From: a virus
DNA length: 39,400 nucleotides
IMG/VR virus record: IMGVR_UViG_3300018020_000011
Span: 1-39,400 of that record
Reading direction: 5' to 3' (one strand)
Of this stretch, positions 1 to 39,400 are shown one piece after another. The notes below the pieces were generated by a model. It had not been told where the DNA came from. It saw only the letters and a list, made by a program, of their open reading frames with translations, and made no database searches. The translations under genes were made by a program, and so were the position numbers. How positions within the stretch are numbered: position 1 is the first letter of the stretch; each line of letters opens with the position of its first letter.

Positions 1-6
1 AAGGTG

Positions 7-17
7 CCTGTTCCACC
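7..17. repeat. Isolated copy of the primase-region repeat (CCTGTTCCACC)
   Basis: Eleven bases just downstream of the ParB-like gene match the core of the repeat array near 34.7-35.0 kb, in the inverted orientation. One copy could be chance, but its place outside any gene at the other end of the window suggests that a second repeat cluster may continue to the left of the window edge. Confidence 0.4.
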
Positions 18-36
18 ATCATCAATAGCAATTATC

Positions 37-1890
37 TCAGGCACTGACGGCCTCCTGGGCGGCTATCGTGCCTTCGCCTTTGCAGTCGGGACATTCCTCC
101 TCACAATCTTCATCGAGGTAACATTCACCCTTGCACTTTGGGCAAACTGTCTCGCCGTCCGCCTCCATCAGCCTCTCCGTTCGCGTACGCAAGTCGAGGA
201 TCTCCGCGGGCACCTTGCCGGCCAGGTCCACGCCGCTCTCGAGGATCACCCTGATCAGTTCCTCTTTTTTGCAGGTCGTAAACTTGCCCCGTTTCTTGCC
301 CAGGGTCTCGAATAGGAACGTCTGCGCTTTCTCGTCCGCAAAGATGCCGAGCTTTTCGCCGATTTCGTGGATCTCTCCGATCGTCTTCTTATCGAGATAG
401 CTACGGTTAAGCCTCCATTCATCAGCGAGCGATATTTTCAAATGATCAGCAATCAGGCTGAGCATAGAACTGAAATGGTTCGACTGCAGGACAATCCGCG
501 TTGCCGCAATCTGTAGATTCTCCCTGACCTTATCGACATACATGCCTGCGATCTCACTCCAGAGCCGCTCCAGACTGACGTGGAAAGAATTTTGATCCTC
601 CCTGATGATCTTCCGATCTTTTGCGAATTTGATCTTCGCGTCGTCGTTCGATTTGAGGATAGAGAAAAGTGCGGTCCTTAATACGTCCGGATCATCACTT
701 CCCCTGGCGGAGAGAACCGCTTGGATGCGTTCGTGATAAAATTCTTCGCGGAAGAAAGCGCCATGCCAATCGACGCGGGGCCCTTCTTTTGGAGCGGCTT
801 CACTTTGTTCGCCTCGACGAGTCTTTTTCGTTTCTCTCTTGCGCGTTGCCGCCGGCATACTGTCGTAGCACGATTTTTTACCAACGCACGACTGCTTATG
901 CTCTGTCTTCCCACGCAGGCTAACAATTGAGACGAAATCCGGGCAGCCACTGCATTTTTCCCCAGGCTGTCTTGACCACTCCTCAAACTCATTATGCTCA
1001 TTGTATTTGATCGTGCCGGCAAAACGGAATCCATTAGTGCCGGCCTGCTTTGCAAATTTCTTCCAATTTTTTGTGAGCCATTTTCCCTGCTTGCTTTTGA
1101 AACAGGAAGAATCGAGGCAATGAGTGGTTTTCGTTGAAGTCACATCGCCGAACATTTCCCTCTGGACATCAGAGTTGTGGCGACATGCCAGACATCCTTC
1201 TTCTTCAATGTTGAACTTCGCCCATGCCAACTCGGTTGCGTTGTTGTCGATCGAAATCTGTAGTTCATGCACCGATGGCTGACCGCGCCATTGGTTATAC
1301 TCGAGTAGTTCCTTCAAGCAATTTTTGATCTCTCCCGGATCCTTAAGACGCATGAGTTGTTCGCAGTGGCCATACTTGATCTTCCCTTCCTCCCAGGCCT
1401 TGAGTGCCGGTTTAGGGAGCTCCAGAACAGCGACTCGCCGCTGAATGTAGCGCGGATGGATCCCGAGCCTCGTCGCCAGTTCCGGCAGCCCATCCTTGCC
1501 CTTTTTATCGAGATATGTCTTGAATGACTGAGCCTCCTCAAGTTCCGTGAGATCCTCGCGCTGCAGGTTCTCGATCGTCATGGCGTCGAAGGCTTCTTCA
1601 TCCGTCAGATCCTTCACGATCGCCGGGATCGTCGCCTTCTTCACGCCACCGTTCTTTTCCCCGACGGCCATGGCTGCGCGCCAGCGCCGCTCACCAAAGA
1701 CGATTTCGAATTCCTGCTTTTTCCGCTTGTCGGTCATCGGCCGCAACAGAATTGGCACGATAACGCCTTTCACTTCGACTGAGGCGACGAGTTCGTCAAA
1801 TTTCACGCCCCCGAATTCCTTCCTCGGGTTCAGCGGATTCGGGGCGATGTTGTTGAGCAGTACTTCCTGGTATGGTTCTTTACCTTTCAT
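37..1890 (-). CDS. ParB/RepB/Spo0J-family DNA-binding protein with zinc-type Cys clusters
   Basis: The first 200 residues are a ParB N-terminal domain: an NPLNPRKEF start of the Srx-like fold, the GERRWRAA box at residues 66-73, ENLQRED at 107-113, then a helix-turn-helix (ELATRLGIHPRYIQRRVAVL, about 137-156). A middle section carries CLAC and CLDSSCF Cys pairs, and the C-terminus has a DnaJ-like CPKCKGE...CPDCKGEG zinc motif. At 617 residues it is much longer than chromosomal ParB. It is the last gene of the early operon in view, 24 bases after the HNH gene. No ParA is present, so plasmid partition cannot be claimed; ParB-like proteins in phages may instead act as transcription regulators or DNA-binding accessory factors. 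The family call is firm, the role is not. Confidence 0.85.
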   Translation of the reverse strand: MKGKEPYQEVLLNNIAPNPLNPRKEFGGVKFDELVASVEVKGVIVPILLRPMTDKRKKQEFEIVFGERRWRAAMAVGEKNGGVKKATIPAIVKDLTDEEAFDAMTIENLQREDLTELEEAQSFKTYLDKKGKDGLPELATRLGIHPRYIQRRVAVLELPKPALKAWEEGKIKYGHCEQLMRLKDPGEIKNCLKELLEYNQWRGQPSVHELQISIDNNATELAWAKFNIEEEGCLACRHNSDVQREMFGDVTSTKTTHCLDSSCFKSKQGKWLTKNWKKFAKQAGTNGFRFAGTIKYNEHNEFEEWSRQPGEKCSGCPDFVSIVSLRGKTEHKQSCVGKKSCYDSMPAATRKRETKKTRRGEQSEAAPKEGPRVDWHGAFFREEFYHERIQAVLSARGSDDPDVLRTALFSILKSNDDAKIKFAKDRKIIREDQNSFHVSLERLWSEIAGMYVDKVRENLQIAATRIVLQSNHFSSMLSLIADHLKISLADEWRLNRSYLDKKTIGEIHEIGEKLGIFADEKAQTFLFETLGKKRGKFTTCKKEELIRVILESGVDLAGKVPAEILDLRTRTERLMEADGETVCPKCKGECYLDEDCEEECPDCKGEGTIAAQEAVSA

Positions 1891-1914
1891 AAATCCCTCC
1901 TTGGTTCGTTGATC

Positions 1915-2706
1915 TCAGGCGAAAATTCTCTTTTTAATTTTCGCTTCCAATTTCGCGATAGCAAAAATGGACGGCTTCAGTTCCGCAGGCGTTTCTCTGT
2001 ATCCGTGTTGATTCAGCAACAATAATTCCGTTCTGCTAACAGGCATCAAATTTTCGATGACGCAATTCTCTTTATTGCCGTCTCTGAAAGCGAGACACAT
2101 ACCGTCAGGCACCGGGCCGTTAATCTTCTCCCAAATATGAACATGCTTCAGTTTGAACCTAGTCGGATAACCGGTGTATGGATCGAGTTCGGCGACCTTT
2201 AACAATGTGTAGCCATCTTTTGAATCAATGCGCTCGGATCCAAGGGGTTTCCGATTGGGCGGTACGTTTCCCTTCTTGAAGCTCGTCCTATTGGGTCCCG
2301 TCAGGCCTTTTGTCCCCTTGTTCATTGGAACAGAGCCTTTCGGATAGCGCCCGGTCCGTCCCGACAATATTCTGCGGTTCTTCAAAAATGCCTCGACCTG
2401 CCTCGGTCTTTTATTTATCGAAAAATGAGTATTCAATGCGATCGTCAATTCAGGTACCGTGAGACGCCTATATCCCTCGCGCAGAAATTCTGCCTGCTCC
2501 GGATTCCATGCGATGAGAGTGCCGACAGGATTTCCCACCGTTCTCCCAGATTTGATTTTGTATCGACATAGGACAGCATTGATCTGATCATACGTCTTCG
2601 CGGTATCGAAAGTGGCATTGAAGGCGATCGTCAGTTCCGGGATCTTCATGAGCGGATAGTTAGCGCGTAGAAACGCGATATGCATCTCAGTATAGATTTT
2701 TTTCAT
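1915..2706 (-). CDS. HNH endonuclease with duplicated N-terminal DNA-binding module
   Basis: The C-terminal half looks like an HNH nuclease of the phage/homing type: a KHVHIWEKINGPVPDGM segment, CLAFRDGNKENCVIENLMPVSR, with the His, Asn and Asn positions expected for the family. The N-terminal half contains two copies of one module (about residues 8-55 and 71-118), each with a [KT][IV]PELTIA[FL]N core and ending in SGRT, probably tandem helix-turn-helix reading heads. It starts directly after the stop of the previous gene (TAAATG). HNH genes of this kind are often mobile insertions in phage operons; here it may have entered between the 89-residue gene and parB. Whether it homes, or nicks for replication or packaging, cannot be read from the sequence. 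Confidence 0.8.
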   Translation of the reverse strand: MKKIYTEMHIAFLRANYPLMKIPELTIAFNATFDTAKTYDQINAVLCRYKIKSGRTVGNPVGTLIAWNPEQAEFLREGYRRLTVPELTIALNTHFSINKRPRQVEAFLKNRRILSGRTGRYPKGSVPMNKGTKGLTGPNRTSFKKGNVPPNRKPLGSERIDSKDGYTLLKVAELDPYTGYPTRFKLKHVHIWEKINGPVPDGMCLAFRDGNKENCVIENLMPVSRTELLLLNQHGYRETPAELKPSIFAIAKLEAKIKKRIFA

Positions 2707-2976
2707 TTAACGGCTTTGATCTTGTCGGCTCCGTCCTGGTTGAGCATACCGAGCATGGAATTGCTTACTGCGTGGATTGCGGATCAGTCCTTCACTCAGA
2801 GCCTTCGTCGCCTCGAAAACGAGACGCGCATTGTTGATGATTTGATTGGCCACACCCGTGATGGCCTTGGCCCGACTCATTTCCTCCTGAAGTTCTTCGC
2901 TCTTGAGATCCGCATCATTCAGGCGCTCCAGTTGCTCGAAAAGATGGTTATTTAGGTGTATCAATTTGTTCTTCAT
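2707..2976 (-). CDS. Small helical phage protein of unknown function
   Basis: The 89-residue product begins MKNKLIHLNNHLFEQLERL and is charged and helix-rich, with a predicted amphipathic segment over residues 1-65 and a basic, Gln/Arg-rich tail. Proteins with the same LNNHLFEQLERLND start occur widely in phage early regions next to ParB-like, HNH and zinc-finger genes, but I know of no assigned function. Its ATG overlaps the TGA of the preceding gene (ATGA), which supports translational coupling within the early operon. Confidence 0.7.
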   Translation of the reverse strand: MKNKLIHLNNHLFEQLERLNDADLKSEELQEEMSRAKAITGVANQIINNARLVFEATKALSEGLIRNPRSKQFHARYAQPGRSRQDQSR

Positions 2977-3212
2977 CCTCTGCTCTCCTCTATTATGCCG
3001 CCTCCGCCCATCTGCTCGATGGCGTGTCTTGTGACCTCCTGGCGCGCCACGAACGCCCTGATCTCATCCAGGTTCTCAAGTACCGCCTTTGCTCCGCGTT
3101 CGCCGAGGACCACGGCCGGCCCATGTTCTACCGGCACGTCCAGGACCGTCTTCTTGACGCCTCCAAATTCACAGATTCTCTCAGTCGCCTTCTTCAGTCT
3201 GTGCACAGTCAC
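2973..3212 (-). CDS. Small hypothetical early protein (GTG start)
   Basis: I do not recognise this 79-residue protein. It starts with GTG at 3212, one base after the stop of the tiny gene before it, and ends in an ATGA overlap with the next gene, so it is held in the operon by coupling on both sides. The middle is rich in Val, Glu and Ala and the C-terminus has a Gly run (MGGGGIIEE). There is no membrane segment, Cys pair or obvious DNA-binding motif. A second GTG at 3206 is an alternative start. Confidence 0.6.
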   Translation of the reverse strand: MTVHRLKKATERICEFGGVKKTVLDVPVEHGPAVVLGERGAKAVLENLDEIRAFVARQEVTRHAIEQMGGGGIIEESRG

Positions 3213-3213
3213 C

Positions 3214-3324
3214 TCAGGTTCTTCCCGATGCGCACATGCCGATTATCCAAATGGTCCCGGCGATTCCAATGATCACGCCGATCAAAACTCCGCCCCAGAA
3301 TGGATTGCTCATCAATATTTCCAT
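3214..3324 (-). CDS. 36-residue single-pass membrane peptide
   Basis: A very short gene with a clear ribosome site (AAGGAGA, seven bases before ATG). The peptide begins MEILMSNPFWGG and then has about twenty hydrophobic residues (VLIGVIIGIAGTIWIIG), so it is almost entirely one membrane helix, ending in a short polar tail. It is followed after one base by the GTG of the next gene. Its role is unknown; tiny early membrane proteins in phages may alter host membranes or exclude other phages. Confidence 0.6.
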   Translation of the reverse strand: MEILMSNPFWGGVLIGVIIGIAGTIWIIGMCASGRT

Positions 3325-3341
3325 GATAAAATCTCCTTGTA

Positions 3342-3405
3342 TTCCCCTTTCGCGAAGGGGAAGAAAGAAAGGGTCGGCCCGGGGAGGAGGTTTGAACCCC
3401 GGGCC
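3342..3405 (-). terminator. Tandem hairpins acting as intrinsic terminator/attenuator inside the early operon
   Basis: A 9-bp perfect GC stem (GGCCCGGGG at 3376-3384 pairing with CCCCGGGCC at 3397-3405) lies 12 bases after the 103-residue membrane protein gene. On the minus strand it is followed by CCCTTTCTTTCTT, an interrupted T-run. A second hairpin (TTCCCCTT / AAGGGGAA, 3342-3349 with 3355-3362) comes next. Together they probably cut expression of the genes further downstream unless transcription is antiterminated. The T-run is imperfect, so strong but partial termination is the best reading. Confidence 0.6.
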
Positions 3406-3417
3406 TGCCGTGGGGAG

Positions 3418-3729
3418 TTAACTGTGGATTGTCGCCTCACCCCGATGTTTCAGCAGATCGTTTGCTGCGGTCCTGTTTTGCGTCAGACGTCCGAGACGTG
3501 CGTTCATGTCTCTCACAATCGCCAGGGCCGACCGTTCCTCCGCCCTGGTCAGGATATCGCGCCTGGCGTTCCTCCTGAGCCATGCCATGACTATAATTGT
3601 GAAGAGGATCACCGCCGCGAAATTCGGCCAGGGAAAATACGGGCTGTCACCGCCGGCGAAGAGCAGGCATGTCATGGCGAGCAGGCAGATTAAGAATTCG
3701 ATGATCCTTTTCCAGATGCGCTTTTTCAT
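3418..3729 (-). CDS. Two-pass membrane protein of the early operon
   Basis: The 103-residue protein starts MKKRIWKRIIEFL, preceded by a strong GAGGAGG site six bases upstream; an in-frame ATG 15 bases earlier lacks this spacing. Two hydrophobic stretches (about residues 8-25 and 37-52) are separated by a short GGDSPYFPWPN loop and followed by a basic, helical cytoplasmic tail. It follows the 47-residue membrane protein with only one base between stop and start. It resembles no family I can name; position and build suggest an envelope-acting phage accessory protein. Confidence 0.65.
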   Translation of the reverse strand: MKKRIWKRIIEFLICLLAMTCLLFAGGDSPYFPWPNFAAVILFTIIVMAWLRRNARRDILTRAEERSALAIVRDMNARLGRLTQNRTAANDLLKHRGEATIHS

Positions 3730-3730
3730 T

Positions 3731-3874
3731 TCAAACCTCCTCATTCTTAAAATAATCCTTGAGCGCTCGTTTAACGCCGAGTTTCACTGCCTCCTCTATA
3801 ATCCAAAAGAGAAGCCAGGCAGCGCAGATCATAAAAGCGAGAATTAATAAATACAGCGTGATTCGATCATCCAT
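3731..3874 (-). CDS. 47-residue single-pass membrane protein
   Basis: This short gene has an AGGAAG ribosome site five bases before its ATG and ends TGA one base before the next ATG, so it forms a tight pair with the 103-residue membrane protein. The peptide has a hydrophobic helix (ITLYLLILAFMICAAWLLFW, residues 5-24) and then a charged amphipathic helix (EEAVKLGVKRALKDYF). It could be a partner subunit of its neighbour. Function unknown. Confidence 0.65.
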   Translation of the reverse strand: MDDRITLYLLILAFMICAAWLLFWIIEEAVKLGVKRALKDYFKNEEV

Positions 3875-3882
3875 ACAATCTT

Positions 3883-3912
3883 CCTGGATTCCCGCCTTCG
3901 CGGGAATGACAT
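3883..3912 (+). repeat. REP-like inverted repeat, copy 1
   Basis: An 8-bp perfect stem, ATTCCCGC-CTTC-GCGGGAAT, sits in a CTGG...GACAT context. The same unit, including its flanks, recurs at 6411-6440. Repeats of this type are dispersed in many bacterial genomes and give spurious 'WIPAFAGMT' or 'SREGGNP' peptides when translated. Here it lies just upstream of the 47-residue membrane protein gene. Confidence 0.75.
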
Positions 3913-4075
3913 TTATTGTCCGCTTGGGACGAGGTCGGAATGCGCCACACTCCGCCTCTCGATTTCTTCTCCCCGGTCACAGGCGGGAGTATGCCAGAAT
4001 CTGTGTGACCCTCGGCGTTCGCCACGCCACGGCTGGCTCGGCCCGTGGTTATCTCCCCGCCCCAAATGGACAATG
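3913..4075. other. Gene-poor spacer with inverted repeats
   Basis: No convincing gene is seen. The stretch has short inverted repeats (CCACGG...CCGTGG near 4028-4049; GTCACA...TGTGAC). A minus-strand frame starting at 4091 has a plausible AAGGG site but consists mostly of low-complexity sequence and translated repeat, so I do not call it. Confidence 0.4.
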
Positions 4076-4312
4076 TTAAATGAACCGGCATTTCTGCCCT
4101 TTCTCATTTATAAAATATTTCTGCTTCCCATCGTAGAAGACAACCGATATCTTGCGATCCAAACCGTGCTTCTTCAGGAGGCGCTGGAATTCTTTTTTCT
4201 CCTGGAGTGATCGCCATTCGTATGCCGCGGCCGCCGGTGACGTCAGCACAGGCCAATAAATGAACGCCTGAAATCCCATGATCATGACTAGGCAAGCGAT
4301 CAGATATTTCAT
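4076..4312 (-). CDS. Small exported or membrane-anchored early protein
   Basis: The start at 4312 overlaps the stop of the DksA-like gene (ATGA). The 78-residue product has a hydrophobic N-terminus (MKYLIACLVMIMGFQAFIYW) followed by SPAAAA, a possible signal-peptidase site, and a short basic mature part (YEWRSLQEKKEFQRLLKKHG...). It ends in a small beta-rich segment with KQKYFINEKGQKCRF. It may be periplasmic or stay as a single-pass membrane protein. I do not recognise the family. Confidence 0.6.
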   Translation of the reverse strand: MKYLIACLVMIMGFQAFIYWPVLTSPAAAAYEWRSLQEKKEFQRLLKKHGLDRKISVVFYDGKQKYFINEKGQKCRFI

Positions 4313-4539
4313 CGTCTCTCCTTCCTGCTCTCGCACTCGACGCAACGCACGGCATCCGGTTTGGCCTCAAGTCTCTTTGGCGGGATATCGAGCCCGCAAT
4401 CCACGCAGTAAGCAATTCCATCGATGACCTGCGCCCGCTCCGGAGGCTCGAAGAGATCAATGCCGCGGCGCTTCAGATAATTATCCACCGATTGCTGAAT
4501 TTCCCTGTCATTCTGCTGAGCCCTATCGATGATGTCCAT
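4309..4539 (-). CDS. TraR/DksA-type C4 zinc-finger protein
   Basis: The 76-residue protein carries the TraR/DksA zinc finger: C45-x2-C48 and C66-x2-C69 with the spacing CVDCGLDIPPKRLEAKPDAVRCVEC. The N-terminal half is one charged helix, as in TraR. Short phage and plasmid members of this family enter the secondary channel of RNA polymerase and mimic DksA plus ppGpp, changing host and phage promoter use; that role is known for F-plasmid TraR and is inferred here. It lies 3 bases after the CII-like gene and overlaps the next gene by four bases. Confidence 0.88.
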   Translation of the reverse strand: MDIIDRAQQNDREIQQSVDNYLKRRGIDLFEPPERAQVIDGIAYCVDCGLDIPPKRLEAKPDAVRCVECESRKERR

Positions 4540-4542
4540 GCG

Positions 4543-4881
4543 TCACTTCACGAGTCCCACGATTTTCTTGAAAACCTCGATTGCTTTTTCCGGATCAGAA
4601 TCCTTCAATTCCTTTACGTCGTCCGGCGTAAGCAAGAGACAGCCGCAATCGCGCGCGATTCTTTTCAGCATCCAGTAATCCCTGAGATCCCTGGTAAGCT
4701 TGACCAGCCATTCGATGGGCGCATAGTAAGGGTTTCCGCTTGTCGTGGAGCGGTTCGGGTTGATGACGTTGTAGAAGTGATTCCTTGAGATATCGTTCCT
4801 GCGGAAGATATCAGTGCGCTCTTCATGCCTGGCCGCCCTGTCGATCATCTTGTCGAACATCTCGCCATAGGAATCGGACAT
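4543..4881 (-). CDS. CII-like phage regulatory protein (CP76 family)
   Basis: The 112-residue product has the order typical of phage regulatory protein CII/CP76: an N-terminal helical, HTH-like part (DISRNHFYNVINPNRSTTSGN) followed by PIEWLVKLTRDLRDYWMLKRIARDCGCLLL, the pattern of this family. Such proteins control the lysis-lysogeny choice. The ribosome site GAGGAGGG lies just upstream and runs straight on from the T-tract of an intrinsic terminator, so the gene is expressed only when that terminator is passed. It heads the early operon with the DksA-like gene 3 bases downstream. The family call comes from pattern recognition, not a search. Confidence 0.7.
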   Translation of the reverse strand: MSDSYGEMFDKMIDRAARHEERTDIFRRNDISRNHFYNVINPNRSTTSGNPYYAPIEWLVKLTRDLRDYWMLKRIARDCGCLLLTPDDVKELKDSDPEKAIEVFKKIVGLVK

Positions 4882-4890
4882 TTATGCCCT

Positions 4891-4939
4891 CCTCAAAACA
4901 AAAAAGCAGGTCGAATTTCGTGCTGGAATTTCGACCTGC
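4891..4939 (-). terminator. Intrinsic terminator immediately upstream of the CII-like gene
   Basis: On the minus strand a 10-bp perfect stem (GCAGGTCGAA / TTCGACCTGC, 4930-4939 with 4906-4915) with a 14-base loop is followed directly by TTTTTTGTTTTG. This is the best intrinsic terminator in the window. It stands between the putative early promoter at about 5.6 kb and the CII-like gene, the position of tR1 in phage lambda. Confidence 0.85.
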
Positions 4940-4984
4940 GAATTGGATATCCAGAATGCCGCTGATCTGTGGTGTTGCAAAGGT

Positions 4985-5185
4985 TTGCGGCTGCGGTTTA
5001 TTCTGCAGCCGATTGAAGGAGGTATAAAGTTGATGTGCGTCATGCCGGATCCTTTTCTGGTTGAGAAAGTTTTTATTCCGTGCTATGCAACGCTTTCAAG
5101 CCGGTTCTGCGGGAGCATCCCGCCAAGAATCCCCCGCATGACCGGCAGAGCGGAAAAGGGCCTTTCCGCGTTTTCTTCTCTGCAT
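4985..5185 (+). other. Strongly structured stretch, possible leader or small RNA
   Basis: Three hairpins follow each other: CGGCTGC/GCAGCCG (4988-4994 with 5005-5011), GCGGGA/TCCCGC (5109-5123) inside CCGGT...ACCGG (5101-5145), and GCGGAAA/TTTCCGC (5150-5169) followed by GTTTTCTTCT, which looks like a weak plus-strand terminator. They lie before the 84-residue gene. The density of stems suggests a functional RNA as an alternative to the short coding frame in the same place. Confidence 0.4.
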
Positions 5186-5188
5186 TGA
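5033..5188 (+). CDS. Possible 51-residue protein upstream of the lysogeny genes
   Basis: The only strong argument for coding is the near-perfect ribosome site GAAGGAGGT six to nine bases before TTG/ATG. The peptide (MCVMPDPFLVEKVFIP..., ending FSSLH) has no recognisable domain, and its sequence overlaps the hairpins noted at 4985-5185. If real it would be the first gene of the plus-strand lysogeny block, 12 bases before the 84-residue gene. I rate coding and structured RNA about equally likely. Confidence 0.35.
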   Translation: MCVMPDPFLVEKVFIPCYATLSSRFCGSIPPRIPRMTGRAEKGLSAFSSLH

Positions 5189-5200
5189 AGGAGATTGCTT

Positions 5201-5455
5201 ATGAAACAAGGAGACATATTCATACAAATTATTCATGAGGTTACGGGCAAGCCAAAAGAATTTGCCGCTGAAATGCTTGAGATCTTTAAGTCAATGATCC
5301 CCGGGCCGACTAAATTTGATGAAGAGATATCCGACGAAGAAGCTGAAAGTCTACTAATTGAACTTCGGAAAGAAAAAGAGGGAATTGCCAAGTTTATCAT
5401 CGACGGTTACCTTCGCTTTTTTTTGCGGAAATCGCCTCCTTCAGGCTCTGCTTGA
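5201..5455 (+). CDS. Small acidic protein of the lysogeny block, unknown function
   Basis: The start at 5201 is chosen because AAGGAG lies seven bases upstream; a TTG two codons earlier is too close to it. The 84-residue product (MKQGDIFIQIIHEVTG...) is helical and acidic in the middle (FDEEISDEEAESLLIELRKEKEG) with a basic end. No domain is recognised. Its last 59 bases overlap a minus-strand small gene tail to tail, so transcripts from the lytic direction would be antisense to it. Confidence 0.55.
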   Translation: MKQGDIFIQIIHEVTGKPKEFAAEMLEIFKSMIPGPTKFDEEISDEEAESLLIELRKEKEGIAKFIIDGYLRFFLRKSPPSGSA

Positions 5456-5540
5456 TTGCAATGCCGATAAATTCTTGAAATTCGGCCTGCAGTTTTGGAT
5501 CCGGAATTGTTTGATTAAGGAATTTTTGCCATGCGGTCAT
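5397..5540 (-). CDS. 47-residue protein in the cro-like position
   Basis: This frame reads away from the repressor gene in the lytic direction. It has a good ribosome site (GGGAGG, five bases before ATG) and lies 61 bases from the repressor start with a divergent control region between. The peptide starts MTAWQKFLNQTIPDP and is a single amphipathic helix with a basic end; no helix-turn-helix is visible, so it is not an obvious Cro. It could be an antitermination or anti-repressor peptide, or only the leader of the early transcript. Confidence 0.5.
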   Translation of the reverse strand: MTAWQKFLNQTIPDPKLQAEFQEFIGIAIKQSLKEAISAKKSEGNRR

Positions 5541-5610
5541 AGGTTCCTCCCATTTTTAAATTTATGAATCTGGGACGGAGAAATAAACTAATCTAAACGT
5601 CTTGTCAAGA
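5541..5610. promoter_or_regulatory. Divergent switch region: operator-like palindrome and early promoter
   Basis: The space between the repressor (plus) and the 47-residue gene (minus) carries an 11-base palindrome TCTTG-T-CAAGA at 5600-5610. It contains a perfect minus-strand -35 box TTGACA (5603-5608), with AT-rich -10 candidates (TTTATT, 15-base spacing, or TATTTC, 17-base) and overlaps the TTG start of the repressor. A second weak minus-strand candidate is TTTATT-17-TAAATT nearer the 47-residue gene. An operator overlapping the early promoter and the repressor's own start would give repression of lytic genes and autoregulation. Promoter strength cannot be judged by eye. Confidence 0.5.
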
Positions 5611-6195
5611 AAAAAAACGCATAAATCTGATTATATTTTATTCGCTAAGAATATCAGCAAGATAGTCTCTGATAATGGGGGGAAATATGCTGTCGCGGCA
5701 GCTTTGAATGTAGTTTATGACTCCATCCGCAGATGGTGCAAGGGAGAAAATCTGCCCGATGGTCAACAACTCCTCGCCATCCGTGATAAATTCAATGTCT
5801 CCATCGACTGGCTTTTTACGGGCACAAGACCTTATGCGGTTCCCGCTGATCTAATAAATGACCACCGGGTGCGAGAACATCGCTGCGAATTCTGCACCAC
5901 GATTTCGGAAGAGACAAAAGAAATTTGCACAAAAGTGAAAAATATTATAGAATCCGAACATCCTATCATCGTGCATGGAATAAAGGTTGCGATTGAAGTC
6001 TTAGAGGATGCCATCAAGCAAACCGAGGAAATTAAAAAAATCAGAGAGACGGCAACCAAACTTCGGAGGAACTGGAAACGTACGGAGTTGTCATTGGTGG
6101 AAGGAAATATAGAGCCGATTCCCCAGCGGAGAACGTGTGACCCGTGTCCCCTCTTAACGCATCCCGACACAGAACAGCGAGACAAAAAAATATGA
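5602..6195 (+). CDS. CI-like helix-turn-helix repressor
   Basis: The N-terminal 75 residues form a lambda-repressor-type HTH: NISKIVSDNGGKYAVAAALNVVYDSIRRWCKGENLPDGQQLLAIRDKFNVSIDWLFTG, ending with the SIDWLFTG signature of phage repressors. No Ser-Lys S24 peptidase domain follows; instead there is a helical, charged segment (about 90-165) and a Cys-rich tail, so induction by RecA-stimulated self-cleavage is unlikely. The only possible start is TTG at 5602, with no ribosome site at proper distance (GGGACGGAG lies about 20 bases upstream), so a leaderless message like that of lambda cI is possible. It is divergent from the early operon and precedes a membrane protein and a lipoprotein gene. 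Confidence 0.8.
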   Translation: MSRKKTHKSDYILFAKNISKIVSDNGGKYAVAAALNVVYDSIRRWCKGENLPDGQQLLAIRDKFNVSIDWLFTGTRPYAVPADLINDHRVREHRCEFCTTISEETKEICTKVKNIIESEHPIIVHGIKVAIEVLEDAIKQTEEIKKIRETATKLRRNWKRTELSLVEGNIEPIPQRRTCDPCPLLTHPDTEQRDKKI

Positions 6196-6230
6196 TTCAT
6201 GTTCATTTTTAGTCAATAGGAAAGGACATT

Positions 6231-6410
6231 ATGGATGCCGTCGCTTTAACATTCTTTTTTGCGATTCTTTTCTTCGCCATCGCAATAGCCATCCTGCGAT
6301 GGGTCCTGCGCATCAATCATATCGTCGATAGACTGGATCGCATTGTAAACCAACTTGAGAGCATCATCAATGCGTTGAAGGCCGGTTTTAAGATTGAAGA
6401 GACCAAATAA
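6231..6410 (+). CDS. 59-residue membrane protein of the lysogeny block
   Basis: A clear small gene between the repressor and the lipoprotein, with an AAAGGAC site just before ATG. The peptide has a hydrophobic helix (LTFFFAILFFAIAIAILRWV, residues 6-25) followed by a heptad-like amphipathic helix (INHIVDRLDRIVNQLESIINALK), so it is probably anchored with a cytoplasmic or periplasmic coiled coil. Being next to the repressor and a lipoprotein, it may be expressed in the lysogen. A REP-like repeat begins right after its stop. Confidence 0.7.
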   Translation: MDAVALTFFFAILFFAIAIAILRWVLRINHIVDRLDRIVNQLESIINALKAGFKIEETK

Positions 6411-6440
6411 CTGGATTCCCGCTTCCGCGAGAATGACATT
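6411..6440 (+). repeat. REP-like inverted repeat, copy 2
   Basis: Same unit and orientation as at 3883-3912 (CTGGATTCCCGC...GAATGACATT), with one mismatch in the stem (GCGAGAAT in place of GCGGGAAT). It begins directly after the TAA of the 59-residue gene and ends about 33 bases before the lipoprotein gene. Confidence 0.75.
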
Positions 6441-6473
6441 AGGACCAACGCATCCCGCCAAAGGAAAAAAATC

Positions 6474-6935
6474 ATGAAAAGGATTCTGATCATCGCAATC
6501 GTGGGAGTCATGCTGGCGGGGTGCATGCCCAAAATGACAGCGCCTAATTCTGAAGAATTGCAGATTGAAAGAATATTTCAAGTACGCAATCTTGATAAAG
6601 ATGAAATATTTGAACGGTCAAAGATGTGGATGGCAAAGAACTTTAAATCAGCAAAATCCGTCATCGAATATGAAAATAAAGAAAAAGGCGTAATCATAGG
6701 AAATGGCACTACAGATATATATATAAAAATAACCCTCCCTCGTATAGTCGCTACATTCACGATGCAAGAAGATATCAAAGATGGAAAGGTTCGCCTGAAG
6801 ATCGATAACGTTCAGCAGGCGGGGGGATATCCGATTTATTCAGAATTTAAAAAGCCCGTTCAGAACGAGATAGAGCTTTTAACATACGGTCTTCAGATAT
6901 ATCTCACGAACCCCACCAACCGGGAAGACTGGTAA
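6474..6935 (+). CDS. Lipoprotein with DUF4468-type domain
   Basis: The first 17 residues are a lipoprotein signal peptide with lipobox LAGC, so Cys17 should be lipidated and the protein anchored in the envelope. The mature part (DKDEIFERSKMWMAKNFKSAKSVIEYENKEKGVIIGNG...ATFTMQEDIKDGKVR) matches the DUF4468 pattern, a TBP-like fold found in bacterial lipoproteins of unknown role. It is on the plus strand behind the repressor and meets the tail fibre chaperone gene tail to tail with four bases between stops. Position suggests a lysogenic-conversion gene, perhaps for superinfection exclusion; this is inference. Confidence 0.8.
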   Translation: MKRILIIAIVGVMLAGCMPKMTAPNSEELQIERIFQVRNLDKDEIFERSKMWMAKNFKSAKSVIEYENKEKGVIIGNGTTDIYIKITLPRIVATFTMQEDIKDGKVRLKIDNVQQAGGYPIYSEFKKPVQNEIELLTYGLQIYLTNPTNREDW

Positions 6936-6939
6936 ATCT

Positions 6940-7416
6940 CTAAGCCTTCTTCGCGTTCATCACCGCCGCAACTGTCGGCATTGCGGAAATGGATGTCGGC
7001 AAATCCGCCTCGACGAGAACGCCCTTGGTCATCAGCGCCGCCACGAGGTCACATAGAGGGTCGGGCAACGGCGGAGGCGGCTGAGACGTCCATTGCGTCC
7101 CGTCCCACACGGGAAATTCGCAAGGCGCCAGTAATGTAAAGCCCTCAGGGATTGCTCCTACCTCTGCAATTATCATTTCACTGGCATCCGACGTCTTATA
7201 TATCCTGGTTCCTCTGTGATCTTCGATCTGCGTCCACGCTCCGTTCTTGAAGATCCGCGCATTGCCTTCCGCTGCATCAGGCGGCGCCACTACGGTCGAA
7301 TGCGCGGGCATTAGATAAACTTCTTTGCCCTGATTCAGCGACTCAAGCGGATCAAGGGGAGCATCCTGCGATCCGATGTATTCCCCCGTTTGCCAATGGC
7401 AATTATAAATTTTCAT
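6940..7416 (-). CDS. Tail fibre assembly (chaperone)-like protein
   Basis: The protein starts MKIYNCHWQTGEYIGSQDAPLDPLES and continues with LMPAHSTVVAPPDA, FKNGAWTQIEDHRGTRIY and EVGAIPEGFTLLAP: the order and wording of small proteins coded next to phage tail fibres and taken as fibre assembly factors. I start at ATG 7416, five bases after GAGGAG; a GTG six bases upstream overlaps that site. It is the last gene of the late unit, ends with TAG, and directly follows the collar-type fibre gene. Its C-terminus holds a small helical module (DLVAALMTKGVLVEADLPTS). Confidence 0.7.
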   Translation of the reverse strand: MKIYNCHWQTGEYIGSQDAPLDPLESLNQGKEVYLMPAHSTVVAPPDAAEGNARIFKNGAWTQIEDHRGTRIYKTSDASEMIIAEVGAIPEGFTLLAPCEFPVWDGTQWTSQPPPPLPDPLCDLVAALMTKGVLVEADLPTSISAMPTVAAVMNAKKA

Positions 7417-7426
7417 AAACACTCCT

Positions 7427-8335
7427 CTAATAAAAAATTATCGGCATTACATATTTATTGCGCGGTCGAGTTTCGTTGCCCGCCGCAGAGTTGCCTGTGG
7501 CCAATGTGACGTAGGTACCGGTCGCACCACCCAGCACATAACTTTTAGGCCCCCCACCATTGTCTGTGACATTGTAAATAGGGTGGGAATGCGCCACTAC
7601 ATCATCGTTTTCCTCCGTCCCTACGTGATCGCCGGCAACCATGGTCGCTCCGGCGACGGCCACCGCCGTTCTTGAAGCGCGGTCAGGATCGACTCCTTTG
7701 CCGTGATCCCAATATCTCGGGAACTTCCCTCTGTCATCAGGAAGATTGAAACTATAAATATGCGCCGCACCATAAATGGTCCCGATTACGGAGAATAGAT
7801 CTGCATATGTCGTTCGCGAAAGAGATGCTCCATTGCGTTCAAGGGCTCTCGCCGGCAGAGTCTCGGATGGCCAATCGAGCTGAGTTCCCGGAGGAAATGC
7901 GAAGCCGGGCACTATTCCTATTCTCTCATCCAAAATATTCGCATTGATGATTGAACTCTGTCCGACAATGAGCGCGATCTGCGCCACCGGCAACTTCCCC
8001 GCGGGAATGGCAGGCGGCGCCGGACTGCCGGCTTCCACGCCAGGCACAATGGAAAGCGCACCGGTCAAGGCATCGATCACCGCCCGGTCAATGCGCGGAT
8101 CTGAAGATGGCGCGCCTATTGCCCCGGATGTCTGTGCGGCCTGCGAGACCAATGCGTTGCTGACAAAGAGATCGCCTGCATCAATCGTGATTGTCATGGC
8201 CGCCGGCGACGACTGATGCGGCGCGAACATGCCCGCGATGCGATTGTGTACCTGGATGTCAGCATCGATGCTGGTCTTGTATGTCACGGAATCCTGCGTC
8301 GTGAAATCTGTCTGAACAAATTTAGCTGCTCCCAT
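7427..8335 (-). CDS. Tail collar-domain fibre protein
   Basis: The C-terminal half carries the phage tail collar domain: LPARALERNGASLSRTTYADLFSVIGTIYG, then FNLPDDRGKFPRYWDHGKGVD and the end NETRPRNKYVMPIIFY, which is diagnostic of short tail fibres. The N-terminal 150 residues (VTYKTSIDADIQVHNRIAGMFAPH...) probably attach it to the tail tip. At 302 residues it is a short fibre. It lies between the large tail hub gene (2 bases upstream) and the fibre chaperone, and is a likely host-range determinant. Confidence 0.85.
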   Translation of the reverse strand: MGAAKFVQTDFTTQDSVTYKTSIDADIQVHNRIAGMFAPHQSSPAAMTITIDAGDLFVSNALVSQAAQTSGAIGAPSSDPRIDRAVIDALTGALSIVPGVEAGSPAPPAIPAGKLPVAQIALIVGQSSIINANILDERIGIVPGFAFPPGTQLDWPSETLPARALERNGASLSRTTYADLFSVIGTIYGAAHIYSFNLPDDRGKFPRYWDHGKGVDPDRASRTAVAVAGATMVAGDHVGTEENDDVVAHSHPIYNVTDNGGGPKSYVLGGATGTYVTLATGNSAAGNETRPRNKYVMPIIFY

Positions 8336-8337
8336 AA

Positions 8338-11004
8338 TTAAACTCCTTGAGTGTGCCAGTTTGCAGTCCCATCGACTGCGACACCGGCAGAATTGTAAAG
8401 CGTCAATGTGAAACCATTGACCGTTTGATTTGAAAGCACCGCCGTCAATCCGGAACCGCCGACGGGCGTTGCCTGTGCGTTTGGCAGAAAATTGAAAGGC
8501 GCCGCATACGTGATGACCGTTCCTGAATGCGATACTGAAATCCCCACGCCTGATTCCGCGCGAGTCGGCATATCAAGCATGGGAATAAAAGATGAAATAT
8601 AAGCAAGGCCCACAGAGGCCGTCATCACAGCCTCCATGGTTACCGCGATTGCCGTGATGTCTCCCACGTCCCAAGACTGAAACGCATTGTAGGCGGCTCC
8701 ATTGGCATGCCATTTAATATTCAGTTGAGGAGAGGCGACGCCCGTCTCGCCGGGTCCCAGATTCGAGACGAGCTGCGCAAGAGCCCTGACGACCTGATTC
8801 TGCGACAGTGTTTCCTCCAATGCGACGTAACCATAGGTTGAATAAGGCACGGGGCAGAATTTGTCAAAGGTATTCCAATCGTCGCCCGATGCAGGACCCT
8901 GCGATAACGGAACAAGGACGTTGGAGGGATGAACGATAAAATTTGTCAGGGTACCGGGCCATCCGAGCGTTGCCTCGTCGACCAGGTCAATCACGGGAAA
9001 ATTCGGATTCGACACGGCCAGATCATATATCGCGGGATTTGCGGAATAGTTCCCCAGGGCGTCGAGTGCGCAAATCATAAACGTCCAGGAACCCGGCGCG
9101 GCCTTGAGACTTACGAGATGCGTTCCTTTTTCGATCTGCGTTATCGGTGTCCCGTCTGCCCATTTGTTGTTTCCCAGCCGATTATACCTGATCTCATAGC
9201 CGGCGATATTCCCTGCAACATTGTCCCAGGAGAAGACAACGAAAACGCCGTTCTGCGAGGCCGTGAAATTGGTTACGTCATCCACCGGCTGCTTGTATGA
9301 AGTGACACGGACCTTCGCCGGAGGCGAAAAAGGCTTTTCATTAGTCAGAGTCCAGCCATAGATCGTCGGATCTTCTTCCCTCAGCGTAAGATCCACGCCG
9401 CCATTATCCGATAACTTCCAGTCCGTGCACCGGAAACCTTTCCCCGACCAGCTTAATTGATCGATACCCAGATTAAGGACGTCGCCCGGTTGATATGGGA
9501 AAGCGGTCAGTTTGGCCGGAAAGTCCACGGTTATGCCGCGCAGGTTTTGATTCAGGAAGATCGCCGCGAGCCGCTGCGCCATCGATGCGCTGATCGTATA
9601 AGGTAGCTCTAGGGTCTGGCAGATCTCAAAACTCCCGTCCGCCGCATATTGGGCGGCATTCTGTTGATATGGAAAATCAACCTGCTGCCAATATTGGGCG
9701 GGAGAAACGAATGTCCCCCGCACGGTATTGAACCTTTGCTGTCGCGAAGGGGCCGGCATCACAGAAATATCGTCCCGCAGATCGGATTCGGACAAACCCG
9801 GACCCACGGGATAACTATAGGCGGCCGGGAATATGCTGTATGCTCCTTGCGACCAAACCAGGCGTCCTGCACAAGCGGTCAGCATCTTTTTCATTATGTC
9901 GATCGGCTTCAGATCAAGGGTGAAAGAACCGTTGCACGTATAGCGGCTTTCCTGATTTGTCGTATGCACATCTATCGTGCAGTTTACGGGAGGAATCGCA
10001 GCGGTCAGGCCGCTGCCTGCGAGCACCAGATATCCGGAAGCAAGAGCGGTCTCTACAACGTAGGAATTTGCGCTTGCAGGAAAGACCGTCGAGACACCGT
10101 CTATCGTATATGTTCCGCCTGCTATGGTGATTGTGATGGTGTCGCCGGCGAGGATCGTCCCTGAACCGGAGACGAGGTTCAATCCAATCGCTCCCGCCGG
10201 ATAGTAGGAACCGTCCGTCATATAGCCCGCGCCTGTGCCGACGCGAACCGGGACCGCTTCATCACAGATGTTTGCAGCGGCGATGAAATTGGCGTCGTTG
10301 ACGTCCGCTGAGGCCGCGCCCATGCCATAGGTCTTGACGAGATAGTCCCGGACACAAAGGACGGCATTGTCGGTCCAACCCGTCGCAGCGGTTCGCGGAT
10401 CGTACACGTCCTTCACGCCTCTCACGACTGCCTTGACATTCGGAAGTCCGGAGGCGAAAACAGTTTGATCGTATTCAAGCCTGATTACGAGATAAGCTCT
10501 TCCGGATAGTGTATGCTCCAATGTCCATACGTGGTTCCCCGCCCGATCAACGGCGTTTGCGATCAGATCGGCATCGGCTGCCTGGTCCACGGCGCCAAGA
10601 TGCTTTGTAATCTGGACGAACGATGTGCCGTCGGGCTTTATGAATGTTGCATCCGTTGAGATCGTGTCGCCCAGATAGACATCATCAATGCCTTCAACTT
10701 CATGGGACGTCAGTGCAATGACCAGATAGACAAATTCATTATTGGCTCCATACGAAAAAGCCGCTACAAGCGGCCCGGAAATGCAGCATTTTCCATAAAC
10801 GACACGATGAGGAGCGGTCGCATTGCGGAGCGTCTGCATACGTCCGGCGATGAGATCTGCCGCCTGCGGGACCTGAAACATGCTCGATGCAACATACGAG
10901 ATCGTTGTCGCGCTAAGGATCGCCACGGCTAACCATGGCTGCCCGAAATAGACCGCCACGGCCGCCGCGATGATCCCAGTGACTTGAACGACGGCAGGAG
11001 GCAT
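8338..11004 (-). CDS. Tail tip / central hub protein (gpJ-like) with fibronectin III domain
   Basis: Start 11004 is chosen because GGAGG lies eight bases upstream and the ATG overlaps the stop of the preceding gene (TGATG); this gives 888 residues. The N-terminus has two hydrophobic stretches (VTGIIAAAVAVYF and LAVAILSATTISYVASSMF). A section reading MQTLRNATAPHRVVYGKC then ALTSHEVEGIDDVYLGD is typical of siphophage tail hub proteins. A fibronectin III-like domain spans about residues 568-672 (VDDVTNFTASQNGVFVVFSWD...DALGNYS). The product should form the baseplate hub that contacts the host. The C-terminal 170 residues are unrecognised and probably reach the receptor. Confidence 0.82.
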   Translation of the reverse strand: MPPAVVQVTGIIAAAVAVYFGQPWLAVAILSATTISYVASSMFQVPQAADLIAGRMQTLRNATAPHRVVYGKCCISGPLVAAFSYGANNEFVYLVIALTSHEVEGIDDVYLGDTISTDATFIKPDGTSFVQITKHLGAVDQAADADLIANAVDRAGNHVWTLEHTLSGRAYLVIRLEYDQTVFASGLPNVKAVVRGVKDVYDPRTAATGWTDNAVLCVRDYLVKTYGMGAASADVNDANFIAAANICDEAVPVRVGTGAGYMTDGSYYPAGAIGLNLVSGSGTILAGDTITITIAGGTYTIDGVSTVFPASANSYVVETALASGYLVLAGSGLTAAIPPVNCTIDVHTTNQESRYTCNGSFTLDLKPIDIMKKMLTACAGRLVWSQGAYSIFPAAYSYPVGPGLSESDLRDDISVMPAPSRQQRFNTVRGTFVSPAQYWQQVDFPYQQNAAQYAADGSFEICQTLELPYTISASMAQRLAAIFLNQNLRGITVDFPAKLTAFPYQPGDVLNLGIDQLSWSGKGFRCTDWKLSDNGGVDLTLREEDPTIYGWTLTNEKPFSPPAKVRVTSYKQPVDDVTNFTASQNGVFVVFSWDNVAGNIAGYEIRYNRLGNNKWADGTPITQIEKGTHLVSLKAAPGSWTFMICALDALGNYSANPAIYDLAVSNPNFPVIDLVDEATLGWPGTLTNFIVHPSNVLVPLSQGPASGDDWNTFDKFCPVPYSTYGYVALEETLSQNQVVRALAQLVSNLGPGETGVASPQLNIKWHANGAAYNAFQSWDVGDITAIAVTMEAVMTASVGLAYISSFIPMLDMPTRAESGVGISVSHSGTVITYAAPFNFLPNAQATPVGGSGLTAVLSNQTVNGFTLTLYNSAGVAVDGTANWHTQGV

Positions 11005-11402
11005 CAAACAATCCTCCATGCCGCCGCAGCATCGGTCATCCGCCGCATCACAAGGCCCTTTTTCCCGGCGGCGATCGCCATCACGCCCACACAGACGGCG
11101 ACTGCGGGGCCTCCATCCTGCTCCATCATCACCCAATCTCCCCGCTTTGCCATCTTGGGCGATATCTCGGGCCCGATATTCGCCGTCACGAGGGATCGCA
11201 GGCCGCCCGCCTCCTTGATAATGGCTCCTGCACCTTCCTCGGTAGAATAACCCCTATATTTTGCAGCCAGGTCAGCGCCGGTCATGGCCCGGGCGCAATC
11301 GCAAGCAAAGAGAACGCAGTCATGAATTCCCCATTCGAAGGAAGTCTTCTCGCGCGACTTGATGAAAGCCATCAAGTCTATATCCCAGGTCTCGCTTCTC
11401 AT
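11004..11402 (-). CDS. Tail assembly protein of the DUF6950 type (NlpC/P60-like)
   Basis: The 132-residue protein has the pattern of a small phage tail family: FIKSREKTSFEWGIHDCVLFACDCARAMTGADLAAKYRGYS, with the W-G-x-H-D-C motif at about residues 24-29, and a later AKRGDWVMM. In related gpK-like proteins the Cys and His belong to a papain-like peptidase fold, acting in tail tip assembly or in cell-wall penetration. It sits just before the hub protein gene, as expected. Whether it is an active peptidase here is uncertain. Confidence 0.75.
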   Translation of the reverse strand: MRSETWDIDLMAFIKSREKTSFEWGIHDCVLFACDCARAMTGADLAAKYRGYSTEEGAGAIIKEAGGLRSLVTANIGPEISPKMAKRGDWVMMEQDGGPAVAVCVGVMAIAAGKKGLVMRRMTDAAAAWRIV

Positions 11403-12277
11403 GTGTTGTAGGGCCTACCCCAGTAAATCTCCTGCTCTACCATTTGCGCCACGAACTCAAATCCTTTATCCGTCGGGTATTCGCTCTGCTGATCTGCATT
11501 GCCGAATACCCGGGACTTTCCGCGTTCCCACTGCACGAGATCGCTTTCTACCGTTACCTGGATTGCAGCTTCTTTGCCGAGTTTAATCGGCATGGTATCC
11601 ATCTTGCCCTTGAAGACGACTATCGGGTCGGCAAGGATTTGATAGTTCGCGTCTAGAGGGGCCAGCCAGATGGTCGCAGACCGTCCCGAATAGGTTGTGC
11701 CAAAACATTCGGCGATATATTGAGACTGAATTCCGGAGAGGGTCAGCGTCACACCATACATCTGCAGGTCGGTGCCTTCTTCGATTGCCGAAATGCCTCC
11801 GAGATTCCCGGCTCCGGTCCAGGTATGGCCATTCCAATCGAAATCATATCCGGCGTTCGTCAATCGCACCGTGCCATAAAGAATCACAGACCAGTTCTTT
11901 TCCGATGCCGTCGCGCTCGTCGCGGCTTTTATCCAAAGCTCGCAGATATCGCCGACATTCCATCCGGCGATCGTCTGTATTTTTGTGACATAAGCGCCCG
12001 TACTGTCGCTCTCCTCCACTCCGACATTGACGCCATTCTTCTTGATCTGCCCGTAACCGGAGCCTCCGACGCCTTTCAGATCGAATGAAATTATCAGGGG
12101 ACCGCTTCTCGTGACCGTAAATGATTTTTTGAGCACATAAGCGCCGCTAACGGTGTTGCGCTCGACGGCGTCGGTTTCCAACGTCTCATTGTCAAAGTCG
12201 AGCTCCACCATGACAAGATATGGGACATTCGAATTTTGCAGGGCCGCTTCCGGCGCGGTCAGGATCGTCCTCATCAA
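11399..12277 (-). CDS. Tail tip protein with an inserted beta-sandwich domain
   Basis: The end parts match a conserved siphophage tail tip protein that precedes the DUF6950 gene: VELDFDNETL near the start, then AGYDFDWNGHTWTGAGNLGGISAIEEGTDLQ, VFKGKMDTMPI and NADQQSEYPTDKGFEFVAQ...IYWG. Between them, about residues 34-133, is an insert (NTVSGAYVLKKSFTVTRSGPLIISFDLK...SEKNWSVILYG) that looks like a lectin- or carbohydrate-binding-like beta sandwich and is not part of the usual family. It starts by ATGA overlap with the previous gene. The insert may decorate the tail tip and aid adsorption. Confidence 0.7.
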   Translation of the reverse strand: MMRTILTAPEAALQNSNVPYLVMVELDFDNETLETDAVERNTVSGAYVLKKSFTVTRSGPLIISFDLKGVGGSGYGQIKKNGVNVGVEESDSTGAYVTKIQTIAGWNVGDICELWIKAATSATASEKNWSVILYGTVRLTNAGYDFDWNGHTWTGAGNLGGISAIEEGTDLQMYGVTLTLSGIQSQYIAECFGTTYSGRSATIWLAPLDANYQILADPIVVFKGKMDTMPIKLGKEAAIQVTVESDLVQWERGKSRVFGNADQQSEYPTDKGFEFVAQMVEQEIYWGRPYNT

Positions 12278-12882
12278 AAGACCTCGGTAGCTGAAATCGT
12301 AATTGTAGGATGGCGGTCCGGATCAAAGTTGGCCGTATCTTGCTTGTCATCATTCAAGCGGAACGTGGCCAGCGGCTCAACGATCACAAGCAATGACGTA
12401 TCCGCCGGCGAAATGCGCATGGGCGGCTCAAAAGTGAGCGTTGAAAGACCGCTGCCGTCCACCGCCGCAATTGCCGTAATGATTTTAAGTTCCCCTCCGA
12501 TCTCGACATAATCTCCCGGGAGAAGCCAGTTTGATTGGTTCGCAACGCCCCAATGGGTGACTATCGCATTACCCGTCTGTCCCGCACCGGACACAGTACC
12601 CGCTCCAGTCGCATAACCGCTCGGGGTCTTATGGGTCAGATCTCCCGCATAGAAGCGCCCGGCGGCCCCGCGCAGTCTTGCCAGCCATGCCTTAAATGCC
12701 CGAGCGTCAATCTGGTTAAGATTCTGCCAGGTCGCTGTAAATAACCATCGCGCGCCGGGCAGTTCATACGTCTGAACAGACTTGTTCAGCGGCGATTCGA
12801 AGGTCTGCGTATTCGCTTGCAGGCTGAAAGTGCATTGAGAGGCATTTGCCCGGTTAAGCGTCGGAAGATTCAGGGTCGTCAC
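12274..12882 (-). CDS. Minor tail (distal tail-like) protein
   Basis: The 202-residue product follows the tape measure gene with a four-base overlap and precedes the tail tip gene, the place of distal tail proteins. Phrases such as TLNLPTLNRANASQCTFSLQANTQTFESPLNKSVQTYELPG, RAFKAWLARLRGAAGRFYAGD and LTFEPPMRISPAD are conserved in a family of phage minor tail proteins. It probably joins the tail tube to the hub. No enzymatic motif is seen. Confidence 0.7.
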   Translation of the reverse strand: MTTLNLPTLNRANASQCTFSLQANTQTFESPLNKSVQTYELPGARWLFTATWQNLNQIDARAFKAWLARLRGAAGRFYAGDLTHKTPSGYATGAGTVSGAGQTGNAIVTHWGVANQSNWLLPGDYVEIGGELKIITAIAAVDGSGLSTLTFEPPMRISPADTSLLVIVEPLATFRLNDDKQDTANFDPDRHPTITISATEVF

Positions 12883-15356
12883 TTAACCCTCCCGCTGGCA
12901 TACGCAAAGGAACCTCCTCGCTGCATGCTGCTATAAATTTCCGATTTTGCCTCTTCTTTCGCTCGCGATGCCATTGCCCGCATTTGCTGTTTGATCTCCT
13001 CGCTCGTTCCGGCCGCAAAGTGGAAATTTTGATTTATAACCGGAGGACCTCCAAGTTTGCCGCTTGGTGTGATCATCCCCGAAGCACCTGGCGTGAAGAG
13101 TTCGGGACCTTTCTCGCCAACTATGTAAGACTGGCCAACGTTGACCGCGCCGCCATATTCCCGTCCCTGATATTGCGTCCCGGCGATGATTCCGACCTGG
13201 GCCGCGCCAATCGCACCGGCCATCATAGCAAGCGGGATGTCCATCTCTATTCCCTTCAATGACTCGGAACCAAGGATTCCAGTCACAGCAAGGGCACTTG
13301 ACATGATTGCCTGACCAATTGTCAGTGCTTTCCATGCCTCAAATTGAGTTCTGTTCCCCTTGTCCATCATTCCAGCAATCTGTCCGAGTTGGCTGTTGAC
13401 TATGCTGCCGGCATACATCCAACTCTCTTCATCTATTTTCCGTTTGTCAGCAGCATACTTTTCATCGAGGATCTCTTTTTTCTCAAGAACCAACTGATAA
13501 TCGGCCAGGTCCTTCCCGTACAATTCTGCTTTTTTTTGGTATGTTTCAATTTCGGCTTGCACTGCGGCAACGTTCTGATCGTATTGAAGTTTTAACCTCG
13601 CCTGCGGAGACGATCCCGCTCCGAAAATGTCGGGTATGGCCTCGCGAAGAGCTCTGTTCTCGAATTCACGACGCAACGTCTCCGTTTGCCGACGCTGATC
13701 CGCTTGAAAGACCGAAAAACTGTCGAGAATATCCTTTTGCTTTTTCTCTTCCGGAGAGAGCCTTAGATATTCCGGAGACGCGCGATAAAAATCTGTCCTG
13801 GCTTTTGCGGCCTTTTCATATTGGCCGGTCAGGTCCAGGATCTGCGCAGTCAGATCGCTCAGGCCCTTTGTCTGATCATAGAGATCACGTTTCGTCTCAT
13901 CCGCATTCGCCGTCCTTGCCTGCTGCAGCTTCGCCTCCGCCGCATTGACGGCCATGATGGCCTTCTGCGTCGTCTCGTATGATTTATTGACCTTCGCGGC
14001 CATCTCATCCGTCGGATTCGCATTGTATAGGGCGAGTGCTTTTTTCTCTGTCTCCTGAGCGGCCGTGAGTTCTTTTTGCTTTGCGTCGAGCTCGATCTGC
14101 AGACTTACTTCGTTCAGGGCATGTTTCTTATCGAGATAATCCTTCAAGGAGACCAGTCCCCAATTCCAAGCGATCTGATTTAACTGCTCTTCCGCGTCAT
14201 TGGCCTGCTTCTGCTCCTGGGCAATCGATTCGTAGAAGGCCTTCAGATAGGCCAGGTAAGCATTCGCCGCCGCCATCTCTTTTGCGGATCCCTTGGCGCC
14301 GACGTTGATGCGCTCACCGGTCAAATCCTGTGTTTTCTTCTTTATCGGGTTGCCGTTCTCGTCGAGGCCGACCTCAAGATAGGCAAGCTTCAGGAGCTCC
14401 TTATCCTGCGCATTGTATCGCTCCTCGAACATCTTATTTTGCTCGGCCCACCATTTCCCTGAGTCGGTGAATTTCCCACCCGCGAGATAATACATGGCCG
14501 TTGTAGCCGTTCCGCCGAGTTTATCGAGCAGCATAGCCAAACGCCTGACCTCCGCCTCGACGCTGTGGAGTCCTAGGACGAATCCAGAGATCATGCCGCC
14601 CTCGGCAAAACCGCTCATTGCCACTGCCAGCCGCGTCATCTCCGGAACCAACTCGTCCCCGACGCGCATCTTCATCGCCTTGATGGCGAGCTCCAGTTCA
14701 TTGACCGATTCCTTGTATTGCAGGATTTTCTGAGCTCCGTCGGGTCCAACTATCAGATGCAGGCGCTCCGCAGTTGCCTGGGCCTCCGCCATCTTTTCCG
14801 GCGTCAGTCTGAGGATCTCCTGGAGCTGACCCCAGGAGCGGCCATAAAGGGTCATGGCCATTGTGTTGCGATCGGCGCCGGACTGCGTCTGCAGGAGAGC
14901 CTGGTTCACGTTGGCCATGATCTCCGGCATCGGCAGGAGATTGCCATTCGCATCCTTTATCGAGACGCCGTAATCGTCAAATTTGTCCGTCCCCTGAGCC
15001 AGCGTGCGGGAAAGCCGGAGAGCGGCATTTATTGCCGTCTCATGATCAATTCCGAGTTTGGCGATCGCCGTCTCAAAAACGCTTGCTTCTTCGGTCGTGA
15101 CGCCGAATGTGTTCCCGAGCTTTCTTATGTTCTCGCTCCAGTCGACCGTCTCCTGTACCATGTTACCGAGGAATTTGCCGCTTCCCCAAATTGCTGCCGC
15201 TGCGCCGATGGCGGCAATCCCTTCTTTGACCACACCCAGAGACGAGGCCATATCTTTTGCGGCCTTATCGACAATACTGACGCCCTTTCCCATGTCCGAC
15301 TGAAGGCGGGCGACATCGGCGCTCATGCTGATGACCAATTCACCGAGGTTTGCCAT
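12879..15356 (-). CDS. Tape measure protein
   Basis: The longest late gene except the hub: 825 residues, placed right after the tail chaperone block. It begins ANLGELVISMSADVARLQSDMGKG, a common tape measure start, and has a hydrophobic patch at about 43-62, long helical coiled-coil stretches (350-600) and a second hydrophobic region near 685-745 (AIMSSALAVTGILG...LAMMAGAIGAAQVGIIAG). Near the C-terminus, VNVGQSYIVGEKGPELFTPGASGMI is a typical tape measure tail motif. By the usual proportion of length to residues the tail would be around 120 nm, an estimate only. Confidence 0.9.
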   Translation of the reverse strand: MANLGELVISMSADVARLQSDMGKGVSIVDKAAKDMASSLGVVKEGIAAIGAAAAIWGSGKFLGNMVQETVDWSENIRKLGNTFGVTTEEASVFETAIAKLGIDHETAINAALRLSRTLAQGTDKFDDYGVSIKDANGNLLPMPEIMANVNQALLQTQSGADRNTMAMTLYGRSWGQLQEILRLTPEKMAEAQATAERLHLIVGPDGAQKILQYKESVNELELAIKAMKMRVGDELVPEMTRLAVAMSGFAEGGMISGFVLGLHSVEAEVRRLAMLLDKLGGTATTAMYYLAGGKFTDSGKWWAEQNKMFEERYNAQDKELLKLAYLEVGLDENGNPIKKKTQDLTGERINVGAKGSAKEMAAANAYLAYLKAFYESIAQEQKQANDAEEQLNQIAWNWGLVSLKDYLDKKHALNEVSLQIELDAKQKELTAAQETEKKALALYNANPTDEMAAKVNKSYETTQKAIMAVNAAEAKLQQARTANADETKRDLYDQTKGLSDLTAQILDLTGQYEKAAKARTDFYRASPEYLRLSPEEKKQKDILDSFSVFQADQRRQTETLRREFENRALREAIPDIFGAGSSPQARLKLQYDQNVAAVQAEIETYQKKAELYGKDLADYQLVLEKKEILDEKYAADKRKIDEESWMYAGSIVNSQLGQIAGMMDKGNRTQFEAWKALTIGQAIMSSALAVTGILGSESLKGIEMDIPLAMMAGAIGAAQVGIIAGTQYQGREYGGAVNVGQSYIVGEKGPELFTPGASGMITPSGKLGGPPVINQNFHFAAGTSEEIKQQMRAMASRAKEEAKSEIYSSMQRGGSFAYASGRVK

Positions 15357-15359
15357 AGT

Positions 15360-15839
15360 TTAACTCCCTTTCAAGACTTCTTTTTCGATGCGCTGCGCTA
15401 GATATTCTTTCATCGCTTCGATCGCTTCCATCTTCTTCGCTTCGTATGCCGGACGCAGAAAAGGCTTCGCCGCCATCTTCGACGTACCGAATTCGATGAA
15501 ACGCCACCAGAAGGGAAATAACTTCGTGAAGCGATCTTTGTATCCAGCGATGCCCACAAAAAAAGTCACTGCATATTGAGTTCTTCGTTTCTGCCAGGAG
15601 GCTATCTTCTTTCTCATGAAGCCGGGAGGCACTATAACCTTCTGGCCGCTGAATTTCTTGATGAGCGCCTTTTCGGCGACGAGGGCGCGCAGCCTGGCTT
15701 CTGTGCGGAAAACATTGGCGCCGGCGCGGACGCCGCCCACCAGGATCTTCTTCTCAAGTTTCACCGGAAAATCATTGAGGGTCTTCTCCAGATCGGCAAG
15801 ACCCGTTATTTTAACCGATTCCGTGCTTATATCGTTCAT
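15360..15839 (-). CDS. HK97 gp10-like tail completion/neck protein
   Basis: The 159-residue protein has the HK97-gp10 pattern: ITGLADLEKTLNDFPVKLEKKILVGGVRAGANVFRTEAR at the start and FWWRFIEFGTSKMAAKPFLRPAYEAKK at the end. Such proteins complete the head-proximal end of the tail. Its place is unusual: it lies between the tail chaperone T frame (ATGA overlap) and the tape measure gene, not with the other completion genes near 17.3-18.0 kb. Confidence 0.82.
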   Translation of the reverse strand: MNDISTESVKITGLADLEKTLNDFPVKLEKKILVGGVRAGANVFRTEARLRALVAEKALIKKFSGQKVIVPPGFMRKKIASWQKRRTQYAVTFFVGIAGYKDRFTKLFPFWWRFIEFGTSKMAAKPFLRPAYEAKKMEAIEAMKEYLAQRIEKEVLKGS

Positions 15840-16500
15840 GCCCCGAATACCCTTGTTGCGTACGCCTCGAGTTCTTCTACCGTCAATTGTCTCTCCTTCA
15901 CTTCCGGAGCGTCACAAAAGTTCATGAAATCGGCGGCCGTGAAGGGCTCGGGACGCGCCTTCGAATCCCTGTTTATATTTGCGGTCAGGGCCATTTGCTG
16001 CCCGTGCCTCAGCTCCGCCCTGTATTCCCCGAATGGATCTATATTGCTGTAATTAAGCCAGCCGTTGAGTTGGCGCGCCGTCAGGCACTGGAGGAGATGA
16101 TCGGGATGAGGAAATCCCAGGTGAAGCGCCAGCCGGTAGAGGAACAATTCCCGCGGCCGGCTCCTTAATTTTTTGATTCGTCTCCCGCAAGGCCGTTCAT
16201 GCGCCGCGCCGCCCGAGCAAGCGCGCTGAATCGCGCAGACGCCGCCTTCTCCAGAAGCGCCGCGTCCTCATCCGAAAAGATGCGGTTCCCGGCATCGTCG
16301 ACCACACTCTTGGCGACAAGGGCGGGAATAAACTTCGACATGACGATATCGCCGCTCTCGTTTTGGAGTTCCTTCCGGGTATAGAGATCCATCAGGTCCT
16401 TTGCCCCGATTTCGGAGAGAATCACTTCTCCGCCTTCCACGGCGATCGTTTCCTGCTTCAGCTTCATCAATTCGAGAAGCGCATTTCTGTCAAGGCTCAT
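15836..16500 (-). CDS. Tail assembly chaperone frameshift product (gpGT-like)
   Basis: Two overlapping frames form a lambda G/GT pair. The first, 16500-16165, gives a 111-residue gpG-like protein. The second, in the -1 frame and open through the slippery site down to 15836, encodes LALHLGFPHPDHLLQCLTARQLNGWLNYSNIDPFGEYRAELRHGQ, typical of tail assembly protein T. A slip would make one 221-residue protein. In lambda, G and GT bind the tape measure protein and help the tube polymerise; both must be made in a set ratio. The T frame has no ribosome site of its own, which supports the fusion. Confidence 0.75.
16165..16500 (-). CDS. Tail assembly chaperone (gpG-like)
   Basis: This is the unshifted product: 111 residues, MSLDRNALLELMKLKQETIAVEGGEVILSEIGAKDLMDLY..., ending AGDESKN. 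The size, place just after the tail tube gene and acidic helical end fit the gpG class. AAGGTG lies before the ATG, in the 19 bases between the tRNA 3' end and the start codon. The slippery site lies in its last three codons. Confidence 0.75.
   Translation of the reverse strand: MSLDRNALLELMKLKQETIAVEGGEVILSEIGAKDLMDLYTRKELQNESGDIVMSKFIPALVAKSVVDDAGNRIFSDEDAALLEKAASARFSALARAARRMNGLAGDESKN
16168..16174 (-). promoter_or_regulatory. -1 programmed ribosomal frameshift site (A AAA AAT)
   Basis: Read on the minus strand in the gpG frame, ...TCA AAA AAT TAA: the heptamer A-AAA-AAT has the X-XXY-YYZ form and lies directly before the stop. A -1 slip continues TTA AGG AGC into the T frame. A GC-rich stretch follows (GGAGCCGGCCGCGGG), which could pair and slow the ribosome. 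Confidence 0.75.
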
Positions 16501-16519
16501 AAATCACCTTTTCAATCTT

Positions 16520-16595
16520 TGGTAGCGAGGGAGGGAGTCGAACCCTCTATTTTCAGCTTATGAGGCTGATGAGATAACCGTTTCTCCACCTCGCG
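16520..16595 (-). tRNA. tRNA with CAU anticodon (Met or Ile2 type), inside the tail operon
   Basis: The 76 bases fold into a full cloverleaf: acceptor stem GCGAGG/CCTCGC with a C1-U72 mismatch at the end, D stem GAGA/TCTC with an AACGGTTA loop, anticodon stem TCAGC/GCTGA around CTCATAA, five-base variable loop, T stem GAGGG/CCCTC with loop TTCGACT, discriminator A and encoded CCA. The anticodon is CAU. It lacks the three G-C pairs of initiator tRNA, so it is an elongator Met tRNA or, if C34 becomes lysidine, tRNA-Ile2 reading AUA. It lies between the tail tube gene (11 bases) and the chaperone gene (20 bases) on the same strand, so it must be cut out of the late message. Confidence 0.93.
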
Positions 16596-16605
16596 AAATC
16601 CAATT

Positions 16606-17271
16606 TTATGACCTGGTCACGGCGCCGCTGATCTGTATTTCAAAACTTCCGGTCTGCACACCGTCAACTGCCGCATCCGGCAGCGTCCCGAATTTCAGGA
16701 TGGAGCCGCTAAAGGTCCTGATGCTTCCGCCCGTCAAGACCACCTTGAAGGCGCACACGACGGAGCCGACAAAAGCGGCAAGAGCCGCCTGCTGACCGGG
16801 ATCGCTGACTTTCTCGAAATATTCCATTGCGACGGTGCCATTGTCGATAAGGCCCGACTCGAATTCCTTTGCCAGACTATCCAGATCCGTAACATCGATC
16901 TTGCTTGCCTGCGCCCCGGCCGGTTTAATGGATTTGATCTCCTTGATCTGTGTCCAGTCCGCCGGCGTCGCGTGTGCCGTGCCGATGGTGATCGTCTTTC
17001 CGGCCGTATTTATATCGACCGCGAAAGTGTCGTTGACGGCGCCTGTTGCGACGTGATGGGCGACTGCCGTCTGGCCGTTGATCAGGGCATCATCTCCCCC
17101 GGCGAAATTACTGTCGAAGGTTACGACGTCGCCGTTGGCAATGCCTGCATGGCCGGTCATGGCCAGGATAGTCGGATAACCGCACACGATTGCCGTCAGG
17201 GCCTCCGATGCGCCGGCCGCCCCGGCAATATAAATTTTACATCCCTGTGCTAATTGAGCTGCGATAGACAT
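16606..17271 (-). CDS. Major tail tube protein
   Basis: The 221-residue protein shows the siphophage tail tube pattern in its second half: ASKIDVTDLDSLAKEFESGLIDNGTVAMEYFE, then DPGQQAALAAFVGSVVCAFKVVL and GSILKFGTLPDAAVDGVQTGSFEIQISG, which match lambda gpV-like proteins. The N-terminal part (residues 1-105) holds an extra Gly/Ala/Asp-rich beta segment. A good AGGAGGACA site precedes the ATG. It follows the tail terminator-like gene and is followed by the tRNA. Confidence 0.88.
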   Translation of the reverse strand: MSIAAQLAQGCKIYIAGAAGASEALTAIVCGYPTILAMTGHAGIANGDVVTFDSNFAGGDDALINGQTAVAHHVATGAVNDTFAVDINTAGKTITIGTAHATPADWTQIKEIKSIKPAGAQASKIDVTDLDSLAKEFESGLIDNGTVAMEYFEKVSDPGQQAALAAFVGSVVCAFKVVLTGGSIRTFSGSILKFGTLPDAAVDGVQTGSFEIQISGAVTRS

Positions 17272-17297
17272 GTTTATGTCCTCCTTTGATTAAAATT

Positions 17298-17705
17298 TTA
17301 GCTTCCGCAGTTAAAATCCATGTGACTGTAAAATCGACGCGTTTCCTCTTCAAAGCCGTCCACCGCGACGGAAGAAGAAAAATTGAATAAGGCCAAAGCA
17401 TTCGTATCCGGATCCGACGTCTGTGCGAGAACCGACGCGGCAGCCATAGCCGCATTCACGGCGGCTACGGCAGCCACCAGGTACGACGTATTCACGGCAT
17501 AGACACTGATCTGCACGCGCGGCCTCTCGGTGCCGGTGTCTCCCTCAAGATCCTCCCAGCACTCGCCGCCCAGGATCGAAAAGACGCCAAATGTTTCTGC
17601 AACGGCCCCTGCGGATCCGTCCGGGTCCGGATGCTGTATATAGTAAAGCTCGCCTTTGAAAACCGGCTGGTTCAAAATAGCGTCTATGTGCTCCTGGATG
17701 TTCAT
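17298..17705 (-). CDS. Tail terminator/completion protein (DUF3168-like)
   Basis: The start codon at 17705 shares a base with the stop of the head closure gene (TGATG); the same frame upstream is only an overlap without a ribosome site. The 135 residues (MNIQEHIDAILNQPVFKGELYYIQHPDPDGSAG...RPRVQISVYAVNTSYLVAAVAAVNAAM) have the length and build of small tail terminator proteins, and the gene order head closure, terminator, tube is canonical. Identity at sequence level is weak, so position counts most. Confidence 0.6.
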   Translation of the reverse strand: MNIQEHIDAILNQPVFKGELYYIQHPDPDGSAGAVAETFGVFSILGGECWEDLEGDTGTERPRVQISVYAVNTSYLVAAVAAVNAAMAAASVLAQTSDPDTNALALFNFSSSVAVDGFEEETRRFYSHMDFNCGS

Positions 17706-18034
17706 CAGATTCCCTTCACTCCCGATTGGCACATGATGTTTATCTCGCGGCGCCGCAGTCCGACGTCGTCCGGTTTCCCGATAATGCTGTAGATCGTCCC
17801 ATTTGCGTCGACTATGCGCATATTCGCCCTCAGATTCGGAATATAGCGGACGGTGATTCTGTAATCCGCGCCCGGCCATGCCGCCTGTGCATTCGCGCGG
17901 TCGTAGCTTTTGAGCTCGTTGATGGACGCCCAGGCCTGCCTGAATGTTTCCCAAGTGGTCGACGCCACGCCGGCGCTCTTTGTGATCACCGGCATCTGGA
18001 TCGTGATCCTGTGTCTGAGGTCTCCGGATCTCAT
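17705..18034 (-). CDS. Head closure / head-tail adaptor protein
   Basis: The start MRSGDLRHRITIQMPV and the WETFRQAWASINELKS and IIGKPDDVGLRRREINIMC segments are those of the phage head-tail adaptor family (SPP1 gp16-like), which seals the connector below the portal. Length of 109 residues is normal. It overlaps the connector gene by four bases and the next gene by one. Confidence 0.85.
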   Translation of the reverse strand: MRSGDLRHRITIQMPVITKSAGVASTTWETFRQAWASINELKSYDRANAQAAWPGADYRITVRYIPNLRANMRIVDANGTIYSIIGKPDDVGLRRREINIMCQSGVKGI

Positions 18035-19293
18035 AGGAAATCATCCCAAAGTTTGACGCTTGCCAATAATCTCTGCGGAACCACGTTTTCATCGATGGCG
18101 GCTCTGCTCGTGGCTTCGATAAAGGACTCGCGATGCTCGTACATGTCGGCTGCGATCATTTTTATGGCGGCCTTTATCTTATAGGGGACGAGCGTTGCGT
18201 CTGTCCATCCGCAGACGAACCTGATCGAGATCGGATGCGAAGGAAAGAGCATACCCGTCGGCCAAACGATTCCCCAGGGAAGAACGATGCGGCCGCACTG
18301 CTCGCCGTTGGTCTCCACGATATAGTCCGTATTCTCGACCAGGGTAGTCTCCACGCCATTGACGTCCTTCCATTTGACGTACGTCACGCTCTGCAGGTTC
18401 CCGAACGGCAGCCTCATATAGTAATTGTCCAGGTAGCGATTCTGGAAATAGGCATTCTGGTACTGTTGCCCCGAATGCAGGGAAGGAATGCCGCGATGGC
18501 CCCAGCGTCCCGGCCAGTTCGGCGGGAAATAATCCCACGTCTGCGTCAGAAGGACGCGCCTGGTCATGTCCTCCACATGTTCCCTCGCTGCAACGAGAAT
18601 CGTCGTCAGCAGGTCATCGTCCGTCGCTGTGGAGGCATTCCTGAGGATATCAACGCCGAACTCGCAAGACGCCATAAGGACTTTTGCCACAACGCGGATG
18701 TATGCCTTCGATCCGGTATAGGCCTTTGAGAAAGTGGCGTTGTCGTTGGCAGTCGTCACCTGGGTAAAGGCACCTCCGGTCCAGTCCGTGAAATGCGCGT
18801 CGACGTTGTCGTCGGATTCCTGGATCTTTACATCCAGGGTGGCCGTAGCGGCATTCGTGCCGGAGACGAGGTCGACCAACGCCTGGTATCCGAGGACATC
18901 AACGGCGGCGCCAAGAATTGTATATCCCGTGGCAAAAGTCGGGTTGGCTGCGCCCTGGTCCGCGGAATTCGTTCCGTTCGAGATTATCTCGCCCAGGGTG
19001 AAGGCTCCAGACCTGCTCTTGACGATATAGGTTTTCGTTGTGATCACCGTGACGATGAGACAGGTTTCATGGCTTGTGGCCCCGGTAAGCGTGTCGCCGG
19101 CTGCCCACCCTGTCCCACCGGGCGCGACGTCGAGAGTCAACAGTTCATAATCGATGCCATATGACTTCGGCGCAATAGATTGCGTCGAATCCACGTTATC
19201 GGCAAAGGATCCCGAATCCAGACGCAGATGGTCCTTCAGCTCCTGCAGGCTTATCGGCTCAATTGTCGGGGCCACGTAGCGAATGAGTTTCAT
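18031..19293 (-). CDS. Head-tail connector (gp6-like) with a large inserted beta region
   Basis: Start 19293 is preceded by AAGGA; the frame extends further but without a site. The ends match gp6/gp8-like connectors: PISLQELKDHLRLDSGSF at the start, then TDDDLLTTILVAAREHVEDMTRRVLLTQTWDYF and the C-terminus up to KIKAAIKMIAADMYEHRE. Normally the first helix and the DDLLT helix are nearly adjacent; here about 190 residues (33-222) are inserted. They hold one module with AAGDTLTGATS...GAFTLGEIIS and one with ATLDVKIQESDDN...FTQVTTANDNA..., both beta-rich types seen in phage structural proteins. The insert should project from the neck. Confidence 0.82.
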   Translation of the reverse strand: MKLIRYVAPTIEPISLQELKDHLRLDSGSFADNVDSTQSIAPKSYGIDYELLTLDVAPGGTGWAAGDTLTGATSHETCLIVTVITTKTYIVKSRSGAFTLGEIISNGTNSADQGAANPTFATGYTILGAAVDVLGYQALVDLVSGTNAATATLDVKIQESDDNVDAHFTDWTGGAFTQVTTANDNATFSKAYTGSKAYIRVVAKVLMASCEFGVDILRNASTATDDDLLTTILVAAREHVEDMTRRVLLTQTWDYFPPNWPGRWGHRGIPSLHSGQQYQNAYFQNRYLDNYYMRLPFGNLQSVTYVKWKDVNGVETTLVENTDYIVETNGEQCGRIVLPWGIVWPTGMLFPSHPISIRFVCGWTDATLVPYKIKAAIKMIAADMYEHRESFIEATSRAAIDENVVPQRLLASVKLWDDFL

Positions 19294-19339
19294 GTCATTT
19301 TCCTTATGCAGAGAATTCGTGATCTTCGGACTTTTGCCA

Positions 19340-19672
19340 TTACGTCTTCGCTTCTGCCGCCGGCGCCACTGCTGGCCCTGCCGCCGGCCCTTCCGGCGGT
19401 CCTGTTTGATTCGGATTTGCCCATTTTCGCACAAGAGCAAAGATGCCGTTCGATTCAACGCCGGGATGAAAGACAGCAATCGCTTGAAGAACGGCAAACG
19501 CTGTCGTGGGAATCAATGCCATCACAGTCGAAAAATTCTGCCAGAACCAGGTGCACCAGTCATTCGATAGGAATATCATGTTCATCCTGCTGGATTGAAT
19601 CGCCAGGGCGACGACAGCAGCAACGACGAGAAAAACCGTCAAGAAGATCAGAGACACGAGGAGTTTCTTCAT
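19340..19672 (-). CDS. Putative holin (two membrane segments)
   Basis: The ATG at 19672 is chosen because GAGGAGG lies just upstream; the reading frame before it overlaps the neighbouring gene. The 110-residue protein has a hydrophobic N-terminal helix (LLVSLIFLTVFLVVAAVVALAI, residues 4-25), a Trp-rich segment (SNDWCTWFWQNFSTVM) and a second hydrophobic helix (ALIPTTAFAVLQAIAVF), then a Pro/Ala-rich tail. Two helices, size and place in the lysis block fit a holin, but the role is inferred. Confidence 0.55.
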   Translation of the reverse strand: MKKLLVSLIFLTVFLVVAAVVALAIQSSRMNMIFLSNDWCTWFWQNFSTVMALIPTTAFAVLQAIAVFHPGVESNGIFALVRKWANPNQTGPPEGPAAGPAVAPAAEAKT

Positions 19673-19682
19673 GGCCGCCTCC

Positions 19683-20054
19683 TCACTTCGCCGGATCTGT
19701 CGAAGCCGCCGGCGCAGAACTAGGCTGTGCATTCACGGCTGCGATTCCGCTGTCTATGACCGCTTGAATCAGCGGCTGATACGTCGTGAAACTTTCTTTC
19801 GCCCCGCCCGTAAGGGTAGCAGACAATCCATCGAACATCACCTTAGCCGCTGCCTGAACCGCATTCGCCTTTGCTGCACCATTCGACTTAGGCGAGATTG
19901 CCTCAACAGCATCCATTAGGGCAGGCACGCCCTCGATAACCGCTCCGACTATCGGATTGGAGGCTGTCGCAACCCCGCCAACTACGGGTATTGCCGCCTT
20001 TGCTACGGGTAAAAGAAAAGTCATAAAACTCTTGAAAAATGATCCTAAACTCAT
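19683..20054 (-). CDS. Small hydrophobic lysis-block protein
   Basis: The 123-residue product starts MSLGSFFKSFMTFLLPVAKAAIPVVGGVATASNPIVGAVIEG, with weakly hydrophobic, Gly/Ala-rich helices rather than clear membrane spans, and a Pro/Ala/Ser-rich end. It lies between the papain-like hydrolase and the holin-like gene. It might be a holin partner or membrane-active peptide; no family is recognised. Confidence 0.5.
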   Translation of the reverse strand: MSLGSFFKSFMTFLLPVAKAAIPVVGGVATASNPIVGAVIEGVPALMDAVEAISPKSNGAAKANAVQAAAKVMFDGLSATLTGGAKESFTTYQPLIQAVIDSGIAAVNAQPSSAPAASTDPAK

Positions 20055-20091
20055 AACGTCCTCCTTCTATTTTGCCTTCCGGCGGTTAAAG

Positions 20092-20634
20092 TTAAAGTAT
20101 TTGTATCCGCTCTTTCCAGCGCGGCACCATTTCTTCTAATTCACCGGGCCACCATGCCGTGTCGCCCGTTTTTGCTCCATGCCAGATATAAACTGCCTCG
20201 GCACACCAAACTATGTGATCGCTCTCCTCAAGGTTGATCGTCTGATGGCCTTTGAGCTGTTTAATCAATCCGCCCCAATCATACGAAGTGCCTAGAGAGG
20301 CTGGATGCGGCGGGAAAGCCCTTTCTTCTATCTGCGGAATCTCTATCCTGTATTCATTCTTCAGCGGATACCAATATGCTTTGCCTTTGTAGTTCTGTAA
20401 AACATTGGATAGATAATCTCCCTGTACTCCGCCCGACACAGCTTCATGCAAATATCTTCTCCGCACTCCAGTGTATGGAGATTCCATGAGGACGATCATT
20501 CCCGTATGGTTCGTATCCCTTCCTGTCTTCCAGCGGATCTCCGGCCCGGGGATATCGGCCCCTGCAAATTCTACGACGTCTCCCGTTCCCATTTGATCGC
20601 ATACTGGACTGTATAGAGCCAGATTGTCGCTCAT
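20092..20634 (-). CDS. Permuted NlpC/P60 (YiiX-like) papain-fold hydrolase
   Basis: The order of catalytic residues is permuted: GDVVEFAG at residues 18-25, then NHTGMIV with His43, and a late Cys in IVWCAEAVYIWHG (Cys144), preceded by YDWGGL (118-123). This matches the permuted papain-like amidases (YaeF/YiiX, DUF830). Such enzymes cleave amide bonds in peptidoglycan peptides or lipid amides. With a GH108 glycosidase two genes upstream it may be a second wall-degrading activity. No signal peptide is present, so it would leave the cell through the holin, if at all. Confidence 0.65.
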   Translation of the reverse strand: MSDNLALYSPVCDQMGTGDVVEFAGADIPGPEIRWKTGRDTNHTGMIVLMESPYTGVRRRYLHEAVSGGVQGDYLSNVLQNYKGKAYWYPLKNEYRIEIPQIEERAFPPHPASLGTSYDWGGLIKQLKGHQTINLEESDHIVWCAEAVYIWHGAKTGDTAWWPGELEEMVPRWKERIQIL

Positions 20635-20647
20635 GTCTTCTTGCCTT

Positions 20648-20959
20648 CTACCTTTCCTGTCTTTGCCTGCGCTTTTGGTCGTCTCTGATCTCTGACAAGA
20701 GAACCTTAATGCCTGACAGGTCTTCCCGGGACTGGGCTATCGTTTCCTTGGCTGCCTTGAGATCTTCCTTGATAACTACGTGAGTGCTCTCAATCACGCA
20801 CATTCTATTCTCATGGTCGACGCTCTTCGCTGACACCCAACCTACCCAGGCAGAAGTTAAAAGAGTGCCTACACTGACGACAACAGTTATGATCGTCTTG
20901 ACATTGCTCTTCATGGCTCCGTTGGATATCCTGATAACCTCATGCGTGGGTTCACCCAT
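20648..20959 (-). CDS. Membrane-anchored coiled-coil protein, possible spanin or holin partner
   Basis: The 103-residue protein has one membrane helix (about 21-43, TIITVVVSVGTLLTSAWVGW) followed by a long charged helix (VIKEDLKAAKETIAQSREDLSGIKVLLSEIRDDQKRR) with heptad spacing. This N-in anchor plus coiled coil is the layout of inner-membrane spanins, but there is no embedded lipoprotein partner. It starts 12 bases after the endolysin and ends with TAG. Confidence 0.5.
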   Translation of the reverse strand: MGEPTHEVIRISNGAMKSNVKTIITVVVSVGTLLTSAWVGWVSAKSVDHENRMCVIESTHVVIKEDLKAAKETIAQSREDLSGIKVLLSEIRDDQKRRQRQER

Positions 20960-20970
20960 AAGAATGTCCT

Positions 20971-21402
20971 CTATAAGTGCTTACGAATTTCTTCGTTCAA
21001 TCTCAGGACCCTGAACACATGACCCTTCACATATTCCGGCTTCGAACGGCGCAGGTATCTCTCCATCCGGAGGAGCTGGTAGTCCTGCCAATTCTGCGGG
21101 TTCTCGGATAAGAGTTCCTTATTACCGACGCCGGGAAGTTTGGGATCGTTCTGTGGATTGACCGCCGAATCGAAGAGGCATACATCGAAAGGGAAGGGTG
21201 CATCATCGCATCCCTGCGGAATCCAATATTCTTCGAGATAGACCTTCTTCGCATGATCGACGGTCGTGTTGGCATCGATCTCCGGATGATATCTCTTTGC
21301 TAGGCCCCAGATCGTGAATCCACCCGCATCATTCGGATCGTCAGAAGGCTTCCCCTCGAGACCAATCGTCAATTGAAATCCCAGATCAAAAGATTCTCTC
21401 AT
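20971..21402 (-). CDS. GH108 endolysin (N-acetylmuramidase)
   Basis: The N-terminal motif LTIGLEGKPSDDPNDAGGFTIWGLAKRYHP matches the glycoside hydrolase 108 start (EGG...NDPxDxGGxTxxG), with Glu16 as the probable catalytic acid. The middle (YLEEYWIPQGCDD, FPFDVCLFDSAVNP) agrees with the family. At 143 residues it is short for the family (usually 160-180) and lacks a clear C-terminal wall-binding domain. No signal or anchor is seen, so it needs the holin. Its ATG overlaps the stop of the zinc-ribbon miniprotein gene. Confidence 0.85.
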   Translation of the reverse strand: MRESFDLGFQLTIGLEGKPSDDPNDAGGFTIWGLAKRYHPEIDANTTVDHAKKVYLEEYWIPQGCDDAPFPFDVCLFDSAVNPQNDPKLPGVGNKELLSENPQNWQDYQLLRMERYLRRSKPEYVKGHVFRVLRLNEEIRKHL

Positions 21403-21491
21403 TTTTCCTTCTCCTTTAGCTCACCGCATTGCTCGCATCTCAATGAATGCTCCTGATTGCAATGTTTGCATCTTGGGCACATCCATTTCAT
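21399..21491 (-). CDS. 30-residue zinc-ribbon miniprotein coupled to the endolysin
   Basis: The frame ATG-AAA-TGG-ATG-TGC encodes MKWMCPRCKHCNQEHSLRCE followed by QCGELKEKEK: two Cys pairs (CPRC at 5-8, CEQC at 19-22) with a third Cys at 11 and the spacing of a zinc ribbon. It begins four bases after the stop of the beta-helix gene and ends ATGA over the endolysin start, so it may set endolysin translation by coupling. The ribosome site is weak (GGTAAAAG). Too short for most gene callers. Confidence 0.6.
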   Translation of the reverse strand: MKWMCPRCKHCNQEHSLRCEQCGELKEKEK

Positions 21492-21494
21492 CTT

Positions 21495-23501
21495 TTACCA
21501 CATACATCCAGCGCATGAACCGCCGGATATGTATTGCGTTGGCGGAATATTATAATTTACGGTTATCGAAGCACTTCCCCAATTTCCGGCTGCATCTCCG
21601 CAGCCAACGTACAAAGTATTTCCCCCTTCTGAAAATCCGGTAATTGTTCCGGACCACGAAGTGGTGCCTGTCAGACTTGTTCCATGTGTAGCATCAGGGG
21701 CGCTTCCTATCCTGCCTTTGCAGACAACCACACCGACGTCATCCGTTGATGTGCCAGAGACGGGCAAAGAATCTGATGTTATCGCGCTGGGGTCTGCAAT
21801 AGAAATATTGACAGTCGGCGGAGTATTATCTGTAATAGTCACGGAAGCACTGACAGATGAACTCACATTCCCCGCCAAATCCTTTGCAAAGGCATACAGT
21901 GTTTTCGCTCCCATCGATGAGAAGGTATGGGTTGTTGGGGCGGAAGCTCCCCATGAGCACCCTGCGCTATCATTAGTTTCAACGATGCAATATGGAGAAG
22001 CAGCGAGTGCTGTCTCATCAGTAATTGTAAAAGTGGTAATGTTTACAGTCACAGAATGTGCTGTGCCAGGAATTGCAAAAGCTGTAACGACTGGTGGAGT
22101 AGTATCAGCAGGAACCCCTCCATATTCATAAGCCCCCGCATCGGGACTCGTTACTGAGCGAGCATTGCCATCATAATCCACATTGAAAGGGGTCGCCAGT
22201 GGATTGAGTACCTGTGCGTTTGTCCCGGCTGTGGCATTTTTCAGGTGAAGGTCATACGGTGCAGAACTGCTCACAAAAGGGTCAGCGGCGATGCTGGTAT
22301 TTAGATGAGGTTCTGTAGGTGGCGTTCCCGAATTGTAGAAGGCATTATAATCATGCGAATTAGCATTAGGATTCAAATTCTCACTTGTGCCCAGGCTCAC
22401 CCCCACATTATTTACAAACAGATTATTATAAACATAAGTAGGATAGTCAAGGGTCGTATAGTAACAAACTGCACCTACTCTGGCTTGATTCCAACCTGTT
22501 ATTGTATTGTGATGTACCTTGAAGCTACGCATGATATCTGGATGAGTTGGCCCATCATCGGCACAACCTACAAAATCAAGACTGTACCCCGCACCTCCTC
22601 CTATAAAAAGGTTATTAAATATTTCCCAATTATCATTATGACCTCTTCCCACCCCTCCGCTAAAGTCGTGCACCCAAACCATGCCTGGGTCGAACATATT
22701 ATTTTTTATAATGGCATTCATCGCGCCCTGACCGGTCAATGTCTCATTATGACAAGAATTAGTTGGACACTGACCGTCATCGTTATTCCACGTTGGCGTG
22801 AAATAACAACCATCCACAACGGCATTCGGAAGACCCATGAGTGCGACGTGTACACAAGTTCTATCAAACCGAATGTATTGAAGGAGTATATCAGTGCCGG
22901 GATTAGCACCCTCATTTTCGAAACCCCCTTCACAAGCGCCTGGGCACTCTCCACACCCATCCACCCATATATTTCTGAAGACTATATAGGAAGCATTGGT
23001 GTTAGTGTCCAAATATGTCATCCAATGGGTCACTGCACAGGTTGACTTAACCCTGAACCCATATTCTGACCCATCATGCTTACCTTTTGAATTTGGTGTT
23101 ACCCCATCAAATACCCAATTATTACTCTGTACAATAAGAGTTCCATAATCAACACCAACAAAAACAGTCTGATTAGCATAAGAAGCATCCCAACCTTGAG
23201 TGCTTGAATTGCAAGCAGCTCCTCCTGCCGTTGCCTTCTTTACTGTGACGCTGGCACACTGTCCGGTGCATGTAGTTGAAAGTTGTTTAGATTCATAAGT
23301 CCCGCCGCCCATCCAATAAATGTTTCCTCTATAGAAGGTGTCTCCACTCTTCCCATTCCACGCCTGGGCATTTGCCCAGGAACTACCTGAACCATCACTT
23401 CCTTCCGGAGCAGTTGGAAGCATGCAGACATTACCCGCGAAGGATGTTGATGATAGGATAAAGGAAAATAAGCTGAATAGAATTAAGATAAACTTTTTCA
23501 T
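21495..23501 (-). CDS. Exported right-handed beta-helix protein with Ig-like domains
   Basis: Start 23501 is preferred (MKKFILILFSLFSFILSSTSFA, a Sec signal peptide; AAAGG upstream). The mature part begins NVCMLPTAPEGSDGSGSSWANAQAW. Residues about 40-430 have repeated N/V/F turns (YIVFRNIWVDG, AIIKNNMFDP, WEIFNNLFIGG, FKVHHNTITGW, TYVYNNLFVNN), a pectate-lyase-like parallel beta helix, closing with DYDGNARSVTSPDAGAYEY. Two Ig-like domains follow (starting DTTPPVV and DNTPPTV) and the end is CAGCMW. This build is common in secreted surface proteins and depolymerases; catalytic residues are not evident. The DNA is visibly richer in A/T than its neighbours. A tail spike would not need a signal peptide. 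Confidence 0.78.
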   Translation of the reverse strand: MKKFILILFSLFSFILSSTSFAGNVCMLPTAPEGSDGSGSSWANAQAWNGKSGDTFYRGNIYWMGGGTYESKQLSTTCTGQCASVTVKKATAGGAACNSSTQGWDASYANQTVFVGVDYGTLIVQSNNWVFDGVTPNSKGKHDGSEYGFRVKSTCAVTHWMTYLDTNTNASYIVFRNIWVDGCGECPGACEGGFENEGANPGTDILLQYIRFDRTCVHVALMGLPNAVVDGCYFTPTWNNDDGQCPTNSCHNETLTGQGAMNAIIKNNMFDPGMVWVHDFSGGVGRGHNDNWEIFNNLFIGGGAGYSLDFVGCADDGPTHPDIMRSFKVHHNTITGWNQARVGAVCYYTTLDYPTYVYNNLFVNNVGVSLGTSENLNPNANSHDYNAFYNSGTPPTEPHLNTSIAADPFVSSSAPYDLHLKNATAGTNAQVLNPLATPFNVDYDGNARSVTSPDAGAYEYGGVPADTTPPVVTAFAIPGTAHSVTVNITTFTITDETALAASPYCIVETNDSAGCSWGASAPTTHTFSSMGAKTLYAFAKDLAGNVSSSVSASVTITDNTPPTVNISIADPSAITSDSLPVSGTSTDDVGVVVCKGRIGSAPDATHGTSLTGTTSWSGTITGFSEGGNTLYVGCGDAAGNWGSASITVNYNIPPTQYISGGSCAGCMW

Positions 23502-23521
23502 ATTATGCAACCTTTTTGAAA

Positions 23522-24100
23522 TTAGGGTGTGCATCCGTATACCTGAAAATCGTGCACATAATTTACATTACATGCCCAAGTCGTTCCGTCAGTGCTATTA
23601 CAATATCTTGCTCCCAATAAATAGCGATAAGCTCTAGACGTTGCCCCGCTTTCTGTCTTGAATACCAACCAATATGTTGTTCCTGTTAGCTGTGTCGGTG
23701 TTGCGAGAACGTATGTGTCGTTCGTCATACTTGTTTGCAAGGTCGGATTCGTTACTGATGTGCCCGTTACAAGGGCAAGGGGACAGTCATTTCCTGCATC
23801 ATGAGAGTAAATCATTGCAGATGCTGTTCCCCCACCTGCGGCACGTTGTTCACGAATAACATATTCAGTAATCGTAGAATCTGCCGTGACTGTAATTTTC
23901 GTCGCCGTCCATGCATTATTGCTCGCGTCCGTGGCTGTCGTAAGCCTGTCAATCAGGAGGGTCTGATTGTCAATGGTACATACGCCGCCCGTCGCACCCG
24001 ACCCGACGACCATCTTGGCAAGTTGGATTTCCTCAGCAGGGCAAAGTGACGCAGACAAAAGAATCACGAGACTGAAAAATATGGACAGGTGTCGTTTCAT
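23522..24100 (-). CDS. Exported protein with lectin-like beta sandwich
   Basis: The first 22 residues form a Sec signal peptide (MKRHLSIFFSLVILLSASLCPA), preceded by GAGGTGA. The Cys within SLCPAEE could also be read as a lipobox-like site, but SASLC is a poor match. The mature part has the pattern of a choice-of-anchor/lectin-type domain: ITEYVIREQRAAGGGTASAMIYSHDAG, LTGTTYWLVFKTES, ending DFQVYGCTP. Six Cys residues suggest disulfides outside the cytoplasm. Probably binds sugar or wall material; second last of four exported genes. Confidence 0.65.
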   Translation of the reverse strand: MKRHLSIFFSLVILLSASLCPAEEIQLAKMVVGSGATGGVCTIDNQTLLIDRLTTATDASNNAWTATKITVTADSTITEYVIREQRAAGGGTASAMIYSHDAGNDCPLALVTGTSVTNPTLQTSMTNDTYVLATPTQLTGTTYWLVFKTESGATSRAYRYLLGARYCNSTDGTTWACNVNYVHDFQVYGCTP

Positions 24101-24108
24101 ATCTCACC

Positions 24109-24840
24109 TCAATCTATCGTGTAATAAAAACACATTGTCGCAAAGGTATTCGTCCCCGTTACCGAAGTCGTATGCCACCAGATGCCGTTATTCGCCGCGA
24201 TGCCGGGGTTATCGAGTACACCGCCATCAGAGGTATTAGCAGTCCAGACACTTGCGACCGTGGCGTCTATGTCTACATCCACAGGTGTCAGAGAAGTACA
24301 TACTCCACTCGTGCCGGTGCATTCATCGAACTGACCCTGCAGGTCGGTCGATCCGATATGATAGATCCTCACGCCCGTAATTGTGATGGCATAAGGAAAT
24401 ATTGCCACGGGGAAATCATCTGTGGCGACCAGGGCCTTCACCGTCGTGCAGTTGGAGAAGACCTGCGCCTTTGTCAAGGCAGTCTGCAATGCCCCATTCA
24501 CAATAAACTTTGGGACACCTGCCACGAAGACAAGGCCATAGGTTGAGGCCGTTGGCGAGAAAGTCGAATTATTTCCCATTAGCAGTTGCCGAGAGCCGTC
24601 AGCGGCATTGGGAACGCTGGAAAGGGCGAACGTGCCGTCAGAACCGCACTGATAATATGCGCCCGTGTCCGTAGCATAATAGATCGCCGGGGCGGAACAA
24701 GACCCGGGAAGGTTGGCGGCAATACCTGCGGAATAGGGAAGACCGCTACCTATGCCTGCCGGCATAGGGGGAATGGCAGATGCGGTCCCGAAAGTAAAAA
24801 AGATCGATAAAATTGCAAGAATGATTTTGATTTTTTTCAT
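24109..24840 (-). CDS. Exported beta-rich protein, unknown function
   Basis: MKKIKIILAILSIFFTFGTASA is a clear Sec signal peptide and GAGGT precedes the start, overlapping the end of the gene before. The mature part begins IPPMPAGIGSGLPYSAGIAANLPG, then a Gly/Ser-rich linker and a C-terminal beta domain (VKALVATDDFPVAIFPYAITITGVRIYHIGSTDLQGQFDECTG...). Five Cys residues are placed as for disulfides. I do not know the family; the C-terminal half resembles beta modules seen in phage and extracellular proteins. Confidence 0.65.
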   Translation of the reverse strand: MKKIKIILAILSIFFTFGTASAIPPMPAGIGSGLPYSAGIAANLPGSCSAPAIYYATDTGAYYQCGSDGTFALSSVPNAADGSRQLLMGNNSTFSPTASTYGLVFVAGVPKFIVNGALQTALTKAQVFSNCTTVKALVATDDFPVAIFPYAITITGVRIYHIGSTDLQGQFDECTGTSGVCTSLTPVDVDIDATVASVWTANTSDGGVLDNPGIAANNGIWWHTTSVTGTNTFATMCFYYTID

Positions 24841-24846
24841 GTCTGC

Positions 24847-25335
24847 TTACCTCGAAAAAATCAATTCAATGCTGTAATTCGCGCTATCCGTCGCCTGGTT
24901 GGATACCGTCACAGTGATCGTCGAAGTTATCGGCGGATATCGATATGATGATATAAAGGAACTATATGGCACGACGTCATAAGTCGCCGTCGGATGGATT
25001 AGATTAGCGCCTTTGCCTCCGAGCAGATCCTGGCCATTCATCAACACTGCGACATCGGCCGCATCCGGCGCTGTTCCACCCGGCGTGTGATATGCCTTGA
25101 CTGAAGCGAGCCAATAGAAACCCGTTATCAAATCCATAATGTCCGAACCGACGGTCTGCGTCGGTATGGATCCGTCTGTCGAATCGCCGGTACAGACAAA
25201 AACGACTTTCACAAAACTTCCGGGACCGTATGTATATGGAGTCTGGACGCATGATCCTGCGACTGCCCATGCATTTGAGGCCATCAACATAACGGTCAAG
25301 ATGATGGAAATAATCATTGCGGTAATTTTTTTCAT
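24847..25335 (-). CDS. First gene of the exported cassette, unknown function
   Basis: The second of two nearby ATGs (25335) has the better distance, eight bases, to AGAGG; the first lies only two bases away from it. The signal peptide MKKITAMIISIILTVMLMASNAWA ends at a good AxA site. The mature part (VAGSCVQTPYTYGPGSFVKVVFVCTGD...ITVTVSNQATDSANYSIELIFSR) is beta-rich with one Cys pair, about 138 residues. It is preceded by a terminator-like hairpin, so the exported genes may be partly uncoupled from the head genes. Confidence 0.65.
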   Translation of the reverse strand: MKKITAMIISIILTVMLMASNAWAVAGSCVQTPYTYGPGSFVKVVFVCTGDSTDGSIPTQTVGSDIMDLITGFYWLASVKAYHTPGGTAPDAADVAVLMNGQDLLGGKGANLIHPTATYDVVPYSSFISSYRYPPITSTITVTVSNQATDSANYSIELIFSR

Positions 25336-25349
25336 ATTCATGTCCTCTT

Positions 25350-25391
25350 TGAAAGAAAGGCGGGGCGACGGAGGAAAGCAATCACCCCGCC
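25350..25391 (-). terminator. Terminator-like hairpin between head genes and exported cassette
   Basis: On the minus strand GGCGGGG (25385-25391) pairs with CCCCGCC (25359-25365), followed by TTTCTTTC. The loop is long (19 bases) and the T-run broken, so it would reduce but perhaps not stop transcription. It resembles the hairpin at 3376-3405 in having the same TTTCTTTC ending. Confidence 0.5.
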
Positions 25392-25421
25392 CGGGGAATG
25401 CCTGCGGTTCAGTTATCGTCT

Positions 25422-26024
25422 TTATAGTTTCGCTTCTGCGTACGCTCCATCACTGCCGGCCGTGTAGTGCAGAACGGCCTTGAAACTGCCGCTGCCTTGG
25501 GTTGCATCAGAGGACAGGATACCGATGGTTCCGACGAAGTCCTGGCCGCCCACAATCTGTGGCGATGTCGGGAGCACATCGGAAAGGCCCGGCGAATCTG
25601 TGATCACCGCGGCTGTCGCCACTGCTCCGCCGACCCAGACGATCCTTCCGCCCTGGCCGAGGCTGGTGATGGCGGCGCACTTGGCGCACATCGGGTTAGC
25701 CGCGATCACAGGCGTCGTGAACGTGCAGTTGAAGAGAACCTGTGTGGCGTTTGCGGAACAGGCGACGACAATCTCCAAAAAGAGCTGATGCACGAAGATT
25801 CGTCCGAAGACATTGAATAATTCGGTCTGCACTCCGCCGGTCTTCAGATACGTAGCATTCGCCAAGATCGCAGTTTCGACTCTCAGACCCAGTTTGAGAT
25901 CGCTGATCGTCTCAATTGTTGATGGGGGATAATTTCTCACTTTTTCTTCCTCCTTCTCGTCTTTTGCTTTAGAGGCATCCGTCGCCGGATTGCCTGTGAC
26001 ACTTATCTTTTTCGCCTTCCCCAT
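25422..26024 (-). CDS. Head-associated structural protein, unknown
   Basis: The 200-residue product has a Lys/Glu-rich leader (MGKAKKISVTGNPATDASKAKDEKEEEK) and a beta-rich body with VFGRIFVHQLFLEIVVACSANATQVLFNCTF and a CAKC pair, ending FKAVLHYTAGSDGAYAEAKL. Similar small beta proteins lie after the capsid gene in many phages and may decorate the capsid. It starts inside the preceding small gene (56-base overlap) with no good ribosome site, so coupling is likely. Confidence 0.55.
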   Translation of the reverse strand: MGKAKKISVTGNPATDASKAKDEKEEEKVRNYPPSTIETISDLKLGLRVETAILANATYLKTGGVQTELFNVFGRIFVHQLFLEIVVACSANATQVLFNCTFTTPVIAANPMCAKCAAITSLGQGGRIVWVGGAVATAAVITDSPGLSDVLPTSPQIVGGQDFVGTIGILSSDATQGSGSFKAVLHYTAGSDGAYAEAKL

Positions 26025-26160
26025 CAGTCTTGATTGCCGTCTGCGCCGAAATAGGACTTCCGGCGGACTCCGCCTTCAGCTCCATCTTGAACTTCTCGAG
26101 AGCCAGGGCGATTTCCTGCTTGATGAGGAATTTTACGGTTTCGATTTGATCTTTTCGCAT
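25969..26160 (-). CDS. Small helical protein in the head block
   Basis: A 63-residue gene between two head proteins. The first 30 residues (MRKDQIETVKFLIKQEIALALEKFKMELKAE) form one charged helix; the rest is polar. AAGGAGG stands upstream. Its end overlaps the next gene by 56 bases in another frame. Role unknown. Confidence 0.5.
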   Translation of the reverse strand: MRKDQIETVKFLIKQEIALALEKFKMELKAESAGSPISAQTAIKTDGEGEKDKCHRQSGDGCL

Positions 26161-26182
26161 TTTTGCGTTCCTCCTTGGATGA

Positions 26183-26208
26183 TGGAGCGATCCCTTCGGA
26201 CCGCTCCA
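26183..26208 (-). other. Intergenic hairpin after the 223-residue head protein
   Basis: TGGAGCG/CGCTCCA (26183-26189 with 26202-26208) extends to an 11-bp stem with one mismatch and a four-base loop. No T-run follows, so it is not an intrinsic terminator; it may protect the 3' end of the head message. Confidence 0.5.
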
Positions 26209-26216
26209 TTCACCGG

Positions 26217-26888
26217 TTAATCGTAAAGCGCCGTCTCCGGATGGTCTCCAATAAATCGCGCCCCATGGAGAACTGCGAAACAGGAATAGAGAGTTGTGTC
26301 AAGGTCGGCAATATTCAGTTCGACACAGTCCATACGGCCGGCCACATTCAGCATCGCGCTGTTGATCGGAATGCAGTACATGCGGTTTGCAACCACATCC
26401 GGCTGGAAGGTATTGACGCCCGCAGCCAGACTCATGTGGACCATGATGTCCTCATTGACCTGGATCCCATTGGCCTTGGCGGTCTTGCCGCCGGAGAACG
26501 TCAATGTCTCGCCGTCGACGAAGGTCGTGCCGTTGAAGCTGTAGCATACCAGCCTGTCTCCAAGATCTTCGGCCACGTAGCTTATTCCGCCGCCGGCGCC
26601 TGTGACGGTTTCTCCGGCTGCCGCCGCCACGCCCGTTGAAGGGGACTTGTACTTCAGGATATGGCCTGAGCGGTAATATTCGGTAAAGGCCAGGGCCGTG
26701 GCCGCCGAGCTGACGCTTACGCCCTGCTCAAGGGTTATTGCACCCGCCTTTGTGATCGCGCCGAGTATGATCCAGATGTCGGCATTGTTGTAATTCTTCA
26801 TGCTGAATATGTCGCCTGCAATCGCCCCGTCATGGCTGTAGGGGAATGTAAACGGCACTATGGTATATTTTCCGTTGATTCCAAACAT
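26217..26888 (-). CDS. Head structural/decoration protein, unknown family
   Basis: The 223-residue protein follows the major capsid gene and has no enzyme motif. It is rich in Gly, Ala and Val and beta-forming sequence. A section at about residues 90-140 (AAAAGETVTGAGGG...GTTFVDGETLTFSGGK) is like the inserted module in the connector (AAGDTLTGATS...GAFTLGEIISNG). The end reads VANRMYCIPINSAMLNVAGRMDCVELNIADLDTTLYSCF. AAGGAGG precedes the ATG. Probably a virion protein on the outside of the capsid. Confidence 0.55.
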   Translation of the reverse strand: MFGINGKYTIVPFTFPYSHDGAIAGDIFSMKNYNNADIWIILGAITKAGAITLEQGVSVSSAATALAFTEYYRSGHILKYKSPSTGVAAAAGETVTGAGGGISYVAEDLGDRLVCYSFNGTTFVDGETLTFSGGKTAKANGIQVNEDIMVHMSLAAGVNTFQPDVVANRMYCIPINSAMLNVAGRMDCVELNIADLDTTLYSCFAVLHGARFIGDHPETALYD

Positions 26889-26910
26889 CGTTATATCCTC
26901 CTTCTGGTTG

Positions 26911-26930
26911 GCCGGGGCCGCGGCCCCGGC
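26911..26930. other. Perfect 20-bp GC palindrome after the capsid gene
   Basis: GCCGGGGC-CGCG-GCCCCGGC reads the same on both strands and folds into an 8-bp all-GC stem with a CGCG loop. It is 13 bases after the capsid stop. With no T-run it is unlikely to terminate; a role in message stability or in setting the amount of the downstream genes is more likely. Confidence 0.65.
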
Positions 26931-26942
26931 GGTGATTAAGAA

Positions 26943-28247
26943 TTATCTGGCCTCGAGCGCCACGAAATGAGACTGCGTCGCATCCGGACCGCCTTTGTAC
27001 GGCGTAAGTGCGGAGGCACGGACGGGCTGGCCGTCTACTCTCAATACGAAGCGGAAGACGCTTTCATCATATTCGAACCTCACATGTATCGACATGTCGG
27101 CCTGGATCCCGCCTTTCTGCGCCAGGATATAGCCGTTCAGGTCGGCGAGAACGATATCTCCGACGTCGCCGAGTGCGGCGCACTGTTCGATTGGAACCAC
27201 GGGACGGCCAAGAAGCATCCCGTAAGGCGCCCCGGAAATTCCTCCTGGCGGCATAAATACGAGCTGGCCGCCGGTGCCGACGGCGATCGACATCGTGTAA
27301 AGCTGGGGAAGGGTCATCTGGTTGATGTACCAGGACGCATTTAAGTAGCTGGATGCGAATATCCGGGACGACATGTTGATGACGTTTTGCGCCACGATGG
27401 TGTCGGCCTTCTGGCCGGCTTCCTTTTTCACGGTGACGAGACAGCCGGCATTGAGAATGCCAAGCGGCTGTCCAGCGCCGTTCCCGTTGAGAATCGCATC
27501 GTCGATCTGGAAACCGAATTCATTCGGGAACGCGTTCCTGATGAATCCCTCAAGTGCGGCTGCGTCATTAAGGAGCTCATCCGTGGCATAGCAGAGGCCG
27601 ATCAGTTTCTTGAGGTTCAGTTCGATCTGGCGGAACTTCGGCTTGCTCTTCGTCTTCTCCGAGGCTTCGTTCTGCCAGTAAGCCACGATGCCGCCGAAAC
27701 GGCTGGATACGCGCGACGTCTCATCAACGCCGTTTATCTTGATGGAATTCGCATTGCTGCTGATCGGCTGGGGACGGCATCTCGGAGCCAGGATACCCGT
27801 CTTGATCGCCTCCTGGAGCAGTTCCTGCGCAAAGTCCGGCTGCACAAGGAAACCGCCGTCTGCGGGAACGCTCTCATTCAATCCTGCGGCCGCATTAAAG
27901 AGCCGCGGATCAACCGCTCCGCCCTGACGGCATGCTTCTATAACCGCAACAAGCTGCTGGCCAAGGCTTGAGAATCTGTCTCTGTTCTCTCTTTCAGATT
28001 GCCCCATATCTCCATCCCGAACGGATGCAGGCCGGGACGGCGTCGACAGCGCCACGTTTATCCCTTCTTTCCTCTCGAGCTGGGTCACCATCTCCTTCAT
28101 GCCCTCGATCTCATCGTTGACCCTGGCGAAATATGCGACTTCATCCTTTGTGAGGTTGCGGTTTTCCGCTGTCGCCTTGGCCTCAATGTCGTTCATCTTC
28201 TTCATGAGGTCCTTAATTTCCTGTTTGTATTGAGTAATCGTTTTCAT
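26943..28247 (-). CDS. Major capsid protein (HK97 fold)
   Basis: Start 28247 follows AGGAGGAAGA; the same frame extends 59 codons upstream but only overlaps the protease gene. The N-terminal 70 residues are a helical delta-like scaffold region (ITQYKQEIKDLMKKMNDIEAKA...VNDEIEGMKEMVTQLERKE). Typical HK97 capsid segments follow: GGFLVQPDFAQELLQEAIKTG, IELNLKKLIGLCYATDELLNDAAALEGFI, GNGAGQPLGILNA, and the end VRFEYDESVFRFVLRVDGQPV. At 434 residues the length is normal. The protease encoded just upstream should remove the delta region during maturation. Confidence 0.93.
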   Translation of the reverse strand: MKTITQYKQEIKDLMKKMNDIEAKATAENRNLTKDEVAYFARVNDEIEGMKEMVTQLERKEGINVALSTPSRPASVRDGDMGQSERENRDRFSSLGQQLVAVIEACRQGGAVDPRLFNAAAGLNESVPADGGFLVQPDFAQELLQEAIKTGILAPRCRPQPISSNANSIKINGVDETSRVSSRFGGIVAYWQNEASEKTKSKPKFRQIELNLKKLIGLCYATDELLNDAAALEGFIRNAFPNEFGFQIDDAILNGNGAGQPLGILNAGCLVTVKKEAGQKADTIVAQNVINMSSRIFASSYLNASWYINQMTLPQLYTMSIAVGTGGQLVFMPPGGISGAPYGMLLGRPVVPIEQCAALGDVGDIVLADLNGYILAQKGGIQADMSIHVRFEYDESVFRFVLRVDGQPVRASALTPYKGGPDATQSHFVALEAR

Positions 28248-28269
28248 TTTTCTATCTTCCTCCTGAAAG

Positions 28270-29445
28270 TCAGTTCGTTCCGGTAAGTTTATCGCCCAAC
28301 TCGAGCAGCTCGCTAACCGCATCCTTCGTTCCCGCGGAACCCAAATCAACGTCCCGTTGTCTTGCCGCAGGTTCGGCGACGGATTCGTCTTCATCCCGAA
28401 GATTGTCCGTATAACCTTCCGCAAGGATCGTCTTTGCCGCCTTGGCGCTGAAACCTCCGTCCCGGAGGATCCGCTCCGTTTCTCTTGCCGTGGGCATCTG
28501 CCTCTTTCCTAATATGCTCTCCGGGATTTTCCTAAATCCCAGTTTCATCATAATGGGTGAATATTTCGCGCAGGCAGCCATGTCCATCTTGCCGCTGATC
28601 TCATCTACGAATCCGGCCTGCTTCGCCTCGTCGGCGCTCATCCACGTTTCCGCATCGAGAAGGCTCTTGATCTCATCTGACGTCTTGCCGCTCTTTGAGA
28701 CGTACGCCCCCATCATCGAATTGCAGATCTTGTCCAGGATATCGGCCATCTTTCTCATATCGTCCGCGTTTCCGATGACCAGGCCAAACGGATTGTGCAT
28801 CATGTAAATCGCATTCTCGGCCATGACGACCTTGTCGCCGGCCAGGGCGATCACGGATGCGATGGAGGCGGCGATGCCGTCGATGTAAGTCGTGACCTTT
28901 GCCGGATGGTTTTTAATCGCGTTATAAATGGCATTGCCATCGAAGACCTCGCCCCCGGGGGAATTGATGTGCATGTCTATCTTCTTGTTCTTCACGGCGT
29001 TCAGTTCCTGGATGAAATCCTTCGCGCCGATGCCCCAATATCCAATCTCGTCATAGATCCAAATCTCAGAGGAATCGGCCTGGTTCTTTATCTCATACCA
29101 GGACATGGCCTTATTGCCGTCGATCTTGTCGATCAGCACACCGGCGGCGTCGTAAATATCGGTCGCGCTCTGTTGCGCGGCCCGTTGCCTGATAGCGATG
29201 AGCGCAGAGCGGTAGACCTTGCCGTTCTTTCCAAAGGGATAATGATATGCTGCCTTCGTCTCTTGATTCGCGTCGGGATCGATGCCAAGATGCCACTTGG
29301 AATATTCACTCCAGTCGGGAGGGTCGCCTAAGATCTTATTGCCATCATCCGCAGAAAATGACCAACTGCTTGTCTTGTCCACCTTGCCGGCGTCTACCAG
29401 ACTGCCCGCGTGGGCCTTTCCCTTTGAATTCAATTTGACTGCCAT
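28270..29445 (-). CDS. ClpP-type prohead maturation protease with extra N-terminal domain
   Basis: Residues about 127-290 are a ClpP/S14 protease: KKIDMHINSPGGEVFDGNAIYNAIKNH, the nucleophile motif GIAASIAS (Ser194) and the histidine motif IYMMHNP (His217), followed by AETWMSADEAKQAGFVDEI. The C-terminus is helical and charged. The first 110 residues form a separate domain with SEYSKWHLGIDPDANQETKAAYHYPFGKNGKVYRSALIAIRQRAAQ, a pattern I associate with other phage head proteases and not with ClpP. The gene lies between portal and capsid, the standard place. It should cut the capsid delta domain. Confidence 0.88.
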   Translation of the reverse strand: MAVKLNSKGKAHAGSLVDAGKVDKTSSWSFSADDGNKILGDPPDWSEYSKWHLGIDPDANQETKAAYHYPFGKNGKVYRSALIAIRQRAAQQSATDIYDAAGVLIDKIDGNKAMSWYEIKNQADSSEIWIYDEIGYWGIGAKDFIQELNAVKNKKIDMHINSPGGEVFDGNAIYNAIKNHPAKVTTYIDGIAASIASVIALAGDKVVMAENAIYMMHNPFGLVIGNADDMRKMADILDKICNSMMGAYVSKSGKTSDEIKSLLDAETWMSADEAKQAGFVDEISGKMDMAACAKYSPIMMKLGFRKIPESILGKRQMPTARETERILRDGGFSAKAAKTILAEGYTDNLRDEDESVAEPAARQRDVDLGSAGTKDAVSELLELGDKLTGTN

Positions 29446-29448
29446 CGC

Positions 29449-30762
29449 TTAACCTCCGATTTCGTGAATCTTTGTAGTATGCATCGGGATCCTCTTTGGC
29501 GCTGGCGCAGGCGACCGTCCCGGGATGACAGGCGGCGGCGCCGGCTCTTTCCCCACATCTTCGACTGCGACCATATTGAGAGGCACGTAATACTTATCGC
29601 CGCCATCTATCGGATCCATATCTTCTCTCTCGCGAATGTCGTTCTGGGACATCGCACCGATCATGAACATTTCCTTATAGAAGGTCGCCCGGGAAGCATG
29701 GTCGCCTCTCAGAAGGCCTTCAACGATGTGCTTGAAATAGAGTCTGCCCCTGCCGGAAAGGGCCCTCTCACTTGGAGTCAGGAGCTGCATGTTGTAATTC
29801 TGCTCGAAGCGGACGAGCCAGGGAAGCAGCGTATCGATGACGAACGACGTCTGCTCCGATTCGATATTACTGAATGAAGATTTTGAGAGGTCCTTCAGTT
29901 TGTGCGGAGGAAGGTTGAACCAGCGCGCGATGTCGGGAATCTGGAATCCCCTGGTTTCGAGGAACTGGCAGTCGTCCGGAGGGATGCCGTACTTCTCGAC
30001 CTTCATTCCTTCTTCCAAGACCATTAGTCGGTGGGCCTTTCCGAGACCGCTTTGCTGCTTGCCTAACGAGTCCTCGATATTTTTTTTCGCCTGCGCGGAT
30101 AACGACTGCGGATGAGAAACAACCATTCCCGGATTTGTTCCGTTGCCAAAGAACAAGGAGCCGAACGATTCAAGGGCCACCCCGAGGCCGATGGATTTCC
30201 GCGCCATCGCGATCACGGAATATCCCTGGAAGCCGTCAAAGCCGAGGCCGGGAACGTGCAGGACGATTTCCCGGGGCAGGTCGATGTTGTCATTTCCCAC
30301 TCGGACCCGATAGACGAGATTCCCATTCTCCATCCGGATCCGCACGCGATTCGGGGTTATCGGCCAGAGTTCCCGCAGGTTTCCGTATCCGTCGCGGACC
30401 TTCTCTGCATAGCAGTTGCCCCAGGTGAGCACATGCGCGGTCATGACCTCGCGGAACGCCATCGCCGTCATGAAGGGGTTCGCCTGGTCGTGCAGGACGC
30501 GATACGCCGGAAGATCGTCTGCAATGCGCTTGGAATCTTCCTTTCTCTGCATCAGATGCAGGGGAAGAGCGGCTATCGTTCCGGAGATGATGGAAACTGC
30601 GTTCCAGACGGGCGCGTAGGTGAGCGCCGTATGCTCGGTGACGTTCTCTCCGGAAAGCGCCTGGGAGCCAAAAAGATTCCAGAGCGAGCGATCCCAGGCC
30701 TTGGGATCCGTGAGAGAGATCATGTTCTTGAAGAAATACCTGAGTCGTCCGAGGATGTTCAC
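29449..30762 (-). CDS. Portal protein (HK97 family)
   Basis: The product starts with GTG and has the portal pattern: YAPVWNAVSIISGTIAALPLHLMQR, HDQANPFMTAMAFREVMTAHVLTWGNCYAEKVRD, VLHVPGLGFDGFQGYSVIAMARKSIGLG, and GFQIPDIARWFNLPPHKLKDLSKSSFSNIE. Length of 437 residues is typical. It is the first gene behind the strong promoter near 30.85 kb, after an untranslated leader of about 70 bases, so it heads the late structural unit. Confidence 0.93.
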   Translation of the reverse strand: MNILGRLRYFFKNMISLTDPKAWDRSLWNLFGSQALSGENVTEHTALTYAPVWNAVSIISGTIAALPLHLMQRKEDSKRIADDLPAYRVLHDQANPFMTAMAFREVMTAHVLTWGNCYAEKVRDGYGNLRELWPITPNRVRIRMENGNLVYRVRVGNDNIDLPREIVLHVPGLGFDGFQGYSVIAMARKSIGLGVALESFGSLFFGNGTNPGMVVSHPQSLSAQAKKNIEDSLGKQQSGLGKAHRLMVLEEGMKVEKYGIPPDDCQFLETRGFQIPDIARWFNLPPHKLKDLSKSSFSNIESEQTSFVIDTLLPWLVRFEQNYNMQLLTPSERALSGRGRLYFKHIVEGLLRGDHASRATFYKEMFMIGAMSQNDIREREDMDPIDGGDKYYVPLNMVAVEDVGKEPAPPPVIPGRSPAPAPKRIPMHTTKIHEIGG

Positions 30763-30811
30763 ATAAATAGTCCTGATTGAAGATCGTTGAAACCGAATCG
30801 AGTCTTGCTAT

Positions 30812-30840
30812 TGGCGGGATGACTGACTGTATGGCGGGAT
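30812..30840 (-). promoter_or_regulatory. Direct repeat at the late start site, candidate operator
   Basis: TGGCGGGAT occurs at 30812-30820 and 30832-30840, exactly 20 bp apart, two helical turns, so both copies face the same side of the DNA. One copy overlaps the -10 box and start site of the late promoter. A protein bound here would block initiation. Confidence 0.5.
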
Positions 30841-30868
30841 TATAATGGGGATGAAATTAGCGAGTCAA
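30839..30868 (-). promoter_or_regulatory. Sigma70-like late promoter before the portal gene
   Basis: On the minus strand TTGACT (30863-30868) and TATAAT (30839-30844) are separated by 18 bases, a near-consensus promoter pointing into the portal gene. Transcription should begin near 30832. This is the clearest promoter in the window. Confidence 0.75.
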
Positions 30869-30874
30869 TGGGGT

Positions 30875-30904
30875 AAACTTCTGCAAACTTCTGCAAACTT
30901 CACA
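30875..30904. repeat. Three tandem 10-bp repeats directly upstream of the late promoter
   Basis: AAACTTCTGC, AAACTTCTGC and AAACTTCACA follow each other with exact 10-bp spacing, starting seven bases upstream of the -35 box. Sites one helical turn apart on one DNA face suggest cooperative binding of an activator that touches RNA polymerase. The third copy overlaps the stop of the HTH gene. Confidence 0.65.
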
Positions 30905-31097
30905 CTATTTTTTCTTCTTTGGGCGAAAAGCGGCATTTATCAATGGACGCCCGGGTAATTCTCTTCTGGCCGCCGGGCGTCGCCTCAGTCTTGAGATGGC
31001 CATGCTCAATCCACAAGTAGACCGTTCTTTCTGTCACGTCGAAATACGCGGCCACTTCACTGACGCGAAACAGTTTCTTGTCGGGAAGGTCGGTCAT
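30900..31097 (-). CDS. Excisionase/MerR-type helix-turn-helix protein
   Basis: The 65-residue protein has one HTH: KLFRVSEVAAYFDVTERTVYLWIEHGHLKTEATPGGQKRITRASID, the layout of excisionase-family DNA-binding domains (winged HTH with wing GGQKRI). Its ATG overlaps the stop of the amber-interrupted frame (ATGA). It lies between the terminase and portal genes, directly upstream of the late promoter, not near any integrase, so it is more likely a late gene regulator than a true Xis. The tandem repeats at 30875-30904 are obvious candidate sites. Confidence 0.75.
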   Translation of the reverse strand: MTDLPDKKLFRVSEVAAYFDVTERTVYLWIEHGHLKTEATPGGQKRITRASIDKCRFSPKEEKIV

Positions 31098-31258
31098 GAG
31101 ACCTCCTTATGATATCTTATTTCATTTTCAATTCTATCTATGAGAATTCTGTCATCGTATATGAGGCCGCTGCCCGTCTCCTTATACCGCTTATATTCTT
31201 CCTAGGAGAATCCATGATCTTCCAAGGCTTTCTGTAATGATGCGTTATCTTTATCCAT
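31094..31258 (-). pseudogene. Short reading frame interrupted by an amber codon
   Basis: A GAGGAGAGG site precedes ATG 31258. The frame reads MDKDNASLQKALEDHGFS, then TAG (31202-31204), then in the same frame EEYKRYKETGSGLIYDDRIL...IRYHKEVS and TGA, which overlaps the next ATG. Without the TAG it would be a 54-residue helical protein, and the second part (beginning EEYKRY) keeps good coding character. Either a recent nonsense mutation or readthrough. TAG ends at least two other genes here (6940, 20648), so recoding of TAG throughout is unlikely. Confidence 0.65.
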
Positions 31259-31282
31259 AACCTCTCCTCATTTCAACACCGA

Positions 31283-31537
31283 CTAAAATGGCTTCCCAAA
31301 CTCGAGTCCGCATTGCCGGCACAAATGCGCCGAGAATTCTACCGGGACATCCTTCCCGGTCGGATTTCCCGCGGCCAGTTTTGATATGACGGACATCCTG
31401 CAGACCTTGTCAAAGAACTCGCAGCCGCAGGCCTCGCATTTCTTATGGACGGCCTGGCTCAGGTCGAGTTGTATCTGCTGGTTCCCGTATTGCATCCGCA
31501 TCATTCCCTTTTCCATGTTCCTCTTCGCTTCTCCCAT
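31283..31537 (-). CDS. Small protein with zinc-type Cys pairs
   Basis: Start 31537 has AAGGAGG six bases upstream; the frame extends 14 codons further without a site. The 84-residue product begins MGEAKRNMEKGMMRM, followed by a section with CEACGCEFFDKVC and HLCRQCGLEFGKPF, two Cys pairs of zinc-finger type. Proteins with a GEAKRR-like start are found in many phages. It overlaps the end of the terminase gene by 95 bases in another frame. Confidence 0.65.
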   Translation of the reverse strand: MGEAKRNMEKGMMRMQYGNQQIQLDLSQAVHKKCEACGCEFFDKVCRMSVISKLAAGNPTGKDVPVEFSAHLCRQCGLEFGKPF

Positions 31538-33308
31538 CTTCGCCTCCTTGACCGAAAGTAAGAATTCCCTGATTTTCATAGATCGATTTCTTCTGGCCGC
31601 CCCTCAGCATCGCCCGGCCCACGGCCATGATAAGCGCCACGGCACCGTCAATGCGTTCCTTGCTTTTTTCCTTGTCCGGTTTCTTATTTTCTGCCGGATC
31701 CGTCCTGATCGCCACGTTGGAGACCATCCAGGACAGCACCGGATTCCCTCCGTGCGCCAGTTCCTTGCCTTTGATCATTTTTTCGACTTCCTTGGTCGGC
31801 GCCGACATCGATGCAAAGCCCTGGCCGAACTGCACAAGCGTCCTCTTGCCCTCGACCTCGAAGCCGAGGTCCTGCAGATCGGTCGTGATCTTCTGCGATC
31901 CCCAGCGGTCAAAGGCGAGTTCCGCGATGCGATAATCGGCCATGTCCTTCTGGATCTGCGCGATGATGAACTTGTAGTCAATGAGGTTGCCCGGAGTCAG
32001 TGTGATGAATCCCTGCTTGGCCCAGACGTCGTATGGGACCTTGTCACGTCTGACGCGCTGCATCATATTATCGGCCGGAAGAAAGAAGCGGCAGATAACC
32101 TCATATAGTTTTCCCTGATTGACCGGCGGAAACAGCATTAGCCATGCAGTCAGATCGGATATCGACGACAGATCGAGCCCTCCATAACAGGTCCTGCCCC
32201 TGAGTATTTCCGGATCCACGGGAAAAGCGCAGGCATTCCAGACATCAAAGGGGATCCACCGCGTAACACTCTCTGTCCAGATGCAGAAATTCAGGCGTTT
32301 GACGATGTTCTGCTTCGAGGGCATGTTTGTCGCCTCGTCAACCTGCTCCCTGATGTATGACATTTGGATCGAGACGCCGAGGTTAGGGTTTGCTTTCGGC
32401 CACGTCTTTTCATCCATCCAGTCATCGCAATCCGGGCAGCCGTCCTGGGGAATGGTCTTGCCTTCTCCTCGGCACTTGTCACAAACGTCCAGACCGCTCA
32501 TGTATCCGAACCATGAATCGTTCTCTATTATGCCCTCCAAGATCTTCTCGGTATATTCATGATGCTGGAAACAGATCGACTGGCGGTCATAGCCGGCGTT
32601 TGTGATCTCGAAGAATAAAGCCTGGCGCCGCCCTTTCGCGCCGAGGCGGAGTTTGTCGATCACCGTCGCGTTCGGATGTTCATGGATCTCATCGATCAGG
32701 GCGATGTGTGGCCGTTTGCCATCTAAGCCTTTATGCTCTGAAGACACGGGTCGGAAAAAGGAGTTGTTTAGCTTGTAGTCGATGTTGCCGACGCCGACAT
32801 GCAGTTTCTTCTGCAGAGAGGGCGAACTTTCCACAAATGCCTTCGCGTCGCGGAAAAGTATGCCGGCCTGCTCCCTCATTGTTGCCGCCGAGTAGATCTC
32901 CGCGCCCTTCTCGTCGTCTGCCACAAGGCCGTAGATGCCTATGCCAGCCGCCATGGGGCTTTTGCCGTTCCCCTTCGCTATCTCGAGATATGCCGTCCTG
33001 AATCTGCGATATTTTCCCATTTTCCAGCCCACGATCGAACCGATGATGAATTGCTGCCACAATTCCAGGACGAACGGCTTGCCTGCAAATTCCCCCTCGT
33101 AGAAGCGAAGGAACATCGGGAAAAAATCTATTGCGTCCTGGGCAGCTTTCTTGTCGAACCACAATCCGGAAGATCGTCTTGTCCGATATTTCTTCAGATC
33201 ATCGAGATGTCGCCGGCACGCCAGGCGGACCCATCTGGATGCCGGGATCTTTCCGCAGCAGACATGCTCTGCATATTCCTTTGTTGGGTGCGGCGCCTTA
33301 CTTCTCAT
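31443..33308 (-). CDS. Terminase large subunit
   Basis: A phage packaging ATPase-nuclease of the HK97/lambda-like YmfN type: Walker A-like motif IAKGNGKSPMAAG (residues 110-122), Walker B HIALIDEIHEH (201-211), and nuclease acidic centre in YGGLDLSSISDLTAW and AFDRWGSQ. The end DGAVALIMAVGRAM is the family's usual C-terminus. An extra zinc motif CDKCRGEGKTIPQDGCPDC lies at 276-294. Behind YENQGILTFG the frame runs 34 more residues, overlapping the next gene; relatives generally end near ILTF. It overlaps the small subunit gene by 11 bases. Confidence 0.93.
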   Translation of the reverse strand: MRSKAPHPTKEYAEHVCCGKIPASRWVRLACRRHLDDLKKYRTRRSSGLWFDKKAAQDAIDFFPMFLRFYEGEFAGKPFVLELWQQFIIGSIVGWKMGKYRRFRTAYLEIAKGNGKSPMAAGIGIYGLVADDEKGAEIYSAATMREQAGILFRDAKAFVESSPSLQKKLHVGVGNIDYKLNNSFFRPVSSEHKGLDGKRPHIALIDEIHEHPNATVIDKLRLGAKGRRQALFFEITNAGYDRQSICFQHHEYTEKILEGIIENDSWFGYMSGLDVCDKCRGEGKTIPQDGCPDCDDWMDEKTWPKANPNLGVSIQMSYIREQVDEATNMPSKQNIVKRLNFCIWTESVTRWIPFDVWNACAFPVDPEILRGRTCYGGLDLSSISDLTAWLMLFPPVNQGKLYEVICRFFLPADNMMQRVRRDKVPYDVWAKQGFITLTPGNLIDYKFIIAQIQKDMADYRIAELAFDRWGSQKITTDLQDLGFEVEGKRTLVQFGQGFASMSAPTKEVEKMIKGKELAHGGNPVLSWMVSNVAIRTDPAENKKPDKEKSKERIDGAVALIMAVGRAMLRGGQKKSIYENQGILTFGQGGEDGRSEEEHGKGNDADAIREPADTTRPEPGRP

Positions 33309-33897
33309 TCTTGCCTCTTAGAAATTCCTCCAGGGGATCCTTTTCCTTCCCCTCCGGGATGTCGAAATTGCCGCGGTTCGAGAGCGGCGTGAGATAGAAC
33401 TGCTTGCAATAGACCAAGAGGAGATTTGAATATTTGCGTTTCAGGTCGGAGAGTGCGCTCTCCTTCAGGACCCCAATTTCAACATCTGCCCTCTCTTCGG
33501 GTTTCGCATCGGCTTTATTTTCAGTTTTTTCACTCGCCTTCTCGCCTCCCTGGAGGAGTGATCGGCCCGATTCATTGATGGCAGCGTTTATATCCCGCAA
33601 ACGCGCAACCAAGTCGCATAGTTCCGCGAAGGCATCCTCCGATAAAATGTTCAAATGTCCCCTCGCAATGAGAACTGGGGCGGTTTTGTCCCAGAAAACT
33701 GATGCGTAACCGTCAAGTAGGGGCGGTTTTTTAATATCGCCGGTCAACATTACTGCGCTTCCGCGCCTTTTCTTCTTCTCTGGTTTTCCCCTCAAAGAAA
33801 TCTCATGCAATTTCTTGCATTTAGGCGAGCAGAACAGCTTATTAGGCCTTCCCTCGAAGTTTTTTGAGCAAGGTTTGTATTTACATGGCTTAATCAT
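33298..33897 (-). CDS. Terminase small subunit (P27 family) with N-terminal zinc motif
   Basis: The body matches P27-type small terminases: KKPPLLDGYASVFWDKTAPVLIARGHLNILSEDAFAELCDLVARLRDINAAI, and a later SDLKRKYSNLLLVYCKQFYLTPLSNRGNFDIP with a charged C-terminus. The first 30 residues hold CKYKPCSKNF...LFCSPKCKK, a zinc-finger-like addition. The protein should bind the phage packaging site and start DNA cleavage by the large subunit coded next. A Lys/Glu-rich linker at 115-135 interrupts the family pattern. Confidence 0.85.
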   Translation of the reverse strand: MIKPCKYKPCSKNFEGRPNKLFCSPKCKKLHEISLRGKPEKKKRRGSAVMLTGDIKKPPLLDGYASVFWDKTAPVLIARGHLNILSEDAFAELCDLVARLRDINAAINESGRSLLQGGEKASEKTENKADAKPEERADVEIGVLKESALSDLKRKYSNLLLVYCKQFYLTPLSNRGNFDIPEGKEKDPLEEFLRGKNEK

Positions 33898-33943
33898 ATT
33901 CTTCTTCCAAGGGGCAGTTCTATCAAACCTATAAGTGGGCGGT

Positions 33944-33972
33944 CACATACGCGAGACTGCGCACACGGTCAA
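33944..33972 (-). promoter_or_regulatory. Possible promoter before the terminase genes
   Basis: In the 89-base gap after the HNH gene TTGACC (33967-33972) and TATGTG (33944-33949) are 17 bases apart on the minus strand. The -10 box is poor, so this is a weak candidate. Confidence 0.3.
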
Positions 33973-33986
33973 ACCGGCGAATTGTT

Positions 33987-34358
33987 TTAAGATTTTATGC
34001 CCCCTCCCCATCTGATGGGCGTTTCCTTCCTTTCGTGACAATCATTGCATAGACTCATTAGATTATCCCACACCAGCCTCAATTCTGGGTGCGTCTCTAT
34101 TGGCTTGATATGGTGCACCATAGTCGCGGCCACGTCCTGCCCTTCCTTTAGATGTTCCTCGCATAGGGGATCCGCTGCCAGCTTCATCTTCCGCAATTTC
34201 TGCCACGTCGCATCGTAACCACGTTTTCCAGAGTTGCCACGTTGTTCATCATATAATCTTATCTCTTTCTGCCGATGTTCTTCGCATCGTCCGCCATCGG
34301 TCAATGCAGGACAGCCAGGATATCCACACTGCTTCTTTGGTTTAGATGGCATAGTCAT
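33987..34358 (-). CDS. HNH endonuclease next to the terminase genes
   Basis: The protein has an N-terminal zinc knuckle (CGYPGCPALTDGGRCEEH) and a compact HNH domain: CEEHLKEGQDVAATMVHHIKPIETHP, WDNLMSLCNDCHERKE, with the paired His, the Asn and the Cys pair all present. HNH genes beside terminase are usual in cos-type phages such as HK97, where the HNH protein stimulates specific cleavage by terminase. Two starts are possible: 34358, three bases behind AGAAGG, and 34352, nine bases behind it. The start lies inside the end of the preceding gene. Confidence 0.88.
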   Translation of the reverse strand: MTMPSKPKKQCGYPGCPALTDGGRCEEHRQKEIRLYDEQRGNSGKRGYDATWQKLRKMKLAADPLCEEHLKEGQDVAATMVHHIKPIETHPELRLVWDNLMSLCNDCHERKETPIRWGGGIKS

Positions 34359-34707
34359 TATCCTTCTGCGCTTTTGCAAGCGCTTGCACCGGGACATCGA
34401 TCATGCCCTTCGAGATCAGGCATTCCAGATCATCGACTGCCTCGAAGAAGAGAACGGTTGTATTGAATGCTATCTTCCAGCGCTCAGTATCTTTGTCTTC
34501 CCCGGCTATGCCAGGATCGAAGAATAGATAAGGCCGGCCCTTTCTCTGGTAGAGGTGAATCCCCCGGTCATTGTGCATCTTCATATATTCGGATAGGCGG
34601 ACGACGGCGGCGCTGTCCTTCCAGGACTGCGGGCCAACAGGGGCCGCAGGTTCGGGTTCTTTCCCCTTCAATGGATCGTATTTATCCATCAATTTATCGA
34701 GGTTCAT
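34342..34707 (-). CDS. Small hypothetical protein between primase and HNH
   Basis: The start MNLDKLMDKYDPLKGKEPEPAAPVG at 34707 has AAGGGG upstream; the longer frame only translates repeat sequence. The 121-residue product continues SWKDSAAVVRLSEYMKMHNDRGIHLYQRKGRPYLFFDPG and ends with a helical part. I do not recognise it. It lies immediately downstream of the repeat array and just before the packaging genes. Confidence 0.65.
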   Translation of the reverse strand: MNLDKLMDKYDPLKGKEPEPAAPVGPQSWKDSAAVVRLSEYMKMHNDRGIHLYQRKGRPYLFFDPGIAGEDKDTERWKIAFNTTVLFFEAVDDLECLISKGMIDVPVQALAKAQKDNDYAI

Positions 34708-35097
34708 GTCATCCCCTTGCCTGGCACAGGTGGAACAGGCTGGCACAGGCGGCTGGCACAGGTGAAATGTCAATCATTCCGCTTCTGTCACAGGTGGAAC
34801 AGGTGTTTTTTATAATAATCCAGATATTTCTAAAGGAGAGAAAGCGAATTACCGCGCGCGCGCGCGCATGTGCAATAGGTGGATTTTTGCCTGTTCCACC
34901 TGTGCCACCACTTAAAAACTCAATAAAATCATATCCAAAATGGCACAGGTGGGCGCCTTTTTGCCTGTGCCGCGCCTGTTCCACTTGTGCCAGTGTTGAA
35001 ATCATTGAACAATTCTCCTTAAAATCGACCGGTATTTTCAATTTTGGCGCGTTAAATCCTAGGGGAAAGGGGGAAGAGCGCGCAAAAAAACATTTTT
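34708..35097. other. Gene-free repeat region, candidate replication origin
   Basis: About 390 bases without a credible gene. The repeat GGCACAGGTGGAACAGG appears in full at 34723-34739, 34787-34803 (one change) and inverted at 34890-34906 and 34975-34991 (one change), with shorter copies at 34742, 34755, 34942 and 34964. Between the direct and inverted groups is an A/T-rich stretch (34804-34836) and an uninterrupted (CG)7 tract (34853-34866), which could take up Z-form or a hairpin. The site is right after the gene of a P4-type primase-helicase. Phage P4's alpha protein binds GGTGAACA-type repeats at its origin, a similar core. Confidence 0.6.
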
Positions 35098-37530
35098 TTA
35101 GTGCTTTTCAGGAACGGACTTGACCTGAATCCCCTCGATAACACGTTTACGAATTCCATTCGTGCGCGGCTGATACTGCTTCAGATTGCTCACGGCCACA
35201 TAGAGCTCGCGAAAGAAGTTCTCCCGATTCAGCGCCGTGTACCCATTCTTTCCGCAGTAGCTTTTGTAGTCATCGTACAAATCCTCCTTGGCGACCTGGT
35301 AATCATCGCCGATATCGCATTGATCGTCGACGTAGCAGAGAACCGGGTTATTGATGCGCCGATAATCCATCATCATCAACCTGGTCTCTTCGGCCATCGT
35401 AAATTTCTTGTTCTTCGTCAACCTGGCGAGTCCCACGACCGCCCAGGAGAAGATCTCTGAAAGTTCGCCTTTCAGAACCTCAAAGAGTTCCGGGTCCTTG
35501 TCGGGATCATCATCGAGAAATTGCCGCTTGAAACGAACGGGCAAAACACGGCGAAAAAAGCCATCCGAATTGTCGAGCACGCGGGGAAGGCGATTCGCCG
35601 CAAAGGCAAGTTTGCAGTATGATGAAAAGGTAAAGGTGTTCTTATGCTTGAATGCGGCGTTAATCGGGTCTCCGGATGTTATCGCCTTGAAATAAGGGCT
35701 CTCGATGGCCTTTGCGCCGACCTCAGTGCTGATATTGAGAAGTTTGTTATAGAGCGATGACCTCTGAAACTGATCTTCGAGATCCTGAAAAGACACGGCC
35801 GCGCAATTTTCATCGCCAACCAGCTCCTTCATCACTTTCAGGAACGTGCTTTTGCCGTCTGCGCCTGGCCCAACCAAAAGCAGGCATTTTTCGAATTTTG
35901 TATGCCGCACTAAGACGTATCCCAGAAATTCCTGCAATTGCGCGATCGCCTCAGCGGTTTTCACAGTTTGCTGCAGGTAGAGGAGCCAGCGCGTGCACGT
36001 CTTATCCGAATCCGGATCAAAAGAGACGGGCAGCGAGTATGTGCAATAGAATTCCCGATCGTGCGGCTTCAGTTGATATGTGATCAGATTAAACATCCCG
36101 TTTTTGAGGCATATCCAATCCGCCTGGTCATTGACCTTCCGCCCATGGGGAATGGTGCAGAGCATTTTGACCTGGTAGGTGGCATCTTCCGCTCTGCTTT
36201 TTTGCGATTCATTATGCAGATATTTAAGGCAGAGATTTCGAACGTGGTCCTCATCGAAATCTTCCCAGTAATGATCGTTCCAGCGATACATTAAGCCCGT
36301 CTCGGGATCTGAGAGCAACGCCAGATCACCCAGGATCTTGTTTGCGAGCAAGCGTGGCTTGAATGACATGCGATCCTTATGGACACCCCGGGCAAAAAAT
36401 ATTTCAGGGCCCGCGGGGGCGGCGTCATCGATCGACGTGTACGTGGCCGCCGTTTGCGCGAAAATCTTTGCTTGCTTGACGACCTCGCGGAAATCATCGA
36501 TCGTTTTCCCATGTCGAACGAAGAAATCCGTCAGATCCTGCCCATGCTTCTCAGGATATGCGCCAGATTCATCGATCCCCATGAAGGATGGCCATTGTAT
36601 CAGCCGGATGGACTTGGCCGTGCCCATGAGCGCCTGTGCCGCGAAAGTAGCGTATTTCTGGCCAGGTTCATCAGCGTCATAGGCTATGATCACATCACGG
36701 CCCTTGAAAGGAGTCAGGTGATCCACAGGCCAGTTCTTGAGCTTAGAAGTCTGCGTAATGGCATTAAAGCCGCGATCGGGACCATATACCGCGAGTGATA
36801 AAGCACAAATCGTATCCGTCTCTCCCTCAGATAAGATGACCTCGCCGTCGGGATATAACGGTTCTGCCGGGAAAAGCCTCGATGACCCCGTCGACCGCGC
36901 GAAGGAGATCATCTTATATTCCTTCGCGCCCTGATGATACAGGCGAATGTTGACTAGGCTGCCCAGCGAGTCCCGGATCGGGATGGCGATTTTCTCCGGA
37001 GTTTTTAATTTGATTAAAATGCCCTTCTTCGTCAGGCGGTGTGTTTCAAGACGAAGATCGAGTATCTCGATCACCCTCCTGGACCATCCGCGAGTCTTTT
37101 CAAGACGAGCGATCCATTGATCAGGCAACGCGGGAAACATCTCCCACGCCTTATTCATCATTTCCATTGTCTTCTCGTGACTGAGAGGTTCCGCTTCGCC
37201 TCCTCCCGTGCCCTTCGCCGCCGCGCGCTCCCGTTTTTGATCCCCCCCAAGGGGGATAGCAAATTTTTCACAAAATGCCTTGAAACCTTCGATCTGATTA
37301 AGGCCGTTGACTTCGCTCCAGAGCTTCAGGAGATCGCCGGCGGCGCCGCATGAAAAGCAGTTGTATTGGTCTTTTCGGAAATTGTAGGAAAAGGAAGGAT
37401 TCGATTCCGAATGAATGGGGCAGAGGCCGTGCAGTTCGCCTTTTTTGTCTTCGGTGGACGTGACTTTAAAGATATCCTTGGCGATGTTTTTGCGATCGGT
37501 CTCTGAAAGATGCTTTTTTGCGATGCCCAA
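35098..37530 (-). CDS. Primase-helicase, CHC2 zinc finger + TOPRIM + SF3 helicase
   Basis: One 810-residue protein joins three parts. A CHC2-like zinc finger (CPIH 37-40, CFSC 58-61). A TOPRIM domain: SEGETD at 234-239 and IAYDADEPG at 282-290. A D5/P4-type helicase: D5_N-like region at about 420-540, Walker A GPGADGKST at 554-562, acidic partner in NISTEVGA near 602, and the NRLPR sensor at 646-650 with RR nearby. This is like phage P4 alpha and D5-like proteins that unwind an origin and prime both strands. The start is TTG, the only likely one, with a weak ribosome site. Repeats directly downstream may be its binding sites. Confidence 0.92.
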   Translation of the reverse strand: MGIAKKHLSETDRKNIAKDIFKVTSTEDKKGELHGLCPIHSESNPSFSYNFRKDQYNCFSCGAAGDLLKLWSEVNGLNQIEGFKAFCEKFAIPLGGDQKRERAAAKGTGGGEAEPLSHEKTMEMMNKAWEMFPALPDQWIARLEKTRGWSRRVIEILDLRLETHRLTKKGILIKLKTPEKIAIPIRDSLGSLVNIRLYHQGAKEYKMISFARSTGSSRLFPAEPLYPDGEVILSEGETDTICALSLAVYGPDRGFNAITQTSKLKNWPVDHLTPFKGRDVIIAYDADEPGQKYATFAAQALMGTAKSIRLIQWPSFMGIDESGAYPEKHGQDLTDFFVRHGKTIDDFREVVKQAKIFAQTAATYTSIDDAAPAGPEIFFARGVHKDRMSFKPRLLANKILGDLALLSDPETGLMYRWNDHYWEDFDEDHVRNLCLKYLHNESQKSRAEDATYQVKMLCTIPHGRKVNDQADWICLKNGMFNLITYQLKPHDREFYCTYSLPVSFDPDSDKTCTRWLLYLQQTVKTAEAIAQLQEFLGYVLVRHTKFEKCLLLVGPGADGKSTFLKVMKELVGDENCAAVSFQDLEDQFQRSSLYNKLLNISTEVGAKAIESPYFKAITSGDPINAAFKHKNTFTFSSYCKLAFAANRLPRVLDNSDGFFRRVLPVRFKRQFLDDDPDKDPELFEVLKGELSEIFSWAVVGLARLTKNKKFTMAEETRLMMMDYRRINNPVLCYVDDQCDIGDDYQVAKEDLYDDYKSYCGKNGYTALNRENFFRELYVAVSNLKQYQPRTNGIRKRVIEGIQVKSVPEKH

Positions 37531-37559
37531 AATAACCGTCTTCGGCGGGATGCGGCTGA

Positions 37560-38201
37560 TTAGCTGATTTTTTTAAATTCTATTACCCATACCCAGGGAT
37601 TACTTGACCACGGATGCTTCTTGCCGTTGAGGGAATCCCAAAGAGAAGCAAATTGCCTGACGTAGTAAGGCAAAGATTTACCGCCAAAAATGCGGTCAAG
37701 CTGGTCGGTGCGTTGCCGTTCATCCAACAGCCTATAAAAATCAATCTTTGTAATTCCCTCCTTAATCGCACCTTCCTCCGTTATCTCCTGCAACCTCTCG
37801 ACCCTGACGCTGACGATCTCAAGCGTGATGCGGGAAGCCCAGCCGGGCATGTGAATGGAAGGTTTCCACTTTGCGCCAGTCGTTACGGGATCACCTGATG
37901 CCCTATAGCAAATTGTCCGTTTGTCGGTAGGATCAGGTAGGCACCATGCTTCCCATACCCACAGCCTGTCGCCGGGGATGCCGTAGGGACAAGGAAATCC
38001 ATGTTCATATGCCCTCTTCGTAAACTCTGCAGTTCCCGATGGCCACCAGGCAATCCACCCATCAACACGGGCAGGATGAACATCGCCAGCCCACGTTAAA
38101 CCATCCCATGCCTTTTTAACTATTCGGCGCGTCATGGTCTTCCTGCCGTCCAGGATCGCCTTGACCATGGGACCGCTGAATATGATCGGATGTTCTTTCA
38201 T
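37560..38201 (-). CDS. ASCH-type phage protein
   Basis: The start MKEHPIIFSGPMVKAILDGRKTMTRRIVK and the segments CPYGIPGDRLWVWEAW, KWKPSIHMPGWASRITLEIVSVRVERLQEITEEGAIKEGI and LWDSLNGKKHPWSSNPWVWVIEF are those of a phage protein family with an ASCH (PUA-like) domain, sometimes named morphogenetic protein. ASCH domains bind RNA or modified nucleotides; the function in phages is not settled. It overlaps the gene before it by four bases. Its stop lies 29 bases before the primase start. Confidence 0.8.
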   Translation of the reverse strand: MKEHPIIFSGPMVKAILDGRKTMTRRIVKKAWDGLTWAGDVHPARVDGWIAWWPSGTAEFTKRAYEHGFPCPYGIPGDRLWVWEAWCLPDPTDKRTICYRASGDPVTTGAKWKPSIHMPGWASRITLEIVSVRVERLQEITEEGAIKEGITKIDFYRLLDERQRTDQLDRIFGGKSLPYYVRQFASLWDSLNGKKHPWSSNPWVWVIEFKKIS

Positions 38202-38413
38202 CTCAACTGCCCTATGAAATCCTTGATGTCGTCCATGCAGCCTACGTTGAAGACGCAGTTCGGCTCAGGAAAGAAACAGTACTGCCGCCAGGGACCGTAC
38301 CATCGAACAAGACCGATCGCCGTGCCGCTCCGGGAATTCATGCAGGCGTATACCGACGTCTTCGGCCTCTCTGTGAGTTTGACGAAGTAGATATATTTAT
38401 ATTCAGTCTTCAT
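38198..38413 (-). CDS. Small protein coupled between DUF5131 and ASCH genes
   Basis: Start 38413 (MKTEYKYIYFVKLTERPKTSVYACMNS) has GGAGG upstream and overlaps the stop of the DUF5131 gene; an ATG four codons earlier is an alternative. The 71-residue product appears to be a small alpha/beta protein with VRWYGPWRQYCFFPEPNCVFNVGCMDDIKDFI. Short proteins with 'WYxPWRQYCFxP' are coded near phage replication genes; function unknown. Confidence 0.65.
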   Translation of the reverse strand: MKTEYKYIYFVKLTERPKTSVYACMNSRSGTAIGLVRWYGPWRQYCFFPEPNCVFNVGCMDDIKDFIGQLR

Positions 38414-39363
38414 GATGTCCTCCATGGCAGATCGTCATGCGTCCGGCCATCGAGCATTCTATTGGGGAAGAATCGAATGGCGTTGTCCTCACACGCTTCA
38501 TATAACTCATCGAGATTTCCCCATTGTCTAACCTCATCACACATCCAATTCTTTTTCTTATTGCCTATTTGCTTGAAGAAGAACGGCACACCTGCAGCCG
38601 CGCATTGATCTCTGACAGAGCGAACCCAATCCGGATGCATCGGCCTTGCGCCTGCGCCTGTCTCGCCGCCGAGAATGACGGCATTAATCGCTTCTGCCGG
38701 AGTTGGCATATCTCTTCCTTGTCTAACCTCATTGAAAGCCCACGATCTCCATGTTGCCCTAATATCGATTGCCCCCAGCATCGGCTCGATCGATATGCCC
38801 CTATTCGCTTCATCGATTTGAAGCAGTTCTGGAATAATACGATCGGCCTCTTCCTGATTGCAGACTGTCGGAATGATCCAGAGATTAGGGATTTTTGCCA
38901 GCGCTTCCAGCGTCACAGAAAAAGGCTGATCACCAGACCAATGCTCGGAATGCCACCATCTGAAGTCTTTCCATCTCTCCACGCGCTTCGTGACGAGCAG
39001 GAACGTGTCTTGCTGGCATCGTTCGTCGCATATGACGTCCATGGCCTGTGCGACAAAGTCAAATGGAACCTTAGGATGCAGCAAATCATTCCAGATCGCC
39101 CACGTTCGGGGCTGCCTCTTCTTCTTCGGGATGGCCAGATTCAGGCGGTCGGGAAATATTCGCACCGTCCCGTTAAAAGTCGGAATGCCATCCTTGAGAT
39201 ACGTCAACCCTTCATATTGATCCACGATTTTCGGATTCTTTTGATGTTGTCGTATGTATGCGCCGGCAGCGCTCCAGCAATGCATGCAACCAGGACTTAC
39301 GGGGCTGCATCCACCGGTCAGCTGCCAGGGAAAATTCCAGTATCTTTCGCCTTCAATTTTCAT
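38410..39363 (-). CDS. DUF5131 (phage Gp37/Gp68) protein with three-Cys motif
   Basis: The start region TGGCSPVSPGCMHCWS has the C-x6-C-x2-C motif of the DUF5131 family, and WAIWNDLLHPKVPFDFVAQAMDVI, FLLVTKRVERW, ISIEPMLGAIDI, VILGGETGAGARPMHPDWVRSVRDQCAAAGVPFFFKQIG follow in the family order. The motif and barrel-like pattern recall radical SAM enzymes, but activity is not proven. The frame remains open for 12 codons upstream to the window edge, so the true start may lie outside; ATG 39363 has no good ribosome site. First gene of a three-gene coupled set. Confidence 0.85.
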   Translation of the reverse strand: MKIEGERYWNFPWQLTGGCSPVSPGCMHCWSAAGAYIRQHQKNPKIVDQYEGLTYLKDGIPTFNGTVRIFPDRLNLAIPKKKRQPRTWAIWNDLLHPKVPFDFVAQAMDVICDERCQQDTFLLVTKRVERWKDFRWWHSEHWSGDQPFSVTLEALAKIPNLWIIPTVCNQEEADRIIPELLQIDEANRGISIEPMLGAIDIRATWRSWAFNEVRQGRDMPTPAEAINAVILGGETGAGARPMHPDWVRSVRDQCAAAGVPFFFKQIGNKKKNWMCDEVRQWGNLDELYEACEDNAIRFFPNRMLDGRTHDDLPWRTS

Positions 39364-39400
39364 ATGCCGGCCAAAATAATCTTCATAACAGCGTACCCAA

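Follow-up and report, generated by a model that had tools for sequence, protein, structure and literature searches.

An initiator-type tRNA gene lies between the tail tube and tail chaperone genes of a virus, in a slot that holds a hairpin in relatives

The window analyzed here is a 39,400-nt stretch of viral DNA from IMG/VR record IMGVR_UViG_3300018020_000011. ARAGORN identified a single tRNA in this 39.4-kb window, a tRNA-Met(CAT) gene on the minus strand, the strand that also carries the late genes. The gene lies between two tail genes, and the features of the locus are as follows, in the direction of transcription (L003 is a relative of the window).

16606..17271, minus strand: major tail (tube) protein, 221 aa, upstream of the tRNA (phrog_158, E 4e-20; phrog_584)
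16596..16605, minus strand: 10-nt spacer from the tube stop codon to the tRNA 5′ end (the L003 spacer is equally long, with another sequence)
16520..16595, minus strand: complete tRNA(CAU) gene of initiator type, 76 nt with encoded CCA (ARAGORN; Rfam RF00005, 59.7 bits)
16572..16585, minus strand: A11 (16585) and U24 (16572), the initiator D-stem pair (tRNA comparison)
16555..16567, minus strand: anticodon stem A29:U41, G30:C40, C31:G39 with loop CUCAUAA, without a GGG:CCC block (alignment)
16524, minus strand: U72, unpaired with C1 (16595), the initiator-type end mismatch (Rfam alignment; viral tRNA comparison)
16501..16519, minus strand: 19-nt spacer from the tRNA to the chaperone ATG, with the ribosome-binding site AAGGTGA at 16510-16504 (sequence)
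16165..16500, minus strand: tail assembly chaperone, 111 aa, G-like, downstream of the tRNA (phrog_344, E 1.5e-13)
15836..16174, minus strand: GT-like extension, probably made by a −1 frameshift, with 109 codons open in that frame (slippery site; phrog_337 tail protein)

The tRNA has the sequence CGCGAGGUGGAGAAACGGUUAUCUCAUCAGCCUCAUAAGCUGAAAAUAGAGGGUUCGACUCCCUCCCUCGCUACCA, in which the CCA (16522-16520) is part of the gene, and its cloverleaf is complete. The match to RF00005 extended over the entire model (1-71 of 71), exceeded the gathering score of 29 and had an E value of 1.3e-10 over the whole window; it was the sole RNA family match in the 39.4 kb. Thus, ARAGORN and the covariance model agree on the complete tRNA(CAU) gene with intact cloverleaf and encoded CCA that a sequence-only reading had proposed, and the phrog_158 and phrog_344 matches agree with its naming of the flanking genes as tail tube and tail chaperone. 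That reading gave no strand, and its gaps of 11 and 20 bases were each one too long, the measured lengths being 10 and 19 nt. Taken alone, the gap had an unremarkable folding energy (z −1.19), so the tRNA call depends on the covariance model. A terminator scan of the minus strand found no terminator-like site, defined as a G+C-rich stem followed by a T run, at 16501-16605.

The downstream chaperone gene probably carries a programmed −1 frameshift of the G/GT type. The slippery sequence A_AAA_AAT at 16174-16168 lies directly before the chaperone stop codon, and in L003 (3773-4434) its counterpart A_AAA_AAA is found beside the stop codon of the chaperone gene. The ratio of the chaperone's own two products would therefore be set by a device other than the tRNA.

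The known formylation determinants of Met-tRNA are an unpaired 1:72 position, G2:C71, C3:G70 and A11:U24 (PMC7949028). Each determinant tested is present in the window tRNA together with the CAU anticodon, and so the tRNA should be formylated by the host. In a set of viral-contig tRNAs, some members of which may be cellular genes at prophage edges, 58 of 59 distinct initiator-type CAT tRNAs with an encoded CCA among the matches listed had positions 1 and 72 unpaired, versus 5 of 206 tRNAs with other anticodons. The search pattern for viral initiator-type tRNAs specified C1 to C3, the D stem and the loop of the anticodon but left position 72 free; the 1:72 result is therefore independent of the search, which did impose C1 and A11:U24. 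When 1051 distinct viral tRNAs were ranked by similarity to the window tRNA, the nearest 20 were all of the initiator type and the first of another type ranked 21st. A CAU anticodon would also suit an elongator tRNA-Met or a lysidine-modified tRNA-Ile2 that decodes AUG or AUA codons, and AUA makes up 18.9% of the Ile codons in 30 window genes. However, a paired 1:72 position and Y11:R24, which characterize these tRNAs, are both absent: the window tRNA has an unpaired C1:U72 and A11:U24, while the sampled elongator CAT tRNAs, which were defined by Y11:R24, mostly have G1:C72. The acceptor pairs of tRNA-Ile2 are C4:G69 and C5:G68, from which G4:C69 and A5:U68 of the window tRNA differ. We regard an elongator or Ile2 role as highly improbable.

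The C1:U72 mismatch had been considered odd. Although the mismatch is real, it occurs in 27 of 30 cellular initiator genes from Desulfobacterota, the phylum of a possible host (see below), and is thus the usual mismatch there. All 30 of these genes also have three consecutive G:C pairs in the anticodon stem (3GC; 29:41, 30:40 and 31:39), where the window tRNA has AGC:GCU, and the window tRNA is at most 75% identical to the sampled cellular initiators. On sequence comparison, it is the loss of 3GC that sets the phage tRNA apart from the initiators of this phylum. The previous description of an initiator-like end joined to a non-initiator anticodon stem was accurate as to the missing GGG:CCC block but overlooked A11:U24, G2:C71 and C3:G70. 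The GGG:CCC block is held to be important for initiation. As this block is conserved in initiators and missing here, the window tRNA may initiate poorly, and we class it as initiator-type rather than as a canonical tRNA-fMet. Among the matches listed, all three pairs were G:C in only 21 of 101 distinct viral initiator-type tRNAs; G30:C40 was kept in 95 of the 101, a pair that is also frequent in elongator CAT tRNAs (12 of 18).

The frequency of 3GC, 30 of 30 in the Desulfobacterota cellular initiators versus 21 of 101 in the viral ones among the matches listed, would fit an initiator that substitutes for the host's own and, through its changed anticodon stem, escapes a host anticodon nuclease, such that translation continues when a VapC-type enzyme cuts tRNA-fMet. 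Moreover, phage tRNAs have anticodon-loop changes that are predicted to evade VapC (PMC10264068). However, the anticodon loop of the window tRNA, CUCAUAA, is unchanged, and simple relaxation could equally explain the loss of 3GC. Escape from a nuclease is therefore an unlikely primary function.

Two relatives, L003 and L004, carry a tRNA at the same place, identical between the two contigs. Their tube protein is 84% identical to that of the window, and the L003 chaperone is 72% identical. The window and L003 tRNAs differ at 16 of 76 positions (21% divergence), yet five pairs are changed on both sides (5:68, 27:43, 28:42, 31:39 and 51:63), none is changed on one side only and none is broken. 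Only 1 in 20000 random sets of 16 substitutions preserved all pairs. The L003 tRNA also preserves the unpaired C1 (C1:C72 instead of C1:U72), A11:U24, CAU and CCA. These findings indicate selection for function as a tRNA. At its third codon positions the tube gene is 45% identical, so that the flanks have diverged considerably while selection has kept the tRNA. Spacer lengths are likewise preserved at 10 and 19/20 nt although most of the spacer sequence differs; AAAGGTGATTTATG in the spacer before the chaperone gene (16501-16519) is common to both. As a separate observation, the T loop of the L003 tRNA is UGCGACU, in which U55, normally pseudouridine, is G (3731), and the same GGTGCGA variant is found in the viral initiator-type tRNAs of L025, L048, L054, L076, L112 and L133.

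Since tRNA genes serve temperate phages as attachment sites, the gene might instead be what remains of a host tRNA gene used in this way. We consider this the least probable of the explanations: the tRNA is complete, lies within a tail operon, has no more than 75% identity to cellular initiators and is maintained by compensatory change, and no integrase family match was found among the 30 window proteins scanned, a subset of the ORFs.

We then compared the gap between the tube and chaperone genes across relatives collected with the tube protein as the query. A tRNA was present in this gap only in the window group and the L003 group, giving two independent lineages (the window and L002; L003 and L004). 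In contrast, among the relatives that lack the tRNA and have a complete gap of 30 nt or more, all 16 measured have a hairpin at this position. Each ranks in the lowest 0-5% when compared with the folding energies of 45-nt windows across its locus, and z-scores ranged from −1.7 to −5.7 for the 15 of 16 that were refolded singly. L346 is a further relative with a gap hairpin. The 30-nt gap of L336 has no strong hairpin, and four relatives (L157, L159, L009 and L160) have gaps of less than 20 nt with no room for an element and none present, indicating that a gap element is not required; the gap of L139 is cut by the contig end. Hairpin sequences vary between groups, that of L006 being GCGCCCUUCGGGGCGC, while L144 and L156 have a long stem whose sequence changes. 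In L144 (3661-3730), L148 (3148-3215) and L156 (3640-3705) the long, changing stem retains a 4x4 internal loop (UUAG/AAAC), and the hairpin resembles a conserved RNA element in its own right.

The tube tree groups the tRNA carriers in one clade (100/100) that is nested among hairpin carriers, and the sister clade (L006, L138 and L007) has hairpins in the gap. A hairpin therefore most likely preceded the tRNA, and we conclude from the tree that the tRNA most likely replaced it. With the chaperone protein as the query we found no relative beyond the near-identical contig L014, and phage records contained two tube homologues, both distant. A slot common to tRNA and hairpins could mean that this is purely an RNA-processing or structural element in which only the fold matters and the tRNA is never charged. 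However, a mere fold would need none of CAU, the CUCAUAA loop, A11:U24, the C1 mismatch or CCA, all of which are kept at 21% divergence; this explanation is very unlikely.

The sequence-only reading had also emphasized the solitary placement of the tRNA in a structural operon. It is indeed single, tightly spaced and between tail genes, but solitary tRNAs tightly embedded in operons are equally frequent in a matched set of elongator CAT tRNAs. In viral contigs, 31 of 65 initiator-type tRNAs were solitary versus 31 of 89 CAT elongators (p = 0.13), and tightly embedded cases were more numerous among the CAT elongators; we therefore dropped the idea of a special tendency of initiator-type tRNAs to be solitary or embedded. 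Several initiator-type tRNAs do lie beside structural genes (L032, L050, L061, L069, L096, L131 and L137), while the few elongator CAT tRNA neighbors tested gave no informative family match. The solitary initiator-type tRNA of L096 (1074-1149) follows a head-morphogenesis gene at a distance of 12 nt and precedes, by 21 nt, a gene of phrog_7339, a DNA repair exonuclease family; it is a second example of tight embedding, in an operon unrelated to that of the window. L084, L097 and L069 share an identical initiator-type tRNA (C1:U72, TGG:CCA), located roughly 480 nt from the gene for a terminase small subunit.

These placements bear on the possibility that an ordinary phage tRNA came to lie in a gap of the tail operon that tolerates it, such that it acts only as an extra initiator-type tRNA and its location is without regulatory significance. 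Viral contigs commonly contain initiator-type tRNAs (at least 101 distinct, found across L019-L137), many of which lie in tRNA clusters, solitary and tightly embedded CAT elongators are just as frequent, and L096 provides another solitary example with similarly short gaps. On the other hand, the slot is the very one that holds a hairpin in relatives, and the tRNA clade is nested among hairpin carriers. We therefore hold chance placement to be a serious but lesser possibility.

The reading that we favor, and consider somewhat probable, is that the late transcript yields a working initiator-type tRNA and that its excision also separates the tube and chaperone messages. It builds on the gene itself, its identity marks, the selection on its structure, its position, the hairpin of the relatives and the nesting in the tree. 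The shared strand and the 10- and 19-nt spacers make co-transcription likely, so that the tRNA would be transcribed within the late tail operon. Host RNase P would then cut the late message at the 5′ end of the tRNA, and a further endonuclease, for instance RNase E, III or Z, would cut behind the CCA. The mature tRNA would be charged with Met, formylated by the host and added to the initiator pool late in infection, despite the missing 3GC block. Excision would at the same time split the tube message from the chaperone message, which would retain its own ribosome-binding site AAGGTGA after tRNA 3′ processing but start at a processed, decay-prone 5′ end. In this message-splitting role the tRNA would stand in for the gap hairpin of the relatives. 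The earlier suggestion that the tRNA separates the amounts of tube and chaperone gains indirect support from that hairpin and from the nested position of the tRNA clade, with the cleavage itself being a step that we infer.

A precedent exists in the E. coli metY-nusA-infB operon, in which a minor initiator tRNA is excised from mRNA by RNase III (PMC6511841); a 1989 paper cited there states in its title that metY excision releases the tRNA and initiates downstream mRNA decay. Given this precedent, a fall in chaperone relative to tube is plausible. The E. coli initiator tRNA is made on a protein-coding transcript and cut out of it, as the window tRNA would be, judging from its gene arrangement. 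However, metY is the first gene of its operon and is excised by RNase III, whereas the window tRNA is internal and no RNase III stem was seen at it. The relatives' element also differs in kind, as it is a stem-loop, partly terminator-like, in gaps of 34-119 nt, although it occupies the same slot between the same two genes (L006, L138, L007, L144 and others). The hairpins would protect the tube message and tRNA excision would not, and hence the two elements may not be equivalent. Cleavage by RNase P would leave a bare 3′ tail of 10 nt on the tube message, and this could destabilize the more abundant message. In addition, a ribosome at the tube stop codon would cover the tRNA 5′ end and may hinder its folding or processing.

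Compared with bacterial tRNA-fMet (E. coli metZWV/metY), the window tRNA shares CAU, the CUCAUAA loop, the C1x72 mismatch, G2:C71, C3:G70, A11:U24 and the encoded CCA, but has AGC:GCU in place of GGG:CCC. The tRNA-Met of Sinorhizobium phage NV1.1.1 (OP484858.1) is 80% identical to the window tRNA and shares its D-arm type, A29:U41/G30:C40/C31:G39 and the C1 mismatch. However, it lies not between tail genes but ahead of a gene for an HNH endonuclease, and its annotated gaps measure 139 and about 445 nt. A more ambitious version of our favored reading, which we put forward only tentatively, is that a natural initiator lacking 3GC took the place of the hairpin as an insulator that cuts the late message, and that its product also alters late initiation through a less strict P-site check or by evading a host nuclease. 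If true, a single element would link the supply for translation with the stoichiometry of the operon.

Phage tRNAs, including initiator-type ones, are already known, and why phages carry tRNAs is a long-standing question. A published analysis of enteric phages noted that phage genomes generally do not encode tRNA-fMet where it is the nuclease target (PMC10264068), whereas initiator-type tRNAs are readily found across viral contigs. We found no report of a tRNA between tube and chaperone genes in literature titles or abstracts, which is weak evidence of absence, nor of an initiator-type tRNA replacing a hairpin there in the literature searched, mostly titles and abstracts. A tRNA in the slot of the relatives' hairpin allows processing and translation roles to be compared directly, and viral initiator-type tRNAs without GGG:CCC are natural variants for testing the need for 3GC in initiation.

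A Desulfocapsa bin contains a tube homologue with 60% identity, the only full-length one among 395 genomes of the phylum, which gave one further weak, partial match. BLAST of the tRNA against this bin returned a 16-nt match only. This homologue and the C1:U72 habit hint at Desulfobacterota as a possible host phylum. Elsewhere in the window, about 4.4 kb (2977-7426) contains only short ORFs and has no assigned gene.

Follow-up and report, generated by a model that had tools for sequence, protein, structure and literature searches.

Four consecutive genes with export signals beside the lysis genes of a phage and a possible module of exported fibre-like adhesins

Why would a phage carry four genes in a row for exported proteins between its head genes and its endolysin gene? 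This question is raised by positions 21495 to 25335 (minus strand) of the window, i.e., the whole stretch of 39,400 nucleotides analyzed here (IMG/VR record IMGVR_UViG_3300018020_000011), where each of four consecutive genes starts with a clear Sec-type signal peptide. We propose, with a probability of about 0.4 and on the basis of sequence comparisons, that these genes may form a phage-encoded module of exported virion-like adhesins that would mask surface receptors and limit superinfection and the loss of progeny on debris. The sequences lend good support to the export of such an adhesin-like module; what it does is our inference.

Position and composition of the four-gene block

Exported gene 1 (24847..25335, 162 aa, or 164 aa from an ATG at 25341) encodes a signal peptide and a jelly-roll domain (family 1), exported gene 2 (24109..24840, 243 aa) a signal peptide, a short stem, and a C-terminal tip domain, and exported gene 3 (23522..24100, 192 aa) a signal peptide and a choice-of-anchor R-type domain. 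Exported gene 4 (21495..23501; 668 aa when read from the start codon matching its ribosome site and 679 aa when read from the longest ATG) encodes a signal peptide, a Cys-rich body, and a C-terminal Ig-like domain recognized by eye. The portal, prohead protease, and HK97-type capsid genes lie upstream of the block, and the adjacent lysis block, with a GH108 endolysin (20971..21402; PF05838, above cut-off) and a holin-like membrane protein (20648..20959; a weak PHROG holin match, E = 0.036), lies downstream, as does a gene for a 180-aa protein (20092..20634). In the window, the lysis block comes first, then the head-tail adaptor and tail genes. The four genes, the head and lysis blocks, and the genes of the 180-aa and head-tail adaptor-like proteins are on the minus strand, and the position between head and lysis blocks that was first noted for the four genes was confirmed. 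The last head-block gene (25422..25940) and the gene of a head-tail adaptor-like protein (18031..19293) were taken as the left and right borders of the site.

The intergenic gaps within the block are 6, 8, and 20 bases long, and 86 bases separate gene 1 from the preceding gene. The GC content is 47.5% in the block versus 52.1% in the window, and the GC3 of its genes is 38–55%, compared to 56–70% for named virion genes and 51–60% for lysis genes. A GC-rich hairpin in the 86-base gap was rejected as specific evidence for a separate transcription unit: the gap folds no better than shuffles (z = −0.77). It was not flagged in our own scan for terminator-like hairpins, which were equally common before other genes (29/285 gaps) and before genes with a strict signal (1/8).

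The initial annotation had also considered the four genes as lysogenic cargo, which is possible given the CI-like and CII-like genes of the window, but their late position and the gap before gene 1, in which no promoter-like match was found (total for the region 8, versus a shuffle mean of 11.9), speak against it. Lysogenic conversion, in which lysogens would display surface adhesins for attachment, aggregation, or immunity, would agree with the tyrosine integrase carried by G012, another genome with the set, and with the exported phage-fibre-like adhesins displayed by Bdellovibrio according to PMC10769870. However, the genes lie within the late cluster in the same orientation, and the record of the window, possibly an incomplete one, yielded no tyrosine integrase. 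This explanation appears quite improbable.

Export signals and their enrichment at the site

In all four proteins, an n-region with K/R is accompanied by a hydrophobic stretch free of charges and by small residues at the cleavage site, with cleavage predicted at ...SNAWA↓VAGS, ...GTASA↓IPPM, ...SLCPA↓EEIQ, and ...STSFA↓GNVC. Signals were called by a home-made rule, not by SignalP or another trained predictor, and this rule-based calling is counted against the adhesin module; on shuffled N-termini, its loose form gave 54/1448 and its strict form 7/1448 false positives. The strict rule was passed by 4/4 window genes, bearing out the four signal peptides first noted, and by 4/4 syntenic genes of L002, another phage. 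A lipobox is followed by a +1 cysteine after the cleavage site; the residues found there in the window proteins are V, I, E, and G, and no such lipobox was present.

In the loci of relatives, which were picked by their capsid protein, strict signals were found in 16/179 genes at the site versus 2/781 elsewhere (Fisher p = 1.3e-10; 13/176 and p = 1.4e-8 once two near-copies and a fragment are left out), so that the observation is not due to chance and such signals are indeed rare elsewhere in related loci. Strict signal genes were absent from 15 of 20 complete sites of relatives, which is counted against the adhesin module, and in some relatives the empty site bears no scar, with 72 bp between the flanking genes in L010 and 20 bp in L122. 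The initial annotation had taken such scarless absence, together with an ordinary host island, as speaking against its proposal; the first was thus found, but the second was not, the relatives of the set being found among phage genes.

Could these signals be spurious, i.e., hydrophobic N-termini of ordinary cytoplasmic virion proteins? The home-made caller was used alone, and family 1 members without a signal exist. Moreover, major capsid proteins of Porphyromonas phages are reported to have predicted signal peptides, which the prohead protease is presumed to cut off, and these phages also have Sec signals on genes of unknown function, no fibre-like or ordered set being described in the available part of that article (PMC10367356). 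However, all four genes carry signals in three phages, one G012 gene has a Tat-like start, and both the shuffle control and the near absence of strict signals elsewhere in the same loci, where 0/74 capsid genes had one, make this explanation very improbable.

The set in other phages and the likeness of its parts

The order of family 1, fibre-like, sandwich, and beta-helix-like proteins is the same in the window, L002, and G012 (the genome of L010 itself). The portal of L002 differs from that of the window, and its third set gene is LamG-like by eye, while in G012 the set stands after the tail genes and seven genes are exported; of the three further ones, one has an N-terminal twin arginine (TIGR01409 at 15.7 bits, slightly below the cut-off of 16.7). 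Judging from gene order, the set is a recurring unit in phages with different portal proteins, which upholds the initial view of a real unit. The order sought in other phages was kept in two of them. L077, of the window's capsid lineage, has a reduced set at the same site, consisting of an exported family 1 protein (48% identity) and an exported beta-helix-like protein. In a phage-bearing contig from a Desulfobacterota genome (L165), a further reduced set is flanked by a phage tail protein on one side and a small membrane protein on the other, and both its family 1 gene and a 337-aa gene have strict signals; small membrane proteins adjoin the sets of both G012 and L165. Of candidate matches in L004 and L005 (49% over 35 aa), that in L004 was dropped, as it lies in a long frame judged non-coding.

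Seven set proteins were searched by tblastn in 50,697 phage records. No match was found for the products of genes 2 and 4 (W24109 and W21495), the 711-aa and 207-aa proteins of L002, or the 453-aa and 435-aa proteins of G012, and the product of gene 1 (W24847) matched only its signal-less relative in the Methanosarcina virus MetMV. No exported-fibre set of such anatomy was found described among the best 15–25 matches per search, of up to 232, in the open-access literature without preprints, which weakly supports the initial proposal of an undescribed system; the main text of the tentaclin paper (PMC10743442) mentions neither signal peptides nor export.

Family 1 carries a signal in the window, L077, L002, G012, and L165, and lacks one in MetMV and its relatives, where it sits directly upstream of a receptor-binding-type gene (assigned by eye); a 35% homologue of the 180-aa window protein lies downstream of this gene in MetMV. 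Structure prediction, which had been suggested for all four proteins, succeeded for gene 1 (AF2 model, pLDDT 83), but not for gene 4 (pLDDT 33). For family 1, Foldseek found no match among solved structures at E 0.001, the best VIA Z of 7.5 was within the range of common folds, and matches to named phage structural proteins reached TM-scores of only ~0.4. These weak structural matches, the poor model of gene 4, and the sub-threshold beta-helix profiles given below are counted against the adhesin module.

The tip domain of gene 2 also forms the end of the 711-aa exported fibre-repeat protein of L002 (71–73% identity over 141–147 aa), i.e., the same tip is borne by different stems. A third case, in the 453-aa protein of G012, was weak: it reached E = 0.004 in a database of 23 proteins and 11.7 bits by itself, and this protein was missing from the profile matches at E 10. 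The 711-aa protein matched PF03406 (Phage_fiber_2) above cut-off (27 versus 22 bits) and a PHROG tail fibre; no fibre repeat or fibre family was matched by the window proteins themselves. Gene 3 matched NCBIfam NF041539 (choice-of-anchor R; 31.5 bits, curated cut-off 30), and genes 1, 2, and 4 matched no family above any cut-off, which is likewise counted against the adhesin module. The Cys-rich body of gene 4 and an exported, beta-helix-like G012 protein could be aligned over 439 residues (25%), and the Ig-like domain of gene 4, sub-threshold in Pfam, shared 59% identity with one from an exported protein of L002.

A DGR variable protein and an exported protein of L127 shared 51% identity over 439 aa. 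The L127 protein matched 23 records, none over more than 80% of its length, and the three examined (CP220, H. ganmani prophage, and MT835557) start without a signal. Compared with the L024 template, differences occurred at 17/27 A positions and at 26/72 others, and, as they are spread, common descent alone is claimed. A DGR acting on the set found no support, RVT_1 being found in 0/12 records (including the window, G012, and the 11-kb contig of L127), which may be fragments, and no second L127 variable region being found in its contig beyond single 10-mer matches. The parts of the set look like virion or adhesion modules in their sequences (jelly-roll, fibre-repeat, choice-of-anchor-R sandwich, and beta-helix-like), and the L002 fibre repeat, the DGR-target homologue of L127, and the MetMV neighborhood suggest an adhesin module.

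The initial annotation had placed the action of these proteins outside the host. The export signals agree with this view, which is modified here in that several of them look like virion fibres or receptor-binding neighbors to which export signals have been added. The action on polysaccharides, aiding release, that it had also put forward found a weak echo in relatives, namely sub-threshold matches to Beta_helix in L077 (24.2 versus 25.9 bits) and G012 (19.4 versus 25.9) and to Polysacc_lyase_14 in a 299-aa exported protein of G012 (24 versus 27 bits), but nothing above cut-off. Such a set, whose beta-helix-like and lectin-like proteins would attach to or cleave the polymers of capsule, biofilm, or S-layer and free the progeny after lysis, would also fit with the adjoining genes, which encode an endolysin in the case of the window and small membrane proteins in the cases of G012 and L165. 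However, no enzyme family above cut-off was found in the four window proteins, gene 4 has no solved relative by sequence (searches of solved structures gave nothing below E 0.001 for this gene, nor for gene 2, the L127 protein, or the family 1 profile), and the fibre-repeat and receptor-binding-type members do not need catalysis, so that this explanation is unlikely. Defence-system models gave no match for five window proteins.

Exported proteins are richer in cysteine than virion proteins, with 117/7038 residues in a hand-chosen set of 23 mature exported proteins versus 51/5747 in 21 non-exported virion-region genes of the window and 41/4331 in 19 of L010. Of the exported family 1 members, 3/5 have A-G-[ST]-C following the signal; this motif occurs in 0/2 distinct non-exported sequences. 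These two observations, the L002 fibre repeat, and the virion-like family 1 matches, despite their low TM-scores, would be consistent with virion parts matured outside the cytoplasm, i.e., disulphide-rich fibres that would fold in the periplasm and decorate virions passing at lysis. However, no part for attachment to virions was identified, signal genes are missing from the majority of complete sites of relatives, and we know of no precedent for such a maturation, which makes this possibility more doubtful than lysogenic conversion.

A possible role for exported fibre-like adhesins

If they are exported adhesins, the four proteins would be made late, beside the lysis genes, and carried by Sec into the envelope, where they would fold, as is suggested by their being richer in cysteine than virion proteins. 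They would remain bound to the surface or be released at lysis, and their fibre tips and lectin-like domains may then attach to receptors or surface glycans, be it on the host, on neighboring cells, or on host debris. With adsorption sites masked in this way, infected cells would not be superinfected and progeny would not be wasted on debris. Exported and non-exported proteins of the same contigs shared no sequence at E 0.05, so binding to the same receptor is without sequence support.

Such masking would be comparable to that of T5, which uses a different kind of protein (Llp). According to PMC9586334, the receptor-binding protein of T5, once purified, prevents subsequent infection, and exclusion proteins reduce adsorption to the fragments left by lysis. 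The Llp/Cor superinfection-exclusion lipoproteins described there are likewise phage-encoded and exported, and Llp blocks adsorption; Llp is, however, a small lipoprotein expressed early, whereas the window proteins have no lipobox, are larger and fibre- or lectin-like, and occupy a late position.

In the mosaic adhesive trimers (MAT) of Bdellovibrio (PMC10769870), beta-rich parts and parts resembling phage tail fibres come after a signal peptide, and the C-terminal tips are diverse. An N-terminal signal peptide (by the rule-based caller) and a mosaic build (the gene 2 tip on the 711-aa L002 stem) were also found here. However, MAT belong to a predatory bacterium and form each fibre from one long chain, whereas the present set is phage-encoded and spread over several genes beside lysis genes. 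The MAT beta-rich domain of about 130 aa comes right after the signal, and the family 1 beta domain, compared by size alone, is similar and has its own gene.

Virion tail fibres are not known to carry an export signal, and the synthesis and assembly of tailed-phage fibres are generally placed in the cytoplasm. The set proteins resemble tail fibres and DGR receptor-binding proteins through the PF03406 match of L002 and the L127 homologue, but differ from them in starting with a signal peptide; a study of phage DGRs (PMC6199706) states that signal peptides are not detectable in phage DGR proteins. The set may represent an 'exo-fibre' module, a reading to which we give somewhat less than an even chance, in which ordered, modular virion-like adhesins would be exported via Sec (one gene via Tat) just before lysis in several kinds of tailed phages, with a homologue of a hypervariable receptor-binding protein among the related sets. 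These fibres would mask receptors apart from the virion, or be finished outside the cytoplasm and join virions at lysis.

If this is true, some phages send fibre-like adhesins out of a cell about to burst, a new way of acting outside the host. A recurrent export module would be an extracellular arm of phage biology, with possible parts in superinfection exclusion, progeny protection, and biofilm effects; it would also be a source of soluble phage adhesins and help interpret some of the signal-peptide genes annotated as 'hypothetical' close to phage lysis genes.

Traces of the families were also seen outside the sets. No signal-gene set was found in L166, the region around L164, and the family 1 profile gave 0/396 in the phylum of an Acidobacteria-titled genome, in a sample that held no known positive. 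Weak partial profile matches occurred in L164 and L168, and a weak family 1 match, without a signal and counted against the adhesin module, in L119 (E = 4.4e-5). The profile was found in 2/294 in the phylum of a Methanoperedens bin, and PF03406 in 1/395 in the Desulfobacterota sample.

Export signals in the late cluster of the window

The window is a single virus record of 39,400 bases. The head part of its minus-strand late genes comprises terminase, portal, prohead protease, an HK97-type capsid gene and three small head genes. Directly past them, from 25335 down to 21495 on the same strand, lie four signal-peptide genes: gene 1 (24847-25335, 162 aa), gene 2 (24109-24840, 243 aa), gene 3 (23522-24100, 192 aa) and gene 4 (21495-23501, 668 aa), the start of which at 23501 is the one that matches its ribosome site. 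A GH108 endolysin and a holin-like gene follow, and only afterwards the head-tail adaptor, major tail, tape measure and fibre genes.

Signals were called by a rule requiring basic residues at the start, a hydrophobic stretch free of charges and small residues at the cleavage site. On shuffled starts, its strict form called 7 of 1448 and its loose form 54 of 1448. All four exported genes passed the strict form, thus corroborating, with this rule-based caller, the claim of the initial annotation that four consecutive genes carry signal peptides. The sister of gene 2 in the viral locus L002 has a Phage_fiber_2 repeat above cut-off, gene 3 is above the choice-of-anchor-R cut-off, and no family match above cut-off was found for gene 4. 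Beta-helix profile matches were sub-threshold and TM-scores were low, which bears on the fold labels, not on the signals or synteny.

Export signals at the same site in related phages

Relatives were chosen by their capsid protein (80 viral loci that ranked best among 569, 6 further loci and 30 genome loci; 116 in all), and the near-identical contig L007 was excluded from the count. Seventeen genome loci, mostly with Clostridia-type titles, were tallied separately; in the 98 remaining loci, same-strand genes of at least 60 aa with a start codon present were counted. At the site, between the last head gene (25422-25940 in the window) and the head-tail adaptor (18031-19293), 16 of 179 genes had strict signals (8/119 where both borders were present, 8/60 where a contig end cuts the site), compared with 0/111 head, 0/74 capsid, 0/183 tail and 2/413 upstream genes; regions without a border homologue (2/104) were left unplaced. 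The Fisher p value for the site versus elsewhere was 1.3e-10, or 1.4e-8 without two near-copies and one fragment among the site genes, values that serve as a guide only since related contigs are non-independent. The 16 include some small proteins of membrane or lysis type (as in L066 and L096), and fibre-like proteins are therefore fewer than this number. In the 17 Clostridia-type loci, the strict counts were 0/4 at the site, 0/30 for capsid and tail, 0/173 unplaced and 2/163 upstream.

At least one strict signal gene was present in 5 of 20 complete sites and in 6 of 27 open sites, and the site was almost empty in two loci, with 72 bp in L010 and 20 bp in L122. No fibre-like set like that of the window was recognised in nine longer records (G017-G025), read whole or nearly so, several of which held one or two signal genes, certain ones in doubtful frames. 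Some relatives that lack the fibre set have one signal-peptide gene, small to medium in size, close to genes of lysis type; by eye, these signal-peptide genes look fibronectin-like or propeller-like (G021, 17266-18570; G023, 7064-7396; L064, 10030-10416; L088, 13547-13945). In the related phage L066, a gene that looks glycosyltransferase-like by eye (16376-17137) adjoins the adaptor and tail genes.

The four-gene set recurs in other phages: the order is the same in L002 and in G012, the full record of L010, and L077, of the window's capsid lineage, has at the same site a reduced set made up of two exported proteins, one a family 1 relative of gene 1 (48%) and one beta-helix-like. The L002 portal is unlike that of the window (24-32% identity to portals of HMO-2011, Pelagibacter, Roseobacter and Rhizobium phages). 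Two genes past it come four signal genes in window order. The first encodes a gene 1 relative (30%); the second protein, a fibre-repeat protein of 711 aa, shares 71-73% identity with gene 2 at its end; the third, LamG-like by eye, resembles gene 3 at its start; and the fourth is long and has an Ig-like domain with 59% identity to that of gene 4. Between its portal and this set, L002 has a 257-aa gene (6701-7474) that looks caspase-like by eye. In G012, the set is missing at the head site and present after the tail genes. It opens with a 157-aa family 1 protein, followed by a fibre-like protein of 786 aa and a sandwich of 202 aa (both by eye) and by a beta-helix-like protein of 435 aa (25% to gene 4, E 1e-12). 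Three further exported proteins, of 453, 189 and 299 aa, come next, the 189-aa one with a twin-arginine start, and a small membrane protein closes the run. The protein with this twin-arginine (Tat-like) start is encoded at 3492-4061 (minus strand) of L134, and its six neighbours are Sec-type.

At the same site, L127 encodes exported proteins of 222 aa (reading like a fibre, with no match in the family search), 109 aa and 537 aa. L058 and L059 have an exported protein with a tail-fibre-like start by eye, for which the family search gave no match. The contig L165 comes from a genome in the phylum of a Desulfocapsa-titled genome (Desulfobacterota), and the bin could contain foreign contigs. It carries a phage tail protein (PHROG E 2e-148), an exported family 1 protein (profile E 5e-12), a 168-aa protein on which no signal was called, a 337-aa exported protein (beta-helix-like by eye, no match in the family search) and a homologue of the G012 membrane protein (30%, E 3e-12) that shows no similarity to the holin-like gene of the window. 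The family 1 profile matched 2 of 395 genomes in the sample of this phylum, one match being partial, so family 1 is rare or under-sampled.

Family 1 with and without a signal

Signals were found in all five full-length family 1 members outside the group of MetMV, a Methanosarcina virus (window, L077, L002, G012 and L165), and likewise in a 73-aa fragment at a contig end (L030). MetMV, its metagenomic relatives L024 and L025, and a Methanoperedens bin have family 1 without a signal, as two distinct sequences. There the gene lies directly 5' of a receptor-binding-type protein (by eye), downstream of which a homologue of the window gene at 20092-20634 was found in three of the four loci; the fourth contig stops earlier. 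Beside the signal-less gene, the MetMV-like contig L024 (357-4434) carries a variable protein, an Avd-like gene, a template repeat and a reverse transcriptase, named by eye. Template and variable repeats differ at 15 of 30 A positions and 5 of 90 others. The locus reads as a full diversity-generating retroelement (DGR) whose target would be the receptor-binding-type protein next to family 1; the 537-aa protein of L127 is 51% identical to this putative target.

AlphaFold modelling of family 1 (pLDDT 83) gave a beta-rich structure that matches jelly-roll chains. Seven matches at E 0.001 came from a viral structure library; the top one is an unnamed protein of 141 aa (TM 0.60, 28% identity), and two are named phage "structural" and "tail" proteins (TM 0.39 and 0.36). 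Solved structures gave none at E 0.001. The best solved rows after re-alignment were a baseplate protein and a tail fibre of phages, a capsid chain of Pam1, the capsid of a plant satellite virus and a protease domain; none had Z above 7.5, which shows a common fold and nothing more.

Proposed role and further features of the window

These are phage genes in an ordered set, with export signals by rule and a late-cluster position, and several members have adhesin- or virion-like domains. Cysteine is raised in a chosen set of 23 mature exported proteins (1.66%, versus 0.89% and 0.95% for non-exported genes of the virion region in the window and L010). The set would be expressed late, and its products would fold outside the cytoplasm and may bind surface receptors or glycans, masking adsorption sites at lysis or earlier. 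Exported and non-exported proteins of the same contigs showed no resemblance and most relatives are without the set, both of which count against the masking proposal. For T5, infection is reported to be blocked by purified receptor-binding protein, and exclusion proteins to reduce losses on the fragments of lysed cells (PMC9586334).

No description of such an exported set was found in the open-access literature, among the matches listed. The nearest proteins described are the Bdellovibrio MAT adhesins, which are also exported and phage-fibre-like, but bacterial (PMC10769870). According to a global DGR survey, most cellular target groups have signal peptides or membrane segments, and in three DGR clades the majority of viral targets have a tail-structure annotation (PMC8144416); the Hankyphage paper states that phage DGR proteins have no detectable signal peptides (PMC6199706). 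Porphyromonas phages are described as having genes with signal peptides but no known function, and signals are predicted on their capsid proteins as well (PMC10367356). The set appears to belong with phage-encoded exported surface-active proteins, as a new form, and there is a genuine possibility that it forms a kind of its own.

No tyrosine integrase was found in the window record. About 4 kb at 2977-6939 are poor in convincing genes and hold a divergent CI-like repressor (5602-6195, plus strand) with CII-like and DksA-like genes, which suggests that the phage is temperate. A promoter-like site with 11 of 12 consensus bases lies immediately 5' of the portal gene (30839-30868, minus strand); such matches were not commoner in the surrounding region than in shuffles. 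A GC-rich hairpin (25336-25425) stands where the head block ends, and terminator-like hairpins are present too in related phages without the exported set. A tRNA-Met gene (16520-16595) lies within the late cluster, with the major tail protein gene on one side and the tail assembly chaperone genes on the other.
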